A stretch of 61,254 nt of DNA from contig JAGCDZ010000026.1 of assembly GCA_017650905.1 (NCBI GenBank), positions 1-61,254 on the forward strand. The letters are read 5' to 3'. Below are positions 1 through 61,254 of this stretch, piece by piece. The notes beneath the pieces are model-generated. The model searched no databases. It saw only the letters and a program-made list of their open reading frames with translations, and was not told where the DNA came from. Position 1 is the stretch's first letter; every line of letters starts with the position of its first letter. The position numbers and the translations under genes are program-made. Source of the stretch: Prevotella sp. Its GTDB lineage: Bacteria > Bacteroidota > Bacteroidia > Bacteroidales > Bacteroidaceae.

Positions 1-53
1 AAAGAGAGGCGGCACGCGACTGGAAGAAGCCAACACAAAAACTAGACAAAATT

Positions 54-400
54 ATGGCAGTAAGAAAAATTGCATTTCCTGTTGTTTATCAACAGAACCA
101 GAATGATCAGTCATCCGCTTACGGTAAGTACTACCCGAAGCTTCGCACTGACGATCAGCACCAGCGGTAGCGGTTCGGCAACTATCAGTCACGATGGTAA
201 TGCTGTGACCTTGGGCGCAAGCCTGAACGAGGACGATGAGGTGGAGATCAGTATCACGCCTGCAGAGGACCAGGTGCCTACGGCTACGCTGAACGGCTCA
301 GAGGTGGAGCTCACTGAGAGCGGTGGTGTGTAGGCGTCTAACCAAGATGCCGGCCTTTTTGAGCCTTATTCTGAAAGCGCCTGAAGAAAAAGTAACGTAA
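54..400 (+). pseudogene. Decayed HU-like DNA-binding protein gene
   Basis: An ATG at 54 opens a frame reading MAVRKIAFPVVYQQNQ, with an AYGKYYP motif further on, and stops at 170. This start resembles the N-terminus of Bacteroidetes HU-like DNA-binding proteins. From about 140 the family's C-terminal beta-rich segment (TISTSGSGSATIS, later DDEVEISITP and PTATLNG) continues in another frame until a stop at 331-333. A third frame then carries a plausible tail (MPAFLSLILKAPEE) that stops at 398-400. The central HU core of about 100 residues is missing. I read this as one ancestral gene with an internal deletion, a nonsense change and at least two frame changes. The family call is from recognition of the pattern; decay is seen directly in the frame breaks. 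Confidence 0.6.
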
Positions 401-403
401 CGT

Positions 404-434
404 TTTGAGGTTTCAGCTATTTTCTTTATCTTTG
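404..434 (+). promoter_or_regulatory. Bacteroidetes-type promoter of the LolA-like gene
   Basis: TTTG at 404-407 and TATCTTTG at 427-434 are separated by 19 nt, matching the Bacteroidetes -33/-7 consensus. The ATG lies at 458, giving a leader of roughly 20 nt. The promoter follows directly after the decayed gene, so the LolA-like gene has its own start. Confidence 0.75.
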
Positions 435-457
435 TCGGCAAATATTAAAATAAATAT

Positions 458-1105
458 ATGAGAAGGGTTCTGGTAATGGCCGTAGTCGTCATGATGGCTA
501 CGATGAGCGCGATGGCGCAGTTCCCCGCCAACGTGAAGGATGTGCTGGACAAGTGCAACGAGAAGATGGACAACCCCGCTGGGCTGGTGATGGACATCTC
601 GATGAAAATGAAATTGCTCGTGTTTTCCGGAAACGGCACCATGAAATGGTACACCAAGGGTGACAAGAGCTTCACTGTGTCGACCATGAAAGTCCTGGGG
701 CATGAGGTCAGAGAGGAATTGGGGTTCGACGGCCAGCAGGAATGGAATTTCACATCTGCAGAGAGCAAAAAAGAGAAGGACTCGCTGATCATCACCAAGA
801 CCACTGCTGCCTCGAAGAACGATTTCGGCATTGATATTGATTACGATAAAATGTACAAAACAGCAAAGATGAGCGAGAAAGGACTCTATTATGTCATCGA
901 TTTCTCGAATCCTATAGATCCTAAGGCGCCCAAGAAAATGACGGTGAAAATAGCCAAAGACAGCTACTACCTGCGCGAGATGTCCACATCAATGAGTGGG
1001 GCCAAGGTGACGATAACCGTGACGAAAGTGACGAAGGGCTGCAGCGACAACTGGTTTAAGCTGGACATGAACCGCTATAAGAACGCCGTCGTGGTAAGGC
1101 GGTAG
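458..1105 (+). CDS. LolA-like outer-membrane lipoprotein carrier family protein
   Basis: The protein has 215 residues. A signal peptide (MRRVLVMAVVVMMATMSAMA, cleavage near residue 20) points to the periplasm. The mature part looks like the LolA-like fold of Bacteroidetes: an amphipathic start (FPANVKDVLDKCNEKMDNP), then repeated beta-strands such as GNGTMKWYTKGDKSF and the GFDGQQEWNF turn. Proteins of this group are predicted to bind acyl chains of lipoproteins, or other lipids, during transit to the outer membrane. The gene is monocistronic, with its own promoter, and converges on the operon that ends at 1177. The exact cargo cannot be read from the sequence. Confidence 0.7.
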   Translation: MRRVLVMAVVVMMATMSAMAQFPANVKDVLDKCNEKMDNPAGLVMDISMKMKLLVFSGNGTMKWYTKGDKSFTVSTMKVLGHEVREELGFDGQQEWNFTSAESKKEKDSLIITKTTAASKNDFGIDIDYDKMYKTAKMSEKGLYYVIDFSNPIDPKAPKKMTVKIAKDSYYLREMSTSMSGAKVTITVTKVTKGCSDNWFKLDMNRYKNAVVVRR

Positions 1106-1121
1106 TGCAAACCTTATTGAC

Positions 1122-1146
1122 AAAAAAAGGCCCTCAGATGAGGGCC
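1122..1146 (-). terminator. Rho-independent terminator of the glycosidase operon
   Basis: The perfect hairpin GGCCCTC-AGAT-GAGGGCC (1129-1146) is bordered on its left by seven A residues (1122-1128). Read on the minus strand this is a stem followed by seven U, about 30 nt after the GH2 stop. On the plus strand no U-run follows, so it mainly serves the leftward operon. Confidence 0.85.
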
Positions 1147-1176
1147 AAACAATCTATAAGCTTTACTATGAATGAT

Positions 1177-3630
1177 TCAGAATCTGATGACGTCAGACTG
1201 AAGGGTGGGTGATTTAGCAGTGATGGAGCCCTTGCCTGATACCACCACCATGCACTTGCCGAAGAAAGCTTTGCGCTGGGGAGCCGTGAAACGTTCCATC
1301 GAAGTCTGGCAACCATTGTCTGTGCCTAAGATTCTGCTATCGCCCTCTCCTACAAAGTAGATCTGGTCCTCAGCCCAAGGACAGAGGTTGCCGTCCTTAT
1401 CGACCACCTCGGCGGTGATGAAGGTCGTAGTCTTGCCCTGATAGTCTTTCGTGAGGCGGATCTTAGCTGGAGGGCCAGCAGTCTTGATGGTCTGTTCGCC
1501 AGTGACCTTGCCATCCTTGCGTGCCACCACCTTCACCTCACCGGGATCGAAGACAACGCGCCAACCTACGTGGTATTCTGTATTCAGGCTTGTCTTCGTG
1601 TTGTGACGATCGTAGCGATGTTCAGGATTCTCTGCTGTCTTACGACGCACACCCTGGCTCTTGCCGTTGATGAAGAGCTCCACCTCATCGGCATTGTTAT
1701 AGTAGCACCACATATCAATCTCGTCGCCAGGCACCCAGTTCCAATGGGGGAAGAGGTGCAGCACGGGGGTAGCAGTCCACTCGCTCTGGTACATGTAATA
1801 ACTGTCCTTGGGGAAGCCTGCCAGATCGATGATGCCGAAGTAGCTGGAGCGAGCAGGGAAGCCATAGGGCGTAGGTTCGCCGATATAGTCCCAACCTGTC
1901 CAGATATACTGCCCACCTACGAAATCGTTGTGCTTCACCACATCCCAGGTCTCTTCGTGCGTTGAACTCCATGAGGCGTGGAAGTTATCGTAAGAGGAAC
2001 ACATATACGAGGGGTCGGTATAGGGCAGATACCACTCCTGCGGGGCCCAGGTAATCTCGTCGGAAGGCATCTTGTAATAGCCACGCGTCTGCAAAGCCGA
2101 CACACTCTCAGAGAAGATGAAGGGCTTACCAGGGAAGTTCTTCGGCACATCCTTCACCCACTGATGGTGATAGTTGAAGCCGATGATGTCGATGGCACCG
2201 CTCTTGAAGAGGTGGTTGTTGGGCGAGGGCTCATTACAGCCTGCGAGAATGGGGCGCCCTTCGCCGTCGTTACGCTTGATAATGTCAGCCAGATGGATGG
2301 TCAACAGCGAGTTGGGACTCAATTCGCCATCTTTCGCCAGTGTCGAAGCATCGCGAGTAGCATTCAGCAAGAGGTTGGCCTGCTCGAGTGTCAGCTGGTC
2401 ATTGCCACTACCTGCCCACTGCTCGAGCACCTCGTTGCCGATAGACCACATAAGGATGCAGGGATGGTTGCGGTCGCGCACAACGAGGTCGGTCAGGTCG
2501 CGCTCGTGCCACTCGTCGAAGAAACGGGCATAGTCGTTCTGTGTCTTTTTGCGTCGCCACATGTCGAAACTCTCGTCCATGACAATGAGACCCATGGTAT
2601 CGCACATGTTCAGCAGTTCAGGTGCAGGGGGATTGTGCGAACTGCGGATGGAGTTGACTCCCATCGCCTTGAGCTTTGAGAGCTTGCGGTGAAGGGCATC
2701 CTCGTTGAGGGCTGCACCCAGGCAACCGAAGTCGTGATGCTCGCAGACACCGTTGAGTTTGAAGTTCTTGCCGTTGAGCCAGAAGCCCGTAGCGGCATCG
2801 AAACGGAAGGAGCGGAAGCCTGTGGTGGTCTCGTAAGTATCGACCACCTTGCCACCCACTTTCACTTGCGTGCGTACCTTATATATATAAGGGGTCTCAC
2901 ACGACCAGAGCATCGGTTTGGCAACGGTGATGACAGACTTCAGGCCCTTCGACTTGCCGACGACCTTTCCTTTGGGGTCGATGAGGGTGTTTTCAACCGT
3001 GCCCTGACCTTTCAACGTCACCTCGATATTGAGCCGGCCTTTACCTTTGACAACGCTACTGCTGGCATTGACACCCCAATGGGCGACATGAACAGGAGCG
3101 GTGGTAGTGAGCCACACATGACGATAGATGCCACAACCGCTGTACCAGCGCGAATTAGGCTGATCGGAGTTGTTGACGCGGACTGCCACCACATTGTCGC
3201 CCTCATGCACATAGGGTGTGATGTCGTACTCGAAGCTCGAATAGCCGTAAGGACGATGACCTACTTCCTTGCCATTGACATAGACGGTGGAATTCATATA
3301 GACACCATCGAACTCTATAAAGTATTGAAGACTTGAAGGATTGGAAGATTGTTGTTCATCAATCTTAAAATGCTTGCGATACCAGCCGATGCCGCCAGGA
3401 AGGGCTCCCCCACCCGCACCGCTGGGATTGCTGACATAGAAGTCGCCCTCGATGGCCCAGTCGTGGGGCACATCAAGTTTTCTCCATCGGCTATCGTCAA
3501 AATCTGCCTTAGCCATGATGATGGAGTCACCCAGATTAAAGCGCCAGTTCTTATCGAAACACTGGCGGTCGCGGGCCTGAACGGTTGTCAGTCCACAAAG
3601 GACGCACACAAATAATAATATTCTCTTCAT
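1177..3630 (-). CDS. Glycoside hydrolase family 2 beta-galactosidase-like enzyme
   Basis: This 817-residue protein begins with a signal peptide (MKRILLFVCVLCGLTTVQA) and acts in the periplasm or at the outer membrane. It has the GH2 order: sugar-binding jelly roll (about 25-180), Ig-like domain (to about 285), a TIM barrel opening at GFWLNGKNFKLNGVCEHHD, then C-terminal Ig-like domains typical of the DUF4982-containing bacterial beta-galactosidases. The acid/base Glu is E400 in MWSIGNE and the nucleophile is E508 in PFIFSES. It is the last gene of a four-gene operon, 3 nt after the GH31 gene and before a terminator. Beside an alpha-xylosidase-like enzyme, a likely job is removing galactose from xyloglucan oligosaccharides. 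The substrate is inferred; other beta-glycosides are possible. Confidence 0.85.
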   Translation of the reverse strand: MKRILLFVCVLCGLTTVQARDRQCFDKNWRFNLGDSIIMAKADFDDSRWRKLDVPHDWAIEGDFYVSNPSGAGGGALPGGIGWYRKHFKIDEQQSSNPSSLQYFIEFDGVYMNSTVYVNGKEVGHRPYGYSSFEYDITPYVHEGDNVVAVRVNNSDQPNSRWYSGCGIYRHVWLTTTAPVHVAHWGVNASSSVVKGKGRLNIEVTLKGQGTVENTLIDPKGKVVGKSKGLKSVITVAKPMLWSCETPYIYKVRTQVKVGGKVVDTYETTTGFRSFRFDAATGFWLNGKNFKLNGVCEHHDFGCLGAALNEDALHRKLSKLKAMGVNSIRSSHNPPAPELLNMCDTMGLIVMDESFDMWRRKKTQNDYARFFDEWHERDLTDLVVRDRNHPCILMWSIGNEVLEQWAGSGNDQLTLEQANLLLNATRDASTLAKDGELSPNSLLTIHLADIIKRNDGEGRPILAGCNEPSPNNHLFKSGAIDIIGFNYHHQWVKDVPKNFPGKPFIFSESVSALQTRGYYKMPSDEITWAPQEWYLPYTDPSYMCSSYDNFHASWSSTHEETWDVVKHNDFVGGQYIWTGWDYIGEPTPYGFPARSSYFGIIDLAGFPKDSYYMYQSEWTATPVLHLFPHWNWVPGDEIDMWCYYNNADEVELFINGKSQGVRRKTAENPEHRYDRHNTKTSLNTEYHVGWRVVFDPGEVKVVARKDGKVTGEQTIKTAGPPAKIRLTKDYQGKTTTFITAEVVDKDGNLCPWAEDQIYFVGEGDSRILGTDNGCQTSMERFTAPQRKAFFGKCMVVVSGKGSITAKSPTLQSDVIRF

Positions 3631-3633
3631 ACG

Positions 3634-6600
3634 TTACAATTGCATAGTTATTGCCTTACCATTATAATTCACGAGCTTGCCAGCGGGATTGTCGAGGTTG
3701 AGGGGCTGGGGAGCATCCTTCGAAATCAGGACCACATTGAACTGACGGTTCTTCAGCATACCAGCGAACTGACCCTTGCGGGCAGAAAAGCTAACCGTCT
3801 TGGCAGCATCGTTGTAAGTGATATCGATGGTGGCATACTTACCCTTCTCGTAGTTATAATTGGTGCCCTCGTCCTCGTAGAGCTGGAAGGAGCCGTTCTG
3901 ACCTGCGTAGACATAGAGATTGATGAATTCTGCGGGTTTTTCATCGCTCCACTCCATCTCTGGACCGAAGGGGATGATGGCACCCTCGCGTACGAAGACG
4001 GGAATCTGCTCGTAAGGGGCATCGACCACGAGTATCTGACCTCCCTCGATATATTCATTGGTGTAGAGGTTGTACCAACCACACTGCTTGGGGAAGTAGA
4101 CACTGCGGTTGCGGGCCTTGTAGTAGCCCACAGGACAAGCCATCAGCGCAGGGCCGAACATCCACTGGTTGCCGATATTCTCCACATCCTTATCACCGTT
4201 GAAGTCCATCACCAAAGCACGCATCAGGGTGTAGTCCTTGAAATGTGCCCATCCGGCCATCGAATAGAGATAAGGCATCAGGCGATAACGCAGTTTGTCG
4301 TAATAGACGAACGACTTGTAGGCGGGGTGATCATCTGGTGCGATGTTCCAGATCTCACGCAACGGCCACTGGCCATGAGAGCGGAACAGGGGGATGAAGG
4401 TGCCGAACTGGTTCCAGCGGGTCTGCAGCTCGCGCCACTCTTTCAGATCCTCGTTCTCCACCTTCGTGCGGTCGTAGGCCTGCTGAGCAGCCACATAACG
4501 GTTCTCCACACAGAAGCCGCCCTGATCCATACCCCAGAAGGGGATGCCGGAGATGGAATAGTTCAAACCGGCCGTCATCTGGGCACGCATATCCTCCCAG
4601 CGGGTGCCGATATCGCCGCTCCACGTAGCCGTAGAGAAGCGCTGTTCGCCAGCAAAACCGCTACGTGTGAGCAGGAATACTCTTGGCTCGTTGGCCTTGC
4701 CCTTATAGACACTACGCTGACCATTATAGATAGCGTCAGCATTCACCGTTGAGTAAGCATTGAAATACTCTGTGGAGGTGCCGAGGGCTGTGGGGCCACT
4801 AAGAGCCTTGCGATACCACATCGGCGTGCAATCGCGCACGTTTGGCTCAGAAGCATCCATCCACCAAGCGTCGACCTTTGACGTTGATTTGCCAGAGAGA
4901 CCGGTATAGAGCTTTTCGTCCATCTGGCGCCAGAACATCTTGCGGGCACCTGTATCATAAGCATCGTAGAAACCATTCGTGTAGCCTGGTCCTACCCAGT
5001 CGTGAATATCATCCGTCGGACTCTGGATATACATCCAGCCCTTAGCATCGAGCTCTTTGTAGTTATCCGTATTGCAATAGAACTTAGGCCATACGGAAAT
5101 CATGAAACGGCCATGCATCTGATGGACATTATCGAGCATCTGCTGCGGATTCGGATAGCGCGAGGCTTCGAACTCATGACTACCCCACTGATCCTCGGGC
5201 CAGTAGTTCCAGTCCTGTACAATATTGTCGATGGGGATATGACGCTTGCGGAACTCAGCCAGCGTGCTCTCGACTTCCTCAGAGGTCTTGTAACGCTCAC
5301 GACTCTGCCAGAAGCCCAGCACCCATTTGGGATAGAGCGAGGCCTTACCCGTGAGGGTGCGATAGCCGGAAATCACCTGATCGAGATTCTCGCCAGCGAT
5401 GAAATAATAGTCCATATCCTTAGCCATCTCGCTCCAGACGGAGAGTTTTCCACGCTCCTCATCACTGCGAGGCTCGGCAACGCGCAAACCGCAGTAGGAC
5501 TCGCCACCATCGGGTTGCCACTCGATACGCAACTGGACCCTCTTTTTCTTCTCCAGTTCGACGGCAAACTTATAGGCATTAGGATTCCAGGCTGTGCGCC
5601 AACGCTCAGGCACCACCTCCTTGCCATCGATATACACCTTGATATAGCCGGCATAATAGAGGATGAACTGGAAGAGCTCCTTCTGACCTTTGCACTCGCA
5701 TTTACCTTTACAGTCGCATTTGCCACCATCACAGCACTTGGGCTCGATGAAACCCTCGTAAATGACATTGGCACCAGCCAACTGGAAGCCCTTCGGCAGA
5801 TTCTTGATGCCGCCATTATCGGTCTTCAGGGCAATCTCCGACTTTGCAGGCGTACCGTATTCATAATAGATGCTGTCCTCATCGCGCACGAGCTTTTTGC
5901 CCATACGGTCTATGTATGTACCAGTAAGATGACCTTTCTTGCCCTGTTTATCGTAGAGACGGAAGGCTTGATTCAGCTGGAGATAGTCGTTGGGATTACC
6001 AAAACGGCAGAACGAATACGAATCCCAGAGGATACCGTAGTTTTTGTTCGAGAGCACAAAAGGAATCGAGACCTTCGTATTATACTGGAAGAGGTCTTCA
6101 TTCTTGCCCTTCATGTTGAACTCCTCACTCTGATGCTGACCTAAGCCATAGAAAGCCTCATCGTCAGGGCTATCGAACTTCATCTGCCAAGTGAGGCCAT
6201 GCTTCTGTTCCTCGGGCACCGTATAGCCCGTCTTGATGCCCAGCTCACGCTCAGGCACCGTGAAGTCCCAGAACTGCTTACCATCCTTGGCTTCTTTCAG
6301 AAGCTGATTACCATCGGCATCGAAAAAAGTGATTTCGCCATTTTCCGTATCGACCACCGCCTTCACATTCTTGGCCTTCACCGTCACTTTGTCGTCGTCC
6401 TCATCGATGTCGACATCTTTCGGGGGTGCTGCCTGGGGCACGATCATCAGACTGGCGGGTTTATCGGGCAATGCCTCCTTCGACGTTGTTCGCACGCGAA
6501 TGATGTTGTCGTTAATCACCTCTAAACGGATCACCTTTGCCTGACCGCCATCAGGACGGATTGTCACATGGTTTCCACTCATCTGCACATCATCTGCCAT

Positions 6601-6651
6601 CAACATTGTTGTTGCCAGCAGGGCAGACATCATACATAATAATCTCTTCAT
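3634..6651 (-). CDS. GH31 alpha-xylosidase-like enzyme with PA14 insert
   Basis: This 1005-residue exported enzyme has a signal peptide at about 1-19. It has an N-terminal beta-sandwich, a PA14 domain inserted at about 295-395 (LFQFILYYAGYIKVYIDGK, WNPNAY, EWQPDGGESY), and a GH31 barrel from about 440 (PKWVLGFWQSRERYKT). The nucleophile is D599 in WWMDASEPN and the acid/base is D680 in ATWSGDIG. The PA14 insert and the WQSRERYKT start recall alpha-xylosidases of xyloglucan loci, which release xylose from isoprimeverose and larger oligosaccharides; alpha-glucosidase is the alternative. The PA14 domain carries an odd stretch with six Cys in 15 residues (306-320, CCDGGKCDCKGKCEC). The gene lies 15 nt after the receptor gene and 3 nt before the GH2 gene. 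Confidence 0.85.
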   Translation of the reverse strand: MKRLLCMMSALLATTMLMADDVQMSGNHVTIRPDGGQAKVIRLEVINDNIIRVRTTSKEALPDKPASLMIVPQAAPPKDVDIDEDDDKVTVKAKNVKAVVDTENGEITFFDADGNQLLKEAKDGKQFWDFTVPERELGIKTGYTVPEEQKHGLTWQMKFDSPDDEAFYGLGQHQSEEFNMKGKNEDLFQYNTKVSIPFVLSNKNYGILWDSYSFCRFGNPNDYLQLNQAFRLYDKQGKKGHLTGTYIDRMGKKLVRDEDSIYYEYGTPAKSEIALKTDNGGIKNLPKGFQLAGANVIYEGFIEPKCCDGGKCDCKGKCECKGQKELFQFILYYAGYIKVYIDGKEVVPERWRTAWNPNAYKFAVELEKKKRVQLRIEWQPDGGESYCGLRVAEPRSDEERGKLSVWSEMAKDMDYYFIAGENLDQVISGYRTLTGKASLYPKWVLGFWQSRERYKTSEEVESTLAEFRKRHIPIDNIVQDWNYWPEDQWGSHEFEASRYPNPQQMLDNVHQMHGRFMISVWPKFYCNTDNYKELDAKGWMYIQSPTDDIHDWVGPGYTNGFYDAYDTGARKMFWRQMDEKLYTGLSGKSTSKVDAWWMDASEPNVRDCTPMWYRKALSGPTALGTSTEYFNAYSTVNADAIYNGQRSVYKGKANEPRVFLLTRSGFAGEQRFSTATWSGDIGTRWEDMRAQMTAGLNYSISGIPFWGMDQGGFCVENRYVAAQQAYDRTKVENEDLKEWRELQTRWNQFGTFIPLFRSHGQWPLREIWNIAPDDHPAYKSFVYYDKLRYRLMPYLYSMAGWAHFKDYTLMRALVMDFNGDKDVENIGNQWMFGPALMACPVGYYKARNRSVYFPKQCGWYNLYTNEYIEGGQILVVDAPYEQIPVFVREGAIIPFGPEMEWSDEKPAEFINLYVYAGQNGSFQLYEDEGTNYNYEKGKYATIDITYNDAAKTVSFSARKGQFAGMLKNRQFNVVLISKDAPQPLNLDNPAGKLVNYNGKAITMQL

Positions 6652-6666
6652 TTTTGTATTTCGTTT

Positions 6667-9600
6667 TTAGGATTCGTCTTCAATAATCGTCGCCTCTTCG
6701 ATCTCTGGGTCCTCCACAGGCAGCGTGATGGTAAACACCGTACCGCCTCCAGGATTATCATCGGCCTTGATGGTGCCATGATGGGCATCGACAATCTGTT
6801 TCACCACATCGAGTCCGATGCCTTCATCCTCACTGTCACCACCGATATAGGGTTCAAACATGTGAGGCTTTGACTCCTCGGGGATACCAATACCATTATC
6901 GGCTATCAATAGAGCCACCTTGTCGTCAGAAGGCTTCAAGGCCGTCACCTGTACCCTGCAATATGACGACGTGAACTTCACTGAGTTCGACAACAGGATA
7001 TCTAATGCCTTGCGGATCTGTTCTTCATCGAATGACATAGGAATAGATTCGAGCGGAGAACCGAAGGTAATGTTCATTTTCTTGTCCTCAGATGCCTTGA
7101 AATTCTCACAGAGATTCTTCAGGAAGGCCACTATGTCACCCTCCGAGCGATGGAGCTCTATTTTCGGAAGTTCCGGAGTTGCCGGGATTTCCGGATCAAT
7201 GGCATCCGACTCATGGATGACCTCTACAGGTTCTTCTGTGGGACTCTTCTGGAAACGCATGCCTTCTTTCTGCATCTGAGCACGCATCTCACTCATCCAC
7301 TGGCGCTTCTCCACGTCGCGCTGTAACTGCTCCAGTTGGGCCCTTTCCGTCAGTTTCTTCTGATACCACTTTATAAACAGCCATGCGCCGGCGGCAATGA
7401 GAATCATGTAGAGCAAAATCATCCAGCGCGTGCGATACAGCGGCGGGCGGATGGTGATGTCGAGCTGACTCTCCTCTGCACCTAATGAACCGTCATCGTT
7501 GAGAATACGCACACAAAGGGTATAGGAGCCTGCACGCAATGAGTTGTAAGTGATATTCGGGTTCAGCTCCGAGGTCTTCACCCAGTTTTCGTTGAAGCCT
7601 TCCAACTTATAGGCAAAGCGTTTGTGGTTGTTGATACGAGCCTCGTTGGTGGCCAATTGAATAGTAAACTGGTCGTTATACTTCAAAGTCAACTCCCTGC
7701 ACACATCGAGTGCTTCATCGAGAATCACGCGGCCATTGAACTTCTTGCCGACTTCCACATCCTGATCGAAGATCTGCAAGCCACTGAATACAGGACGCTC
7801 CTTGCTCTGGTTATCTTCCAACAAGGCCGGATTGATGATGTCGAGACCGGCTTGTCCACCAATAAGTATCTTACCATCGCGTGTGAGCCAGGTGGAACGC
7901 TGATTGTAGGTAGCCTTCTGCAGACCATCGCGGCTACTGAAACTTCGAATATTGAACAGCCAGGTGCCGTCGTCTTGCTTCTGGGGGATAATCTTCGAGA
8001 CACCGTGATCGGTGATTACCCAGACTGCGTGCTGCCGGTCTTCAACAATGGAGTTAACACCTGAACTGGATAGTCCGTCCGTCATATCAATGAGTTTCTG
8101 GAACTTGGTCTGTGGATCGTAGGCAATCACACCTACGTTAGAACCATGCCAAATCAATCCGCGACTATCCTCAATAACATAATTCGTATTACCTACGCTG
8201 ACATTTACATTGGGATTCTCAGGAATCTCCTGATTCACCAGTTTGTGGCTCACGGGATTCACCAAGGAATAGAAGTGGTTCGAACCAACCATCAACCAAC
8301 CCTTCTTGTTCCATTCGACGGATGTCAGGTAGTCGTAAGGCACATTGGTGTTATGGGTGTCCCATGTGGTGTACTTCTTTGTCTTCGGATCCCACATCTG
8401 CAGACCACCACCCAAAGTACTGAACCAGAGACGGCCCCACTTGTCCTCGGTAAGCGCCCAGACACTGTTGTTGGCCAATCCGCCTGGCGAAGCCTGCACG
8501 TTGATGATATGTGCCTGTGTGGGATCAGAAGCCGAAGGGATAGCATGGGTCAGACCACCGTTGTAGGAACCAAACCAAAGGGTGCCGTCGCTCGCAGCCC
8601 AGGAGCCCACAACGATATTACTCACTAGTCCGCTATTATCCTTCGTGAAATGGTTTACCACCTCGCCCGTCTTAGGATTATACACCAGGATACCCTGGTC
8701 GTTGGTGCCCAACCAATAGTTGCCAGCCTTATCCTCGCAGGCGGTTGTGACATCACCCAGATCGACGCTCTTCAAACTGGCGAGGCCTCGGATATACTGG
8801 TTGACGCCGTTCTTAAAGGAACCAATCCAAATACTACCGTCGTCGGCCTGATAGATGTTACGAAGGGTGTTATCGCTAATGGAAGTCTCGTCGTACTTAT
8901 TGTTCATGAACTGCTTCCATTGTTTGTTCTTCATATCGATGACCACCACAGCATCATGATCGCACACCAGCCAGAGCCAGTCGTTCTCGTCGACAAGGAG
9001 GCACCAAACCTGAAGTGAAGTAGGAACGCTTTCAACACCTTTGGTGGCCAGATAGTCTAGCATCGTATACCATTTCTTGGTCTTATACTCATGGACATAC
9101 ACAAAAGACAACACGTTACACCATATATTCATGTCTTTGTCGACATAGAGTCTGTACTCCTGACTATCGATGCCACTCGCTTCATACATCCAACGGTCTA
9201 TCCACTCTACCTCGCCTTTGTCACCATTCAGGCAGACCAGTTCACCATTGTTGGTGACGACCAGCAATCTGTCGCCGTATTCCGCTACTGTAGAGATGCC
9301 GAAATTGGGCGAGAACTCGTTTATGCCGAAGCCCATCTTGATGGTGGTAATCTTGTTTTTCTTGGCATGAGGATGATAGCAATAGATGGCTTTCTCAAAA
9401 TCCTTCACCCAGATATTCTTCTTCGAGTCGATATGCAGCCACTCCACATTACAGTTCAAGCCCAGTTTGGCTAGCGCCCTGGAGGCCTTGCGCTCGAAGG
9501 TCTCTTTCACGGGATCATACACACAATAGTTCATGCCCTGCCGCATCCAAAGTTGGCCTTCTGAATCTTCAAACACACGATCCGTGTAATTGTCGCGCAT

Positions 9601-9849
9601 CGTAGTGGTATCACGAAGATTAGAATAGTAGGTCTTCACCCTATAGCCGTCATAGCGGTTCAGACCGTAGGGGGTACCAATCCATACATATCCTTTAGAA
9701 TCCTTGAAGATACAGTTTATCTGAGAACTCGACAAACCCTGCGGGGTGTCAAGTCGCCGGAACTTCATATCAGGAATGAAAGACGTCTGAGCCTCGGCCA
9801 CCAAACCGAGAGCCATCAAACAAAGAATAATCAGTTTCTTCATAATCAT
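6667..9849 (-). CDS. Reg_prop/Y_Y_Y receptor with HATPase domain but no DHp, receiver or HTH
   Basis: The 1060-residue protein has a signal peptide, then Reg_prop beta-propeller repeats (for example DSKGYVWIGTPYGLNRYDG, EDKWGRLWFSTLGGG), a Y_Y_Y domain (about 725-800, FAYKLEGFNENWVKT) and one membrane helix (about 808-828). This is the sensory half of a hybrid two-component system. Inside the cell a short helical stretch and a Pro/Glu-rich linker (about 868-900) lead to a HATPase domain with N box (LLSNSVKF, N955), G1 (ADNGIGIP) and G2 (GIGLDVVK). I see no phospho-acceptor helix with an HE-x-RTP H-box, and no receiver or AraC HTH. It ends EIEEATIIEDES, like its upstream paralogue (11 nt away). 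An ATP-binding receptor with non-standard output is inferred. The Met at 9843 is an alternative start. Confidence 0.85.
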   Translation of the reverse strand: MIMKKLIILCLMALGLVAEAQTSFIPDMKFRRLDTPQGLSSSQINCIFKDSKGYVWIGTPYGLNRYDGYRVKTYYSNLRDTTTMRDNYTDRVFEDSEGQLWMRQGMNYCVYDPVKETFERKASRALAKLGLNCNVEWLHIDSKKNIWVKDFEKAIYCYHPHAKKNKITTIKMGFGINEFSPNFGISTVAEYGDRLLVVTNNGELVCLNGDKGEVEWIDRWMYEASGIDSQEYRLYVDKDMNIWCNVLSFVYVHEYKTKKWYTMLDYLATKGVESVPTSLQVWCLLVDENDWLWLVCDHDAVVVIDMKNKQWKQFMNNKYDETSISDNTLRNIYQADDGSIWIGSFKNGVNQYIRGLASLKSVDLGDVTTACEDKAGNYWLGTNDQGILVYNPKTGEVVNHFTKDNSGLVSNIVVGSWAASDGTLWFGSYNGGLTHAIPSASDPTQAHIINVQASPGGLANNSVWALTEDKWGRLWFSTLGGGLQMWDPKTKKYTTWDTHNTNVPYDYLTSVEWNKKGWLMVGSNHFYSLVNPVSHKLVNQEIPENPNVNVSVGNTNYVIEDSRGLIWHGSNVGVIAYDPQTKFQKLIDMTDGLSSSGVNSIVEDRQHAVWVITDHGVSKIIPQKQDDGTWLFNIRSFSSRDGLQKATYNQRSTWLTRDGKILIGGQAGLDIINPALLEDNQSKERPVFSGLQIFDQDVEVGKKFNGRVILDEALDVCRELTLKYNDQFTIQLATNEARINNHKRFAYKLEGFNENWVKTSELNPNITYNSLRAGSYTLCVRILNDDGSLGAEESQLDITIRPPLYRTRWMILLYMILIAAGAWLFIKWYQKKLTERAQLEQLQRDVEKRQWMSEMRAQMQKEGMRFQKSPTEEPVEVIHESDAIDPEIPATPELPKIELHRSEGDIVAFLKNLCENFKASEDKKMNITFGSPLESIPMSFDEEQIRKALDILLSNSVKFTSSYCRVQVTALKPSDDKVALLIADNGIGIPEESKPHMFEPYIGGDSEDEGIGLDVVKQIVDAHHGTIKADDNPGGGTVFTITLPVEDPEIEEATIIEDES

Positions 9850-9860
9850 CTAACCATTAT

Positions 9861-12467
9861 TTATTCATCCATTAGGATTGCCTCTTCTATTTCTTCCTCT
9901 TTCTCTTGGTCGGAAGCAGCAGTCGGCTCGTCATCAGATTTCTCCTGACGCCATTGTTTCCGTTTACCGAACTCTTTCACCGCATGGACAATCTTTCCCT
10001 GACCAAATATCAGGATACCGATCAGCAGCGCATACAGAATCCAAGCCCACCACGAACGATACCAGGGAGAAAGAATTACAATATCGAGTTCGCTGACCTC
10101 ATCATCCATTGTTCCGTCGTCATGAAGGATACGCACACAAAGGGTATAATCGCCCGGGGGCAATCCCATATAAGTAATGTCGGCCTGACCACTCGAGGTC
10201 TTGATCCACATATCATTGAAGCCTTTCAGTCTATAGGCGAAACGCGTCTTGTTGTTCACACCACCATTGTCGGAAGCCATCAGAATCGTAAACTGGTTCT
10301 CTTTGTACTTCAACTTGATGTGCCGTTGCTGATCAAGTGCCTCGTCCAAGATGATACGACCATTGACTTCTGCGCCCACCTCTACCAATTGGCCGAACAG
10401 TTCAAGGCCGCTGAACACCGGCTGCTCCTTACCATTATTATCATTCAGGCGAAGCGTGCTGATAATGTCCAGTCCTTCCTGTCCTCCAACAAGCAGATAG
10501 CCGTCACGCGAACAATAGATAGCACGCTGGTTAAACGGCCCAGGCTGCAATCCGTCACGGTCATTATAGCTGCGCACAATAAAAGTCCAAGTACCATCTT
10601 CCTCTTGCTGGGGAATGATATTCGATACACCATGATCAGTTGCTACCCACATGGTGTGACGCGTATCCTCTGTGACAGATACAGCATTCGAGCCATGAAG
10701 GCCCGACTTCATATCCAACAGAGTGGTCTGGTTATTCTTCCTGTCAAAGACGGCGACACCTGCCGGCGAACAAAGCCAAATCAGACGTCGGCTATCCATC
10801 ACGGCATGGGAGGTGGCACTTGATATCGTGATGGACTTATTACCTTTCGTTTCTGCCAGCCAGCCATTCACAACTCTGAAATTACCCGGATGGATCAGTG
10901 CAAAATATTCCGAATTACCCAAAAGTATCCAACCATTGGAGGCGGTGGAGATACTATTGGTCCACACGGTTTTCAAGACGGAATTGTCCGCAATGAAATT
11001 GCGTTGTTCGCCTGTACGCTTATCGATGCGCACCGCACCGCCACCAAGCACACCAACCCAGATATTGCCCCATCGGTCTTCCGTAATGCCCCAGATGTTA
11101 TTCGTCACAAAGGCACTGCCCGGGTCTGTCGTACGGTAGTTTTTCCAATTGCCATCCTTGTATTTCAAGAGACCACCTTCATACGTACCGAACCACAAGC
11201 TCCCATCTTTGGCTGCATAACTGCCGACAATAATGTCGCTGGGCACGCCAAGCCTTTGTTTCGAGAAAGTATCTACCGGCTCCAAAGTCTTAGGATCCAT
11301 CTTGATGATACCGCCATCGTTACGACCAATCCAATAATAGCCTTGCTGGTCCTCACAGATAGTATTGATATCACCGATATTGAGACTGACGAAATTGGAC
11401 ATGGATTCTGAACACATGGCCACACCATTCTTGTAAGTGGCTACCCACATCCTGCCCAGTTGATCGAGATAGAGATGCTTACAGGTAATATCGGGTAAGG
11501 AGGAGTCGTCGCCTTTTACATTCGTGAACTGGCGCCATTCCTTGCTTTTGAAATCGAGCACCAGTACACCGAGGTGGTCGGTAGCCACCCACAAGAAGCC
11601 TTTATTGTCATAACAGATCTCCCATACCAGGATATCGTCAGGCACATTCTCAAAACCTTTCGCCCGCATGAACTCCGTCAGCGTGGTGTACCAGCGTTTC
11701 TCATTCTTACTAAAAATATAAGTACCTGTTGAGTGTGTGATGACCCAGATATTTTCCTCTTTATCCACAGTCACCCAGTAGTCGTTATAGGCATCAAGGG
11801 CCCGTTTCACATAGTCTTCCTTCCAAAGCACCTTTCCGCGAGGGCCGTCTATACACATCAGTTCGCCGAAAGTAGACACGAGAATCATGCCTTCCTTGCT
11901 TTCCGCATAGGCCGAAACACCAAATTCCTTGGAGAACTCATAGGGGCCATAGCCAAAGTTAATGTGCTTCAGAAGTTTCTTGGTGGGGTCGAAATAGTAG
12001 AAACCGTCTTCATAAGTCTTTACCCAATAGCTCTTGTTCTTATCCAGATGAATACTTTCAATGCTTCCGGTAATGCCCTGCGAATTAAGCCAACGGGCAG
12101 GTGTGCGGTCCACACTCTCCGTTTGGGGATCATAGAGAGAGTAGTTCATGCCCTGCTTCAGCCAGAGCCGACCCCCATGACCTTCCTGTATCTCGTCAAT
12201 ACGGTTATTGCGGAGGGTGGTAGTATCCTGATCATAGGAGAAGAAGGTTCGAACACGATAGCCATCATATCGGTTCAGACCATAGCCTGTTCCAAGCCAG
12301 ACATATCCTCGGGAATCACGGACTATACTGTTCACAGTAGAATTCGACAGTCCTTCTCGGGTGTCCAAGCGTTTGAACTTCATATCAGGTATCACACCTG
12401 CACTTACATCTGCTATCAAACACAATATTGTCATCAGGAAAGATAGCCGTTTCATCGTGATAGTCAT
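9861..12467 (-). CDS. Kinase-less Reg_prop/Y_Y_Y receptor
   Basis: The 868-residue protein is a paralogue of the downstream receptor, with the same opening (VIPDMKFKRLDTREGLS), Reg_prop propeller repeats and Y_Y_Y domain (FAYRLKGFNDMWIKT). One membrane helix follows at about 806-824. Only about 44 cytoplasmic residues remain, Lys/Arg-rich at first and then acidic, ending EEEIEEAILMDE. No DHp, HATPase, receiver or HTH is present, so it cannot signal by the usual hybrid route. It is the first gene of the operon, directly after a good promoter. It could pair with the downstream receptor through the propeller and Y_Y_Y domains, or act as a ligand-binding competitor. Translation may start at the second Met (12455), which gives a cleaner signal peptide. 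Confidence 0.85.
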   Translation of the reverse strand: MTITMKRLSFLMTILCLIADVSAGVIPDMKFKRLDTREGLSNSTVNSIVRDSRGYVWLGTGYGLNRYDGYRVRTFFSYDQDTTTLRNNRIDEIQEGHGGRLWLKQGMNYSLYDPQTESVDRTPARWLNSQGITGSIESIHLDKNKSYWVKTYEDGFYYFDPTKKLLKHINFGYGPYEFSKEFGVSAYAESKEGMILVSTFGELMCIDGPRGKVLWKEDYVKRALDAYNDYWVTVDKEENIWVITHSTGTYIFSKNEKRWYTTLTEFMRAKGFENVPDDILVWEICYDNKGFLWVATDHLGVLVLDFKSKEWRQFTNVKGDDSSLPDITCKHLYLDQLGRMWVATYKNGVAMCSESMSNFVSLNIGDINTICEDQQGYYWIGRNDGGIIKMDPKTLEPVDTFSKQRLGVPSDIIVGSYAAKDGSLWFGTYEGGLLKYKDGNWKNYRTTDPGSAFVTNNIWGITEDRWGNIWVGVLGGGAVRIDKRTGEQRNFIADNSVLKTVWTNSISTASNGWILLGNSEYFALIHPGNFRVVNGWLAETKGNKSITISSATSHAVMDSRRLIWLCSPAGVAVFDRKNNQTTLLDMKSGLHGSNAVSVTEDTRHTMWVATDHGVSNIIPQQEEDGTWTFIVRSYNDRDGLQPGPFNQRAIYCSRDGYLLVGGQEGLDIISTLRLNDNNGKEQPVFSGLELFGQLVEVGAEVNGRIILDEALDQQRHIKLKYKENQFTILMASDNGGVNNKTRFAYRLKGFNDMWIKTSSGQADITYMGLPPGDYTLCVRILHDDGTMDDEVSELDIVILSPWYRSWWAWILYALLIGILIFGQGKIVHAVKEFGKRKQWRQEKSDDEPTAASDQEKEEEIEEAILMDE

Positions 12468-12496
12468 TTTATCGAGTTAGTTGTCTTTTTATGTCA

Positions 12497-12528
12497 CAAA
12501 AGTAAGAAAAAAACGCGAGGTGTGCAAA
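12497..12528 (-). promoter_or_regulatory. Promoter of the receptor-glycosidase operon
   Basis: On the minus strand TTTG (12525-12528) and TACTTTTG (12497-12504) are 20 nt apart, a full Bacteroidetes promoter. It is divergent from the xylE promoter about 35 bp away; the two form a compact shared control region with the same spacing and the same TACTTTTG box. Confidence 0.8.
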
Positions 12529-12563
12529 CATTCTGCAAAAAAACACGCATAAATGGCAAAATA

Positions 12564-12595
12564 TTTGGTAATATCACAGAAAAAAACTACTTTTG
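12564..12595 (+). promoter_or_regulatory. Promoter of the XylE-like transporter gene
   Basis: TTTG at 12564-12567 and TACTTTTG at 12588-12595 are separated by 20 nt. The leader to the ATG at 12662 is about 65 nt, long enough for regulation, but I see no convincing structure in it. Confidence 0.8.
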
Positions 12596-12661
12596 CAGAG
12601 AATTTCTTAAGACCTGGCGTGTGAATATCAACTATTAGTTTCAACACATAAATTAGTAACA

Positions 12662-14134
12662 ATGAATCAACAAACAGCACAAGGTAGTAAGTCCTACCTC
12701 ATCAGTATTGTGATGGTGGCCGTGTTAGGCGGTCTGCTATTCGGTTATGACACCGCAGTGATTTCTGGAGCCGAAAAAGGTCTCCAGGCGTTTTTCATGG
12801 AAGCCAAAGACTTCGCCTATACCGATGGCTGGCACGGCTTCACTTCGGCCTCTGCCCTCATCGGCTGTATCATCGGTTCGGCCCTCTCTGGTTTCCTGGC
12901 TACGAACCTCGGTCGTAAAAAGTCGCTCATCATCGCAGGTATCCTCTTCTTCATCTCGGCACTGGGCTCGATGGATCCTGAGTTTATGTTCTTCGAGTAC
13001 GGTCAGCCCACTTATTCGCTGCTTATCATGTTCAACATCTACCGTGTCATCGGTGGTATTGGTGTAGGTCTGGCTTCGGCTATCTGCCCGATGTATATCG
13101 GTGAGGTGGCACCTTCTAATATCAGAGGTATGCTCGTGTCATGGAACCAGTTCGCCATCATCTTCGGTCAGTTGGTAGTTTACTTCGTGAATTTCTTCAT
13201 CCTGGGCGACCACATCCAGCCTTTGGTAGAAGAGATGGGTAAGGGCATTGCCGCCATCAATCCCGCTGCACAGTGGACTGTCACTACAGGTTGGCGTTAT
13301 ATGTTCGGTTCAGAGGCTGTACCCGCAGGACTTTTCGCCCTATTGATCTGCTTCGTACCTGAGACGCCACGTTACCTTGTATCGATTGGTCAGGATCAGA
13401 AGGCCCTCGGCATCCTGTCGAAGATTAACGGTTCGAGCAAAGCAGCCCAGATTCTGCAGGATATCAAGGATACAATGGTAGTGAAGACCGAGAAGCTGTT
13501 AACCTATGGTGCCATGTGTATCTTCATCGGTATCATGCTCAGCGTATTCCAGCAGGCTGTGGGTATCAACGCCGTGCTCTACTACGCACCGCGTATCTTT
13601 GGCGACATGGGTATGGACAACCCGATGATGATTACGGTCTTCATGGGTGTCATCAATATTCTCTTTACCCTCGTGGCTATCTTTACTGTTGAGAAGTGGG
13701 GCCGCAAACCTCTGCTCATCTACGGTTCGCTGGGTATGGCACTTGGTGCCTTCGGTGTAGCCATCACCTTCGGTCATGCCGGTATGGAGTTTGTCACCGC
13801 AGCCTCTCTGCTCATCTACTCGGCTTCGTTCATGTTCTCATGGGGTCCCATCTGCTGGGTGCTCATCGCCGAGATCTTCCCCAATACCATCCGTGGTGGT
13901 GCAGTGGCTATCGCTGTGGCTTTCCAGTGGATTTCAAACTTCATCGTTTCGTCGACTTTCGTCCCGATGTTCAACATGCACCTCACTGAGGGTGACGACT
14001 TCGGTCACTGGTTCACCTACGGCCTCTATGGCATCCTCTGTGTCGTCGCTGCCATCTTCGTCTGGAAGCTCGTTCCTGAGACCAAGGGCAAGACGCTTGA
14101 GGATATGACCAAACTCTGGCGCAACAGGAAATAA
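12662..14134 (+). CDS. xylE: D-xylose:H+ symporter, XylE-like (MFS sugar porter)
   Basis: The 490-residue, 12-helix protein follows E. coli XylE closely along its length: LGGLLFGYDTAVISG in helix 1, SALIGCIIGSALSG, GGIGVGLASAICPMYI, GRKKS and GRKPL loops, and PETKGKTLEDM at the end. Xylose-contacting positions known from XylE are kept: NQFAIIFGQ, FQQAVGIN, WGPICWVL and AFQWISN. It imports xylose (possibly glucose) across the inner membrane. It is divergent from the operon with an alpha-xylosidase-like enzyme, which fits import of the released xylose. No xylose isomerase or xylulokinase lies in the window. The substrate is a strong family inference, not proven. Confidence 0.88.
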   Translation: MNQQTAQGSKSYLISIVMVAVLGGLLFGYDTAVISGAEKGLQAFFMEAKDFAYTDGWHGFTSASALIGCIIGSALSGFLATNLGRKKSLIIAGILFFISALGSMDPEFMFFEYGQPTYSLLIMFNIYRVIGGIGVGLASAICPMYIGEVAPSNIRGMLVSWNQFAIIFGQLVVYFVNFFILGDHIQPLVEEMGKGIAAINPAAQWTVTTGWRYMFGSEAVPAGLFALLICFVPETPRYLVSIGQDQKALGILSKINGSSKAAQILQDIKDTMVVKTEKLLTYGAMCIFIGIMLSVFQQAVGINAVLYYAPRIFGDMGMDNPMMITVFMGVINILFTLVAIFTVEKWGRKPLLIYGSLGMALGAFGVAITFGHAGMEFVTAASLLIYSASFMFSWGPICWVLIAEIFPNTIRGGAVAIAVAFQWISNFIVSSTFVPMFNMHLTEGDDFGHWFTYGLYGILCVVAAIFVWKLVPETKGKTLEDMTKLWRNRK

Positions 14135-14153
14135 TCCAAATGCCGATAATAAA

Positions 14154-14205
14154 AGACGGACACGGAATCCCATCGATTGGCATCCGTGTCCGTCTCTTTT
14201 TTATT
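14154..14205. terminator. Bidirectional terminator between xylE and lacI-type gene
   Basis: A 13-bp perfect stem (AGACGGACACGGA at 14154-14166 with TCCGTGTCCGTCT at 14183-14195) is followed by CTTTTTTATTTT on the plus strand. On the minus strand it is followed by TTTATTATC. It lies between convergent genes and can serve both. Confidence 0.88.
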
Positions 14206-14216
14206 TTAAGGAAAAG

Positions 14217-15242
14217 TTACTTTCTGGCTGATGTATCACGAATCACCAGCTTCTGTGGAACAATTTTGCGGTAGATCTTAGAATCGCCACCAATATTCTT
14301 CAAAAGCAGCTGACAAGCGGTCTGGCCCATCAGGTGCGACTGATCTTCAATGGCCGACATACGTGGGGTGACGTATTGGGCATGCACATCATCGGTAAAG
14401 CCAATCAGTGCCACGTCTTCAGGAATACGCAGTCCATGTTGTTTGATAGCCGTAAAAGCCGCAAAAGTAATAATGTCATTGAAGGCCAGAATCGCATCAG
14501 GCCGATTCTCTTGCTGCAGAAGCCTAGTGGTGGCATCCATAGCCCACTGATAATCTATCTTCTCACAGGCCACCAAATCACGGTCGATAGGAATCCTATT
14601 CTCACGCAAGGCTTCCAGATAACCGTGCTTCCGACGCTTCACCATATCAAGATGGTTAGGACCGCCAATAAAAGCAATGCGACGGCTACCGGTATCTATC
14701 AGATGTTGGGTAGCCTGAAAGGCGGCCTCATCACCATTAGCTGTCACGCTCGAGAAACGGTCGGTCAGACAGGTACGTCCGAAAAACACAAGAGGAATAC
14801 CCATATTAGCAATTTCCTCAAAATGGCTATAGTCTGTGGTATTCTGCGACAGACAGGCAATGATACCCTCTACATGCAGACTGATGAAATTGTCGATAGC
14901 CCGTATCTCTGTTTCGGTATCTTCATGCGTATTGGCACTGATGACCGAATAGCCCTCCTTGCGCGCCTCATCTTCGATGCCGTCTAAGACAGCGGCATAA
15001 TAATGGGTCACAAGATTGGGTACCACCACGCCTATCACCCGAGGAGCTTCCTTCCGGAGACTCTGTGCAAAGGGATTCGGACGATAGTTCAATCGCTTAG
15101 CCAGCTCCTTGACCTTCATCTGCATGTCTTGTCCTATTTCCGGACTACTGCGAAGGGCACGGCTGACAGTAGCGATGCTGACACCCAGTTCCTGGGCCAA
15201 GTCTTTCAATGACGTTCGACGTTTATTTGCTGCCATTTTCAC
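14217..15242 (-). CDS. LacI-family transcriptional regulator
   Basis: The 341-residue protein has an N-terminal LacI HTH and hinge (TSLKDLAQELGVSIATVSRAL, then KRLNYRPNPFAQSLR) and a periplasmic-binding-protein-like effector domain from about residue 65 (VIGVVVPNLVTHYYAAVLDG to LLLKNIGG). It should bind a palindromic operator as a dimer and respond to a sugar. It faces xylE across a shared terminator, and its own promoter contains a LacI-type palindrome, so autoregulation is likely. I did not find the same palindrome in the xylE/operon control region, so control of those genes is unproven. Start: the ATG at 15242 gives MKMAANKRRTSLKDL, with a possible internal start at the second Met. Confidence 0.88.
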   Translation of the reverse strand: MKMAANKRRTSLKDLAQELGVSIATVSRALRSSPEIGQDMQMKVKELAKRLNYRPNPFAQSLRKEAPRVIGVVVPNLVTHYYAAVLDGIEDEARKEGYSVISANTHEDTETEIRAIDNFISLHVEGIIACLSQNTTDYSHFEEIANMGIPLVFFGRTCLTDRFSSVTANGDEAAFQATQHLIDTGSRRIAFIGGPNHLDMVKRRKHGYLEALRENRIPIDRDLVACEKIDYQWAMDATTRLLQQENRPDAILAFNDIITFAAFTAIKQHGLRIPEDVALIGFTDDVHAQYVTPRMSAIEDQSHLMGQTACQLLLKNIGGDSKIYRKIVPQKLVIRDTSARK

Positions 15243-15262
15243 ATATGCTGACTATACGGCGA

Positions 15263-15294
15263 CAAAATTACAAAAAATCCCCGAACCTCGCAAA
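15263..15294 (-). promoter_or_regulatory. Promoter of the lacI-type gene
   Basis: On the minus strand TTTG (15291-15294) and TAATTTTG (15263-15270) are 20 nt apart. The upstream element lies inside the palindrome at 15289-15302. Confidence 0.75.
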
Positions 15295-15302
15295 CGTTTA
15301 CG
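15289..15302. promoter_or_regulatory. Candidate LacI-family operator
   Basis: CGCAAACGTTTACG is a near-perfect palindrome around AAACGTTT with a central CG, the hallmark of LacI/PurR-type operators. It covers the -33 element of the regulator's own promoter, so bound repressor would block it. It also lies about 45 bp upstream of the rightward TACCTTTG box. Assignment to this regulator is inference. Confidence 0.6.
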
Positions 15303-15346
15303 TTGTTTTTTCACTCTAAATCGCTTAAAAACAGGGAAAAAGTCCT

Positions 15347-15354
15347 TACCTTTG
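15347..15354 (+). promoter_or_regulatory. -7 box of an orphan rightward promoter
   Basis: TACCTTTG matches the TAnnTTTG consensus exactly. There is no clear TTTG 19-20 nt upstream, so the promoter may be weak or activator-dependent. No coding region of useful length follows before the terminator at 15409. Confidence 0.5.
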
Positions 15355-15359
15355 CATCG

Positions 15360-15443
15360 CAAATCCAGAATGAGTAATGAATAGTTGATAATAAGTTAGT
15401 TAGAACAGAGCCAAGACTGTCGTGATGACACTCTTGGCTTTTT
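15360..15443 (+). ncRNA. Candidate small RNA (about 80 nt)
   Basis: A -7 box (15347-15354) and a strong intrinsic terminator (15409-15450) bracket a short AT-rich stretch. The only reading frame is the four-codon MSNE. The transcript would have an unstructured 5' part of about 50 nt and a terminator stem, the usual shape of a trans-acting small RNA. It sits between a LacI operator and a convergent lipoprotein gene. It resembles no RNA family I recognise. Expression is not shown by the sequence. Confidence 0.4.
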
Positions 15444-15450
15444 TTATTTT
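15409..15450 (+). terminator. Rho-independent terminator of the candidate small RNA
   Basis: AGCCAAGA (15409-15416) pairs with TCTTGGCT (15432-15439). Inside it, after one mismatch, TGTC pairs with GACA around a 5-nt loop. TTTTTTTATTTT follows on the plus strand. The minus-strand side is much poorer in U. Confidence 0.8.
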
Positions 15451-16229
15451 ATTCTCAGATTACCGACATGAATATCCCCCGATCCATTCTTCTTGTAATC
15501 ATAATGTGTCAGGGTTCCACTAAGTTCAATGTCGCCAGAGCCTGATAACTGGCATTGTGCAGACTTACATCCTTCTTCAAAACTGACGGAAATATCCCCG
15601 GAGCCCCTCAAGGACAAATCCGTTTCCTCAACATTGGCCTCAATGATCCTGATGTCGCCAGAGCCAACCAATACTGCCGTTGACTTCTTTGCATCGAGAT
15701 GATTGATACTGATGTCGCCAGAACCGACCAACTCCGTAGTACACGCATCACAGATGATATCCTCAAATCTGACGTCACCGGATCCGCGCAGAACGATATT
15801 CATCACATCTGTATCGAGCAGCTTACTGCTGACAAAGTCACCTGAGCCATTCACACGCACTCCAATCAGATCCGGAGAGGATACATAGACGGTAACATCA
15901 TCCTTATCACCCCAATTCAGGTTGATGGCACCTACTTTCAAATCCACCCTCCCCTTGTTATACACAAAGAGCGTACGGTCTTTCACTTCGGTCACCATAT
16001 TATCGACCATTTTCTCCAGGCCTTCCAATCTCACGCCAAACGTATCAGCCTGGGAATATACGACATTGGGAGAGCCGCTGATCTCGATGCGCTCAAACCC
16101 GCGATGCTTTCTCACATCCACAATCTGATCACCTGGAAGGGGCCTGTCACACGTCACAACACACGAAGTCATTCCCAATGCGACCATCATCAATAGGACG
16201 TTATACATCAGATACTGTCTTGCTTTCAT
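15444..16229 (-). CDS. Head-GIN domain (DUF2807) lipoprotein
   Basis: The 261-residue protein has a lipoprotein signal (LGMTSC, lipidated Cys at about 23). The mature part is a DUF2807 'head GIN' right-handed beta structure, with GSGD-type turns at each repeat (VNGSGDF, LRGSGDV, LVGSGDI twice, LRGSGDI, LSGSGDI, NGSGDI). Proteins of this family sit on the cell envelope of Bacteroidetes; their role is unknown and an adhesin-like function has been suggested. It is the last gene after the sensor kinase and M15 peptidase, 68 nt from the latter, so co-transcription is likely but not certain. Confidence 0.85.
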   Translation of the reverse strand: MKARQYLMYNVLLMMVALGMTSCVVTCDRPLPGDQIVDVRKHRGFERIEISGSPNVVYSQADTFGVRLEGLEKMVDNMVTEVKDRTLFVYNKGRVDLKVGAINLNWGDKDDVTVYVSSPDLIGVRVNGSGDFVSSKLLDTDVMNIVLRGSGDVRFEDIICDACTTELVGSGDISINHLDAKKSTAVLVGSGDIRIIEANVEETDLSLRGSGDISVSFEEGCKSAQCQLSGSGDIELSGTLTHYDYKKNGSGDIHVGNLRIK

Positions 16230-16297
16230 TTTCTTGTCTTTTTAATTAATCATTTGCCTGTTTGACGTAACGGACAGCAAAAAAGTTGCAATCGAAA

Positions 16298-16930
16298 TCA
16301 TTTTTCGAAATGCTGCCAGTCCTTCACCGTCCGCCAAGAGCCACCCCATTTGAATCCGTGCTGCAGGAAAAGGCGGTGCAAAAGGTCGCCTTTGACGATT
16401 TTATAAGGAAAGGACTTGCGACGGTCGACGTATTTGACGGCGGTAGCCGGTTCGACAATGCGCCGACCGTTCTTTCCCGTTCGGACATACGGATTGTAGA
16501 GCGTGTTGATATCGACAGCCATGCCTGTAGCGTGTTTGGAGAGCTTGGCAGAGCCCGATATCCTCCGATAGCAAAAACTGGAGGTATTATTATCACGCAT
16601 GGCCCGCTCGTCGTCAGCCTCGTAGTCATCCATCAGACGGATCCGCTGGATGGGATACTTCTGGCGATAGAGCTCACGGAATATCTCCACGATATCATTC
16701 GCAATGGCCTTGTTACAGATCATCTCACCCACGTGTTCCTTCTGTTCGGCATCGAAGTGCGAGAGGCGCAGATAACGGAGATCGGCCCGGCGGACCGTGC
16801 AGCCTTCTGGCCAAGAACGCCCCTGCATTCTGCGAAAAACAGAGTCGGGGATTGTCTGTATGGAGAACTCCTGAGCCCAGCCCGCAAGAGATGACAGACA
16901 GAAAAGCAATGATAAAACCGAGCGATGCAT
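16298..16930 (-). CDS. M15-family peptidoglycan peptidase
   Basis: The 210-residue protein has a signal peptide (MHRSVLSLLFCLSSLAGWA) and an M15 D-Ala-D-Ala peptidase-type domain. Zinc-site motifs are SKHATGMAVDIN (His and Asp of SxHxxGxAxD) and the terminal DWQHFEK (WxHF type). The conserved Arg is likely in FCYRRISG. It should trim peptidoglycan stem peptides in the periplasm. It starts 7 nt after the sensor-kinase stop, so it belongs to that operon; this suggests cell-wall status as a theme, which is inference. Confidence 0.8.
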   Translation of the reverse strand: MHRSVLSLLFCLSSLAGWAQEFSIQTIPDSVFRRMQGRSWPEGCTVRRADLRYLRLSHFDAEQKEHVGEMICNKAIANDIVEIFRELYRQKYPIQRIRLMDDYEADDERAMRDNNTSSFCYRRISGSAKLSKHATGMAVDINTLYNPYVRTGKNGRRIVEPATAVKYVDRRKSFPYKIVKGDLLHRLFLQHGFKWGGSWRTVKDWQHFEK

Positions 16931-16937
16931 GACCAGA

Positions 16938-18176
16938 TTACGCTAAGGGAAGTATGAACCAGAAGTCGGAACCAGCACCCAGTGATGACTCGACGCCAAC
17001 CGTACCACCAAGATTCTTCACGTGCGACGCAACGACGGAGAGACCCAGTCCGGTACCGGGGATGAACTCATCGACCTTGACGAAACGCTCAAAGATACGT
17101 TTCTGATCCGCCTTGTCGACACCTTTACCCGTATCTTTCACACTGACGCGCACCTGATTACCCTGTACCTCATAATGCAATGTAATCTCGCCCTCGGTGG
17201 TGAACTTGACGGCATTCTGTACAAGATGGTCTAGGATCTCAACGAGTCTCTCGCGGTCGGTCTGGATCATTAACCGCGGCAAGGGGCACTCAACATTGAT
17301 CGGCAGATTAGCAGTTGGCTGATATTTATCGGCCACATCCTGCAGCAGTTGGTTGAGATCGACCTTACCCATGAGCAAGCTCTTGGCCCCAGCTTCAATC
17401 TGCGACATGCTGACGAGTCCATCGATGACACGAAGCAATTTCCGGTTGTTTTCCTGGATCTCGACTATCAGCTGGTTGCGGTCTTCATCGCTCTGCACCA
17501 TCGGGAGTAGGTCCGCAAATCCGACAATAGCGTTGAGGGGCGTACGGATCTCATGTCCCATGTTGGCCAAAAAGGCTGTTTTCAGGCGGTCGCTCTCTTC
17601 AGCCTTGTTTCGGGCTGCGACCAACGATGCCTCCATCGTCTTACGCTCATCGATGCGCTGGGTAGTTCCTACGATCTTGGTCGGAATACCGTCCATGTCG
17701 CGCTCCACAATAGTGGCATAGCTCTCTTCCCAGAAAGAATTGCCGGAAATCGGATTTGTTATCTGATACTCCTGATGATAGAAATCAGAACGACCCTCGC
17801 AGATATCGTTGAAGCTCTTACTCACCCGGTCGACGTGGGCAGGGGAAATGTCGGAAAAAAAATTGTTGAGCATGTCATCGCCGCCCGGGACATAATTGTC
17901 GCTCCCGTCGCGGTAATCGCTCTCGATGACAAATGTCTTTGTCCGCGGCTCGTAGCGCCAAACGGCAATCTTCATGGCTTTGAGAATAAATTCAAATTCG
18001 ATGTTGTTCTGTCGCACCTTTTCGAGTTCGATAAGCTCATGCTTGAGCTTTCGCCCCGACCTTAACTGATAATAGATGCCGAAGCAGAGAAGCAGAAACA
18101 AGATAAATCCGCCGACCCAGATCAACATGACGGTCAGGGAGCTGAAACGTGAGGTATATAGCAGAATCGATTCCAT
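16938..18176 (-). CDS. Membrane sensor histidine kinase with PAS domain
   Basis: The 412-residue protein has one membrane helix (about 14-36), a PAS-like domain (about 65-175, VWRYEPRTK to TTQRIDERK), a HisKA domain with phospho-acceptor H208 in ANMGHEIRTPLNA, and a HATPase domain with N box (LVQNAVKF), G1 (DTGKGV) and G2 (GTGLGLSV). No response regulator is adjacent, so the partner is elsewhere. The absence of a sizeable extracellular domain suggests sensing by PAS or the membrane. It is the first gene of the operon with the M15 peptidase and the head-GIN lipoprotein. Confidence 0.88.
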   Translation of the reverse strand: MESILLYTSRFSSLTVMLIWVGGFILFLLLCFGIYYQLRSGRKLKHELIELEKVRQNNIEFEFILKAMKIAVWRYEPRTKTFVIESDYRDGSDNYVPGGDDMLNNFFSDISPAHVDRVSKSFNDICEGRSDFYHQEYQITNPISGNSFWEESYATIVERDMDGIPTKIVGTTQRIDERKTMEASLVAARNKAEESDRLKTAFLANMGHEIRTPLNAIVGFADLLPMVQSDEDRNQLIVEIQENNRKLLRVIDGLVSMSQIEAGAKSLLMGKVDLNQLLQDVADKYQPTANLPINVECPLPRLMIQTDRERLVEILDHLVQNAVKFTTEGEITLHYEVQGNQVRVSVKDTGKGVDKADQKRIFERFVKVDEFIPGTGLGLSVVASHVKNLGGTVGVESSLGAGSDFWFILPLA

Positions 18177-18196
18177 TCTTAAATCAGAAGATGTGG

Positions 18197-18228
18197 CAAA
18201 ATTAAGAAATTATCCGGAATAACACAAA
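18197..18228 (-). promoter_or_regulatory. Promoter of the sensor-kinase operon
   Basis: On the minus strand TTTG (18225-18228) and TAATTTTG (18197-18204) are 20 nt apart. It is back to back with the rlmL promoter. Confidence 0.75.
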
Positions 18229-18254
18229 TAAGAAGCACATTTTTTTGCATTTTA

Positions 18255-18286
18255 TTTGTTTTTTCGCCCGACTTGCATTAACTTTG
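18255..18286 (+). promoter_or_regulatory. Promoter of the rlmL-S9 peptidase operon
   Basis: TTTG at 18255-18258 and TAACTTTG at 18279-18286 are separated by 20 nt. The leader to the ATG at 18348 is about 58 nt. Confidence 0.75.
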
Positions 18287-18347
18287 CACTCGAAAAGTCG
18301 ACAAATGTCCACTTTTATAAGATGATTTTCCACTATTACATAGTCAA

Positions 18348-19853
18348 ATGGAACAAAACAAAGACTTGAGCAATGCTCACACAGCTGAGCAGGAGCTCAT
18401 CGCCAAAACGTTCATGGGACTGGAACCTGTTCTGGCGAAGGAACTGACCCAATTGGGTGCAAACAATGTACAGATCGGCAGACGGATGGTATCATTCACC
18501 GGTGACAAGGAAATGATGTACCGTGCCAATTTCCAACTGCACACGGCCATCCGTATTCTGAAGCCCATCCGCCATTTCAAGGCCAAGAGTGCGGATGATG
18601 TTTACGACGAAATCAAAAAAATCGACTGGAGCATGTATCTGGAGCCCGAGAAGACGTTCGCAGTCGATTCAGTGGTCTTCTCGGAGGAGTTCCGGCACTC
18701 CAAATTCGTATCATACAAGGTGAAAGATGCCATCGTGGACTATTTCCGCGAAAAAACCGGCAAACGTCCGAATATCTCAGTGGCCAATCCCGACATCCGG
18801 CTCAATATGCACATCGCTGAGGACCACTGTACGCTGAGCCTCGACTCGAGCGGAGAATCCTTGCACCGTCGCGGCTACCGACAGGAGAGTGTTGAAGCGC
18901 CGCTGAATGAAGTCCTGGCGGCAGGAATGATCCTCCTCTCCGGCTGGCAGGGCGACACGGATTTCATCGATCCCATGTGCGGCTCGGGGACACTGCCGAT
19001 TGAGGCGGCACTGATTGCCCGGAACATGGCACCGGGACTCTTCCGTAAGGAATATGCTTTTGAAAAATGGCCCGACTTCGATGCCGAGCTCTTCGATGAA
19101 ATATATAACGACGAAAGTCAGGAGCACGAGTTCAAGCACCACATCTACGGCTACGACATCGACATGAAAGCGGTGAACACAGCACGAATGAACGTGAAGG
19201 CGGCAGGGCTCACGGCCGATATCACCATTGCGCAGCAGGACTTCAAGGATTTTGCGCAGCCTTCGGGCAAAAGCATCATGATTACTAACCCGCCCTACGG
19301 CGAGCGCATTTCTACGCCCGACCTCCTGGGCACCTATCGCATGATAGGCGAGCGTCTGAAACACCAGTTTAAGGGTAACGATGCGTGGATTCTCTCCTAC
19401 CGTGAGGAATGTTTCGAACAGATCGGCCTCAAACCCAGCATCAAAATCCCGCTCTACAATGGTTCGCTGGAATGTGAATTCCGCAGATACCCAATGTTCG
19501 ATGGCAAGTTGAAGGTATTCCGTCGCGAGGGAGGCGTAGTGCAAACCGATGAGGAAAAACAACAGATGGCCCAGAAGCACCGCTTCAAAAAGGAGCGCGA
19601 ATTCAAGCAGCGCCTCGAGGAAACCGAACAAAATGAAGAAGGAGACATCCGCAGTTTCACATTCCACCACCACGATCTGGAAAAGAGCGACCGCAGGGAG
19701 CGGAGTATCCGCAAAAACCGCGAGGACCGCGAGGACGGAGAATTCCGCAAGGGCCGCCAGAACCAAAAAGGCCGCAAAGACCGCGACTTCCGCAAAAAAC
19801 GCGACGGAAGAAACTATAACAGCAAAAAAAGATTCGACGATGATGAAGAATAA
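18348..19853 (+). CDS. rlmL: THUMP-domain 23S rRNA guanine-N2 methyltransferase (RlmL-like)
   Basis: The 501-residue protein starts with a THUMP RNA-binding domain (about 15-165), followed by a UPF0020/RlmL-type methyltransferase domain with SAM motif DPMCGSGTLPIEAAL and catalytic NPPYGERI. It should methylate a guanine in 23S rRNA, by analogy with the N-terminal half of E. coli RlmL. The C-terminal 100 residues are very rich in Arg, Lys, Glu and Asp (RRERSIRKNREDRED, KGRKDRDFRKKRDGR) and probably disordered, aiding RNA binding. The stop overlaps the start of the S9 peptidase by 14 nt, so the two are translationally coupled. Confidence 0.88.
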   Translation: MEQNKDLSNAHTAEQELIAKTFMGLEPVLAKELTQLGANNVQIGRRMVSFTGDKEMMYRANFQLHTAIRILKPIRHFKAKSADDVYDEIKKIDWSMYLEPEKTFAVDSVVFSEEFRHSKFVSYKVKDAIVDYFREKTGKRPNISVANPDIRLNMHIAEDHCTLSLDSSGESLHRRGYRQESVEAPLNEVLAAGMILLSGWQGDTDFIDPMCGSGTLPIEAALIARNMAPGLFRKEYAFEKWPDFDAELFDEIYNDESQEHEFKHHIYGYDIDMKAVNTARMNVKAAGLTADITIAQQDFKDFAQPSGKSIMITNPPYGERISTPDLLGTYRMIGERLKHQFKGNDAWILSYREECFEQIGLKPSIKIPLYNGSLECEFRRYPMFDGKLKVFRREGGVVQTDEEKQQMAQKHRFKKEREFKQRLEETEQNEEGDIRSFTFHHHDLEKSDRRERSIRKNREDREDGEFRKGRQNQKGRKDRDFRKKRDGRNYNSKKRFDDDEE

Positions 19854-22098
19854 TTCCCTATCAGTCCGGCTAGCAAGGCTGGTCGGGCTGGCAATCTTAG
19901 CAACAATCGCAATCCCAACGCCCATGACCGCCCAAGACAAGCTTTTCACCCTCGAAGACCTGAATTTCGGAGGGACGAACTACGCCAACATGCAGCCCAA
20001 GAACATGTTTCTGACTTGGTGGGGCGATCGGCTGATACAAACAGACGTGGAAGAGTGCAACACCATTGATGCGCTGACCGGCAAGAAGACCAAACTGTTC
20101 ACGCTCGACGAGATCAACCTGTGGGCAGGGAGCAACGACGAGAAATACGTGCGCCATCTGATGAACGCCACTTTCCCCTACCCCGACAAACCCCTCGTAC
20201 AGGTCGGCAACAGGAAGGCCGTTATCCTCGTCGACTTCGAGCAGAAGAAAATTGTCTGGCAGGACAGCTTGGCTGGACAGACAGCCAACGACTGGAACGC
20301 TGTATCGAGGGCGACAGCCTATGTGGAGAATAATCAGCTCTTCGTGGTCGACGCCGACGAGCATAAGCACCAGCTCACTACCGACGGCTCGCGCGAAATT
20401 GTCTATGGGCAGTCAGTCCACCGTAATGAATTCGGCATCAACAAAGGCACGTTCTGGAGTCCCGACGGACAGCGCCTCGCCTTCTACCGCATGGACCAGA
20501 GCATGGTGACCGACTATCCACAGGTCGATATTTTCCCCCGCGAAGCAACGTACGAGCCAGACAAATATCCCATGGCAGGCGAAACTACGCATACTGTTAC
20601 TATTGGTGTCTATGATATAAACACAAATGAAGTTGTTTTCCTCAACACGCCCAATATCATCAAAGGGGGGAATGCCATCTCACCAGTATATTTCCCACTG
20701 AAATCAGATTCACCAACCGATTCTGTATGTTACTTTACCAATATCGCCTGGAGTCCCGATAGCAAGACTATCTATATGTTTGAACTAAACCGTAAGCAAA
20801 ATGACTGCCGCCTGGTGAGTTATAATGCCACGACAGGTGAGCGTATCGCAGAGCTCTATCGCGAGACCAGCGACAAATACGTTGAGCCTTTACATCCGAT
20901 TCAATTCTTGCCCTGGGATGATACAAAGTTCATCATGCAGAGCCAGAAGGATGGTTATAACCACCTTTACCTTTTCGACACCAGTGGAAAAGAGCTGAAA
21001 CAAATCACCAAAGGTGAGTGGGTAGTGATGGAAGTACTGGGCTTCAACAAGAAGCAGAAGACCGTCATTATCGCCTCCAATGAGAAATACCCGCTTAATC
21101 GCGATTTATACGCTGTCGATATAAATACAGGCACGCGTACTTCGCTTTGCGCTTCGGGTGTTCATCAGGGCGTTCTCTCTTCAAGCGGAACGCTGCTCTA
21201 TGATAAGTGGAGTGATCCTACTACGCCAAGAAAAATCGATATTCTCTGGACGAGTTACAAAAGTAGCAAGAGAAAGATAGGCCCTCAAAACCTACTCACA
21301 GCTCCAGACCCTTGGCAGGGCTACCGCCAACCGCTATTCGAAAGCGGCACCATCAAGGCCGCCGACGACCAGACCGACCTCTATTACCGCTTTGTGAAGC
21401 CCCACGACTTCAGCCCCGCTAAGAAATACCCCACCGTGGTCTATGTCTATGGCGGTCCGCACGCCAACAACGTACAGGCCTCCTGGCATTGGGCTTCCCG
21501 TACCTGGGAGACCTACATGGCTCAGAAAGGCTATATCGTCTTCATCCTCGACAACCGTGGCAGCCAGTATCGCGGCCGCGACTTCGAGCAGGCCACCTTC
21601 CACCAGCTGGGCCAGATCGAGATGCAGGATCAGATGCGCGGCGTCGACTACCTGCGCACCCTGCCCTATGTCGACATGAATCGCTTAGGTGTGCACGGCT
21701 GGAGCTTCGGCGGATTCATGACCATCTCGCTGATGACCAACTATCCCGATGTGTTCAAGGTAGGCGTGGCGGGAGGCCCTGTCATCGACTGGAAATGGTA
21801 TGAGGTGATGTATGGCGAGCGCTATATGGGCACACCACAGGACAATCCCGAGGGCTACGCCAAGACGAGCCTCATCGCGAAAGCCGGACGCCTGAAGGGA
21901 AAGCTCCAGATCATCACCGGCTACAACGACAACACCGTCGTCCCGCAGCACTGCCTCTCCTTCCTCGACGCCTGCGTTAAGGCTGGCACGCAACCCGACT
22001 TCTTCGCCTACCCCGGCGAGGAGCACAACATGCGGGGCCACGCCTCGGTACATCTGCATGAGCGCATCACGCAATACTTCGAAGACTATTTGAAATAA
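19840..22098 (+). CDS. S9 family prolyl (di/tri)peptidyl peptidase, DPP-IV-like
   Basis: The protein has 752 residues from the first Met (19840; the adjacent Met at 19843 is equally possible). A signal peptide ends near PMTAQ. An N-terminal beta-propeller ([29 protein letters not shown]) precedes an alpha/beta hydrolase. The catalytic triad is S622 in GWSFGGF, D697 in GYNDNTV and H729 in GEEHNM. Family members of Bacteroidetes cut di- or tripeptides after proline in the periplasm, feeding peptide catabolism. I chose this start over the longer open frame because upstream codons only mirror the charged tail of rlmL and lack a signal peptide. The 14-nt overlap with rlmL suggests coupled translation. 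Confidence 0.88.
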
Positions 22099-22135
22099 AT
22101 CAAAAGCCCCGCCAGAAGAAAAATTTCAATTTTTA

Positions 22136-22167
22136 TTTGGCATTTTGCGCAGTAATTCGTATCTTTG
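22136..22167 (+). promoter_or_regulatory. purD promoter with near-leaderless spacing
   Basis: TTTG at 22136-22139 and TATCTTTG at 22160-22167 are 20 nt apart. The purD ATG begins at 22176, only 8 nt after the box, so the mRNA leader should be a few nucleotides at most. Confidence 0.75.
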
Positions 22168-22175
22168 CAGCCATT

Positions 22176-23462
22176 ATGAAGATTTTATTGTTAGGTAGCG
22201 GAGGCCGCGAGCACGCCCTCGCGTGGAAAATAGCTCAGAGTAATAAATGCGAGAAACTCTACATTGCCCCGGGCAATGCCGGAACGAGTAACTGTGGTGA
22301 GAATGTGGCGATGAAGGCCGACGATTTCGAGGCTGTAAAGGCCTTCTGCGTGGCCAATGGCGTCGATATGGTTGTTGTGGGCCCGGAGGACCCGCTGGTC
22401 AAGGGCATCTACGACGAGCTGAAGGCCGACACCCGCACGAAGGACATCCCGGTAATCGGTCCGTCGAAAGCCGGAGCAGTGCTCGAAGGCTCGAAGGACT
22501 TCGCAAAAGGCTTCATGCAACGGCACGGTATCCCCACGGCCCGCTATCAGACGTTCGACGGCGAGCATCTCGAGGAAGGACTGGCCTTTCTTGAGGAACT
22601 GGAGGCGCCTTACGTGCTGAAGGCCGACGGGCTCTGTGCCGGCAAGGGCGTCCTAATCCTGCCTACCATCGAGGAGGCTAGGAAGGAGCTCAGGGAAATG
22701 CTGGGTGGCATGTTCGGCAACGCCTCGTCGCGTGTCGTGATCGAGGAATTCATGAGTGGCATCGAGTGCAGCGTCTTTGTGCTCACCGACGGCCGTCACT
22801 ACAAGATCTTGCCCGAAGCTAAGGATTACAAGCGCATCGGCGAGCACGATACCGGTCTCAACACGGGCGGCATGGGCTCTGTCACACCCGTCCCTTTCGC
22901 TACACAGGCATGGATGCATAAGGTGGAAGACCGCATCATCCGCCCCACGGTGGAAGGACTCGCTGCCGACGGCATCGACTATAAGGGATTCATCTTCTTC
23001 GGCCTCATCAACCGCACGAACACGCCCAGCGGCGAGCCCGAGCCCTATGTCATTGAATACAACTGCCGCATGGGCGACCCGGAGACCGAGAGTGTAATGC
23101 TCCGACTGAAAAGCGACATCGTCGATCTGTTCCAGGGAGTGGCAGAAGGTAATCTCGACGAGCGGGAGATTGAGTTCGATTCCCGCGCAGCAGTCTGCGT
23201 CATGCTCGTCAGCGGCGGCTATCCCCAGGCCTATAAAAAGGGCTATCCCATCACGGGAATTGCGGAGGTGGACGGTAGCATCGTCTTCCACAGCGGCACG
23301 GCCCTGAAAGACGGCGAGGCGGTGACCAACGGTGGGCGTGTCATTGCGGTAAGCAGTTATGGCAAAGACAAGGCCGAGGCCCTCCAGAAATCGTTTGAGG
23401 AAGCCCAGAAAATCCAGTTCACCGACAAATATTTCCGTCGCGACATCGGAGCCGACTTATAA
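22176..23462 (+). CDS. purD: Phosphoribosylamine-glycine ligase
   Basis: The 428-residue GAR synthetase makes glycinamide ribonucleotide from phosphoribosylamine, glycine and ATP, the second step of purine synthesis. Seen in order are the N-terminal [17 protein letters not shown] motif, GPEDPL, the ATP-grasp lid and loop ([14 protein letters not shown]) and the family signature RMGDPET. The length is normal. I start at the ATG at 22176 because the family begins with this motif and because the upstream in-frame codons overlap the promoter. The following membrane-protein gene begins 9 nt after the stop. Confidence 0.95.
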
Positions 23463-23471
23463 ATCACGACC

Positions 23472-24413
23472 TTGAAAGGCAGTCAGTTACAGAAAATCGT
23501 GGCGGGGAGCCGTCTCACCTTACCAGTGACGGCCCTCTACGGCTTGGCCATCTGGTTCATCAGCGGTACGGTCCAGCATCAGTGGTGGATTCAACTGTTC
23601 TGCTTCATCCTGTCGACCTACCTGATGGTGCTGCTGAACAATTTTAACTCACTCATACGCATCTACAGCCGCTCTATCACCTCTGCGTTCATCATCCTGT
23701 CATGCGCGGCGTGTTTTTTATTCCCCTCGCTGGAGGGCGGATTCGTCACCGTAGGGCTCATCGCGAGTCTGCTGACAATCTTTGTCACCTATCAAGACCG
23801 TGATGCCGCAGGATGGAGTTTCTACACGTTCCTCATTCTCGGATTGGCCAGTCTGGCAAAAGTCCATCTGCTCGTCTTCATCCCGTTTTATTGGATTATC
23901 ATGATGCTATTGAGCAGCCTGAGCCTGCGCACCTTCATCGCATCACTGTTCGGTCTCCTCACACCCTACTGGATCAGCATTGCAATCATCCTGATGGTCT
24001 ACCAAGGCGACGTCCGCCCCTTCACCGGTCATTTCCAGCCCCTCGCTGAGACCGTTTTCTTCGCCGACTATGGGAGCATCCCCCTCTCCCACTATCTTAC
24101 CTATGCCTTCCTAGTTTGCCTGAGCGTCACTGGCATCATCCATTTCCTCCGCACGAGTTACAACGACAAAATCCGTACGAGGCAGTTTTATTACAGCATC
24201 ATGTTTCTTGACATCGTGGTTCTGGTTCTGCTCCCCATTTGCCCGCAGCAATACGATCTGCTGTTCCGTCCTGCCATTATCCTGACGAGCGCACTGATCG
24301 GCCATTTTATCGCCCTGACGCATACCCAAGTAACCAATATCGCCTTCTACGTCATCCTGACCACAGCCCTCCTGCTAACAAGTTTCAACTTATGGATATC
24401 ATTCAATTCCTAA
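23472..24413 (+). CDS. Polytopic membrane protein of unknown function
   Basis: The 313-residue protein begins at a TTG 9 nt after purD; no ATG lies nearby upstream. It has about eight hydrophobic helices (for example LTLPVTALYGLAIWFISG, FYTFLILGLASLAKVHLLVF, FYVILTTALLLTSFNL) and short loops. It resembles the uncharacterised 'DUF6427-like' membrane proteins found beside purD in Bacteroidetes, but I name this family with little certainty. No catalytic motif is visible. Its end overlaps the DedA-like gene by 22 nt, so it is in the purD operon. Confidence 0.6.
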   Translation: MKGSQLQKIVAGSRLTLPVTALYGLAIWFISGTVQHQWWIQLFCFILSTYLMVLLNNFNSLIRIYSRSITSAFIILSCAACFLFPSLEGGFVTVGLIASLLTIFVTYQDRDAAGWSFYTFLILGLASLAKVHLLVFIPFYWIIMMLLSSLSLRTFIASLFGLLTPYWISIAIILMVYQGDVRPFTGHFQPLAETVFFADYGSIPLSHYLTYAFLVCLSVTGIIHFLRTSYNDKIRTRQFYYSIMFLDIVVLVLLPICPQQYDLLFRPAIILTSALIGHFIALTHTQVTNIAFYVILTTALLLTSFNLWISFNS

Positions 24414-24841
24414 CGCAGTACGGCTATCTAGGCATGTTCCTGGCTGCGTTTCTGGCCGGAAGCTTCTTTCCCTTCTCCAGCGAGGCTGTGATCATTGCCC
24501 TGATGGCTTCCGGCCTTGATCCGTGGGTGCTGATGATTTATGGAACAGCCGGCAACGTGCTGGGCAGCGTTCTGAACTATTGCGTAGGGAGGATGGGCAA
24601 GATGGAATGGATTGAGAAGTACTTCCACGTGAAGAAAAAAGACCTGGACAGAGCCCATCGGTTCCTCGCAGGACACGGCGCTTGGATGGGATTCTTCGCC
24701 TTCCTGCCAGTATTAGGCACCGCCATCACCGTTGCCCTGGGCCTGATGCGCTCGAACATCATAATCACTTTCATCGCCATCACACTTGGTAAAATCTTTC
24801 GTTACATTATCTTAATCTACGGTGCTGGATTATTCATGTAA
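24392..24841 (+). CDS. DedA/YqaA-type small membrane protein (VTT domain)
   Basis: The 149-residue protein starts at ATG 24392 (MDIIQFLTQYGYLGMFLAAF). It shows the VTT/DedA layout: an N-terminal re-entrant helix, the conserved acidic residue in FFPFSSEAVI, the G-x-x-x-G region NVLGSVLNYCVGRMG, and a late FLPVLGTAITVALG segment. DedA-like proteins are thought to move polyprenyl phosphate or other lipids across the inner membrane. It overlaps the preceding gene by 22 nt, suggesting coupled translation, and is the last gene of the purD operon. Confidence 0.75.
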   Translation: MDIIQFLTQYGYLGMFLAAFLAGSFFPFSSEAVIIALMASGLDPWVLMIYGTAGNVLGSVLNYCVGRMGKMEWIEKYFHVKKKDLDRAHRFLAGHGAWMGFFAFLPVLGTAITVALGLMRSNIIITFIAITLGKIFRYIILIYGAGLFM

Positions 24842-24872
24842 CGTTAATTTATGTAGAGCGGCAGCAAATTCT

Positions 24873-24897
24873 TCACTTTTCACTTTTCACTTTTCAC
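24873..24897. repeat. 7-bp tandem repeat TTTTCAC (three full copies plus a partial)
   Basis: TTTTCAC is repeated at 24877, 24884 and 24891, preceded by a partial TTCAC... copy. The array occupies the place where the -33 element of the next promoter should lie (around 24884-24887), 10 nt upstream of the TACCTTTG box. Confidence 0.85.
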
Positions 24898-24907
24898 ATC
24901 TTTTTAG

Positions 24908-24915
24908 TACCTTTG
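24908..24915 (+). promoter_or_regulatory. -7 box of the DUF2723 gene promoter
   Basis: TACCTTTG matches the consensus. The expected upstream element falls inside the 7-bp repeat array, so array length may affect promoter strength. The leader to the ATG at 24958 is about 37 nt. Confidence 0.65.
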
Positions 24916-24957
24916 CATCCAAATTGGATTTTTAACGTTAAAAACTATATTATTTAG

Positions 24958-27900
24958 ATGAAACAATTCAGACTGGTGGACAATGTCCTCGGGTGGCTTG
25001 CATTCATAATAGCCGCCTTTGTCTATTGCTCTACCATTGAGCCCACTGCGTCGTTCTGGGACTGCCCGGAGTTTATCACCACAGGCTACCGCCTCGAAGT
25101 CGGACATCCGCCCGGGGCACCGTTCTTTATGCTGACGGCCAACCTGTTCTCACAGTTTACCAGCGACCCCACGCAGGTGGCGAAGATGGTCAACATCATG
25201 AGTGCCCTCCTTTCGGCCACGTGTATCCTGTTCCTCTTCTGGAGTATCACCCACCTAGTGCGGCGGCTCCTCGTCGACCGGATTGAGGATATCACTCTGG
25301 CAAAGCTGATTGCCATCGAAGCTTCCGGACTCGTAGGTGCACTCATCTACACGTTCAGCGACACGTTCTGGTTCTCAGCTGTCGAGGGCGAGGTCTATGC
25401 CTATTCCTCCGCCTTTACGGCTGTGGTTTTCTGGCTCATCCTGAAATGGGAGGACCATGCTGACGAGCCCCACAGCGACCGCTGGCTGATATTAATCATG
25501 TATATGACGGGCCTATCCATCGGTGTTCACCTGCTGAACCTGCTCTGTCTGCCTGCCATCGGTCTGGTGTATTACTACCGCAAGTTCCCCAACGCCAACC
25601 TCAAAGGTTCTCTGATAGCCTTGGGCATCTCTGTGGTCATCCTGGCTGCCGTGCTCTACGGCGTCGTTCCGGGCATCATTACCGTCGGTGGATGGTTCGA
25701 GCTATTCTTCGTCAATACATTGGGCATGCCCTTCAACACGGGTGAGATCATCTATATCATCCTCCTGGTGGCCTGCGTTATTTGGGCGGTCTACGAGACA
25801 CAAACGCAAAAGCACAGCCTGATGGTGCAGAACATCGCCTTCCTGATCGCCGTCGGCATGCTTGGCATTCCATTCTATGGCTACGGCTGGTCGGCCTTCA
25901 TCATCGGCATCATCGTATTGGCAGCCCTCTGGTTCGTGCTGAAGCTCTCCAAGGACAAGCTCCCGCTCATCACGGCCCGTGCTAAGAACACCGCGCTGCT
26001 CTGCATGCTCATGCTCATGATCGGCTATTCCACCTACGCCCTCATCGTAATCCGTTCCTCGGCCAATCCCCCGATGGACCAGAACTCGCCTGAGGATATC
26101 TTCACCCTGGGCGACTACCTGGGCCGTGATCAATATGGCCAGCGTCCGTTGTTCTACGGACAAGCCTACACCTCGCAAGTGGCCCTTGAGGTAGAGGGTA
26201 ACATGTGCAAGCCCGTGATGTCAAAGGGAAAGCCCGTCTATCAGCGCAAGGAAAAGGTTTCTGCCGACGAGAAGGACTCCTACTTCGTGGTCCGTACGAA
26301 GGATGAATACAAATATGCCCAGAACATGCTCTTCCCACGTATGTACGATGCCGGTCATGCTGGTGCCTACGAGTCGTGGATGGGTGGTGTCAGCGGCACC
26401 GAGGTTCCTTACGACCGTTGTGGCGAACCCATGATGATCAAGGTGCCCAGCCAGTTTGAGAACATTCGGTTCTTCCTCTCCTACCAGTGTAACTTTATGT
26501 ACTGGCGCTACTTCATGTGGAATTTCGCCGGCCGTCAGAACGACATTCAAGGTAATGGCGAACTGGAGCACGGCAACTGGATTACAGGTATCCCCTTCAT
26601 CGACAATGCCCGCCTGGGCGACCAGAACCTGCTGCCCGATGATTTGAAAGAGAACAAAGGACACAATGTCTTCTACTGTCTGCCCCTTATCCTCGGTCTG
26701 TTAGGATTGTTCTGGCAGGCCTGGTACACACGCAAACGTAAGGTGGGCGAGAAGACCATCGACGACCCCATCGGCATTCGCCAGTTCTGGGTGGTGTTCT
26801 TCCTGTTCTTTATGACCGGTCTAGCCATCGTCATTTATTTGAACCAGACGCCGATGCAGCCCCGTGAACGCGACTATGCCTACGCCGGATCGTTCTATGC
26901 CTTCGCCATCTGGTGCGGCATGGGCGTGGCAGCCATCATCAGCTGGCTCGAGCGTAAGCTCAAGAAAGAGTCTCTAGTCCTTGCTGGACTAGTAGGATTA
27001 GCCGGGCTATTCGTCCCCATCCAAATGGCTTCCCAGACCTGGGACGATCACGACCGCTCTGACCGATACTGCTGCCGCGACTTCGGACAGAACTACCTCA
27101 TGACCTTGCAGGAAAAGGGCAACCCGATTATCTTCACCAACGGTGACAACGATACCTTCCCCCTCTGGTACAACCAAGATACGGAAGGTGTGCGCACTGA
27201 TGCCCGCGTATGCAACCTCTCCTACTTGCAGACCGACTGGTATATCGACCAGATGGTACGTCCGGCCTACGACTCCCCGTCGCTGCCCATCACCTGGAAC
27301 CGTCTGGAGTACTGCGCCGGCACCAACGAATATGTGCAGGTCGACCCGTCGCTCAAGTCGCAGGTACTCGAACTCTACCGCGAGAGTCCTGAAGAGGCTA
27401 AGAAGCAGTTCGGCGACGAGCCCTTCGAACTGAAGAACGTGCTCAAGAACTGGGTACGCTCCAACATAAAAGATTTCCACGTGATTCCTACCGATACCGT
27501 CTATGTCACTATCGACAAAGAGGCGGTCAAGCGTAGTGGTATGCTGATGGCCAGCGACTCCATCCCTGATAAGATGGTCATCTCGCTGAAAGGCAAGGGT
27601 GCTCTCTACAAGGGCGACCTGATGATGCTCGAGTTGATTGCCAACTCCAACTGGGAGCGTCCCATCTACGTGGCAACCACTGTGGGTCAGGAGAACTACA
27701 TGAACCTGGGTGAGAATTTCGTACAGGAAGGCCTCGCCAACCGCATCACGCCGTTCCACACGCACGATACCGACAGTCGTGGCAACCTCGTCCCTGTAGA
27801 GAGTGTTGCCAATTTCGATACGGACAAGATCTACGACAACGTAATGAACAAGTACAAGTACGGCAACGTTCGTCAGGAAGGCATCTACCTCGACGAGACA

Positions 27901-28338
27901 GTCACCCGCATGTGCTACACCCACCGTCGTCTGCTCTCCACCCTGGCTATCAACCTCATCGACGAGGGTGAGAACGACAAGGCGAAGGCTGTGCTCGACA
28001 AGTGCGAGAAGGAACTGCCGGGCTATAACGTGCCTCATGACTATGCCAGTGGCTCGCTCGACCTGGCCCGTGCCTATAGCCTCACAGGCCAGGAGCAAAA
28101 GGCCCAGCAACTGATAGACCTGCTCTGGAAGAAGTCACAGCAATACATGACATGGTACTGCTCGCTCGACGGCTATCGCTTCGAAGGTTCGCAGCGCGAC
28201 TGCATGATCCAGCTCTACGTGATGAACCAGCTGGTAGACCTCCAGACCGCCATCGACGAGAAGAAGGGCGAGCAAAAGAACCAGCAACTGGACGCCATCG
28301 TCCAACTTTATCACGCCAAGGGCGGCAGATTCGAATAA
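24958..28338 (+). CDS. DUF2723 protein, TMEM260-like O-glycosyltransferase family
   Basis: The 1126-residue inner-membrane protein opens with the DUF2723 signature (YCSTIEPTASFWDCPEFI, later LEVGHPPGAPFFML), followed by about 13 membrane helices to about residue 690. The acidic residues in the first loop are the expected catalytic site of this C-type glycosyltransferase fold. The rest is soluble (QTPMQPRERDYAYAGSFYAF, NGDNDTFPLWY) with a helical TPR-like end (AINLIDEGENDKAKAVLDKCE). Relatives include eukaryotic TMEM260, a protein O-mannosyltransferase; bacterial members are suspected in protein O-glycosylation. A polysaccharide-deacetylase gene follows 4 nt later. Confidence 0.85.
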   Translation: MKQFRLVDNVLGWLAFIIAAFVYCSTIEPTASFWDCPEFITTGYRLEVGHPPGAPFFMLTANLFSQFTSDPTQVAKMVNIMSALLSATCILFLFWSITHLVRRLLVDRIEDITLAKLIAIEASGLVGALIYTFSDTFWFSAVEGEVYAYSSAFTAVVFWLILKWEDHADEPHSDRWLILIMYMTGLSIGVHLLNLLCLPAIGLVYYYRKFPNANLKGSLIALGISVVILAAVLYGVVPGIITVGGWFELFFVNTLGMPFNTGEIIYIILLVACVIWAVYETQTQKHSLMVQNIAFLIAVGMLGIPFYGYGWSAFIIGIIVLAALWFVLKLSKDKLPLITARAKNTALLCMLMLMIGYSTYALIVIRSSANPPMDQNSPEDIFTLGDYLGRDQYGQRPLFYGQAYTSQVALEVEGNMCKPVMSKGKPVYQRKEKVSADEKDSYFVVRTKDEYKYAQNMLFPRMYDAGHAGAYESWMGGVSGTEVPYDRCGEPMMIKVPSQFENIRFFLSYQCNFMYWRYFMWNFAGRQNDIQGNGELEHGNWITGIPFIDNARLGDQNLLPDDLKENKGHNVFYCLPLILGLLGLFWQAWYTRKRKVGEKTIDDPIGIRQFWVVFFLFFMTGLAIVIYLNQTPMQPRERDYAYAGSFYAFAIWCGMGVAAIISWLERKLKKESLVLAGLVGLAGLFVPIQMASQTWDDHDRSDRYCCRDFGQNYLMTLQEKGNPIIFTNGDNDTFPLWYNQDTEGVRTDARVCNLSYLQTDWYIDQMVRPAYDSPSLPITWNRLEYCAGTNEYVQVDPSLKSQVLELYRESPEEAKKQFGDEPFELKNVLKNWVRSNIKDFHVIPTDTVYVTIDKEAVKRSGMLMASDSIPDKMVISLKGKGALYKGDLMMLELIANSNWERPIYVATTVGQENYMNLGENFVQEGLANRITPFHTHDTDSRGNLVPVESVANFDTDKIYDNVMNKYKYGNVRQEGIYLDETVTRMCYTHRRLLSTLAINLIDEGENDKAKAVLDKCEKELPGYNVPHDYASGSLDLARAYSLTGQEQKAQQLIDLLWKKSQQYMTWYCSLDGYRFEGSQRDCMIQLYVMNQLVDLQTAIDEKKGEQKNQQLDAIVQLYHAKGGRFE

Positions 28339-28342
28339 TAAT

Positions 28343-28954
28343 ATGTTTATCGAGCAACCTGCCATCTATCTCCGTTGGCTCTATCCCAGAGCCTATTGGA
28401 GGATGGACCGTCACGAGAAGGCCGTCTATCTGACCTTCGACGACGGTCCCATCCCGGAGGCGACGCCCTTTATCCTCGACACCCTGAAGGCATTCGAGGT
28501 GAAGGCCACGTTCTTCATGGTAGGTGATAATGTGCGCAAGTATCCGGAGCTCTATAAACGAATCGTCAGCGAGGGGCACCAGATTGGTAACCACACGCAC
28601 AATCATATCGGCGGACTGCGGCATACCATCAAGGAATACAGCTATAATGTCGAGAAGGCCAATGCCTATATCCATAGCCATTACGTGCGTCCCCCACACG
28701 GCTGGATGCGACTGAGCCAGTATGCCTGGCTGAGCCGGAAATACAAAATCGTGATGTGGGACCTCGTTACCCGTGACTATTCCAAATGGCTGATGGCAGA
28801 AGATGTGGTTGACAATATTAAAAAGTACACGCGTAATGGCTCAATCATCACCTTCCATGACTCGCTGAAGAGTATTGAAAAGCTTCGTACTGCCCTCCCC
28901 GAATCCCTCCAGTGGCTCAAAGACCAAGGCTATGCCTTCCGCATCTTCCCTTAG
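28343..28954 (+). CDS. NodB-type polysaccharide deacetylase
   Basis: The 203-residue protein has all NodB motifs: TFDDGP (catalytic base and metal Asp), HTHNH (metal His pair), RPPHGW, IVMWDLVTRD and IITFHDS. It should remove acetyl groups from an N-acetylated sugar polymer or a lipid-linked sugar. No signal peptide is clear; an N-terminal hydrophobic patch is short, so location is uncertain. It starts 4 nt after the DUF2723 gene, suggesting both act on the same glycan, which is inference. Confidence 0.87.
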   Translation: MFIEQPAIYLRWLYPRAYWRMDRHEKAVYLTFDDGPIPEATPFILDTLKAFEVKATFFMVGDNVRKYPELYKRIVSEGHQIGNHTHNHIGGLRHTIKEYSYNVEKANAYIHSHYVRPPHGWMRLSQYAWLSRKYKIVMWDLVTRDYSKWLMAEDVVDNIKKYTRNGSIITFHDSLKSIEKLRTALPESLQWLKDQGYAFRIFP

Positions 28955-29003
28955 GAATGCCTAGTAAAACCTAAGATTCCCCTAAAAAAACAAAATAAAC
29001 AAT

Positions 29004-31352
29004 ATGAAAAAATTACTAGCAACCTACTTATTAGCAACCACATTCGTTATGACAACAAATGCTCAGCCCCAGCTCCGCGCCGATAACATCGACGAGGTGC
29101 TCAAGGCCATGACCCTTGAAGAAAAAGCCAAACTACTCGTTGGCGGTGCAAACAACTTCTTCGGCACAGGAGCCGTCGTTGGCGGCGAGGCCGACCTCGT
29201 GGCCGGTGCTGCCGGCACATCGCCTGCCATCCCGCGTCTTGGCATCCCCGCCACCGTCCTTACCGACGGCCCTGCTGGCGTGCGCATCGATCCTACCCGC
29301 AAGGGCACCGATAAGACCTATTATGCCACCGCCTTCCCCATCGGCTCATGTCTCGCCTCTACCTGGAACACCGAACTCGTCGGTCAGGTAGGTGAGGCTA
29401 TCGGCAACGAGACCAAGGAATACCGCTGCGACGTCATCCTCGGCCCGGGCATGAACCTCCACCGCAATCCCCTCTGCGGCCGCAACTTCGAATATTATTC
29501 CGAAGATCCCCTGCTCACAGGTAAGATTGCAGCCGCCTATATCAATGGCGTGCAGAGTCAGGGCGCAGGCGTCTCTGCCAAGCACTTCGCCGTGAACTCT
29601 CAGGAGACCGACCGCACCTCTGTCGATGAGCGTGTCTCGCAGCGTGCTGCCCGCGAGCTCTACCTCCGTGGCTTTGAAATAGCCGTGCGGGAGAGCAATC
29701 CCTGGACCATCATGGCCTCGTACAATAAGATCAACGGCGAGTTCTCCATGGGCAACCACGACCTGCTCACCAAGATCCTGCGTGATGACTGGGGCTATAA
29801 GGGCATCGTGATGACCGACTGGATCGGCATCCGCGAAGGTCTGCCCACCACCCGCGAGGTACAGGCCGGCAACGACCTCATGGAGCCCGGACAGCCCGCC
29901 CAGGTCGAAGAGATCATCAAGGGCGTAAAGGATGGCAAACTTTCGATAGCCGACGTCGACCGCAATGTGCGCCGCATGCTCGAATACATTGTCAAGACAC
30001 CGAGTTTCCAGAAATATCCGGCCAGCAACAATCCCGACTTCAAAGCCCACGCTGCCATCACCCGCCAGAGTGCCGCCGAAGGCATCGTCCTCCTCAAGAA
30101 CAATGGCACCTTGCCTTGGAAAGACGGCAAAACAAAAACTGTAGCCCTCTTCGGCGAAAACTCCTACGACTTCCTCTCCGGCGGCACCGGTTCCGGCTGC
30201 GTACATCCCCCTTACGTAGTCGACATGCTCCAGGGCCTCGAGAACGCCGGCATCAAGTCGTCGCCCGTCCTCACCGACATTTACCGCAAATACATCGACT
30301 ATGCCCGCGTGAAGTTTCAGGCCGAGCGCCATCCCGCCAAGTGGTTCCAGACCGAGATGATGGGTCAGCAGAAATATCCTGAGATCAGCATCTCGCCGAT
30401 TGCCATAGAAAAGGAAGTCAGCACCGCCGACGCCGCCATCATCACCATCGGCCGCCAGGCTGGTGAAGGCATCGACCGCGACATCGCCACCGAGTTCAAC
30501 CTCATCCCCGAAGAGTTGTCGCTTATCAAGGACGTCTGCAACGCCTTCCATCAGGCCGGCAAGCCCGTCATCGTCATCATCAACTCCGGAAGCGTCATCG
30601 AGACAGCCTCCTGGAGCAGCTATCCCGATGCCATCCTCTGCGCCTGGCAGCCCGGCATGGAGGGCGGCAACTCCGTGGCCGACCTGCTCACAGGCAAGGT
30701 CAACCCTTCAGGCAAGCTCACCATGACCTGGCCCCTCGCCGCCACCGACCATCCCTCCACCAAGGGCTATCCCGGCACGATGGACTTCTATACCTACGAG
30801 GTGACGAGAGGCTACACGGGCCAGGTGCAGGGCTACGACTATACCAACCACGACGAGGACATCTACGTGGGCTACCGTTTCTTCGACACCTTCCAGCGTA
30901 ACGTCGCCTACCCCTTCGGCTTCGGCCTGAGCTACACCACGTTCGAATATGCCAAGCCCGTGGTCAAAGCCAAGGGCAAGGATGCCGTCGAGGTAAGCAT
31001 CACCGTCAAGAACACCGGTTCCGTGGCTGGTAAGGAAATAGCACAAGTCTACGTCCAGGCTCCGAAAGGCCGCCTGGAGAAGCCCGCCCAGGAGCTGAAG
31101 GCCTTCGCCAAGACGCGCGAACTCCAGCCCGGAGAGAGCCAGACGCTCACGATGACCATCCCCGTGCGCGACCTTGCCTCGTTCGACGAGGCCAACTCGC
31201 TGTGGCTCACCGAGGCCGGCACCTACACCTTCCGCATCGGTGCCTCCAGCCGCGACATCCGCGCCACTACCTCCCTCAAGCTGAATGAATATACCGAGAA
31301 GTGCAGTCAGGCACTGGCACCCCAGCAACGCCTGACACTCCTCAAACAATAA
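29004..31352 (+). CDS. GH3 beta-glucosidase-like enzyme
   Basis: The 782-residue protein has a signal peptide (MKKLLATYLLATTFVMTTNA). It has the GH3 order: TIM barrel (LTDGPAGVRIDPT, LGPGMNLHRNPLCGRNFEYYSEDP, KHFAVNSQE), nucleophile D272 in GIVMTDW, alpha/beta sandwich (about 350-600), and a C-terminal fibronectin-III-like domain (GFGLSYTTFEY, GKEIAQVYVQAP). It is a full-length periplasmic beta-glucosidase or related exo-enzyme. Codons are strongly C-ending, more so than those of its neighbours. It lies 49 nt after the deacetylase without a clear promoter, and a small lipoprotein gene follows after 11 nt. The substrate is not determinable here. Confidence 0.9.
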   Translation: MKKLLATYLLATTFVMTTNAQPQLRADNIDEVLKAMTLEEKAKLLVGGANNFFGTGAVVGGEADLVAGAAGTSPAIPRLGIPATVLTDGPAGVRIDPTRKGTDKTYYATAFPIGSCLASTWNTELVGQVGEAIGNETKEYRCDVILGPGMNLHRNPLCGRNFEYYSEDPLLTGKIAAAYINGVQSQGAGVSAKHFAVNSQETDRTSVDERVSQRAARELYLRGFEIAVRESNPWTIMASYNKINGEFSMGNHDLLTKILRDDWGYKGIVMTDWIGIREGLPTTREVQAGNDLMEPGQPAQVEEIIKGVKDGKLSIADVDRNVRRMLEYIVKTPSFQKYPASNNPDFKAHAAITRQSAAEGIVLLKNNGTLPWKDGKTKTVALFGENSYDFLSGGTGSGCVHPPYVVDMLQGLENAGIKSSPVLTDIYRKYIDYARVKFQAERHPAKWFQTEMMGQQKYPEISISPIAIEKEVSTADAAIITIGRQAGEGIDRDIATEFNLIPEELSLIKDVCNAFHQAGKPVIVIINSGSVIETASWSSYPDAILCAWQPGMEGGNSVADLLTGKVNPSGKLTMTWPLAATDHPSTKGYPGTMDFYTYEVTRGYTGQVQGYDYTNHDEDIYVGYRFFDTFQRNVAYPFGFGLSYTTFEYAKPVVKAKGKDAVEVSITVKNTGSVAGKEIAQVYVQAPKGRLEKPAQELKAFAKTRELQPGESQTLTMTIPVRDLASFDEANSLWLTEAGTYTFRIGASSRDIRATTSLKLNEYTEKCSQALAPQQRLTLLKQ

Positions 31353-31363
31353 CCAATAAGAAA

Positions 31364-31993
31364 ATGAAACATCTGAAAAACTATCTCTTCGCCCTCGGCT
31401 GTCTGGCAGCCGTGGGGCTTACCTCATGTCTTAATGACGCCAACGATGAAAACACGGGTCTAAGCCGCCAAGAAATCAGCGAATGCTTTAACACTATCAA
31501 AGGGAACTACACTGGCAAACTGCTGTTTGAGATTCAGGATCCGAACGACCTTAACAACCATGTCGACACACTTGACATCACCTGGAGCGTCACCGCCGAC
31601 ACATTAATTGTCATCAACCAGTTTCCACAGGCCACATTCTTAGAGCAAGTCCAAGACAGCACACTGAAAGCTGCGTTGGCAAAGGCCACTCCAGAACCAC
31701 TGAAAGCCAATCTCGGATTTTATAATACCAATCCCGTTGCATTCATGATTTACCCTATCGCCGTCAACTATGACATCATGATAGAGGACGTTGCGCACAA
31801 GGCCACGCTGGCCTTTTGGTATAACAATTACTCTTTCGGCAGCTTCGACTGGACGAGCCGCGTCTTCCGGATGCAGATGATCATGTCAGCCCTTTACCTC
31901 GATGAGAGCATAAACCGCAACTATCTGTTAAAATCGGGCTCAAGCAGTGTCTCGCTACCCTTGGTGATTACCAACGCCGACCTCAGTAAATAA
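31364..31993 (+). CDS. Small lipoprotein, DUF4840-like
   Basis: The 209-residue protein starts at ATG 31364 (MKHLKNYLFALGCLAAVGLTSC), where LTSC is a lipobox. The mature part (CFNTIKGNYTGKLLFEIQDPND, LDITWSVTADTLIVI) looks like a lipocalin-like beta barrel, as in the DUF4840 lipoproteins of Bacteroidetes; the family match is tentative. I reject a start at 31301 because it adds a polar region before the signal peptide. It lies 11 nt after the GH3 gene, probably in one operon. Function is unknown. Confidence 0.7.
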   Translation: MKHLKNYLFALGCLAAVGLTSCLNDANDENTGLSRQEISECFNTIKGNYTGKLLFEIQDPNDLNNHVDTLDITWSVTADTLIVINQFPQATFLEQVQDSTLKAALAKATPEPLKANLGFYNTNPVAFMIYPIAVNYDIMIEDVAHKATLAFWYNNYSFGSFDWTSRVFRMQMIMSALYLDESINRNYLLKSGSSSVSLPLVITNADLSK

Positions 31994-32003
31994 CAATAAT
32001 AAT

Positions 32004-32027
32004 GCGTACCTGATAGGCATCATCGAG
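32004..32027 (-). pseudogene. Fragment of a DUF3244-type C-terminal coding region
   Basis: These 24 nt match 34240-34263, inside the 809-residue protein gene, with two mismatches. On the minus strand they read LDDAYQVR, the same peptide as in that protein. A stop codon lies just upstream in frame. It is a short relic or a recombination scar rather than a gene. Confidence 0.4.
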
Positions 32028-32040
32028 AGCCATCCGTTAC

Positions 32041-32076
32041 AACGAGTGCGAACATCGGGAGAAACGAGTGCGAACA
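32041..32076. repeat. 14-bp direct repeat, 22-bp period
   Basis: AACGAGTGCGAACA occurs at 32041-32054 and again at 32063-32076, exactly 22 bp apart, with different spacer sequence. Confidence 0.85.
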
Positions 32077-32155
32077 ACGCGAGGGACAAGAGCGGCTTAG
32101 AAAAAGGGCGAGAGCGTACATCAAAAGGTAAATAGTCTTAATTCATTTTGTTTTT

Positions 32156-32236
32156 CAGCGGGCGTGGCAACAACTTGCAGCGGGCGTAGCAAATTTCTGC
32201 ACCGCCCGTGCGAATATTTTGCAGCGCCCGCTGCAA
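32156..32236. repeat. Four-unit repeat with exact 22-bp period
   Basis: Units begin at 32156, 32178, 32200 and 32222: CAGCGGGCGTGGCAA, CAGCGGGCGTAGCAA, CACCGCCCGTGCGAA and CAGCGCCCGCTGCAA. Spacers of 7 nt vary. The last unit forms the perfect inverted repeat TTGCAGCG-CC-CGCTGCAA (32219-32236). The regular period, near two helical turns, looks like an iteron-type protein-binding array or a repetitive RNA element. Confidence 0.75.
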
Positions 32237-32293
32237 GACATTGTGTGTTAACTGCTATTTTTTTACTGGCTAATAGTGCTCCACGTCTTTCAT

Positions 32294-32322
32294 CGTCCGC
32301 TTATAGTTGGCGGACGTTTATT
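32294..32322 (+). terminator. Hairpin terminator downstream of the GH3 operon
   Basis: CGTCCGC (32294-32300) pairs with GCGGACG (32310-32316) across a 9-nt loop, then TTTATTT follows. It is about 300 nt after the lipoprotein stop, so readthrough RNA across the repeats would end here. The U-run is interrupted, so its strength is uncertain. Confidence 0.5.
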
Positions 32323-32331
32323 TCCTGAATG

Positions 32332-32362
32332 CAAAGATACAAAATTAAAAACAAAAATGCAA
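32332..32362 (-). promoter_or_regulatory. Leftward promoter-like sequence into the repeat region
   Basis: On the minus strand TATCTTTG (32332-32339) is a perfect -7 box, with TTG at 32360-32362, 20 nt upstream. No gene follows on that strand. The RNA would carry the 32294-32316 hairpin, a seven-codon frame with stop (MKDVEHY) and the 22-bp repeats. Confidence 0.5.
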
Positions 32363-32459
32363 GTTTTTTCTCTTTTTTTCATCATCTTTTAGGTCAGGGG
32401 TCGGGTCTGTAACGCAGGGACGGGTCTTTTGTTATATAATCTATAATTCCGTTTTATTA

Positions 32460-33917
32460 TTACAACTTAACAATATTAGCTGTGATTTTGTAGTATTCCT
32501 TTTTAGGATATAATCCCCAATAGAAGAGATACTGAGTCGATGACTGGTCTCCTTCCGCTTTTTTCACATACAGGTTGAGCTGCCATCCTGTTACACAAGG
32601 CACCATTTCCTGCCGCTCGACCGAATAGAAGCCCTTTGACATCACCGCCTGACCAACGACCAGTGTGTATTTGCTGAGGTCGATTTCCGGGAATTCCGCT
32701 TTCTTACCCAAAAGGATTTCGTCAAAACTGTTATACATCTCAGTTTTGTCTCCTTCCATTTTCTTGAAGAATTGATATGACAAAGGCACTAACGGGTATT
32801 TGTTCTGAAAGTAGTCGTTTAGCTTGGCATAAACTTCCCCGTACTCAACAGTATTTAATGCCCACTTGGAGCTGACATCCTCTGCTGTACGTTTTTCTAG
32901 TTTGTCGATATTCATATAATACTGCGCTTCTTCAGGGTGGGCATAATTACTGACATGATTCCATGTCTGATAGAGTGTGCCGGAAATTAAAACGGGCTGG
33001 TTTTCTGTCAGATATGCCTCGGGAAGTGGCTTCATCGGGAAATAGTAAGTGGCGGTTCTCTTTTCATTATTGCCCGGGATCATGATACACCAACCTCTGC
33101 TGAATAATTGATCGTTATATACGAGTCCCATCACGTCGTCGACTCGCTCTGTACTCTCATAGGGTGTGACCACGCACTGATATTCCCTTGAGCTATCCTT
33201 CAGCCTCCTGAACTTGTCAATTTTGAATGCTATCTTGTCACCTACTTCGATCGAAGCTCCTGAGAAATCAGCTGCCGCGAAATGACAGAAATGATAACTG
33301 GAGGATGGAGGACAGCTGCGGGCATAATAGCCGACGTATTGCGGGTAATCAAGGATTTTCACTACAACCTCATCGTCGTTCACAACAGTCACCTCACCGA
33401 TGTAGCGATCGGGCAGTCCGTTTTTCCAGGCATATTTATACTCTTCGCTGTCATCGTAGTCCTTAGTGAATACAAAGTAGTCGTTGTCAGTATAATAAAG
33501 CCTCAACTCTTTCCCCTTCAACTGATAGGACTTGATGCCGTAGATGTACTTCTCGAAGAAATTATTTTCCATGATTCTACAACCGACCATCGACGATCCC
33601 CGCCACGTTGTATCCCAGGTCATTTCCTTCCCGTTGAGGGTTAACATGCCGACGGTAATATCATTAACCAAGGACCAGGCAAAAACATAGCCATCTTCCT
33701 TGAATTCGATGCTGAGACAATGATGGCAGACATAGTTGGTGTCCACTTCAAACCAGGTTCCCCCGTCGTTCCATCCTACCAACCACCATTCGCCATACAG
33801 CGATTCCGTTGAGGGGACGCTATCATCATACACGGGGAGGTCTGTACTACTACACGCCGTCATACCAGCCAATGTCATCAGCACAGCACCCATCCAAAAT
33901 ATAAAACTCTTTTTCAT
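32460..33917 (-). CDS. Lipoprotein of unknown function with lipocalin-like start
   Basis: The 485-residue protein has a lipoprotein signal (GMTACSS, Cys about 22). The next part (SLYGEWWLVGWNDGGTWFE, GYVFAWSLVND, MLTLNGKEMTWDTTWRG) has the look of a META/lipocalin-like domain. The remainder has no motif I recognise; it contains repeated aromatic beta-strands and, near the end, FDEILLGKKAEFPEIDLSKY, common in surface lipoproteins of Prevotella. It follows the 809-residue secreted protein by 31 nt in the same direction and probably shares its operon. Codons are more AT-rich than in the flanking genes. Confidence 0.65.
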   Translation of the reverse strand: MKKSFIFWMGAVLMTLAGMTACSSTDLPVYDDSVPSTESLYGEWWLVGWNDGGTWFEVDTNYVCHHCLSIEFKEDGYVFAWSLVNDITVGMLTLNGKEMTWDTTWRGSSMVGCRIMENNFFEKYIYGIKSYQLKGKELRLYYTDNDYFVFTKDYDDSEEYKYAWKNGLPDRYIGEVTVVNDDEVVVKILDYPQYVGYYARSCPPSSSYHFCHFAAADFSGASIEVGDKIAFKIDKFRRLKDSSREYQCVVTPYESTERVDDVMGLVYNDQLFSRGWCIMIPGNNEKRTATYYFPMKPLPEAYLTENQPVLISGTLYQTWNHVSNYAHPEEAQYYMNIDKLEKRTAEDVSSKWALNTVEYGEVYAKLNDYFQNKYPLVPLSYQFFKKMEGDKTEMYNSFDEILLGKKAEFPEIDLSKYTLVVGQAVMSKGFYSVERQEMVPCVTGWQLNLYVKKAEGDQSSTQYLFYWGLYPKKEYYKITANIVKL

Positions 33918-33948
33918 ACGCCTATATATTGCCTTAATAATATAATTG

Positions 33949-36378
33949 CTACTTCACATAAATCTTCTGTCCATTAACGATATTCAATCCCTTCTGCAAG
34001 GAACTGAGTCGCTGACCGTGAAGGTTGTAGATATCATGTCTGATTTCACCCTTCTTATTTATTATTGCTTCAATTCCTGTCGTTTGTGCTTCGAATTCTC
34101 CAGTGAAGGACTCGTTGCTATTCTCCACGGTGACGGTATAGCGGCCTTTTGCGTAGGCAGAGATGTCGATGTTGAGGCCAACGATGTTGCCTGCGTTGAT
34201 GACTTTCTCGTAGACGACTTTGCCAGAGTCGTCAGTTATGCGCACCTGATAGGCATCGTCGAGCGGGTTCAAATTAATGTCTAATTTCAGGTCGTTGTAT
34301 TCTCCATATAATAACGGTTCCTCTTCACTTCTTTTCCGTGCTTTAGGCTTTGTCTTGATCGTATGAGTGAAGTCGAAGCGGTTCTTTCGGGCTCCCATGC
34401 TTTCAGGTGTAGCCCCATCCTCATATCTGTCGTTGAGGTAGATAACTTCATCGCCAACGGTACAGGATATCAGGAACTCTGGCACAAGATCAGCTCTCGG
34501 ATCGTATGCATTTCTGAACGGGGCATCACGAACTCCGACGCCTTCCAGCCAGATGGTATTGTGCATGTCTTTGCCTATCATGATTTCTCTGTAAACACCC
34601 TTAAAGCCTTCTAATCCTCCTATCTGCTTCGGCCCTATGATAAAAGGAGGAAAACCATCTTCATTCAAGAAGTGCAGGGTGTCGTTGGCTTCGAGTGAGA
34701 AGTCATACTTCAGCGTCATAGTCTGTTGCCTCTCATCAAAGGAGTACACTTTCTTATCCTCTTCGTACCATGCTCCCACTTTGGTCAGGGAAGGTCTTGG
34801 TGTCCAGTATTCATTTGAGTAATTTGGACTGACATACCGTTGGCACATCATCTGCTTGCAGGTCTTTTCGCCGATGATCGTATCGCCATCGAAGTAGTAG
34901 TAGTCAACCACCTGCACAGGACTGTCCAGGGCAGTCGGGATGGTTCCAACCTTCCATACCTTACCCTCTTCGACAAACGGACGATAATCCATCTGTGGGG
35001 TCTTGTTGATGACAGGATGTTCCTCTCCTTGATTGTCTATCACGATGTAGTTCATATTTGGGTCGAAGCCTGGAACATAGAAGTTAGTAGCATGGAGGGC
35101 CATACAATCAGCTAACGGTTCTACTTCTTGTATGACGAATTCAATCTTGTTGACCAACGGGTCATCGGTTTTCTTCTCATAAAAATAAGCGTAGTTGTTA
35201 GGTCCACATTGGGTAAAGACTTTTCCATAGATATGCAGCCGGTTGCCTTCTAATTCGTAAGTTAGCTTATGATGCTCATCGTTTTCTTTATAATCTTCTG
35301 CACCAGTAGGTAGGTTGCAGCCATGTATCTGCTTGTTCATTGTGTCATAGAATGAGAATGGCAGATACGGTTCGCCTTTAGATTCCACATAGGCAAGATA
35401 ATCCATAGAAGAGATGGGACGTTCATCATAGAGGTTTGCCAAAGGCCCTTCAAGAGAGCCGATACCCTCTATCCATGTTTTTTCGAGATTATTATCCATG
35501 CGGCGTACTGTCCATTTCCGTAAAAGGCGGTGATGCGTTACCATACTGTCTCCTTTTTCATCATAGTCGTAGCGGATAGCCTCAGGCCCTTCTGTGTAAT
35601 TGGCAACAGACAGTACTTTGTATGATACCATCTTCTGATCATTATACGAGTATGTCTCGTATGTGTCGCCCGCCTGCAGCGAAAAGTCGAACATTAGATA
35701 TTCCTTTTGCGTATCATCGTCGAAGAAATACACTTTGCGGTCTTCCTCTCGGAAAAGCCCAGTATCATAGACAACATCCAAATCATCCTCACTTCGATAC
35801 ATCTTCATGTAAGTTTTTCCATCTTTTACAATTTCTTCATTCATCAACCTGTAATACTCATGATGATAGCCTCCATCGAAATCAGAACGAATCACGTTCC
35901 ACTTCTTACCAGCCTTTACAAAGGGAAGGTAGTCGGAACCATTGGTATTATTATCCTGAGCCATTACCATCGGCTCCCCTTCCGTCAGTTCCACTTGTCC
36001 TTTGTACCACCAACAATTAAAATAGAAACTATTCGGTTCCAAGTCATGTATTGTGAACGATACGTTGAACGGACATAGGCAACTTGTTACTAATTCGGGA
36101 AGAACGGGATATATATCGACAGAGACCCCATAGATTCCACCTTCGCCGTTTATGGAGGATGATACATTAAAGTCCTGCGTGGCGCAGTTACTTTCATAGT
36201 TTAGCAATTGTACAGATAAGGTGCTTCCCTCTTTTGTCAGGATCATCGTTGGCTCCCTTTGGGGCTCCTCTCCTCGTGTCTCACTCAGGCAGCCGCTGTT
36301 CTGCACGTCCGAAGCTGTCTGGGCACTTGCCAGCATTGGCAAGAGCGTCAAAATGAATAAAGTAAATAGTTTCTTCAT
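33949..36378 (-). CDS. Large secreted protein with duplicated module and DUF3244/sorting-type C-terminus
   Basis: The 809-residue protein has a signal peptide (MKKLFTLFILTLLPMLASA). Two copies of a module are visible, starting DYLPFVKAGKKWNVI (about 148) and DYRPFVEEGKVWKVG (about 465). Each continues with a KVYFFDDD / KVYSFDER turn, a YDFSL-A-DT strand and a closing W-EGIGS / W-EGVGV. Near 700-760 a DUF3244-like Ig domain (DDAYQVRITDDSGKVVYEK) follows, then a C-terminal tail (DIYNLHGQRLSSLQKGLNIV) like those of type IX secretion cargo. It is probably exported to the cell surface. Function is unknown. It may be controlled by the TPR-HTH regulator encoded 21 nt upstream. Confidence 0.7.
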   Translation of the reverse strand: MKKLFTLFILTLLPMLASAQTASDVQNSGCLSETRGEEPQREPTMILTKEGSTLSVQLLNYESNCATQDFNVSSSINGEGGIYGVSVDIYPVLPELVTSCLCPFNVSFTIHDLEPNSFYFNCWWYKGQVELTEGEPMVMAQDNNTNGSDYLPFVKAGKKWNVIRSDFDGGYHHEYYRLMNEEIVKDGKTYMKMYRSEDDLDVVYDTGLFREEDRKVYFFDDDTQKEYLMFDFSLQAGDTYETYSYNDQKMVSYKVLSVANYTEGPEAIRYDYDEKGDSMVTHHRLLRKWTVRRMDNNLEKTWIEGIGSLEGPLANLYDERPISSMDYLAYVESKGEPYLPFSFYDTMNKQIHGCNLPTGAEDYKENDEHHKLTYELEGNRLHIYGKVFTQCGPNNYAYFYEKKTDDPLVNKIEFVIQEVEPLADCMALHATNFYVPGFDPNMNYIVIDNQGEEHPVINKTPQMDYRPFVEEGKVWKVGTIPTALDSPVQVVDYYYFDGDTIIGEKTCKQMMCQRYVSPNYSNEYWTPRPSLTKVGAWYEEDKKVYSFDERQQTMTLKYDFSLEANDTLHFLNEDGFPPFIIGPKQIGGLEGFKGVYREIMIGKDMHNTIWLEGVGVRDAPFRNAYDPRADLVPEFLISCTVGDEVIYLNDRYEDGATPESMGARKNRFDFTHTIKTKPKARKRSEEEPLLYGEYNDLKLDINLNPLDDAYQVRITDDSGKVVYEKVINAGNIVGLNIDISAYAKGRYTVTVENSNESFTGEFEAQTTGIEAIINKKGEIRHDIYNLHGQRLSSLQKGLNIVNGQKIYVK

Positions 36379-36399
36379 TGTTGTTATTGTTTTTTATTA

Positions 36400-37791
36400 T
36401 TATTTGCTGTTGAGTATCTGTTCCAGTGTGATGTCTGGATTACTCTCTCCGAACACGTCCTTCTTCAGTTTGAGCTTGCGATGCTGGACGGCTGAGATGG
36501 TGATGCAGTAGATGTTGCCGATGGTGCGATTGCTGAGGCCAAGACGCGTGAGAATGCACAGACGGATGTCGTCTTCCTGCATGTTGGGGTATTGTTCGCG
36601 AATACGGGCAAAACGGTTGTTGTCGATGGCATTGAGCGTGCGTTCTATCTCGCTCCATTCGTGCGGATTGAGGGTGATGAGTGAATCGTCACTTTTGTTG
36701 AGTTTCTTCAGTACTTCTGTCCGCTCGAGGATGAAGTCTTGCAGGAAAGCCACCACTTCGTTCGCCTGATGCAGCAAGGTCTTCTGATGCGCAGCCTCCT
36801 GTTGGAGCCGCTGTTTCTCCTGTTCCTGCATACGGATACGATAGCGAAGTGCCTGCACAACCGCAAAAAGGATGATAACTGAAGCAATGATGACAATAAG
36901 GAGGGTACGACCATACATCTTTGAGCGGTATTCCAGTTGCTGATTCTCCATTTCCTGCCTCAATGTCTCCTGATAGTATTGGTCTTTCTGCTCAAGCGCC
37001 TTGTAATAGATGTCTTCTATCTGATCGAAGGCCTCATCCAAACTATCCTCGATCTGTGTGGCGCCTATCCGTCGGAGTGCTATCTTTGCAAGGTTACTCT
37101 GCACGATATATGCCAGATGGACATCATCACTTGGATCAATCTGGCGATAGATGGTTTCTGCTGAATCGAGCATGTTAAGGCTGAGGTAACTGCGAGCCAG
37201 CACTTGTAGTGTGCCAGGTCTCAGGTCGGTGGTCGCTGTTGATAGTGCCTGATGGGCATAGTCGAGTGCCTGGCGATAGTCTTCCTTGGCCCAAGCAATG
37301 TTTGCAAGACTGGTGAGCGTCTGACACATCAGATCTGTCATCTGTCCGTTCTCAGCGATATCGTATGCACGGTTGATGTACCCAAGTGCCTCGTCGTATG
37401 AGCTTTCAGTGTTGAAAGCCACTTGTGCAGCGTAAGTGCCTGCATAGTCGAGCAGTATGACATTGTTACGCTCATCGTCGGGATGCTGTTCATAGATAGT
37501 CAGGGCTTTCTTCATCAGTCGTAGTGCTTCCTCAGGATTGCTCTGCGATAATGCTGCCGCCAATCGCTGGTACGCGATATAATTGGTGTGCCAATCCTCA
37601 GAGGCTTCCGCCAATTGTATGGTCTTTCGCAATAAAGTCTCACCCTGACGGATGCTATCGTTGGCCAAAGCAGCCTCAGCTTCCTCCAGACAACGTGCTG
37701 CCGTCTGTGGGCCTGACTGCTGTTGATTGCAAGCAAACATCAGAGCGCCTATAATGAATATGTACAATGATCTTATATACATCGTTATCAC
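36400..37791 (-). CDS. Membrane-anchored TPR-HTH transcriptional regulator
   Basis: The 463-residue protein has an N-terminal lipobox-like signal (GALMFACNQ), about five TPR-type helical repeats (35-255: YDEALGYINRAYDIAE, YRQALDYAHQALS), one membrane helix (about 295-315, TLLIVIIASVIILFAVVQ), a coiled coil (RIRMQEQEKQRLQQEAAHQK) and a C-terminal LuxR-like HTH (DDIRLCILTRLGLSNRTIGNIYCITISAVQ). Such Bacteroidetes regulators sense in the periplasm and bind DNA from the membrane. It is the first gene before the two secreted-protein genes in the same direction, 21 nt from the nearest, which makes them likely targets. Confidence 0.8.
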   Translation of the reverse strand: MITMYIRSLYIFIIGALMFACNQQQSGPQTAARCLEEAEAALANDSIRQGETLLRKTIQLAEASEDWHTNYIAYQRLAAALSQSNPEEALRLMKKALTIYEQHPDDERNNVILLDYAGTYAAQVAFNTESSYDEALGYINRAYDIAENGQMTDLMCQTLTSLANIAWAKEDYRQALDYAHQALSTATTDLRPGTLQVLARSYLSLNMLDSAETIYRQIDPSDDVHLAYIVQSNLAKIALRRIGATQIEDSLDEAFDQIEDIYYKALEQKDQYYQETLRQEMENQQLEYRSKMYGRTLLIVIIASVIILFAVVQALRYRIRMQEQEKQRLQQEAAHQKTLLHQANEVVAFLQDFILERTEVLKKLNKSDDSLITLNPHEWSEIERTLNAIDNNRFARIREQYPNMQEDDIRLCILTRLGLSNRTIGNIYCITISAVQHRKLKLKKDVFGESNPDITLEQILNSK

Positions 37792-37811
37792 TTTTCATTC
37801 GTTCCCGGTTG

Positions 37812-37819
37812 CAAAGTTA
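37812..37819 (-). promoter_or_regulatory. -7 box upstream of the TPR-HTH gene
   Basis: On the minus strand TAACTTTG matches the consensus and lies 20 nt from the start codon at 37791. No good TTTG is seen 19-20 nt upstream. The rest of the gap to 38035 shows only a repeated CCTATGGAAAA-type word (about 37850 and 37927). Confidence 0.5.
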
Positions 37820-38035
37820 CGATATATTTTCGAAAGTTGTATCAGTTGCCTATGGAAAAGTTGCAAACGTACAAAATACAGAAATCCCTAAAAATCAAGC
37901 GATTACAAAAACAAGAATGTTAAACCCTATGGAAAATTTAGTTCTGCCATCATTACTGACATGGTAAAAAGGATGATTCCGCATAAATGATGGGTGGGAA
38001 ATCAAGGAATCGGTCCAGTGAGTTTTAGGGAGTTA

Positions 38036-38476
38036 TTATTGGGCAGCTTCGGTGCCGCTGTAGTTGATGCGGAGGGCAAAGGATCGCTGGAGAGCTTCCT
38101 TTACGTCGGCGATGACGCCCATGGGCGTGTGTCTGTCGGCTTTCAGGCTGACGGTCATGCGTTCGGCATTCTCTTCAGACAATTTCTTGCGCTCAACCTC
38201 AATGAGGGCAGCCAGATGGTCAATGTCGGTAAGTTGGTTGTTCACCTGAATCTGCGAAGCGCTGACATAGACATTGATGACAGCCGACTTCTGCTGCAGT
38301 TTCTGTACCTCGGTGCCAGCGGGCACCTGATAACGCACCTTCACATCGTCGTGACGCATGTGGGTGACAATCATAAAGAAGAAAAGCACGGTGAAGATGA
38401 GGTCGGGCATCGAGGCCAGGTTCAGCCCCGGCATCTCATGCGAACTGCGACGGAAGAGAGACTGCATGCGAATCAT
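38036..38476 (-). CDS. exbD: ExbD-family proton-channel component (second copy)
   Basis: The 146-residue protein has the ExbD layout: a short cytoplasmic N-terminus (GLNLASMPDLIFTVLFFFMIV) whose Asp in the membrane helix is the expected proton-carrying residue, then a periplasmic domain of about 100 residues. It works with ExbB and TonB to energise outer-membrane transport. It overlaps the previous exbD by 4 nt (ATGA). It differs from the first copy in having a shorter periplasmic part. Confidence 0.85.
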   Translation of the reverse strand: MIRMQSLFRRSSHEMPGLNLASMPDLIFTVLFFFMIVTHMRHDDVKVRYQVPAGTEVQKLQQKSAVINVYVSASQIQVNNQLTDIDHLAALIEVERKKLSEENAERMTVSLKADRHTPMGVIADVKEALQRSFALRINYSGTEAAQ

Positions 38477-38994
38477 AACTCACCTCCCTTCGACGGCTTC
38501 GACTCACTGATGCGTTGGGGATAATACTGGTTTACCTCATCGCGCAGCTCCTCCACGAGTTCGCCATAGGCTTTTCCGTATCGCTCACGGGCATAACGCT
38601 CGCGCAGCTGGGCATAGGCCGCCACAATGGCATTCTGCATATGGAAATATGCCTCGTAGGTAGTAGCACGATCGGTCTGGATGCTGATGACATGAGCCGT
38701 GCGATCGGCAGCGACGAACTCTATCAGGCGCTGCCTGAGCTGCTGAGGTGTGAGTAGTGTGCCATCGACAGCCAGATGGTCGTTGGCATCGAGTGTGACT
38801 TGCAGCACATGATCCTTGCGCACATCGGTAGGGGGCTGCTGCTCCTGAGGCGGTGGCGGCAACTGGCGCAAAAGGCCCTTGTCCGTGTCCATCGACGATG
38901 TCACGAGAAAGAAAATCAGCAACATAAACGAAATGTCGGCTGTGGAACTGGTGTTCAGTTCCGGAATCTGCTCAAAACGACGCCTGCGAAACAT
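38473..38994 (-). CDS. exbD: ExbD-family proton-channel component (first copy)
   Basis: The 173-residue protein has the ExbD core PELNTSSTADISFMLLIFFLV, with the key Asp at the start of the single helix, followed by a periplasmic domain and a Pro-rich stretch (RQLPPPPQEQQPP). It starts inside the preceding membrane-protein gene with a 40-nt overlap and overlaps the next exbD by 4 nt, so the cluster is tightly coupled. Two different ExbD proteins in a row are common in Bacteroidetes. Confidence 0.88.
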   Translation of the reverse strand: MFRRRRFEQIPELNTSSTADISFMLLIFFLVTSSMDTDKGLLRQLPPPPQEQQPPTDVRKDHVLQVTLDANDHLAVDGTLLTPQQLRQRLIEFVAADRTAHVISIQTDRATTYEAYFHMQNAIVAAYAQLRERYARERYGKAYGELVEELRDEVNQYYPQRISESKPSKGGEL

Positions 38995-39311
38995 CCGATA
39001 ATCAATATAAGGGAGGTGTAGATGAACATGTCGGCGGCCTTCAGCCAGAACGCATCGGTAAAGAGCACACCATTGGTCTTAACGGGTTCGGAAGAACCCA
39101 ACACAAAGGTCAACACAAGACAAAGCAGGAAAGCCACCACCACGACCCATGCCATACGAGTACGGGGCACACCATTGACCACCTCGTCGGCTTTCGTCCT
39201 CAGGCGCACTGACTTCACCACCGACACAAGCGTGACAATAATCGCCGCAGCGACGGCGATATACATCAGCCAAAGCATGATGTCGGCGACTATAGGAGAA
39301 ACGAGCGACAT
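38955..39311 (-). CDS. Small three-helix membrane protein in the exb cluster
   Basis: The 118-residue protein has three predicted membrane helices (about 9-30, MLWLMYIAVAAAIIVTLV; 53-71, MAWVVVVAFLLCLVLTFVLG; 92-113, MFIYTSLILIIGCFAGVVLS). I recognise no family. It lies 3 nt after exbB and overlaps exbD by 40 nt, so it is made with the Ton motor and may be an accessory subunit; this is inference from position only. Confidence 0.75.
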   Translation of the reverse strand: MSLVSPIVADIMLWLMYIAVAAAIIVTLVSVVKSVRLRTKADEVVNGVPRTRMAWVVVVAFLLCLVLTFVLGSSEPVKTNGVLFTDAFWLKAADMFIYTSLILIIGCFAGVVLSRFRN

Positions 39312-39314
39312 GGG

Positions 39315-40145
39315 CTAATGGTTTTCTTTCCAGACGGCTATGAGGTCGAGCAGGCGGATGGCCGACTCTTCCATCTGAGCCGTCAGGTGTTCGATCTTCG
39401 AGAGGATATAGCTGTAGAACAACTGGAGCACTAAGGCGACGATGATACCGAAGATGGTGGTGATCAGCGCCACCTTCATGCCCTGAGCCACGATGGTAGG
39501 ACTGATGTCGCCCTTGATCTGGATGCTGTCGAAAGCCATCACCATACCAATTACGGTACCTAAGAACCCAAGGGAGGGGGCCATCGCAATGAAGAGTTTG
39601 ATCCACGAACAGCCCTTTTCAAGGTTGGCCGCCTGCAGACCACCGTAATTGGTGACGCTGCGCTCGATGGCATCCATAGGCTGGTTGATATGGAGCAATG
39701 CATGATAGCACACACTTGACACTGGGCCGCGTGTACTACGACAAAGTTTCTTGGCACCATCGAGGTCATCGGCCTTCAGGCGCGCCTCCACATCGTCCAA
39801 CAATTTCCTTGACTTGATCTCTGACATCATCAGATAGAGAATGCGCTCGATACAGAAGGCCAGTCCCAACACTAAGGCCAGAGCCACCAACGACATAAAG
39901 CCTACATTTCCATCGATGAATTTGGTTTTCAGCTGCTTATGAAAACTCTTTTCTTCTGCCTCGTCCTCACCAACAGCAACAGCCAAAGCCTCATCGTCGA
40001 CCATGGTGGTAACGAGAGAGTCCTGAGCAACAGAGTCTGTAAGTACGATGGAGGAAGAATCGGGTTTAAGTGAATCCTGGGCACCCACAGTCTGTGGCAA
40101 TGCCAAAAACATAAGCAACACGGACAATAGATAAAACCTCTTCAT
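39315..40145 (-). CDS. exbB: ExbB/TolQ-type proton channel
   Basis: The 276-residue protein has an N-terminal signal-like helix (MKRFYLLSVLLMFLALPQTVGA) and an acidic periplasmic stretch, then the MotA/TolQ/ExbB domain with helices at about 80-100, 180-205 and 220-245. The signature region is IAMAPSLGFLGTVIGMVMAF and GMKVALITTIFGIIVAL. It forms the stator of the Ton system with the ExbD proteins encoded next. No separate promoter is visible; the nearest upstream start is that of tRNA-Ser, so the cluster may be read from there. Confidence 0.9.
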   Translation of the reverse strand: MKRFYLLSVLLMFLALPQTVGAQDSLKPDSSSIVLTDSVAQDSLVTTMVDDEALAVAVGEDEAEEKSFHKQLKTKFIDGNVGFMSLVALALVLGLAFCIERILYLMMSEIKSRKLLDDVEARLKADDLDGAKKLCRSTRGPVSSVCYHALLHINQPMDAIERSVTNYGGLQAANLEKGCSWIKLFIAMAPSLGFLGTVIGMVMAFDSIQIKGDISPTIVAQGMKVALITTIFGIIVALVLQLFYSYILSKIEHLTAQMEESAIRLLDLIAVWKENH

Positions 40146-40156
40146 TTCCTAAATCA

Positions 40157-40175
40157 GCGGAGAGAACAAGATTCG
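40157..40175. repeat. Copy of the tRNA-Ser 3' end
   Basis: GCGGAGAGAACAAGATTCG repeats the T-arm/acceptor end of tRNA-Ser at 40206-40224 with one mismatch in 19, 49 bp away and in the same orientation. A relic of tandem tRNA duplication or of an integration site fits. Confidence 0.7.
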
Positions 40176-40206
40176 CCTGAGGGCGTTTTGAACCCTGTTC
40201 TTTTTG

Positions 40207-40294
40207 CGGAGAGAACAGGATTCGAACCTGCGAACCAGTTTTGCCGGTTACACGCTTTCCAGGCGTGCCTCTTCAACCACTCGAGCACCTCTCC
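40207..40294 (-). tRNA. tRNA-Ser (GGA)
   Basis: The 88-nt class II tRNA folds fully: acceptor GGAGAG/CTCTCC, anticodon stem CACGC/GCGTG with loop CTGGAAA (anticodon GGA), long variable arm AACCGG/CTGGTT, and T arm GCAGG-TTCGAAT-CCTGT. The 3' CCA is not encoded. It reads the UCC and UCU serine codons. Confidence 0.95.
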
Positions 40295-40310
40295 TTTGGA
40301 TTAGCGGCTG

Positions 40311-40318
40311 CAAAGGTA
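40311..40318 (-). promoter_or_regulatory. -7 box of the tRNA-Ser promoter
   Basis: On the minus strand TACCTTTG lies 16 nt before the tRNA 5' end. The expected upstream element falls inside the 7-bp repeat array at 40327-40353. Confidence 0.65.
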
Positions 40319-40326
40319 ATAATTTT

Positions 40327-40353
40327 AGTTGACAGTTGACAGTTGACAGTTGA
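40327..40353. repeat. 7-bp tandem repeat AGTTGAC (3.9 copies)
   Basis: AGTTGAC starts at 40327, 40334 and 40341, with AGTTGA at 40348. The array occupies the -33 region of the tRNA-Ser promoter, like the TTTTCAC array before the DUF2723 gene. Confidence 0.88.
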
Positions 40354-40378
40354 GAATTCCGATTTGCTTTATGCATAT

Positions 40379-41152
40379 TTAACAATTGAAGACACGTTTG
40401 GCATTTTCTGTCGTATGAAGGGCTACATCTTCCTCACTTACACCATAACACTCAGCCATCTTGCGTAGCACCTCAAGGACAAATGCCGGTTCGTTACGCT
40501 GTCCGCGATGGGGCACGGGTGCCATATAGGGCGCATCGGTCTCGAGGACAATACAGTTGAGGGGCACAGCGGCAGGCAAGACCTCTGGCAAGTGCGACTT
40601 CTTGAAAGTCAGCACGCCTCCGATACCAAGTACGAAACGGTCAAACTGGAGCAATTCACGTGCCTCGATTTCGTTGCCGGTAAAACAATGGAACACACCT
40701 CCGGGCAGGTCATCGCGGTATTTCCGAAGAATGGCGACCATCTCGTTCTGTGCCTTGCGACAGTGGATCATCAGCGGCAGACGTGTCTCCACCGACCAGC
40801 GTACCTGTTCCTCGAATGCCTCCAGCTGTTCCTGCTCAAACTCACGGCTCCAATAGAAATCGAGACCGACCTCGCCGATAGCGATGACGTTAGAGGTGAG
40901 AGAATACTTCATCTGCTTCAAGACCTCCCGCCAGTCGGAGCGGACTTCTTCAGGATGGAGGCCAAGCATGGGGTAGCAATAGTCGGGGTACTGACGACAG
41001 GTATCCATAACCGTCTTACACGACTGGAGGTCAATGGCAGGCACCAGTACTTTAGCCACACCCGCCTCACGGGCACGGGCCACCACCTCGTCGCGGTCGG
41101 CAGCGAATTCTTCACCATCAAGATGGCAATGGGTATCGATAAATGAAAGCAT
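40379..41152 (-). CDS. tatD: TatD-family metal-dependent hydrolase
   Basis: The 257-residue TIM-barrel protein has the TatD metal sites: DTHCHLD at the start, GEVGLDFYW, PLMIHC, GGVFHCFTG and ETDAPYM. TatD proteins are metal-dependent 3'-5' exonucleases linked to DNA repair and quality control. The length is normal. Its start codon overlaps the stop of the prenyl synthase gene (TGATG), so they are translationally coupled. Confidence 0.92.
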   Translation of the reverse strand: MLSFIDTHCHLDGEEFAADRDEVVARAREAGVAKVLVPAIDLQSCKTVMDTCRQYPDYCYPMLGLHPEEVRSDWREVLKQMKYSLTSNVIAIGEVGLDFYWSREFEQEQLEAFEEQVRWSVETRLPLMIHCRKAQNEMVAILRKYRDDLPGGVFHCFTGNEIEARELLQFDRFVLGIGGVLTFKKSHLPEVLPAAVPLNCIVLETDAPYMAPVPHRGQRNEPAFVLEVLRKMAECYGVSEEDVALHTTENAKRVFNC

Positions 41153-42126
41153 CAGGACTGGCGGTTCATCATTTGCTCAATATAATCACGGAGAATGGTC
41201 TTACGCTCCTCAGCAACACTCACACGGTCGAGATACTGACAGCCCTGCTCGAAATAACAGTTGATGCGCTCCTCACAGAGTTGACGAATACCAATCTCAT
41301 TATAGAGTTTCGTCACTGCAGCCACCTTTTCCTCACGGTCGAAATCCTTAGTCTCAATCCAACGGGTCAGTTCGGCTTTCTGAGCTGCATTGGCCCGGTT
41401 CAGGGCATTGATGAGCATATAGGTCTTCTTGTTCGACGTGATATCGCCACCGATGTTCTTGCCGAACACCTTCGGATCGCCATAGACATCGAGGAGGTCA
41501 TCCTGCAGTTGGAAGGCCAAGCCGATCTGCTCGCCAGTCTTATAGAGATTGGTCAGGTCGTTGGCTGAGGCATCGGCCATGATGCCACCAATCTTCAGGG
41601 CACAGGCCAGCAGAACACTCGTCTTCAGACGGATCATCTCGATATATTCCGCCTCAGTCACGTCGTCACGGGTTTCAAACTCCACGTCAAACTGCTGCCC
41701 CTCGCCAATCTCAAATGTTGTCTGCAGAAAGATGTCCATCACATCCTTCAGTTTGTCAGCCTCGCAGTCCTCTACCCGCTCGAAAGCCTGCAGTAGCATG
41801 GTATCGCCTGAAAGTATGGCCTGATTGGCATTCCACCTCTTATGGACCGTCTCGTGGCCTCGACGCATATCAGCATGGTCCATCAGGTCGTCGTGAAGCA
41901 ACGTAAAGTTGTGATAGGTCTCCACACCGATGGCCTGCGACATGATGCGCTCAGGATCCTCCCGATAGAGGTTATAAGCCAACAGCATAAGAACGGGACG
42001 GATGCGCTTACCACCCAACGACAACACGTAGCGTATCGGATCATAGAGCGTGTGTGGCTGACGGTCATAGGCGAGGTTCTCCAGGGCCTCGTTCACCTTT
42101 TTGAGCAATTCTTCTGAACTGTACAT
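41152..42126 (-). CDS. Polyprenyl (farnesyl/geranylgeranyl-type) diphosphate synthase
   Basis: The 324-residue protein has both Asp-rich motifs of trans-prenyltransferases, LLHDDLMDHADMRRG (first) and FQLQDDLLDVYGD (second), and the GGKRIRPVL substrate-binding motif. It condenses isopentenyl diphosphate with allylic diphosphates to make C15-C20 or longer chains for quinones and bacterial polyprenols. Chain length cannot be read with confidence. It lies 30 nt after tonB and overlaps tatD. Confidence 0.88.
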   Translation of the reverse strand: MYSSEELLKKVNEALENLAYDRQPHTLYDPIRYVLSLGGKRIRPVLMLLAYNLYREDPERIMSQAIGVETYHNFTLLHDDLMDHADMRRGHETVHKRWNANQAILSGDTMLLQAFERVEDCEADKLKDVMDIFLQTTFEIGEGQQFDVEFETRDDVTEAEYIEMIRLKTSVLLACALKIGGIMADASANDLTNLYKTGEQIGLAFQLQDDLLDVYGDPKVFGKNIGGDITSNKKTYMLINALNRANAAQKAELTRWIETKDFDREEKVAAVTKLYNEIGIRQLCEERINCYFEQGCQYLDRVSVAEERKTILRDYIEQMMNRQS

Positions 42127-42148
42127 ATCTTGAATGTTTGGTTTACTG

Positions 42149-42169
42149 CTTATAGTTTATAGTTTAAAG
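42149..42169. repeat. 7-bp tandem repeat (CTATAAA family, minus strand)
   Basis: On the minus strand CTTTAAA, CTATAAA and CTATAAG follow one another across the tonB stop codon. The same 7-bp family occurs at 46575-46595. Confidence 0.55.
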
Positions 42170-42816
42170 ACAATGGGGATACAGACCTGAGTACGGCAAG
42201 GCTTGGCATCCATGAGGCCGGCTTTCCATTTAGGCATCATTCGCAGCACGCGCAATGTCTCACGGTCACAAGAAGGTTCGAGTTTCTTAATGACCTGCAA
42301 ATCGCTGATGGTACCGTCCTTTTCGACAATAAACTGAGCCACCACTTTACCCTGAATTCTACGCTGTTGGGCGGAGGACGGATAGCGCAGGTGTTTCGTG
42401 AGCCACTTCATGAACTCGACAGCGCCCCCTGGAAACTGCGGCAGATCCTCGACGACACGGAAATCGACAGGCTCATCATACATATCGACAGCCTCAGGCA
42501 GTTTCTCCTCCTCAGGTTTAGGAGGCTCCTGCATCTCGGCAGGGGCAGGCTCCACCTCCTCGGGCGGAATCTCCACATCCTCCTCCACTGGATTTACTTC
42601 CTGAGATTTCACCTCTGGGGGTGTCTCCTCGGTGGGCTTCATCATTGGCACCTCATTCTCGTCACGGTGCAATGGCGAGAGCTCCATCTCAGCCTCAAGG
42701 TCATCCTCCATATCGAAGAAATGCCAGCCGCTGTCACCACTGTTCCATTCCAGCGCGACAAACAAGCAGGCCAGCACAAAGACCAGACCCAGCAGGAAAT
42801 TGGTCGTCCTGTTCAT
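42157..42816 (-). CDS. tonB: TonB-family energy transducer
   Basis: From the ATG at 42816 the protein has 219 residues: an N-terminal membrane anchor (TTNFLLGLVFVLACLFVAL), a long Glu/Pro-rich spacer (about 60-130, EEVEPAPAEMQEPPKPEEE) spanning the periplasm, and a TonB C-terminal domain (FPGGAVEFMKWLTKHLRYP, GKVVAQFIVEKDGTI). It couples the ExbB/ExbD motor to outer-membrane receptors such as the SusC protein at 57673-61029. I reject the longer start at 42861 because it lies within the promoter. It heads a leftward set of prenyl synthase, tatD, tRNA and exb genes. Confidence 0.9.
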   Translation of the reverse strand: MNRTTNFLLGLVFVLACLFVALEWNSGDSGWHFFDMEDDLEAEMELSPLHRDENEVPMMKPTEETPPEVKSQEVNPVEEDVEIPPEEVEPAPAEMQEPPKPEEEKLPEAVDMYDEPVDFRVVEDLPQFPGGAVEFMKWLTKHLRYPSSAQQRRIQGKVVAQFIVEKDGTISDLQVIKKLEPSCDRETLRVLRMMPKWKAGLMDAKPCRTQVCIPIVFKL

Positions 42817-42858
42817 AATAAAACCGCCATTTCTTCCGTTAATATCTAAAACTGCGTG

Positions 42859-42866
42859 CAAAATTA
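42859..42866 (-). promoter_or_regulatory. -7 box of the tonB promoter
   Basis: On the minus strand TAATTTTG matches the consensus and lies 42 nt before the tonB ATG. It is back to back with the porQ promoter. No clear -33 element. Confidence 0.6.
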
Positions 42867-42878
42867 AGAAAAAAACAG

Positions 42879-42886
42879 TAACTTTG
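42879..42886 (+). promoter_or_regulatory. -7 box of the porQ-cmk promoter
   Basis: TAACTTTG lies 22 nt before the porQ ATG. No clear TTTG 19-20 nt upstream. Confidence 0.6.
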
Positions 42887-42908
42887 CACCGAAATTAGGA
42901 ATATTTAG

Positions 42909-43853
42909 ATGAAAAGAGCCGTTTTTACCATCATTTCAGTGATTAGCACCCTCCTGACGTACGCTCAGGAGAGCCGGACGGCCTATAACTTCCTACGTCT
43001 GCCAGTGAGTGCCCATGTGGCAGCACTTGGCGGTGACAACATCTCGATTGTCGAGGACGATGCCACCTTGATTTTCCATAATCCCGCCCTCATCAACGAT
43101 GTAAGCGACCGCACCATCAATCTCAACTACATGACCTATATGGAGGGTGCCAAGACCGCCAGTGCCGCCTTTGTGATGGCTGCTGGGGAACGAGGTACCT
43201 GGGGTGTTAGTGCACAATACATGGACTATGGTACGATGAAGGAGGTGAGTTGGGAGAATGTGCAACTTGGTGAGTTCTCTGCCCGTGATATCTGTGTAGC
43301 AGGCTCATATGCCCACACCTTGAGCAACCATTTCTCGGGTGGTATCACAGCCAGGTTCATCACCTCGCATATCGCCTCATACAATTCCATGGCAGTTGGC
43401 ATCGACTTAGGGTTGAACTATTATTTGGAAGAAAGTGAACTGAGCATCTCGGCCGTCGCCAAGAATCTGGGTGGACAAATCAAGGCCTATGACGACGAGT
43501 TTGAGCGTATCCCCCTCGACTTGCAGTTTGGCTTCAGCAAACGACTCCTCAATTCTCCATTACGCTTCTCCGCCACCCTGAGCCGTCTCAACGACTGGAG
43601 CTATGGTTTCGGGAAGCATCTGGCCATCGGTGCCGACCTCATTCTCTCACCCACCATCTACCTGGCTGCAGGCTATAATCTCAGACGGGCCTCGGAGATG
43701 AAGATCAGTGACAGCGAGGGAGAAAGCAGCCACGGCGCAGGTCTGTCGATAGGCGGCGGACTATCACTCGAGCGCTTCAAACTACACATCGGCTACGCTA
43801 AGTATCATGTCAGTGCCAATAGTCTGTTAATAAACGTATCCTATACATTATGA
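42909..43853 (+). CDS. porQ: Type IX secretion system protein PorQ
   Basis: The 314-residue protein has a signal peptide ([19 protein letters not shown]) and a transmembrane beta-barrel like PorV/FadL-type proteins. The diagnostic opening is [21 protein letters not shown], followed by FHNPALI. The barrel ends with an aromatic-hydrophobic strand (LLINVSYTL). PorQ anchors the PorZ/attachment complex of the type IX secretion system at the outer membrane. It is followed by cmk with a 4-nt overlap; porQ-cmk-ispH proximity is common in Bacteroidetes. Its presence supports surface export of proteins such as the 809-residue protein. Confidence 0.9.
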
Positions 43854-44539
43854 AGAAAATAACCATCGCCATCGACGGCCATAGTTCATGCGGAAAAAGC
43901 ACCATGGCCAAGGACCTTGCCCGTGAGGTTGGCTACATCTATGTCGACACGGGTGCCATGTACCGTAGCGTCACCCTCTATGCTCTGCGCAAAGGACTCT
44001 TTGAGGCTGACGGCAGTGTGAAGACACAAGAGCTGGAGCAGGAAATGCCCAACATCCATATTTCCTTCCAGCTGAACCCCGAGACGGGACGTCCTGACAC
44101 CTATTTGAACGGTGAGTGCGTGGAGAAGGAGATCCGTTCACTCGAGGTGAGCAATCATGTCAGTCCCATTGCCGCTATTGGTTTTGTGCGCCGTGCCCTC
44201 GTAGCCCAGCAGCAACAGATGGGCCAAGACAAAGGCGTAGTGATGGACGGACGTGACATCGGCACGGTGGTCTTCCCCGATGCAGAATTAAAGGTATTTG
44301 TCACTGCATCTGCCGAAGTACGTGCCCAGCGCCGTTTCGACGAATTGAAGGCCAAAGGTATGCCTGCCGACTTTGAGGATATCCTCAAAAACGTACAGGA
44401 GCGCGACTATATTGACTCCCATCGTGAGGAATCGCCCCTGCGTCAAGCAGAAGATGCGCTCTTGTTAGACAACTCTAATATGACCATCGAAGAGCAGAAC
44501 CAATGGCTGCTCGAACAATTTAAAAATGCAACGCGTTAG
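43850..44539 (+). CDS. cmk: Cytidylate kinase
   Basis: The 229-residue kinase phosphorylates CMP and dCMP. It has a P-loop ([15 protein letters not shown]), the DTGAMYRS signature, [14 protein letters not shown] and the lid region around AQRRFDEL and [13 protein letters not shown]. Length is normal. The start overlaps porQ by 4 nt (ATGA). Its stop codon lies inside a hairpin that also serves ispH. Confidence 0.95.
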
Positions 44540-44550
44540 TGCGTTGCATT
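44525..44550. terminator. Bidirectional hairpin spanning the cmk stop codon
   Basis: AATGCAACGC (44525-44534) pairs with GCGTTGCATT (44541-44550) around a 6-nt loop that includes the cmk stop codon. T-rich sequence follows in both directions, better on the minus strand (TTTTTAAATT). The hairpin ends at the ispH stop, so convergent genes share it. Confidence 0.75.
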
Positions 44551-45440
44551 TATTCTAAAGTCTTCCCGCAACCTTTTAATATGGCGTCACGCGACTGCTC
44601 CATCAGCCATTTAGGGGTGGAGGTTGCTCCGCAGATGCCTATTGTTTCTATGCCGTCGAGCCACTCAGGTTGAATCTCCTGAGGATCCTCGATGAGATGA
44701 CTGTTGGGATTAACCTGTAAACATTCGTTGAAAAGCACCTTGCCGTTACTGCTCTTCTTGCCACAGACAAACAGAATCAGGTCGTGACGCGATGCAAACT
44801 GAGAAATATTCGGCATACGGTTGGCCACAGAACGGCAAATGGTGTCGAAACTCTCGAAGTGGGCTTCAGGAGAGATATGCGATTGGATATAGTCGATGAT
44901 GCGGTGATACTCATCAAGCGATTTGGTCGTCTGAGAATAGAGAAAGATATCACGGGTGAAGTCAAGCCGCTTCACCTCCTCGAAACTCTCGATGACGATG
45001 GCTGATGACTGCGTCTGGCCAACGAGTCCAAGCACCTCTGCATGGCCACGCTTACCAAAGATGACAATCTGTGCAGACGCACCGTTATTATTGTCGTACT
45101 GGCGCTTGATACGCCTCTGCAGCTGGAGTACCACAGGACAAGTGGCATCGATAATCTCAATATTGTTCTTGCGCGCCAGTTCATAGGTCTCTGGAGGCTC
45201 TCCGTGAGCCCGCAACAACACTTTCACATCGTGCAACTCACGCATCTCGTCATGTTTGATAGTAACAAGTCCCATCTCCCGAAGCCGGTCACACTCCATG
45301 CCGTTGTGTACGATGTCACCTAAGCAATAAAGTTTATTGCCAAGGGCCAGTTCCTCTTCGGCCTTCTTGATGGCGGTAGTCACGCCGAAGCAGAAACCAC
45401 TACCGCTGTCAATCTCGATTTGGAATTTACAATTTGACAA
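44550..45440 (-). CDS. ispH: 4-hydroxy-3-methylbut-2-enyl diphosphate reductase
   Basis: The 296-residue protein makes IPP and DMAPP from HMBPP in the last step of the MEP pathway. The three Fe-S cysteines are in GFCFGV, DATCPVV and GICGATSTP. Further motifs are IVHN and LRAHGEPPE. No S1 domain is attached. The start is unclear: the family normally begins near FQIEIDSGSGFCFGV, while the open frame reaches a TTG at 45440 inside a 7-bp repeat array, with no ATG available. It lies 33 nt after meaB, in the same direction. Confidence 0.9.
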   Translation of the reverse strand: MSNCKFQIEIDSGSGFCFGVTTAIKKAEEELALGNKLYCLGDIVHNGMECDRLREMGLVTIKHDEMRELHDVKVLLRAHGEPPETYELARKNNIEIIDATCPVVLQLQRRIKRQYDNNNGASAQIVIFGKRGHAEVLGLVGQTQSSAIVIESFEEVKRLDFTRDIFLYSQTTKSLDEYHRIIDYIQSHISPEAHFESFDTICRSVANRMPNISQFASRHDLILFVCGKKSSNGKVLFNECLQVNPNSHLIEDPQEIQPEWLDGIETIGICGATSTPKWLMEQSRDAILKGCGKTLE

Positions 45441-45451
45441 TTTACAATTGA
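45423..45451. repeat. 7/8-bp repeat array at the ispH start
   Basis: GAATTTA, CAATTTGA, CAATTTA and CAATTGA follow in a row, covering the beginning of ispH. The first codons of that gene are therefore made of repeat sequence. Confidence 0.6.
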
Positions 45452-45473
45452 ATATTGATTGGACGTTTTGTAA

Positions 45474-46574
45474 TCATTTACGCAGTTCCTCAAAATACAT
45501 ATCCAGAAGATCCTGGGCGGCAATGAACGAGGTCTTCTGACCTGCGAGAACCGTCTGTTCAGCGGAAGAAAGTTGCGCCTTGATGAGGGGATTGTTGTAG
45601 AAGTTCAGCCGCAGGTGCTCGTTGATACTCTCATACATCCAGTATTTCGACTGCTCGTTGCGCCGATAATCGAAGTAGCCATTAGCCTTGACAAAATCAA
45701 TATACTCATAGATCATATCCCAGATTTCCTTGACACCAGTGCCGTAGAAGCCACTATAGCAGAGCACCTGAGGCAGCCAACCGCTATCAGGTTTAGGGAA
45801 GAAATGGAGAGCGTTGCGGAAGTTCGTGGCCGCCATGTGACAACGGTCGACATTGTCGCCGTCGCACTTGTTGATGACGATGCCATCTGATATTTCCATA
45901 ATGCCACGTTTGATACCCTGCAACTCATCACCTGTACCCGCCACCTGGATGAGCAGGAAGAAGTCGACCATCGAGTGACAGGCCGTTTCACTCTGTCCCA
46001 CGCCGACCGTCTCCACGAATATCTTGTCGAAACCTGCTGCCTCACAGAGGATGATGGTCTCACGCGTCTTTCGGGCCACACCGCCTAAGGAACCTGCCGA
46101 CGGACTGGGACGGATAAAGGAGTCTGGATGTAGTGCCAGCTTCTCCATACGCGTCTTGTCGCCCAAGATACTGCCCTTGGTGCGCTCAGAGGAGGGGTCG
46201 ATGGCCAGGACAGCCAATTTGCCGCCCTTCTCCTTCAGCACATGGATGCCAAACTCGTCGATACTCGTCGACTTACCTGCGCCAGGCACGCCGCTGATGC
46301 CCACACGGACACTGTTACCACTATAGGGCAGACACTTATTGATCACCTCCTGTGCCTTTGCCTGATGGTCGGGATTCACACTCTCTATCAGCGTCACCGC
46401 TTGCGACAGGATAGTGACATCGCCCTTCAGGATGCCCTCTACCATATCGGCCGCCGTGAGTTCACGACGACGGAAGCGGTTGCGTTGCAGATAGGGATTG
46501 ACGATAGATGGCTGCTCAACACCACTGTTGACTTGCAGACCTGCAAATTCAGAACTGTTCTCAGGATGCTCCAT
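45474..46574 (-). CDS. meaB: MeaB-type G3E GTPase (methylmalonyl-CoA mutase chaperone)
   Basis: The 366-residue protein has the MeaB/ArgK core: P-loop GISGVPGAGKST, AIDPSSERTKGSILGDKTRM, EAAGFDKIFVETVGVGQSE and NKCDGDN. It loads and protects the B12 cofactor of methylmalonyl-CoA mutase, used in propionate/succinate metabolism. No mutase genes lie in the window. It is 22 nt after the DUF1573 gene and 33 nt before ispH, apparently in one leftward transcript. Confidence 0.9.
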   Translation of the reverse strand: MEHPENSSEFAGLQVNSGVEQPSIVNPYLQRNRFRRRELTAADMVEGILKGDVTILSQAVTLIESVNPDHQAKAQEVINKCLPYSGNSVRVGISGVPGAGKSTSIDEFGIHVLKEKGGKLAVLAIDPSSERTKGSILGDKTRMEKLALHPDSFIRPSPSAGSLGGVARKTRETIILCEAAGFDKIFVETVGVGQSETACHSMVDFFLLIQVAGTGDELQGIKRGIMEISDGIVINKCDGDNVDRCHMAATNFRNALHFFPKPDSGWLPQVLCYSGFYGTGVKEIWDMIYEYIDFVKANGYFDYRRNEQSKYWMYESINEHLRLNFYNNPLIKAQLSSAEQTVLAGQKTSFIAAQDLLDMYFEELRK

Positions 46575-46595
46575 TCTATAAACTCTAAACTATAT
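46575..46595. repeat. 7-bp tandem repeat CTATAAA (three imperfect copies)
   Basis: CTATAAA, CTCTAAA and CTATATA fill the gap between the DUF1573 and meaB genes. It belongs to the same 7-bp family as the array at 42149. Confidence 0.55.
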
Positions 46596-46596
46596 A

Positions 46597-47682
46597 TTAC
46601 TTTAGTCTGATATTGATAATGACCTTCGCATGGTCGGGATCATTGGTAATCATAAGGATACGGGGCTTGGTGCGCACCTTCTGAAGATCAGCGGCAATAC
46701 CTGTGATCTTCATCGTAGCCGTCTGCGTAGGCTCCAGCTTCGTACTGCTCAGCGTGAGTTTCACACCACGGGTAAACATCTGCATGGAACGGATCTCGAG
46801 TGTCGTCTTACCCGTATTAACCAAAAGGATCTCTGCCGTCTTTTTCGATTTGCCGCCAAAGTCGGTAAAATCGACATCTGTTGTAGAAATCTGCAACTGC
46901 GGAGCCAATGCCTTGCTCACAGCATCATAGTCCTTCAGGTCGGGCAAGAGTACTGCAGAGACAGGCACCTCATTATCCTGACTCACCTTCTCACCCAACT
47001 TCTTGGCAATAAAGACGGAAGTCTGGTTCAGGCCAAAGTCGCGTAGTTTCTCTGAATTGAGGGTGATGGCAATAGTGCCGGCCTTCCCTGGTTCCAGCTT
47101 TTCAGGCGTGACAAGGGCCGTGAGATAGGGTGGCAGGTGCATCACATTTGGCGTCATCGTCTCCTCACTGTTATTCAGAATATGAATCTCCTGCACAGGA
47201 TGGTCACCCTTGTTCACATCGTCGTATTCGAGGTCATTCTTGTCAAGCAACAGATCACCTATTGAAAGCGGGTAGAGACCTGTATAGTCTACGAGTTCAG
47301 TCAGCACGATACCCTTCATGGTGAGATAGACAGGCTTCTCTGAGCCATTGCTCTTCACTGCAGCCATTTTCTGGAAATGTCCCAGCATACGGGCATCATA
47401 GGTCATCTTGATGGTGAACTTATCGTTGGCACCCACCTCCTTGGGATATTCCACAGCCGTACAACCGCAGTCGGGCTTAACACTCTCGATGATGAGTTTG
47501 CGCTTACTCTTGTTACGGAGTTCGAAGGTGGCGGTGATGGGTTGCATATAGCCTGTCCGCCCTGCATTTACGGTAGCGTTGGCGACAGTCAGTTTCTGGG
47601 CATTTAAAGGTAAAAAGGTAAAGAGGAAAAAAGGTAGAACCCATTTTGCCTTCACCTGTACCCTGCTCATTAATAATCTCAT
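46597..47682 (-). CDS. DUF1573-domain secreted protein
   Basis: The 361-residue protein has a signal peptide ending near LPLNAQ. The mature part contains three Ig/ASH-like repeats. The first is a DUF1573 domain with the typical FELRNKSKRKLIIESVKP and DCGCT motif. Later copies include LNNSEETMTPNVM and LVNTGKTTLEIRSM. DUF1573 proteins are abundant in Bacteroidetes envelopes and their function is not known. It lies 22 nt after the alpha-2-macroglobulin gene and 22 nt before meaB. The start may be the Met at residue 5. Confidence 0.82.
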   Translation of the reverse strand: MRLLMSRVQVKAKWVLPFFLFTFLPLNAQKLTVANATVNAGRTGYMQPITATFELRNKSKRKLIIESVKPDCGCTAVEYPKEVGANDKFTIKMTYDARMLGHFQKMAAVKSNGSEKPVYLTMKGIVLTELVDYTGLYPLSIGDLLLDKNDLEYDDVNKGDHPVQEIHILNNSEETMTPNVMHLPPYLTALVTPEKLEPGKAGTIAITLNSEKLRDFGLNQTSVFIAKKLGEKVSQDNEVPVSAVLLPDLKDYDAVSKALAPQLQISTTDVDFTDFGGKSKKTAEILLVNTGKTTLEIRSMQMFTRGVKLTLSSTKLEPTQTATMKITGIAADLQKVRTKPRILMITNDPDHAKVIINIRLK

Positions 47683-47704
47683 AATCCTTATATAATTTTT
47701 CTTT

Positions 47705-50700
47705 TTACTTTTCTACCTTTATTGTATTTGACTTCGTCATGCCTCGGAACTCGGGAGCGTAGGCACACATCACCGTGCAACTGCCTGTCTCGTAAATTCC
47801 AGGACGGTCGATGTAATATTCGCTCTCAATGACATGCTTGCCTTTCGAGAAGCGGTCGAAATAATAATTAGTGGTATTATCACGTGGCGTGCAATAAGAG
47901 CCGCTGTGGTAGCCGCTCAACTGCTTTACAGGCTCCATACAGGCCGCACGGCGGTCGATAAGCTGCACGAAGTCGTAGTCGCGGTCAGCCTCGATGGTAA
48001 TGCGCACTTTGATGCGGTCACCCACCTTGAAGGTGCCTGCTTGAGCACCCTGCGGCACGAGCACCTCACGCTTTACCGTCAGACCGTTTCCACTATCCTT
48101 GATAGTCTTGGCAGGCTGATAGAACTGAGCATAGACTGCACCCCATGAGGTACCCTCCGAGGTCTTCTCGATTGTCATTGTCTTGCTCTCTGCAGCAATG
48201 GGCGTCTTCACATAACCAATGGCCGCAGTGGCCTTTGGAGTCTCCAATGGTTGGTTATCGACAGTGAAGACAGGTGCTTGGGAAGTGAGCGCCAACGTCT
48301 GTCCATTCAGGAAGGCATAGACGGCATTCACACTGTTGATGGGCGTATCCCAAGCCTGCGTACGCTTCGACTGGAGAAGCCAGCGCTGCATCTCACGGAT
48401 GGTCTGCTCATCATTGGGTGTGATACGCTGCAGAGCCTCGATGGCCATCGTCTGCGTAGGAATCTTATAGTCGTACCACGAATATCCGGCTCGCGGCGTA
48501 TCGTAGTAACGGCCCATCTCCTCACGGTAAACAGTATATTCCTTCAGACTCTTCACATACTCGAGAGCCTTCTTGCGGTCGCTTGCCTGAGTCTGAGGCG
48601 AGGCCGAGAGAATCACGGCTGTCAGGGCCTTCTCGTAGATGCTCTGATTCTTGATCTCTTTCTTCAGGAGTGGCATCAGGTAGGCGTTGGCGGCCTGCAC
48701 ATCCGACGGCAGTGTACGACCGTCAAGGGTACAGAGATAGAGCCACTGCAAACACTTGAGACTCGGGAATGACGGCTTGTTTCCCTTCTTCTCCCATTTC
48801 TTCATCTCCTTCACGATATCCACCACCTCGCGGCCCATAAACTTAAAGGCAGCGTTGAGCATCCCCTGTGTCTGTGTCTTCGTGCCAGTAAGGGCATTCA
48901 GACGCACCAGCATCTCAGAGACGGCCACCGTCATATAGAAACTGCCTGGCATCTGGGGCCACCACGACCAACTGCCTTCGGCCTGTTGGAGTTTTTTCAT
49001 CTTCTCCAACGATGACGAGAGGCGCATCTGCATGGTGTTCGTATCGAAGAAGTCGGCCAGACGCTGCTTCTGTTCTGCTTCATTGTCGGCATCCATCACC
49101 CAAGGCGTCTCACTGAGAACAAGTTCCTTCAGGTCCTGATTCTTCTCCAAGGCACTCATCAGCGAGGTCTCGTTGCCTTTCTCCTGTTGCCAGAGTTCAA
49201 AGGCAGCCTTTGCCTTCGGATTCTGGTCGATGAGATACTGGCCGATGCTGTTGGCGTAATAAGAGGTGGCCTGCGAAATGACATCGTCGTCAGCGGGTGT
49301 GCCGATATAGGGCAGTGTCTGAATCATCAGCCACGCAGGGTTGTTGGTATATTCCATCGTCAGTTTACCGTTCGTACCGTCGACAGGAATCAACTGCGAC
49401 AGGTCGATGGTCTTCGTACCGGGCTCTATCTGGGTGAAGGGCACGGTGACGATGACACGTTCCGTTGCAGGCAAAAGCGGCAGATAATGCTGTTCACCAT
49501 CGCTGAAGCCATCGCCTACTGCCGTGACCTGACAGATGAGCAATGAGGCGGGAGCCGTAGCGAAGGACATACGGAACGAGGCAGTGGTGGTGGCACCAGT
49601 ACCCAGCGTAAACGGCTCCGTCTGTTCATAGACCACTGCATCGGTCTCTGGATTGAGGAGTCGCAGGGTAGCCTTGCCACTGATGTCGTGATCGGCGGTA
49701 TTGAAGATACGTGCCGTGATGGTGGCCTCATCGCCCTCGCGGATGAAGCGCGGCATGTTGGGCTGTATCATCACTTCCTTCTGGGCCACGGCACTGCCTT
49801 CCAGCATACCGTAGTATATATCCTTCGTATGGGCCAGACCCATGAAGCGCCAAGTGGTGAGACTCTCCGGCAACGTGAATTTCAGAGTGACCTTACCATC
49901 AGCATCCGTCGTCAACTGTGGATAGAAGAAGGCGGTCTCGTTGAGGTTCTCGCGAACCTGCACGGGAGGCTCCTTTTCCTCAGGATCCGATTTAACCATA
50001 TCCAATCCGGCAATACGTCCCTGCAAGGCCTCGTCGACCGTTGTGGCATTCACACTTTTCGCCTCCGCCACATCAAAGGCTCCTATTGATTCTTCAACTT
50101 CTCTCTGCGGGATAGGCAAACCATTCCCCACTACTCTCTTTTCCAGTACTGAAGCGCTCCTCAACCGTCGGGTACCGCCAAAACCAATCATCCCATAATT
50201 GCGATATGAAGGGAATACACTACTGTCGAAACTGCTTAGTGCAAGGTCGTGCTCTGTCAACCGCGTCCAGATGTTTGAGCCAAAGAGCGATACTGGATTA
50301 CGGCTGGGAGTCGTCCACTCTGTGAATGATAATTTGCGGGTGATAAAGGAGAAGAAGCGCCAATTGTGCTTCGACAATTGATCCAGGCTCTGGTCATAAA
50401 GCGTTGCCATCAGCATCGCATCGGCAGGCGTACCGTCAAGATGCTTCACGGTGAGGGTCCACTCTTCCTCCTGTCCTGGTGTCAGACGGTCACGGAAGGT
50501 GTTCCACTCCAGTTTGAGTTTATTGATGGGCATGGGACGGTCGATAATCACCTGATGGTTGTAGCACTTGCCTCTCTTCACCCAGGCATAGTTCAGCGTA
50601 AGGCCATCTCCATATTCCTCCTTATAAATGAACTTGCGGTTGATGAGTTCATTGGTCTTATCCACAGCCCCCGTCTCTAAGATCTTGTCATTGGCAACGA

Positions 50701-53203
50701 TACTATAAACGATATGCACATCCTTGTCCGACGAGCCCACCTGAACGGTAACCGGCTTCCCGTCTTCAGGGAACATATAATGCGATACCCATAGCCAGTC
50801 GTCGGTCTCTGCGGCAGGCTTTGTGTCTTCTACGGAGAACACCACAAAGTCGTGCTTCAACGTGTCACCTTCACAGATTGCCTCTACGGTATGCTTGCCA
50901 CTCTTCAACTTGAAAGGGGTGAGCGGGAACTTGACAGTGGTCTTGACGGTCTTCCACTTGCCATTGTCGATTCTGTATTTCACCTCGGCGTCGATATCCT
51001 TGCCGGCGGCATTGCGCAAATGGAAGGTCATCGTGGGATTGCGCTCCAACAATATCTCTTCATCGAGATCGACTGTCAGGGCAGTCTTACGATTACCCAA
51101 TGGCAATGAGAACTGTTCATTATGGGATTCACCAGCCGTATCCGTCACATCTGCATTCACGACAAAGTTGAAGAACAGCGGGTGCTTACTCTCTGGGATG
51201 ATCATCGGCATCTTCACGATGAAGGAACCGTCAGCCTCTGTCACAGCCTCTCCTTCGAACACCGTTTCGTTATTCCTTTCTATGCCAAGAACTTCCATAT
51301 CATGGTAACGCAGATAGTTCCACCACCAGAAGGCCGTCCTGCGCTCCACCTGATAGTCCACCTCGGCACCTTGAACGGGCACACCGGCATATGTCATAGC
51401 CCTGCCCCGAACTTCCACCGTGTCACCTGCCTCATAGTGCTGCGTCACATCGTCGAATTCTATCTTGAAGGCAGGACGCTTGTAATCCTCGACTCTGATA
51501 TAGACCGATTCGTTGTTCACCCGGATTCTGTACCCTCCCGTCAGTCCTGTGGCAGGCAACGTGAAATCGACGGTACACACACCGTACTCATCCGTCTTGG
51601 CAGATAGTTTCTTCACCTCTTTCTGATTGGCATCATACAGGGAGAATGTCAACTGCCTGTCTTGGATGACATTGTACTTATAGCCGTCTGTCACCTTATA
51701 CATCATCGCTGCTGCGTGTACCGTCTGTCCTGGACGGTAGATGGACCTGTCGGTAAATATATCCGTACGCTCCGGATTATAGTTGTCCTCGTAATACCTG
51801 TAATGGTTGGCCACATTCATCTCCGGACAGGCCTTGTCGTTATCGGTATAGGCAAACACCTCGCAACGCCCGTTGTGCTTGCTCTTATACAGATACTCTC
51901 CCTTGGCATCCGTCCTCACATTCGAGATGTCATACTTATTATAGGATACGTACTCCTCGATGCGCAGATGGGCATTGGCAATGGGTTGGCCCGTGGTGGC
52001 ACTGACCACCACATAACGGGTCATCTTATCGGGCAGACTCTCTGCCACTGTATAGACATCGGTTACGAAATAGAGTTGACGGATCACCTCAGTCGAGGGT
52101 ATCGTCGAGAACTCCAGCATATAGACACCTATGGGCAGACCTTCGAGTGTCAGAGAGTCTTCGAAGAGTTCGTAAGGACGCTTGCCTGCAAACGCCTTTT
52201 CCACCGTTATGGGAGTACCTAACAGGGGTTTGATCTTCTTATAGCCATCTGCGTAATTCGGACGGAAGTCGATGTCGCCATTGGCTTTCACTGGATAGAC
52301 CTTCAACGTCAGCGACTTGAGATTACGCAACTGCTCCAGTTTGATGGGCATCGCCTGCATCGGCTGGTTCACCTCACAGTCGTAGTTCACGCGGAACTGC
52401 GGATTTGTAAGATCCCTCTCCAAATTACGGAGGGTGTTCATATGCCTCCAACCGCCCCATTTTCTCAGAGCCATGTCGATAAAGCGCACCTTTTCCACAT
52501 TCTCCTCGTCCGGTTTTTGGATGAGAGCGGTTTTATAATAGGCAATGGCCAGGTCGCCAGCCTCTGGCAGATCGCCATAGACCTCCATCAGTGAATCCAA
52601 CTTCTCCGCGTCCCACTGATAGGCCTTGGCAGCCATCAGGCATGCTGCCTGACGGTTTCCCGACTGCTTATAATAGTTATAAAGCGGTTCGTATTCCTCC
52701 AACTCCTTGCCCACCACACTCAGCATGTCGTGGTCGAAGAGTTTGCTGTCCTCGCCCTCAATCACGAAGGGATCGTAGGTTTCATCCTTCACTTGGGCGA
52801 GTTGGCTGCATAGTTCTTCTGTCAACTCGGGTTTCACAGGAGTCACCTCTAACTGGTAGTTATTCCTATAGACCTTATAGAGCACGGTCTGGTAGACGGT
52901 CTTGAGCACCACGTCCTGCGTATTCTCGCACCGTTGGCTGATACGCTCCATAGCGGGTTTCAGTGAGTCGGGTGCCACACTGGCCATCACCTGCGCATGC
53001 TTCAACTCAGCCTTCATCAGCTGACCGTAAGCCTTCTCCGAAGTGGCCTTGTCAACAATCTGCTGAAGCACCTTCGACATCGTCTGAGGCAGGTCTTTTT
53101 GCTCTGCCTCATTCACTTTCTTCCATAGAGCGGAATAGGTCTGTCCCCAAGTCATAAATGGCATAACAAGTGATATAATAAGTATAAATAGTCTCTGCTT
53201 CAT
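47705..53203 (-). CDS. Very large alpha-2-macroglobulin-family protein without thioester motif
   Basis: From the ATG at 53203 the protein has 1832 residues with a signal peptide (MKQRLFILIISLVMPFMTWG). A helical N-terminal region is followed by the MG2 domain (FTDRSIYRPGQTVHAA), several macroglobulin domains, the A2M domain (LPESLTTWRFMGLAHT) and the alpha-helical thioester-type domain. The Cys-Gly/Leu-Glu-Gln thioester is not seen; the matching place reads LPYIGTPADDDVISQATSYY. Between MG domains lies a segment like a SusC plug (TTVDEALQGRIAGLDMV). Bacterial relatives trap or block foreign proteases in the envelope. I reject the start at 53230 (TTG), which lies in the promoter. Confidence 0.87.
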   Translation of the reverse strand: MKQRLFILIISLVMPFMTWGQTYSALWKKVNEAEQKDLPQTMSKVLQQIVDKATSEKAYGQLMKAELKHAQVMASVAPDSLKPAMERISQRCENTQDVVLKTVYQTVLYKVYRNNYQLEVTPVKPELTEELCSQLAQVKDETYDPFVIEGEDSKLFDHDMLSVVGKELEEYEPLYNYYKQSGNRQAACLMAAKAYQWDAEKLDSLMEVYGDLPEAGDLAIAYYKTALIQKPDEENVEKVRFIDMALRKWGGWRHMNTLRNLERDLTNPQFRVNYDCEVNQPMQAMPIKLEQLRNLKSLTLKVYPVKANGDIDFRPNYADGYKKIKPLLGTPITVEKAFAGKRPYELFEDSLTLEGLPIGVYMLEFSTIPSTEVIRQLYFVTDVYTVAESLPDKMTRYVVVSATTGQPIANAHLRIEEYVSYNKYDISNVRTDAKGEYLYKSKHNGRCEVFAYTDNDKACPEMNVANHYRYYEDNYNPERTDIFTDRSIYRPGQTVHAAAMMYKVTDGYKYNVIQDRQLTFSLYDANQKEVKKLSAKTDEYGVCTVDFTLPATGLTGGYRIRVNNESVYIRVEDYKRPAFKIEFDDVTQHYEAGDTVEVRGRAMTYAGVPVQGAEVDYQVERRTAFWWWNYLRYHDMEVLGIERNNETVFEGEAVTEADGSFIVKMPMIIPESKHPLFFNFVVNADVTDTAGESHNEQFSLPLGNRKTALTVDLDEEILLERNPTMTFHLRNAAGKDIDAEVKYRIDNGKWKTVKTTVKFPLTPFKLKSGKHTVEAICEGDTLKHDFVVFSVEDTKPAAETDDWLWVSHYMFPEDGKPVTVQVGSSDKDVHIVYSIVANDKILETGAVDKTNELINRKFIYKEEYGDGLTLNYAWVKRGKCYNHQVIIDRPMPINKLKLEWNTFRDRLTPGQEEEWTLTVKHLDGTPADAMLMATLYDQSLDQLSKHNWRFFSFITRKLSFTEWTTPSRNPVSLFGSNIWTRLTEHDLALSSFDSSVFPSYRNYGMIGFGGTRRLRSASVLEKRVVGNGLPIPQREVEESIGAFDVAEAKSVNATTVDEALQGRIAGLDMVKSDPEEKEPPVQVRENLNETAFFYPQLTTDADGKVTLKFTLPESLTTWRFMGLAHTKDIYYGMLEGSAVAQKEVMIQPNMPRFIREGDEATITARIFNTADHDISGKATLRLLNPETDAVVYEQTEPFTLGTGATTTASFRMSFATAPASLLICQVTAVGDGFSDGEQHYLPLLPATERVIVTVPFTQIEPGTKTIDLSQLIPVDGTNGKLTMEYTNNPAWLMIQTLPYIGTPADDDVISQATSYYANSIGQYLIDQNPKAKAAFELWQQEKGNETSLMSALEKNQDLKELVLSETPWVMDADNEAEQKQRLADFFDTNTMQMRLSSSLEKMKKLQQAEGSWSWWPQMPGSFYMTVAVSEMLVRLNALTGTKTQTQGMLNAAFKFMGREVVDIVKEMKKWEKKGNKPSFPSLKCLQWLYLCTLDGRTLPSDVQAANAYLMPLLKKEIKNQSIYEKALTAVILSASPQTQASDRKKALEYVKSLKEYTVYREEMGRYYDTPRAGYSWYDYKIPTQTMAIEALQRITPNDEQTIREMQRWLLQSKRTQAWDTPINSVNAVYAFLNGQTLALTSQAPVFTVDNQPLETPKATAAIGYVKTPIAAESKTMTIEKTSEGTSWGAVYAQFYQPAKTIKDSGNGLTVKREVLVPQGAQAGTFKVGDRIKVRITIEADRDYDFVQLIDRRAACMEPVKQLSGYHSGSYCTPRDNTTNYYFDRFSKGKHVIESEYYIDRPGIYETGSCTVMCAYAPEFRGMTKSNTIKVEK

Positions 53204-53227
53204 ACGGTTTCGTTTAAAAACTACATG

Positions 53228-53235
53228 CAAAGATA
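53228..53235 (-). promoter_or_regulatory. -7 box of the alpha-2-macroglobulin operon
   Basis: On the minus strand TATCTTTG lies 24 nt before the ATG at 53203. No clear -33 element. Confidence 0.65.
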
Positions 53236-53255
53236 GAGATTTTCTTTCAGAAAGC

Positions 53256-53286
53256 TTTGTCTTTTAGAGATTTTTATATATCTTTG
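53256..53286 (+). promoter_or_regulatory. Promoter giving a probably leaderless mRNA
   Basis: TTTG (53256-53259) and TATCTTTG (53279-53286) are 19 nt apart. Only four nucleotides separate the box from the ATG at 53291, so the start codon should be at or within a few nucleotides of the 5' end of the mRNA. Confidence 0.75.
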
Positions 53287-53290
53287 TGCC

Positions 53291-55375
53291 ATGATTAACC
53301 AACAACTATTAAACCCGCAGAGCATCGTCGTCATCGGCGGCTCTAATAACGTGCATAAGCCAGGCGGCTCTATCGTGCGTAATCTGATTAGTGGCGGTTA
53401 CAATGGAACCTTGCGCATTGTAAACCCCAAGGAAGACGAAGTGCAAGGTATCAAGGCCTTCCACGATGCCCGTGACATACCCCCCACCGAGCTGGCCATC
53501 CTCGTGGTGGCAGCCAGATTCTGTCCCGACTATGTGGAACTGCTGGCGAAGGAGAAACAGACGCGGGCCTTCATCATCATCTCCGCAGGATTCGGCGAGG
53601 AGACGAAGGCGGGCGCAGAACTCGAACAGCGCATCCTCGACACCTGCGAGCAGTATGGTGCTGCCCTCATCGGCCCCAACTGCATCGGACTGCTTAACCG
53701 CAACCACCACAGCGTGTTCACCCTGCCCATTCCGAACCTCGACCCCAAGGGAGCCGACTTCGTCAGCGGCAGCGGCGCCACAGCGGTATTCATTCTGGAG
53801 AGTGCCGTCATCAAGGGACTCCAGTTCAACAGCGTGTGGTCGATAGGCAACGGCAAGCAGATCGGCATCGAGGATGTGCTGCAGTATATGGACGAGCACT
53901 TCAACCCCGAGACCGATTCAAAAGTCAAGCTGCTCTATATCGAGAATATCAGCAACCCCGACAAGCTGCTTTTCCATGCCGGAAGCCTCATCCGCAAGGG
54001 TTGTCGCATCGCAGCCATCAAGGCAGGCTCATCAGAAAGTGGAAGCCGGGCCGCCTCATCGCATACGGGTGCCATTGCCTCCAGCGATTCCGCCGTCGAG
54101 GCCCTCTTCCGCAAGGCGGGCATCGTACGCTGCTACAGCCGTGAGGAGCTCACCACCGTGGGTTGTATCTTTACCCTGCCTCCCTTCAAGGGCAAGAATT
54201 TCGCAATCGTGACACATGCCGGAGGCCCTGGTGTCATGCTCACCGATGCCCTCTCGAAAGGCGGGCTCAATGTGCCCAAAATCGAGAGTGAGAGAGCCGA
54301 GGAACTGAAGACCAAACTCTTCCCTGGCTCTTCTGTCGCCAATCCCATCGACTTCCTCGCCACAGGCACTGCCGAACAGTTAGGCACCATCATCGACTAC
54401 TGCGAGCATCAGTTCGACAACATCGATGCCATCGCCGTCATTTACGGCACTCCCGGCCTCACCCAGCTTTACGAGGCCTACGATGTGCTCGACCGGAAAA
54501 TCCGCGAATGCCATAAGCCCATCTTCCCCGTGCTGCCCAGCCTGCATACCGCCGGAGCAGAAGTGGCGGAGTTCCTGGCCAAGGGGCACGTGAATTTCAG
54601 CGACGAGGTGACACTGGCCACCGCCCTGAGTCAGATCATGCGCACCCCGCAGCCGGCACCGCCGGAACTGGAGCTCTACGGCGTCGATGTGCCCAAGATC
54701 CGCGAGATTATCTACCGCGAGACCAACCGTCTGAAATTCGAGGGTGTCACGAGTGGCTACCTGGCTCCCGATACGGTGCGCGAGATTCTCTCCTGTGCCG
54801 GCATTCCATTGGTACCTGAGATGGTCAGCATATCCAAGGAAGAGCTCACGGCCTTTGCCGAGAAAGTCGGCTATCCCGTCGTAGCGAAGGTCGTAGGACC
54901 CGTACATAAGAGCGACGTGGGCGGTGTGGCCCTGAATATCCGCACCCCTGAACATCTCGCCCTCGAGTTCGACCGTATGATGCAGATAGCCGATGCCACG
55001 GGCGTGATGGTGCAGAAAATGCTGAAGGGTAACGAACTCTTCATCGGCGCGAAATACGAGACGCGTTTCGGCCATGTAGTGCTCTGTGGACTGGGCGGCA
55101 TCTTCGTCGAGGTGCTGAAGGATGTGTCCAGCGGCTTGGCTCCTCTGAGTTATGCCGAGGCCTATTCCATGATCCACTCCCTGCGCGGCTATAAGATATT
55201 AAAAGGTACGAGAGGCCAGCAGGGCATCAACGAACAGAAGTATGCCGAAATCATCGTGCGCCTCTCCACCCTCCTCCGCTTCGCCACGGAAATCAAGGAG
55301 ATGGACATCAATCCGCTGCTTGCCAACGGCTCCGATATTGTGGCTGTCGATGCCCGAATCCTCATCGAAAGGTAA
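53291..55375 (+). CDS. ADP-forming acyl/acetyl-CoA synthetase, fused alpha-beta
   Basis: The 694-residue protein has, in order, a CoA-binding Rossmann domain (PQSIVVIGGSNNVHKPGGSI), a CoA-ligase domain with phospho-histidine H258 in ASSHTGAIAS, and a C-terminal ATP-grasp domain (VGYPVVAKVVGPVHKSDVGG, EMDINPLLANG). It interconverts acyl-CoA, ADP and phosphate with the acid, CoA and ATP, conserving energy at the end of fermentation of sugars or amino acids. Both subunits of archaeal enzymes are fused here, as is usual in bacteria. The acyl substrate is unknown. It is monocistronic. Confidence 0.9.
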   Translation: MINQQLLNPQSIVVIGGSNNVHKPGGSIVRNLISGGYNGTLRIVNPKEDEVQGIKAFHDARDIPPTELAILVVAARFCPDYVELLAKEKQTRAFIIISAGFGEETKAGAELEQRILDTCEQYGAALIGPNCIGLLNRNHHSVFTLPIPNLDPKGADFVSGSGATAVFILESAVIKGLQFNSVWSIGNGKQIGIEDVLQYMDEHFNPETDSKVKLLYIENISNPDKLLFHAGSLIRKGCRIAAIKAGSSESGSRAASSHTGAIASSDSAVEALFRKAGIVRCYSREELTTVGCIFTLPPFKGKNFAIVTHAGGPGVMLTDALSKGGLNVPKIESERAEELKTKLFPGSSVANPIDFLATGTAEQLGTIIDYCEHQFDNIDAIAVIYGTPGLTQLYEAYDVLDRKIRECHKPIFPVLPSLHTAGAEVAEFLAKGHVNFSDEVTLATALSQIMRTPQPAPPELELYGVDVPKIREIIYRETNRLKFEGVTSGYLAPDTVREILSCAGIPLVPEMVSISKEELTAFAEKVGYPVVAKVVGPVHKSDVGGVALNIRTPEHLALEFDRMMQIADATGVMVQKMLKGNELFIGAKYETRFGHVVLCGLGGIFVEVLKDVSSGLAPLSYAEAYSMIHSLRGYKILKGTRGQQGINEQKYAEIIVRLSTLLRFATEIKEMDINPLLANGSDIVAVDARILIER

Positions 55376-55407
55376 AGCCCAAGGCAAATCAGATTGGTCG
55401 AAACAAC

Positions 55408-55488
55408 CAAATTCACTGTATTTGCTTACCAAATTCACTGTATTTGCCCGGTAAATTCAGTGAATTTGGTAAGCAAATACAGTGAATT
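55408..55488. repeat. 81-bp palindrome with 32-bp perfect arms
   Basis: The left arm (55408-55439) is the exact reverse complement of the right arm (55457-55488), with a 17-nt loop around GCCCGGT. Each arm contains a repeated word at 22-bp spacing: ACCAAATTCACTGTATTTGC at 55405 and 55427, and CAGTGAATTT at 55457 and 55479. A U-run does not follow, so it is not a standard terminator. It lies between the acyl-CoA synthetase gene and the HU-like gene. Confidence 0.9.
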
Positions 55489-55500
55489 TACTATTAAAAG

Positions 55501-55532
55501 TTTGGAATCCTTATTTATTTTTATTATCTTTG
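55501..55532 (+). promoter_or_regulatory. Promoter of the HU-like gene
   Basis: TTTG (55501-55504) and TATCTTTG (55525-55532) are 20 nt apart. The promoter starts 12 nt after the palindrome, which would lie directly upstream of RNA polymerase. Confidence 0.8.
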
Positions 55533-55548
55533 CACCAAAAAAGGAATT

Positions 55549-55977
55549 ATGGCGATACACTACAGATTACTTCAGAACAAAATCAAGGGTAGTAAGAACT
55601 ACCGCAAGTATTATGCTCACACAGTCAAGCAAGGCGTCATCAGCCTTGAGGATATCGAGGAGATGATAGAGGAGAACTGTACGGCGAAAGCCTCTGACGT
55701 ACGACTTGTCTTGCGTGAACTCTTTGATACTGTAAAGTTCTATATGCAAAATGGCTATACAGTAGACCTCAAGGAGATGGGGAAGTTCTCTATTTCAGTT
55801 AAAAGCGTATGTGTGGATGATCCCAAAGAATTCAGGCATGATCGTCACATAACAGGTTTTAAATGCAATTATACCCCACAAGGCAAGCGCTATCACTCTG
55901 CTGAGCCTGAAGTGAAAGGACATATCCATCGCGGTCTTCTGGATGGCTGCGAAGCAGTTGAGACCAAATACTATTAA
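55549..55977 (+). CDS. HU-like DNA-binding protein (Bacteroidetes type)
   Basis: The 142-residue protein starts MAIHYRLLQNKIKGSKNYRKYYAH.. and has the HU-like fold: helices with ISLEDIEEMIEENCTAKASDVRLVLREL and a beta-arm preceded by GYTVDLKEMGKFSISV. Proteins of this kind bind DNA without much sequence preference and shape the chromosome. The C-terminal part (GFKCNYTPQGKRYHSAEPE) replaces the usual arm tip. The gene is monocistronic; the palindrome just upstream may affect its expression. Confidence 0.85.
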   Translation: MAIHYRLLQNKIKGSKNYRKYYAHTVKQGVISLEDIEEMIEENCTAKASDVRLVLRELFDTVKFYMQNGYTVDLKEMGKFSISVKSVCVDDPKEFRHDRHITGFKCNYTPQGKRYHSAEPEVKGHIHRGLLDGCEAVETKYY

Positions 55978-56039
55978 ATAATGCATTTCCCACGATACTT
56001 CCAAACAATCTTATAGAAATCCTTGCTACGAAACATAAA

Positions 56040-56071
56040 AATCAGGCTGGCCCTTATGAGCCAGCCTGATT
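56040..56071 (-). terminator. Terminator of the susC-susD operon
   Basis: AATCAGGCTGGC (56040-56051) pairs with GCCAGCCTGATT (56060-56071). On the minus strand TTTTATGTTT follows, a reasonable U-rich tail. On the plus strand (after the HU-like gene) the tail is poor, although the stem may still help. Confidence 0.75.
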
Positions 56072-56104
56072 GCTTAGAGTGTTGTTAAATTTCATAAGAG
56101 AGAA

Positions 56105-57658
56105 TTAATCTTCAGCAGATGTGACGGCAGCATTCTTGAAGGCACCGTTGTACTGGGTCTCACGCTCTGGAATCGCCCAAGTCCAATTGTTGCCGTCAGC
56201 AGGACCAATAGTGGTCACGTAAGCCTCGAGGAAACTACCCTCTGGCCATGTCTTGCGGACGATGGTATCACCCCAACGCTTGTGGTCGAACCAGTCATTA
56301 CCCTCACCCCAGAGGTCGAAGCGGCGATAGAGTTTGATCTCTGCCAGCAAGTCATCGTCCGTCTTAGAGCTCTTGGTATAGTTCGGATCGTAGTTCTTAG
56401 TAGCTTCGTAGAGCAGTTGCTGAGCCTCTGCGTTCTTATTCAGATGCACATCAGCCTCGGCCTCGAGATAATACATCTCAGCCGCACGAATCAAGTGGAA
56501 CGAACCGCCATTGGCATACTTGCACAAGAACTTCATCGACATATAGGCGAAGATATAGGATGCAGCGAGTACGCGGTCGGCGTAGTCGGCCTGGGCACGC
56601 TTAAAGAGCTTCTTTGTACTACGGCCTGCAGCATTGCATTCCTTCAGTTCTTCGTCAGATGGCACCAGATAGAGCCAACGACGTGTATCGCTCTCAGGAA
56701 TCTGGTCAATCAGCTGCTTGCTGATGGCTGTCGGACGCTGCTTGCACTGATTACTGTTGGCATTAGAACCCTGATAGGCAAAGAACGAATAGAAATAGAT
56801 GGTCTGTTCCTGTTCTTCGTATACACCCCAGATCCATTCCTTATTAGGTGTGTTGAAGCCACTTTTATACTCTTCTTCTGACATGAGGGAGTAGTTCTGT
56901 CTGGCCAAAGCCGCATACTTGGCTGCATTCTGCCAGTCCTGACGAGTGGCGGCTGCGCGTGCATAGATGGCATAAGCCACATCGAGGTTGGGTTTATAGA
57001 ACTCATTGCTGCCACGGTCCATTCCGCATTTCTGGAACAGGCTGACGGCCTCGTCGAGGTCCTTATAGATCTGTGCGTAGGTTTCCTCCAACGTAGCTAA
57101 GCCTTGATCGCCTGTAGACTGATCCAAACGCAGGATAATACCGTCGGTCTTGCCCTGCTCGTCACTCCAGCGATGGCAGTAGATTTGCGACAGTTGGAAG
57201 AAAGCGTATGCACGGAAGGTGAGAGCCTGGGCTTTGACATAGGCCTTTTCCTCGTCGGTACCCGTAGCAGCATCGATGTTACAGATGACGCTATTGGCAT
57301 TGGCAATCTGCTTATAATAATAGTACCATGCGAAATAGTCGTAGATGGTGGATTTCATCAGGTGATATGTCTGGTCGAAGATAGGGGCATAACCAGGATA
57401 GTTCACTTTCTGGAAATCGGCACCAGGATAGTTACCGTACCAAGTCTTGATACTTCCCTCACCATTCCAGCCCTGAGAGCTGCAATACTGTGTCGACATA
57501 GCCTTGCACATACCGTTGATGATCAGAGCGGCATTCTTGGCTGATTCTACCATAGTGGCAGTACTCTCAGCATTCTCGGGAGCCGTATCTAGATAGTCTT
57601 TCTCGCAGGCGGTGAAGCCCAGCGCGGCGATGCTCAATAATAATATATATTTCTTCAT
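56105..57658 (-). CDS. susD: SusD/RagB-type outer-membrane glycan-binding lipoprotein
   Basis: The 517-residue protein has a lipobox (LGFTACEKD) and the SusD pattern: EKDYLDTAPE after the Cys, TPR-like helices (AQALTFRAYAFFQLSQIYCH, YKDLDEAVSLFQKC), the FHLIRAAEMYYLEAEA region and the closing RRFDLWGEGNDWFDHKRWG and WAIPERETQYN. It lies on the cell surface as the lid of the SusC channel and captures oligosaccharides or peptides. It follows susC by 14 nt. No glycosidase is adjacent in the window, so the ligand is unknown. Confidence 0.94.
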   Translation of the reverse strand: MKKYILLLSIAALGFTACEKDYLDTAPENAESTATMVESAKNAALIINGMCKAMSTQYCSSQGWNGEGSIKTWYGNYPGADFQKVNYPGYAPIFDQTYHLMKSTIYDYFAWYYYYKQIANANSVICNIDAATGTDEEKAYVKAQALTFRAYAFFQLSQIYCHRWSDEQGKTDGIILRLDQSTGDQGLATLEETYAQIYKDLDEAVSLFQKCGMDRGSNEFYKPNLDVAYAIYARAAATRQDWQNAAKYAALARQNYSLMSEEEYKSGFNTPNKEWIWGVYEEQEQTIYFYSFFAYQGSNANSNQCKQRPTAISKQLIDQIPESDTRRWLYLVPSDEELKECNAAGRSTKKLFKRAQADYADRVLAASYIFAYMSMKFLCKYANGGSFHLIRAAEMYYLEAEADVHLNKNAEAQQLLYEATKNYDPNYTKSSKTDDDLLAEIKLYRRFDLWGEGNDWFDHKRWGDTIVRKTWPEGSFLEAYVTTIGPADGNNWTWAIPERETQYNGAFKNAAVTSAED

Positions 57659-57672
57659 AATCGTTATTGTTT

Positions 57673-60600
57673 TTAGAATTTGACATTCAGACCAATGGAG
57701 TAAACGCGTGGTGTTACAAGGTAGTTGTACTGATTACCATTGTAACTCATCTGCGGGTTCATACCCTGACGTTTTGTCAGTGTAAAGAGGTTTTCGCAGG
57801 ATAATGTCAGAGTTACACCATCAAGGTCGATCTTGCGAACCAGATTCTTGGGCAGCTGATAGCTGAGATTAATATTCTTCAGAATCAAGTAACTGGCATT
57901 AGTCAGCCATCGTGAGCTGGTAGGATTCAGAGTGGCAGAGAGGTCACCATTGATCTTCGGCGTGTTGCAGACCATAGGAATGCCGTTGGGATCGATGGCA
58001 TCGTTCTCAGTGCGCTGCTCGTAAGTCCAGGAGTTCATGATGTCAACGTGCTTGTTAGTAATACCGGCGCTCATCAGGTCAGCATAGTTGTAGTCGAGTA
58101 CCTTACCGCCGAGTGAATAGGTAAACAAGGTGGCCAGCGAAAGACCCTTCCAAGCGACATTCAGATTGAAGCTACCATAAGCCTTGGGGATGGCTGAACC
58201 GTGGAATTCCTTCTTGGCGTAAGTAGTGGTATAGGTATAGGGTACACCGTCGATAACCACTAAGCCGTCAAGCAGCGTTCCGGTAATCTCCTCGCCGTTC
58301 TCAGCGTCGCCGTAGGTCTGGTCGCCTGACTTGAAGAAATAACTCTCGTCATCAAAGGCGAAGAGCGACATACCGTTCTTGGTGTTGATACCGCAGTAGG
58401 TATACAAGAACCAAGAATAACGGTCCTTGCCTTCCACAATCTTCTTCGTACCGTCGAGGATACCCTCCTTGTTCTCATCGGGCAGTTTCACCACCTTGTT
58501 CTTCAGCAGCGTGATGCTGGCTCCCAGATTGACACGCCAGTCGCGGTCTTTGTACACATCCATATCGGCTGAGAACTCAAGACCCTTGTTAGAGATGGTA
58601 CCGATGTTCTTCGTTATAACTGCCTGGGCAGAACTGGTGGTCGTTGCACCGGCAGAGAGCGGCATGTTAACATCGAAGAGCAGGTCTTTGTTGCGTTTGT
58701 CGAAGTACTCGATGCTGAAGTTCAGGCGGTTGAACAGGCGGCCGTCGATACCAACGCCCCAGCTCTGTCCTGTCTCCCACTTCAGATCCTCATTTGGGAG
58801 CTGAGAAATCCAATAAGCACCTTGCAAGGCATTCTTTGTAGCAGCATATAGTGCCTGATAGCCATAAAGACCGGAGCCTGCGTCGTTACCCACCTCTCCG
58901 TAGTCGGCGCGGATTTTCAGGTAGTTCACCCAGCCGTACTGCTTCATGAATTCCTCATTAGAGATCACCCAGTTACCACCGACTGACCAGAAGTTACCCC
59001 AGCGGGCATCCTTTGAGAAGCGAGAGCTACCGTCGCGGCGGAAACTAGCCTCGATGTTGTAGCGGCTGTCGTAGCCATAACGTACACGGCCTAGATACGA
59101 CTCAGTACGGTAGTTGTTCTGATAGTCATACCACTCGGTAATTTCAGTATAATTACGCAATGAGGAATGGTATGCAAATACCTCATTGGTCTTACGACCA
59201 TACTCATAAATATAGTTGTGATAGTAGTTCTCGTGACCGATTAAGGCGTCGACAGAATGCACGCCAAACTCTTGACTCCAATGCAGTTGCTGCTGGAAAG
59301 TATAGTTCTTATAATTATAGTCCACGCGTCCTGCACGGCCGTTGTTAGCCTTACCGTCGCCGATCTCTGAACTGTCAAAATTGCGGTTTACAGTGTTGCG
59401 AAGGTTCAGGTTGCCCTTCAATGACAAAGTGAAGTTATAGGGCAGTATGAAGTCGACGTAAGCGATACCATTGAGAGTGTTTCGTATGGTCTTGTCGACA
59501 TTGACACCGTTCTCCCAGATCACATGACGGTCAGGGAGCTGGTCACGCGTTGCCTGTGTCTGGCCATTGGCATCTACGTATGAGCCACCGTCCCATTGCA
59601 GGTTGCCTTTATCGTCAAGAATATACTGACCCGTGTTGATGTCATGCAGGTGTACGGGATAGATAGGCGACATGTAGCGGCAGAAGTAGAAAGGATTAGC
59701 GATGGAAGTATCACCGTCGCTGTATGACTGGTTGATGTTCTGATGGGTTCCTGAGAGGTTGAGTCCCAACTTAACCCACTTCTTCGGTTGAACATTGACC
59801 ACTGCGCGGGCCGAGAGACGATCGAAGCCTGAGCTCTTCATATAACCGTTCTCATCCAGATAACCCAGTGAGAAAAGATAGTCGGCCTTTTCGTTGGCGC
59901 CGGTGGCATTGACGTTGTACTCCTGACGGAAACCGTTGCGGATGGTCTGGTCGAACCAGTCGAGGTCTTCGCCGTAGGTGCCGATGATCTGTGCATCGCT
60001 GGCCAAATGCCCGTATTCATCAAAGAGGCTGTTGGCATCCTTGTTGAAGATGTTCAAATACAAGCGGCTGTCGAAGAGATCCTGCCCAATCTGTCTTGCA
60101 TTGACATCAGCATTAGCAATCTTCTGTTGAGCAGCGGCAATTTTATCTGCATCACCAGCTTTCTCGGCAGCAGCGAGGTCCTGGTTGCCGTTGATGATGT
60201 TGGCAAGGCGGTTGCTATTACGCAAATCTTGCCACTGGGTCTCCATAAACTGTCTGGCATTGACTGTTTCGTACTCTTTGAGACCACGGTTATAAGAACC
60301 AAGCTTTACATCGAGCGAGATGTTCAGTTTTCCCTGCTTTCCCTTCTTGGTGGTGATCAGGATCACACCGTTAGAGGCGCGGTTACCATACAGGGCAGCA
60401 GAAGCAGCATCCTTCAGCACTGACATCGACTCGATATCCTGCGGGTTCAGGTCGCTGATGTTACCGCTGAAAGGCACACCATCAAGGATATAGAGAGGAT
60501 TAGAATCACCGTTCACGGTACCGATACCACGAATGCGGATGGTCGGATCACTACCCGGCTGACCGTAGGTGCTATTCACCTGCACACCCGTTACTGTTCC

Positions 60601-61029
60601 TTCCAATGCCGAGGCAACGCTTGAAACCGGACGGAGGTCGATGGCCTCACTCTTCACTTCCTGAATAGATCCCGTCAGTGTCGTTTTCTTCTGTGTACCG
60701 TAGGCTACGACCACCACCTCGTCGAGGTTATTGGCATCGTTGCGGAGCTGGATACGGATGGGTTTGTCGGTGACGGCAACCTCCAGCGGCTCCATGCCTA
60801 CATACGTAATTCTCAAGGTCTTTCTGCCTGCGGGAACCTGCAGGGAGAAATTACCGTTCACGTCGGTAATGGTACCAATGTTGGTGGCTCCTACCACCTG
60901 GATACTTGCGCCGATAATCGGCTCATTTTCCTCGTAGGTCACTACGGTACCTTTGACCGTTGTTTGCGCCAAGGCCAATCCCACAAACAGGAAAAGGCTG
61001 GCGAGAGTCAAACTGAGTCTTTTCATCAT
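57673..61029 (-). CDS. susC: SusC/RagA TonB-dependent outer-membrane transporter
   Basis: The 1118-residue protein has a signal peptide (MMKRLSLTLASLFLFVGLALA), a carboxypeptidase-like regulatory domain (about 22-95, GTVVTYEENEPIIGASIQV), the TonB-box/SusC junction (LDEVVVVAYGTQKK), a plug domain (ALEGTVTGVQVNSTYGQPGSDPTIRIRG) and a 22-strand barrel ending YSIGLNVKF. It forms the import channel with SusD and is energised by TonB-ExbBD, encoded at 38036-42816. An Ala/Lys-rich stretch (AGDADKIAAAQQKIANADV, about residue 290) looks helical and is unusual for the barrel loops. No anti-sigma/ECF extension is present. Confidence 0.95.
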   Translation of the reverse strand: MMKRLSLTLASLFLFVGLALAQTTVKGTVVTYEENEPIIGASIQVVGATNIGTITDVNGNFSLQVPAGRKTLRITYVGMEPLEVAVTDKPIRIQLRNDANNLDEVVVVAYGTQKKTTLTGSIQEVKSEAIDLRPVSSVASALEGTVTGVQVNSTYGQPGSDPTIRIRGIGTVNGDSNPLYILDGVPFSGNISDLNPQDIESMSVLKDAASAALYGNRASNGVILITTKKGKQGKLNISLDVKLGSYNRGLKEYETVNARQFMETQWQDLRNSNRLANIINGNQDLAAAEKAGDADKIAAAQQKIANADVNARQIGQDLFDSRLYLNIFNKDANSLFDEYGHLASDAQIIGTYGEDLDWFDQTIRNGFRQEYNVNATGANEKADYLFSLGYLDENGYMKSSGFDRLSARAVVNVQPKKWVKLGLNLSGTHQNINQSYSDGDTSIANPFYFCRYMSPIYPVHLHDINTGQYILDDKGNLQWDGGSYVDANGQTQATRDQLPDRHVIWENGVNVDKTIRNTLNGIAYVDFILPYNFTLSLKGNLNLRNTVNRNFDSSEIGDGKANNGRAGRVDYNYKNYTFQQQLHWSQEFGVHSVDALIGHENYYHNYIYEYGRKTNEVFAYHSSLRNYTEITEWYDYQNNYRTESYLGRVRYGYDSRYNIEASFRRDGSSRFSKDARWGNFWSVGGNWVISNEEFMKQYGWVNYLKIRADYGEVGNDAGSGLYGYQALYAATKNALQGAYWISQLPNEDLKWETGQSWGVGIDGRLFNRLNFSIEYFDKRNKDLLFDVNMPLSAGATTTSSAQAVITKNIGTISNKGLEFSADMDVYKDRDWRVNLGASITLLKNKVVKLPDENKEGILDGTKKIVEGKDRYSWFLYTYCGINTKNGMSLFAFDDESYFFKSGDQTYGDAENGEEITGTLLDGLVVIDGVPYTYTTTYAKKEFHGSAIPKAYGSFNLNVAWKGLSLATLFTYSLGGKVLDYNYADLMSAGITNKHVDIMNSWTYEQRTENDAIDPNGIPMVCNTPKINGDLSATLNPTSSRWLTNASYLILKNINLSYQLPKNLVRKIDLDGVTLTLSCENLFTLTKRQGMNPQMSYNGNQYNYLVTPRVYSIGLNVKF

Positions 61030-61094
61030 AAATAATTAATTAATTGTTAGTAACAGTTATTTATTTTCTGTGAATGCTATTGGTATGTCGGGAA

Positions 61095-61102
61095 CAAAAT
61101 TA
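61095..61102 (-). promoter_or_regulatory. -7 box upstream of susC
   Basis: On the minus strand TAATTTTG matches the consensus, with a leader of about 65 nt to the ATG. No TTTG is found 19-20 nt upstream; an activator may be needed, as is usual for such operons. Confidence 0.5.
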
Positions 61103-61182
61103 ATAAAAAAAACCATTGCTGTCCACTAAAAATCGCTAAGCGTTCTTTGAAATGATTGAAATATAGTTAGTTACAGAGATTT

Positions 61183-61214
61183 TTTGAGTCAACGGACTTG
61201 ATTTTGTATCTTTG
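61183..61214 (+). promoter_or_regulatory. Promoter of a rightward gene leaving the window
   Basis: TTTG (61183-61186) and TATCTTTG (61207-61214) are 20 nt apart. An ATG follows 8 nt after the box at 61223, the same near-leaderless layout as purD (TTTGCAGCCA then ATG). Confidence 0.7.
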
Positions 61215-61222
61215 CAGCCAAA

Positions 61223-61254
61223 ATGGTTTGCATATGTATCAATACAAGTACGTT
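61223..61254 (+). CDS. Start of an unidentified gene, cut by the window end
   Basis: ATG at 61223 begins MVCICINTST. A second ATG at 61234, in another frame, begins MYQYKYV. The promoter just upstream supports a gene here. Too little is present to identify it or choose the start. Confidence 0.3.
   Translation, partial: MVCICINTST

Follow-up and report, generated by a model that had tools for sequence, protein, structure and literature searches.

Receptors derived from hybrid two-component systems but lacking phosphotransfer parts in Prevotella, and a LacI-type repressor as their candidate client

Hybrid two-component systems (HTCS) are the standard fibre sensors of gut Bacteroidetes. How could such a sensor signal once the parts that carry the phosphate are gone? 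The question is raised by two adjacent genes, here called receptor A and receptor B, in a 61,254-nucleotide stretch of DNA (the window, by which we mean the whole stretch analysed) from a Prevotella genome assembly of 110 contigs that is 71.55% complete. The initial annotation described two open frames with the sensory half of an HTCS, the loss of the standard two-component output from both, and two glycosidases directly behind them, and all of this is borne out, the positions given for the frames included. Pfam finds Reg_prop and Y_Y_Y in both proteins, and these families only in A; each protein has one membrane helix, and neither gives a HisKA-type, Response_reg or HTH_18 match at E <= 0.1. 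The minus-strand row runs from A over 11 bp to B, over 15 bp to a GH31 gene and over 3 bp to a GH2 gene (Table 1). The best match of the GH31 protein among solved structures is BoGH31A (1242 bits, residues 34-1004 of 1005), and, since this is an α-xylosidase and the GH2 enzyme is of the β-galactosidase type, the locus points to xyloglucan side chains. Is B still a kinase? What is A for? Which protein receives the signal?

Table 1. Features of the receptor locus, with positions in the window and the basis of each assignment
Feature	Coordinates	Strand	Description and basis
Receptor B	6667..9849	minus	1060 aa; open frame, Pfam, relatives
Parts of B, N- to C-terminus			Signal peptide (by eye), Reg_prop propellers, Y_Y_Y, one membrane helix, coil/linker, pseudo-HATPase, acidic tail
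B sensor half, about residues 25-808	7426..9777	minus	Pfam; PDB sequence matches 4a2l and 3v9f (two-component sensor chains)
B membrane helix, residues 810-828	7366..7422	minus	Hydrophobicity
B coil and linker, residues 829-934	7048..7365	minus	Conserved EKxxWM(S/N)EMR; DHp helices absent; aligned to 12 hybrid kinases
B pseudo-HATPase, Pfam match residues 941-1046	6712..7029	minus	N955 and D984 kept; N-box -4 is Ile951; F-box Arg replaced by Pro; short lid
B acidic C-terminal tail, residues 1047-1060	6670..6711	minus	Family conservation; dN/dS 0.10
Receptor A	9861..12467	minus	868 aa; signal peptide, Reg_prop, Y_Y_Y, one membrane helix, 41-residue cytoplasmic end
A acidic C-terminal tail, residues 854-868	9864..9908	minus	Same motif as B; dN/dS 0.13
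GH31	3634..6651	minus	Pfam; nearest solved relative α-xylosidase BoGH31A
GH2, β-galactosidase type	1177..3630	minus	Pfam; top NCBIfam models GalB and GalA, both under cut-off
XylE-type sugar porter	12662..14134	plus	Divergent from the A-B operon; NCBIfam PRK10077.1 over cut-off
LacI-family regulator, proposed client	14217..15242	minus	Pfam, NCBIfam, gene order across relatives
Putative LacI operator, ACGTAAACGTTTGCG type	15286..15305 (core 15289-15302)	minus	Upstream of lacI
HisKA+HATPase_c kinase	16938..18176		Pfam; 4.5 kb upstream of A

The cytoplasmic half of B has kept the outline of a kinase. Its HATPase_c match reaches 80.9 bits, this part finds solved kinase domains in a PDB sequence search, and HATPase_c recurs in 27 of the 27 B-type proteins of an alignment that includes the window's. 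HisKA, however, is not among the 13 families listed for these 27 proteins at E <= 0.01. When 88 distinct B-type cytoplasmic parts were compared with 12 hybrid kinases (nine relatives and three paralogues from the source genome), the H-box pattern was found in all 12 kinases and in none of the 88, and the distance from the end of the helix to a conserved D(I/L)V was 53-101 residues (median 65) against 84-117. The statement of the initial annotation that the DHp domain is missing thus holds under a profile search with the HisKA, Response_reg and HTH families, which finds no DHp, receiver or AraC-type HTH in A, B or the 27 B-type proteins. A DHp domain hidden in B is ruled out by Pfam on B and its relatives and by the absent H-box. 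The Pro/Glu-rich linker said to replace it is seen in the window's close relatives, whereas in the family at large both its sequence and its length vary. What remains of the catalytic site? The N, G1 and G2 motifs had been called intact, and this is right for the pocket Asn (N955 in the window) and the G1 Asp, each retained in 87/88, and for G2 of the window itself; but both G2 glycines are retained in only 34/88, the ATP lid has 11-16 residues against 20-29 in the hybrid kinases, and the F-box Arg is present in a single protein of the 88 (Pro in the window). Position -4 of the N-box, Asn in 12/12 hybrid kinases, is Asn in none of the B type (Ile 77, Thr 8, Met 2, Leu 1); we take this position to be the catalytic one. 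Judged by its sequence, B is a pseudokinase in which the phospho-acceptor domain is deleted, the N-box -4 Asn lost and the lid shortened, with the pocket Asn and Asp kept.

A shares with B a feature that the earlier description of the receptors had left out. The last residues of B-type proteins form an acidic motif, (I/V)E(E/D)A with hydrophobic and acidic residues after it; a strict pattern is found in 81/88 and a loose three-residue pattern, which can also be attained by chance, in 88/88. The same tail closes A, where 23 of 27 proteins have the strict motif and one a variant, and the other three, which stop soon after the helix, have none. Among close relatives of A (70 of 231 pairs, 22 genes) dN/dS is 0.11 for the sensor, 0.37 for the helix, 0.35 for the linker and 0.13 for the tail, so the tail is held while its surroundings drift. 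How specific is it? EEAV(L/I/M)M(D/E) was sought with a narrow degenerate DNA pattern that misses many tails including the window's own (no match in G000). It has 17 exact matches in 150 genomes, of which 14 lie in A/B-family receptors (13 of them placed by coordinates) and three in unrelated frames. This suggests that the tail motif is specific to these receptors as far as tested; for the exact, narrow pattern used, the counts give no support to a general Prevotella motif. It is plausible that the tail is a remnant of the first strand of the receiver, a resemblance judged by eye over a short stretch.

That A and B form a receptor pair, as first proposed, is weakened by gene order. A stands directly before B in 24 of the best 80 of 426 named loci, some of which have little upstream sequence, and the two are fused in one (L161); the pair is therefore not the unit. 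B itself is widespread. A query with it matches 74 of 150 genomes of the genus at E <= 1e-60, and 29 of the 150, the source included, have a B-type protein as their best frame (one of these frames ends at a contig edge). The best 80 of the 426 named loci are all B-type, five being interrupted by a contig end; their record titles read Prevotella, Prevotellaceae, Bacteroidales or uncultured bacterium, and strain-named records with the B type are HUN156, Tc2-24, tf2-5 and khp7. A family-wide comparison of 251 genomes at E <= 1e-140, with three candidates scored in each, found the short form in no other genus; the six genomes outside the genus that match at this threshold have frames of 1369-1416 aa. 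Among close relatives of B (33 of 66 pairs, 12 genes) dN/dS is 0.08 for the sensor, 0.19 for coil and linker, 0.13 for the pseudo-HATPase and 0.10 for the tail, values taken, like those for A, only from pairs with an overall pS of up to 0.65, where synonymous sites are partly saturated. This range of 0.08-0.19 indicates that the B type is under purifying selection, in line with the initial argument against simple decay.

Where did these receptors come from? Relatives that carry kinase or HTH modules, which had been named as a possible sign of recent truncation, do exist, but they are only about 32-35% identical to B and branch outside the whole A/B group, which makes the truncation old. Full HTCS relatives have 1322-1409 aa with H-box, HATPase, receiver and AraC (Pfam on one, L051); eight of the nine fetched stand directly before GH31 and four of the nine after a LacI gene. 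Other relatives are receptors with an AraC output only (1011-1048 aa; Pfam on one, L061). In a FastTree of 139 sensor halves the HTCS lie outside, followed by the AraC-only receptors and then by an A clade and a B clade, with one B-type protein (L079) at the base of the A clade and four AraC-only receptors nested in the B clade. This topology means that the loss or replacement of cytoplasmic parts happened on more than one occasion. What emerges is an old and conserved family of HTCS-derived receptors that have no phosphotransfer parts and carry a pseudo-HATPase and a conserved tail.

If B has no output domain, which protein could serve as one? No universal upstream neighbour of B appears among the matches listed, and the most telling candidate is a LacI-type gene. 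In the best 80 of the 426 named loci, counting same-strand genes before the first receptor, a LacI gene lies within 150 bp in 21, at 151-2500 bp in 11 and further away in one; it is fused in frame in six, absent from at least 2.5 kb of upstream sequence in 31, and the sequence is too short in 10. Five of the adjacent LacI-receptor pairs overlap by 4 bp. In strain tf2-5 (L176) lacI and B are neighbours. One of the 31 loci (L174) has a LacI gene on the other strand. That 31 of the 80 lack a same-strand LacI upstream counts against LacI as the client. The fusions, known from seven genomes (L064 included), are proteins of 1373-1394 aa in the order LacI, helix, propeller, helix, pseudo-HATPase and tail; at the junction there is no stop, and the C-terminus of LacI runs into the former signal peptide. 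For two of them (L137 and L146) Pfam finds LacI, Peripla_BP_3, Reg_prop, Y_Y_Y and HATPase_c in a single frame, the helix being placed by sequence. The tree places the fusions in two sister groups, together with three members that are not fused, and the fusion junctions are near-identical; the fusions may thus go back to one event, as one origin with later splitting, or else to two origins. The fused sensor-repressor genomes suggest a signalling route without phosphorylation.

What does LacI itself control? A palindrome with the core AAACGTTT occurs in 45 of 55 lacI upstream regions. In the window, 15286-15305 is the only site over the scan threshold, and it lies before lacI, not before A-B or xylE. 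Two loci have a LacI-GH31-GH2 row without any receptor; the palindrome also precedes lacI in one of them (L199), and the other (L202) gives no operator match. The palindrome before lacI and these receptor-free rows make LacI look like the locus's own DNA-binding regulator. The A-B operon of the window carries no LacI operator and is separated from lacI by the XylE porter, which likewise counts against LacI as the client. When operator-like palindromes were sought in 12 genomes with one mismatch allowed, many of the matches were no commoner than with a reversed-pattern control; exact copies also occur at other places (three in G000), so the motif is probably common to other LacI proteins. Across genomes, LacI is matched at E <= 1e-90 in 25 of 29 B genomes and missing in four, and it is also matched in 55 of 121 genomes for which no B is listed, which shows that LacI does not need B. 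Two genomes (G055 and G223, both 99% complete) have B and only LacI paralogues, the best match being 34-35% identical, and no exact copy of the palindrome; B genomes of this kind need another partner. A search for LacI sites specific to B loci gave only three columns that separate B loci from the others, of which there were seven comparison sequences.

Have LacI and B evolved together? A mirror-tree comparison, with PurD as the organismal control, used loci that have LacI, B and GH31; of 34 non-redundant loci 27 were taken (four loci were not entered, two had no PurD match and one was a mixed MAG with two PurD copies). Given PurD, LacI and the pseudo-HATPase have a partial rank correlation of 0.56, a value reached in none of 1000 label permutations, against 0.25 for LacI with the sensor (3/1000 permutations) and 0.15 for LacI with GH31. 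In 18 loci, with the fusion clade, the window clade and L079 dropped, LacI correlates at 0.47 with the pseudo-HATPase and 0.46 with the sensor, so the preference of LacI for the cytoplasmic half depends on the dropped loci. In the eight loci with a non-adjacent LacI the correlation with GH31 (0.71) exceeds that with the pseudo-HATPase (0.60), both values being without PurD control. One of the dropped loci, L079, is itself instructive: relative to L063 its LacI is 92.6% identical, its cytoplasmic part 78.6% and its sensor 49%, in sequence terms a clear natural exchange of the sensor in which LacI and pseudokinase stayed together. Frequent position upstream in the operon, fusions and co-variation beyond the control make the LacI-type repressor of the locus the best candidate for the output of B.

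These observations can be drawn together in a mechanism. B would be an inner-membrane sensor, probably of xyloglucan-derived oligosaccharides, descended from a hybrid two-component kinase. Sugar binding is expected to alter the dimer geometry of the periplasmic half, as is usual for HTCS-type sensors, and the short cytoplasmic coil would pass this change to the pseudo-HATPase which, having neither histidine domain nor catalytic residue, may act as a docking module that holds nucleotide or is purely structural. The acidic tail common to A and B is a likely docking peptide, and A, cut down to sensor and tail, is probably a heteromer partner. The client in most genomes would be the LacI-type repressor of the same locus, which the ligand-bound receptor would hold or release. 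If so, the α-xylosidase/β-galactosidase operon would answer both to a periplasmic oligosaccharide, through the receptor, and to a cytosolic sugar, through LacI. The most likely form of signalling is thus protein contact, most often with the LacI of the same xyloglucan side-chain locus, a contact that we infer. As a whole, the reading of B as a phosphate-free, HTCS-derived sensor that usually acts by contact on the locus LacI repressor, with A as a reduced second receptor, is put forward tentatively, at a little under even chances. The broader idea that rumen-type Prevotella have rewired a phosphorelay sensor into a phosphate-free LacI switch, one group of them with a single-polypeptide regulator that reads periplasmic oligosaccharide and cytosolic sugar together, is possible and we hold it with more doubt.

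Could the DNA-binding partner be another HTCS-derived receptor instead? A tandem AraC-type receptor, or a paralogue with receiver and AraC but no kinase, might form a heteromer through the pseudo-HATPase of B. B does directly precede an AraC-only receptor in four loci (L061, L135, L138 and L145; by Pfam for that of L061), and 27 of 30 B genomes, both LacI-less ones included, have a kinase-less paralogue of 1251-1295 aa; for one of these paralogues (L092) Pfam gives Response_reg and HTH_18 but no HATPase_c, and HisKA stays below the cut-off. However, the only AraC-only receptor among the matches listed for the 30 B genomes is G082's own, no fusion of either type of protein with B was seen, and many genomes that have no B carry the paralogue too, so common descent is enough to account for the overlap. 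We regard this partner as unlikely. No better in our judgement is the proposal that LacI is an ordinary local repressor and that A and B are periplasmic ligand buffers or scaffolds, with a non-regulatory cytoplasmic part that stabilises the dimer or a membrane site for the enzymes. It would account for the GH31 gene being a more constant neighbour than LacI (at most 300 bp downstream in 70 of the best 80 of the 426 named loci, five more being too short to judge), for the receptor-free rows and for the three tailless A proteins of 27. The purifying selection on pseudo-HATPase and tail, the near-invariant pocket residues and the LacI fusions in seven genomes argue otherwise and point to a cytoplasmic role.

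An output through another protein was among the possibilities in the initial annotation, and that the output must take such a route stands; the annotation had thought of a kinase controlled in trans, whereas the likeliest client is now the LacI-type regulator of the locus. A histidine kinase of the HisKA+HATPase_c type does lie upstream of A in the window, and relatives of it (at least 40%) are found upstream on the same strand in 15 of 38 loci (the window and those named loci that have more than 6 kb of upstream sequence). The kinase occurs in 24 of 56 B loci against none of eight HTCS and none of five AraC loci, with duplicates and two distant opposite-strand matches counted, and control of CckA by DivL shows the principle of pseudokinase control in trans (PMC4211667, in the parts that describe it). 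Against such a role for B, several genes separate the kinase from B, 23 of the 38 loci have no kinase there, and B is without the DHp bundle that DivL keeps; we consider it improbable. An ATP-dependent B, which binds and perhaps hydrolyses the nucleotide and uses its state to drive clustering or to supply phosphate to a DHp in trans, is slightly less probable again: the retained N955 and G1 Asp would suit it, but the loss of the N-box -4 residue, of the F-box Arg and of part of the lid, with the G2 pair kept in a minority, leaves the earlier proposal of ATP-driven clustering unsupported although nucleotide pocket residues remain. Decay or misassembly of an ordinary hybrid two-component system, to which full-length hybrid kinases at the corresponding place in relatives might point, is rejected as very improbable in view of the same architecture in many independent assemblies and strain records, the deep clade, the dN/dS values and the conserved tail.

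How does the favoured contact-based sensor compare with known systems? In searches of the literature on membrane-bound LacI, truncated or atypical HTCS and pseudo-histidine kinases, with subscription journals mostly outside the scope, the receptor family is not described among the matches listed. A possible setting comes from the rumen: Xylanibacter ruminicola KHP1 and, according to the portion of PMC11107044 consulted, many other strains of rumen Xylanibacter can grow on xyloglucan although no xyloglucan PUL is recognisable in them. An α-xylosidase operon with an unrecognised regulator is a candidate piece of this PUL-less growth. The closest relatives in design are the HTCS, which are like A and B in the Reg_prop/Y_Y_Y sensor half, the single helix and the enzyme neighbours; they keep the DHp, receiver and AraC domains, all absent from B, whose catalytic residues are lost as well, and A also lacks the HATPase. 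No acidic tail of the A/B type was seen in HTCS or in AraC-only forms. A xyloglucan-responsive cluster of Segatella copri combines GH2, GH31 and an HTCS gene (NQ544_01410-01420), as described in part of PMC11784079. DivL of Caulobacter, whose structure (PDB 4q20) is among the sequence matches of B, resembles it as a histidine-kinase fold without kinase activity that is used for protein contacts; in the sections of PMC4211667 on this protein, DivL retains a DHp with Tyr for His and reads a response regulator, whereas B has no DHp and has a periplasmic sensor. The transmembrane transcription regulators of PMC10269533, as far as the article was available, are single-polypeptide, membrane-bound, DNA-binding proteins with Y_Y_Y sensors, as are the LacI fusions and the AraC-only receptors. 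The window's A and B differ from them in having no DNA-binding domain by Pfam, and the fusions in carrying LacI at the N-terminus and a pseudo-HATPase after the second helix; the string 'laci' is absent from the main text of that article in the version seen. Next to these systems, a lineage without phosphate chemistry yet under selection suggests that an HTCS-type sensor can work by contact alone, and the natural forms found side by side (full kinase, AraC-only receptor, pseudokinase, tail-only receptor, LacI fusion and receptor-free LacI) make the question testable.

The sensor half of receptor B, a window protein whose membrane helix is followed by a pseudo-HATPase and an acidic tail, is found in relatives with a different output. 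In the AraC-only receptors (1011-1048 aa), the same sensor is followed by a DHp-like hairpin that lacks the His and reads ELRQPF in several of them, and then by AraC; four of these receptors stand in tandem with B. A second family of degenerate-kinase receptors carries Asp in place of the H-box His (DDLRQP) and is without HATPase, but keeps the receiver and AraC domains (Pfam was run on L092 only). This family is found in 27 of 30 Prevotella genomes carrying B-type receptors, members being assigned by length and similarity, with Pfam again on L092 only. B and the neighbouring receptor A (sensor plus tail) are joined in L161:5376-11105, a single frame of 1909 aa in which A's tail is missing at the junction. 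One MAG carries two B loci together with two copies of PurD, the organismal control protein (L133 and L139, from the same MAG; L224 and L239), and is therefore probably a mixture of two strains.

Coordinates of receptor relatives and of genes near lacI
Feature	Position	Other places or setting
AraC-only receptors	L061:6087-9140	L135, L138, L145, L042-L047, L080
Degenerate-kinase receptor, second family	L092:6650-10432; L093:5819-9562	1251-1295 aa frames in B genomes
HisKA+HATPase_c kinase	16938-18176	upstream of lacI in the window
Protein with GSGD-type repeats	15444-16229	between lacI and the kinase
LuxR-type regulator	L191:6000-6638	L167, L195, L197; near lacI or receptor in several genomes

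Two more exact copies of the LacI-type palindrome are present in the window's own genome (C101, L203:5436-5449 and 13166-13179), beside other genes that read like outer-membrane sugar uptake genes; thus, the motif may be common to other LacI proteins. Elsewhere in the window, 47705-53230 encodes a large but ordinary protein of the bacterial alpha-2-macroglobulin type, 1841 aa long and with the Pfam families A2M, MG2 and bMG10. Around lacI and the receptors, the LuxR-type regulator of L191, the one scanned, has a receiver match under the Pfam cut-off, and the GSGD-type repeat protein recurs in the neighbourhood of these loci. Among the 38 loci with more than 6 kb of upstream sequence, 15 have a relative of the HisKA+HATPase_c kinase there, at 40% or more and on the same strand.
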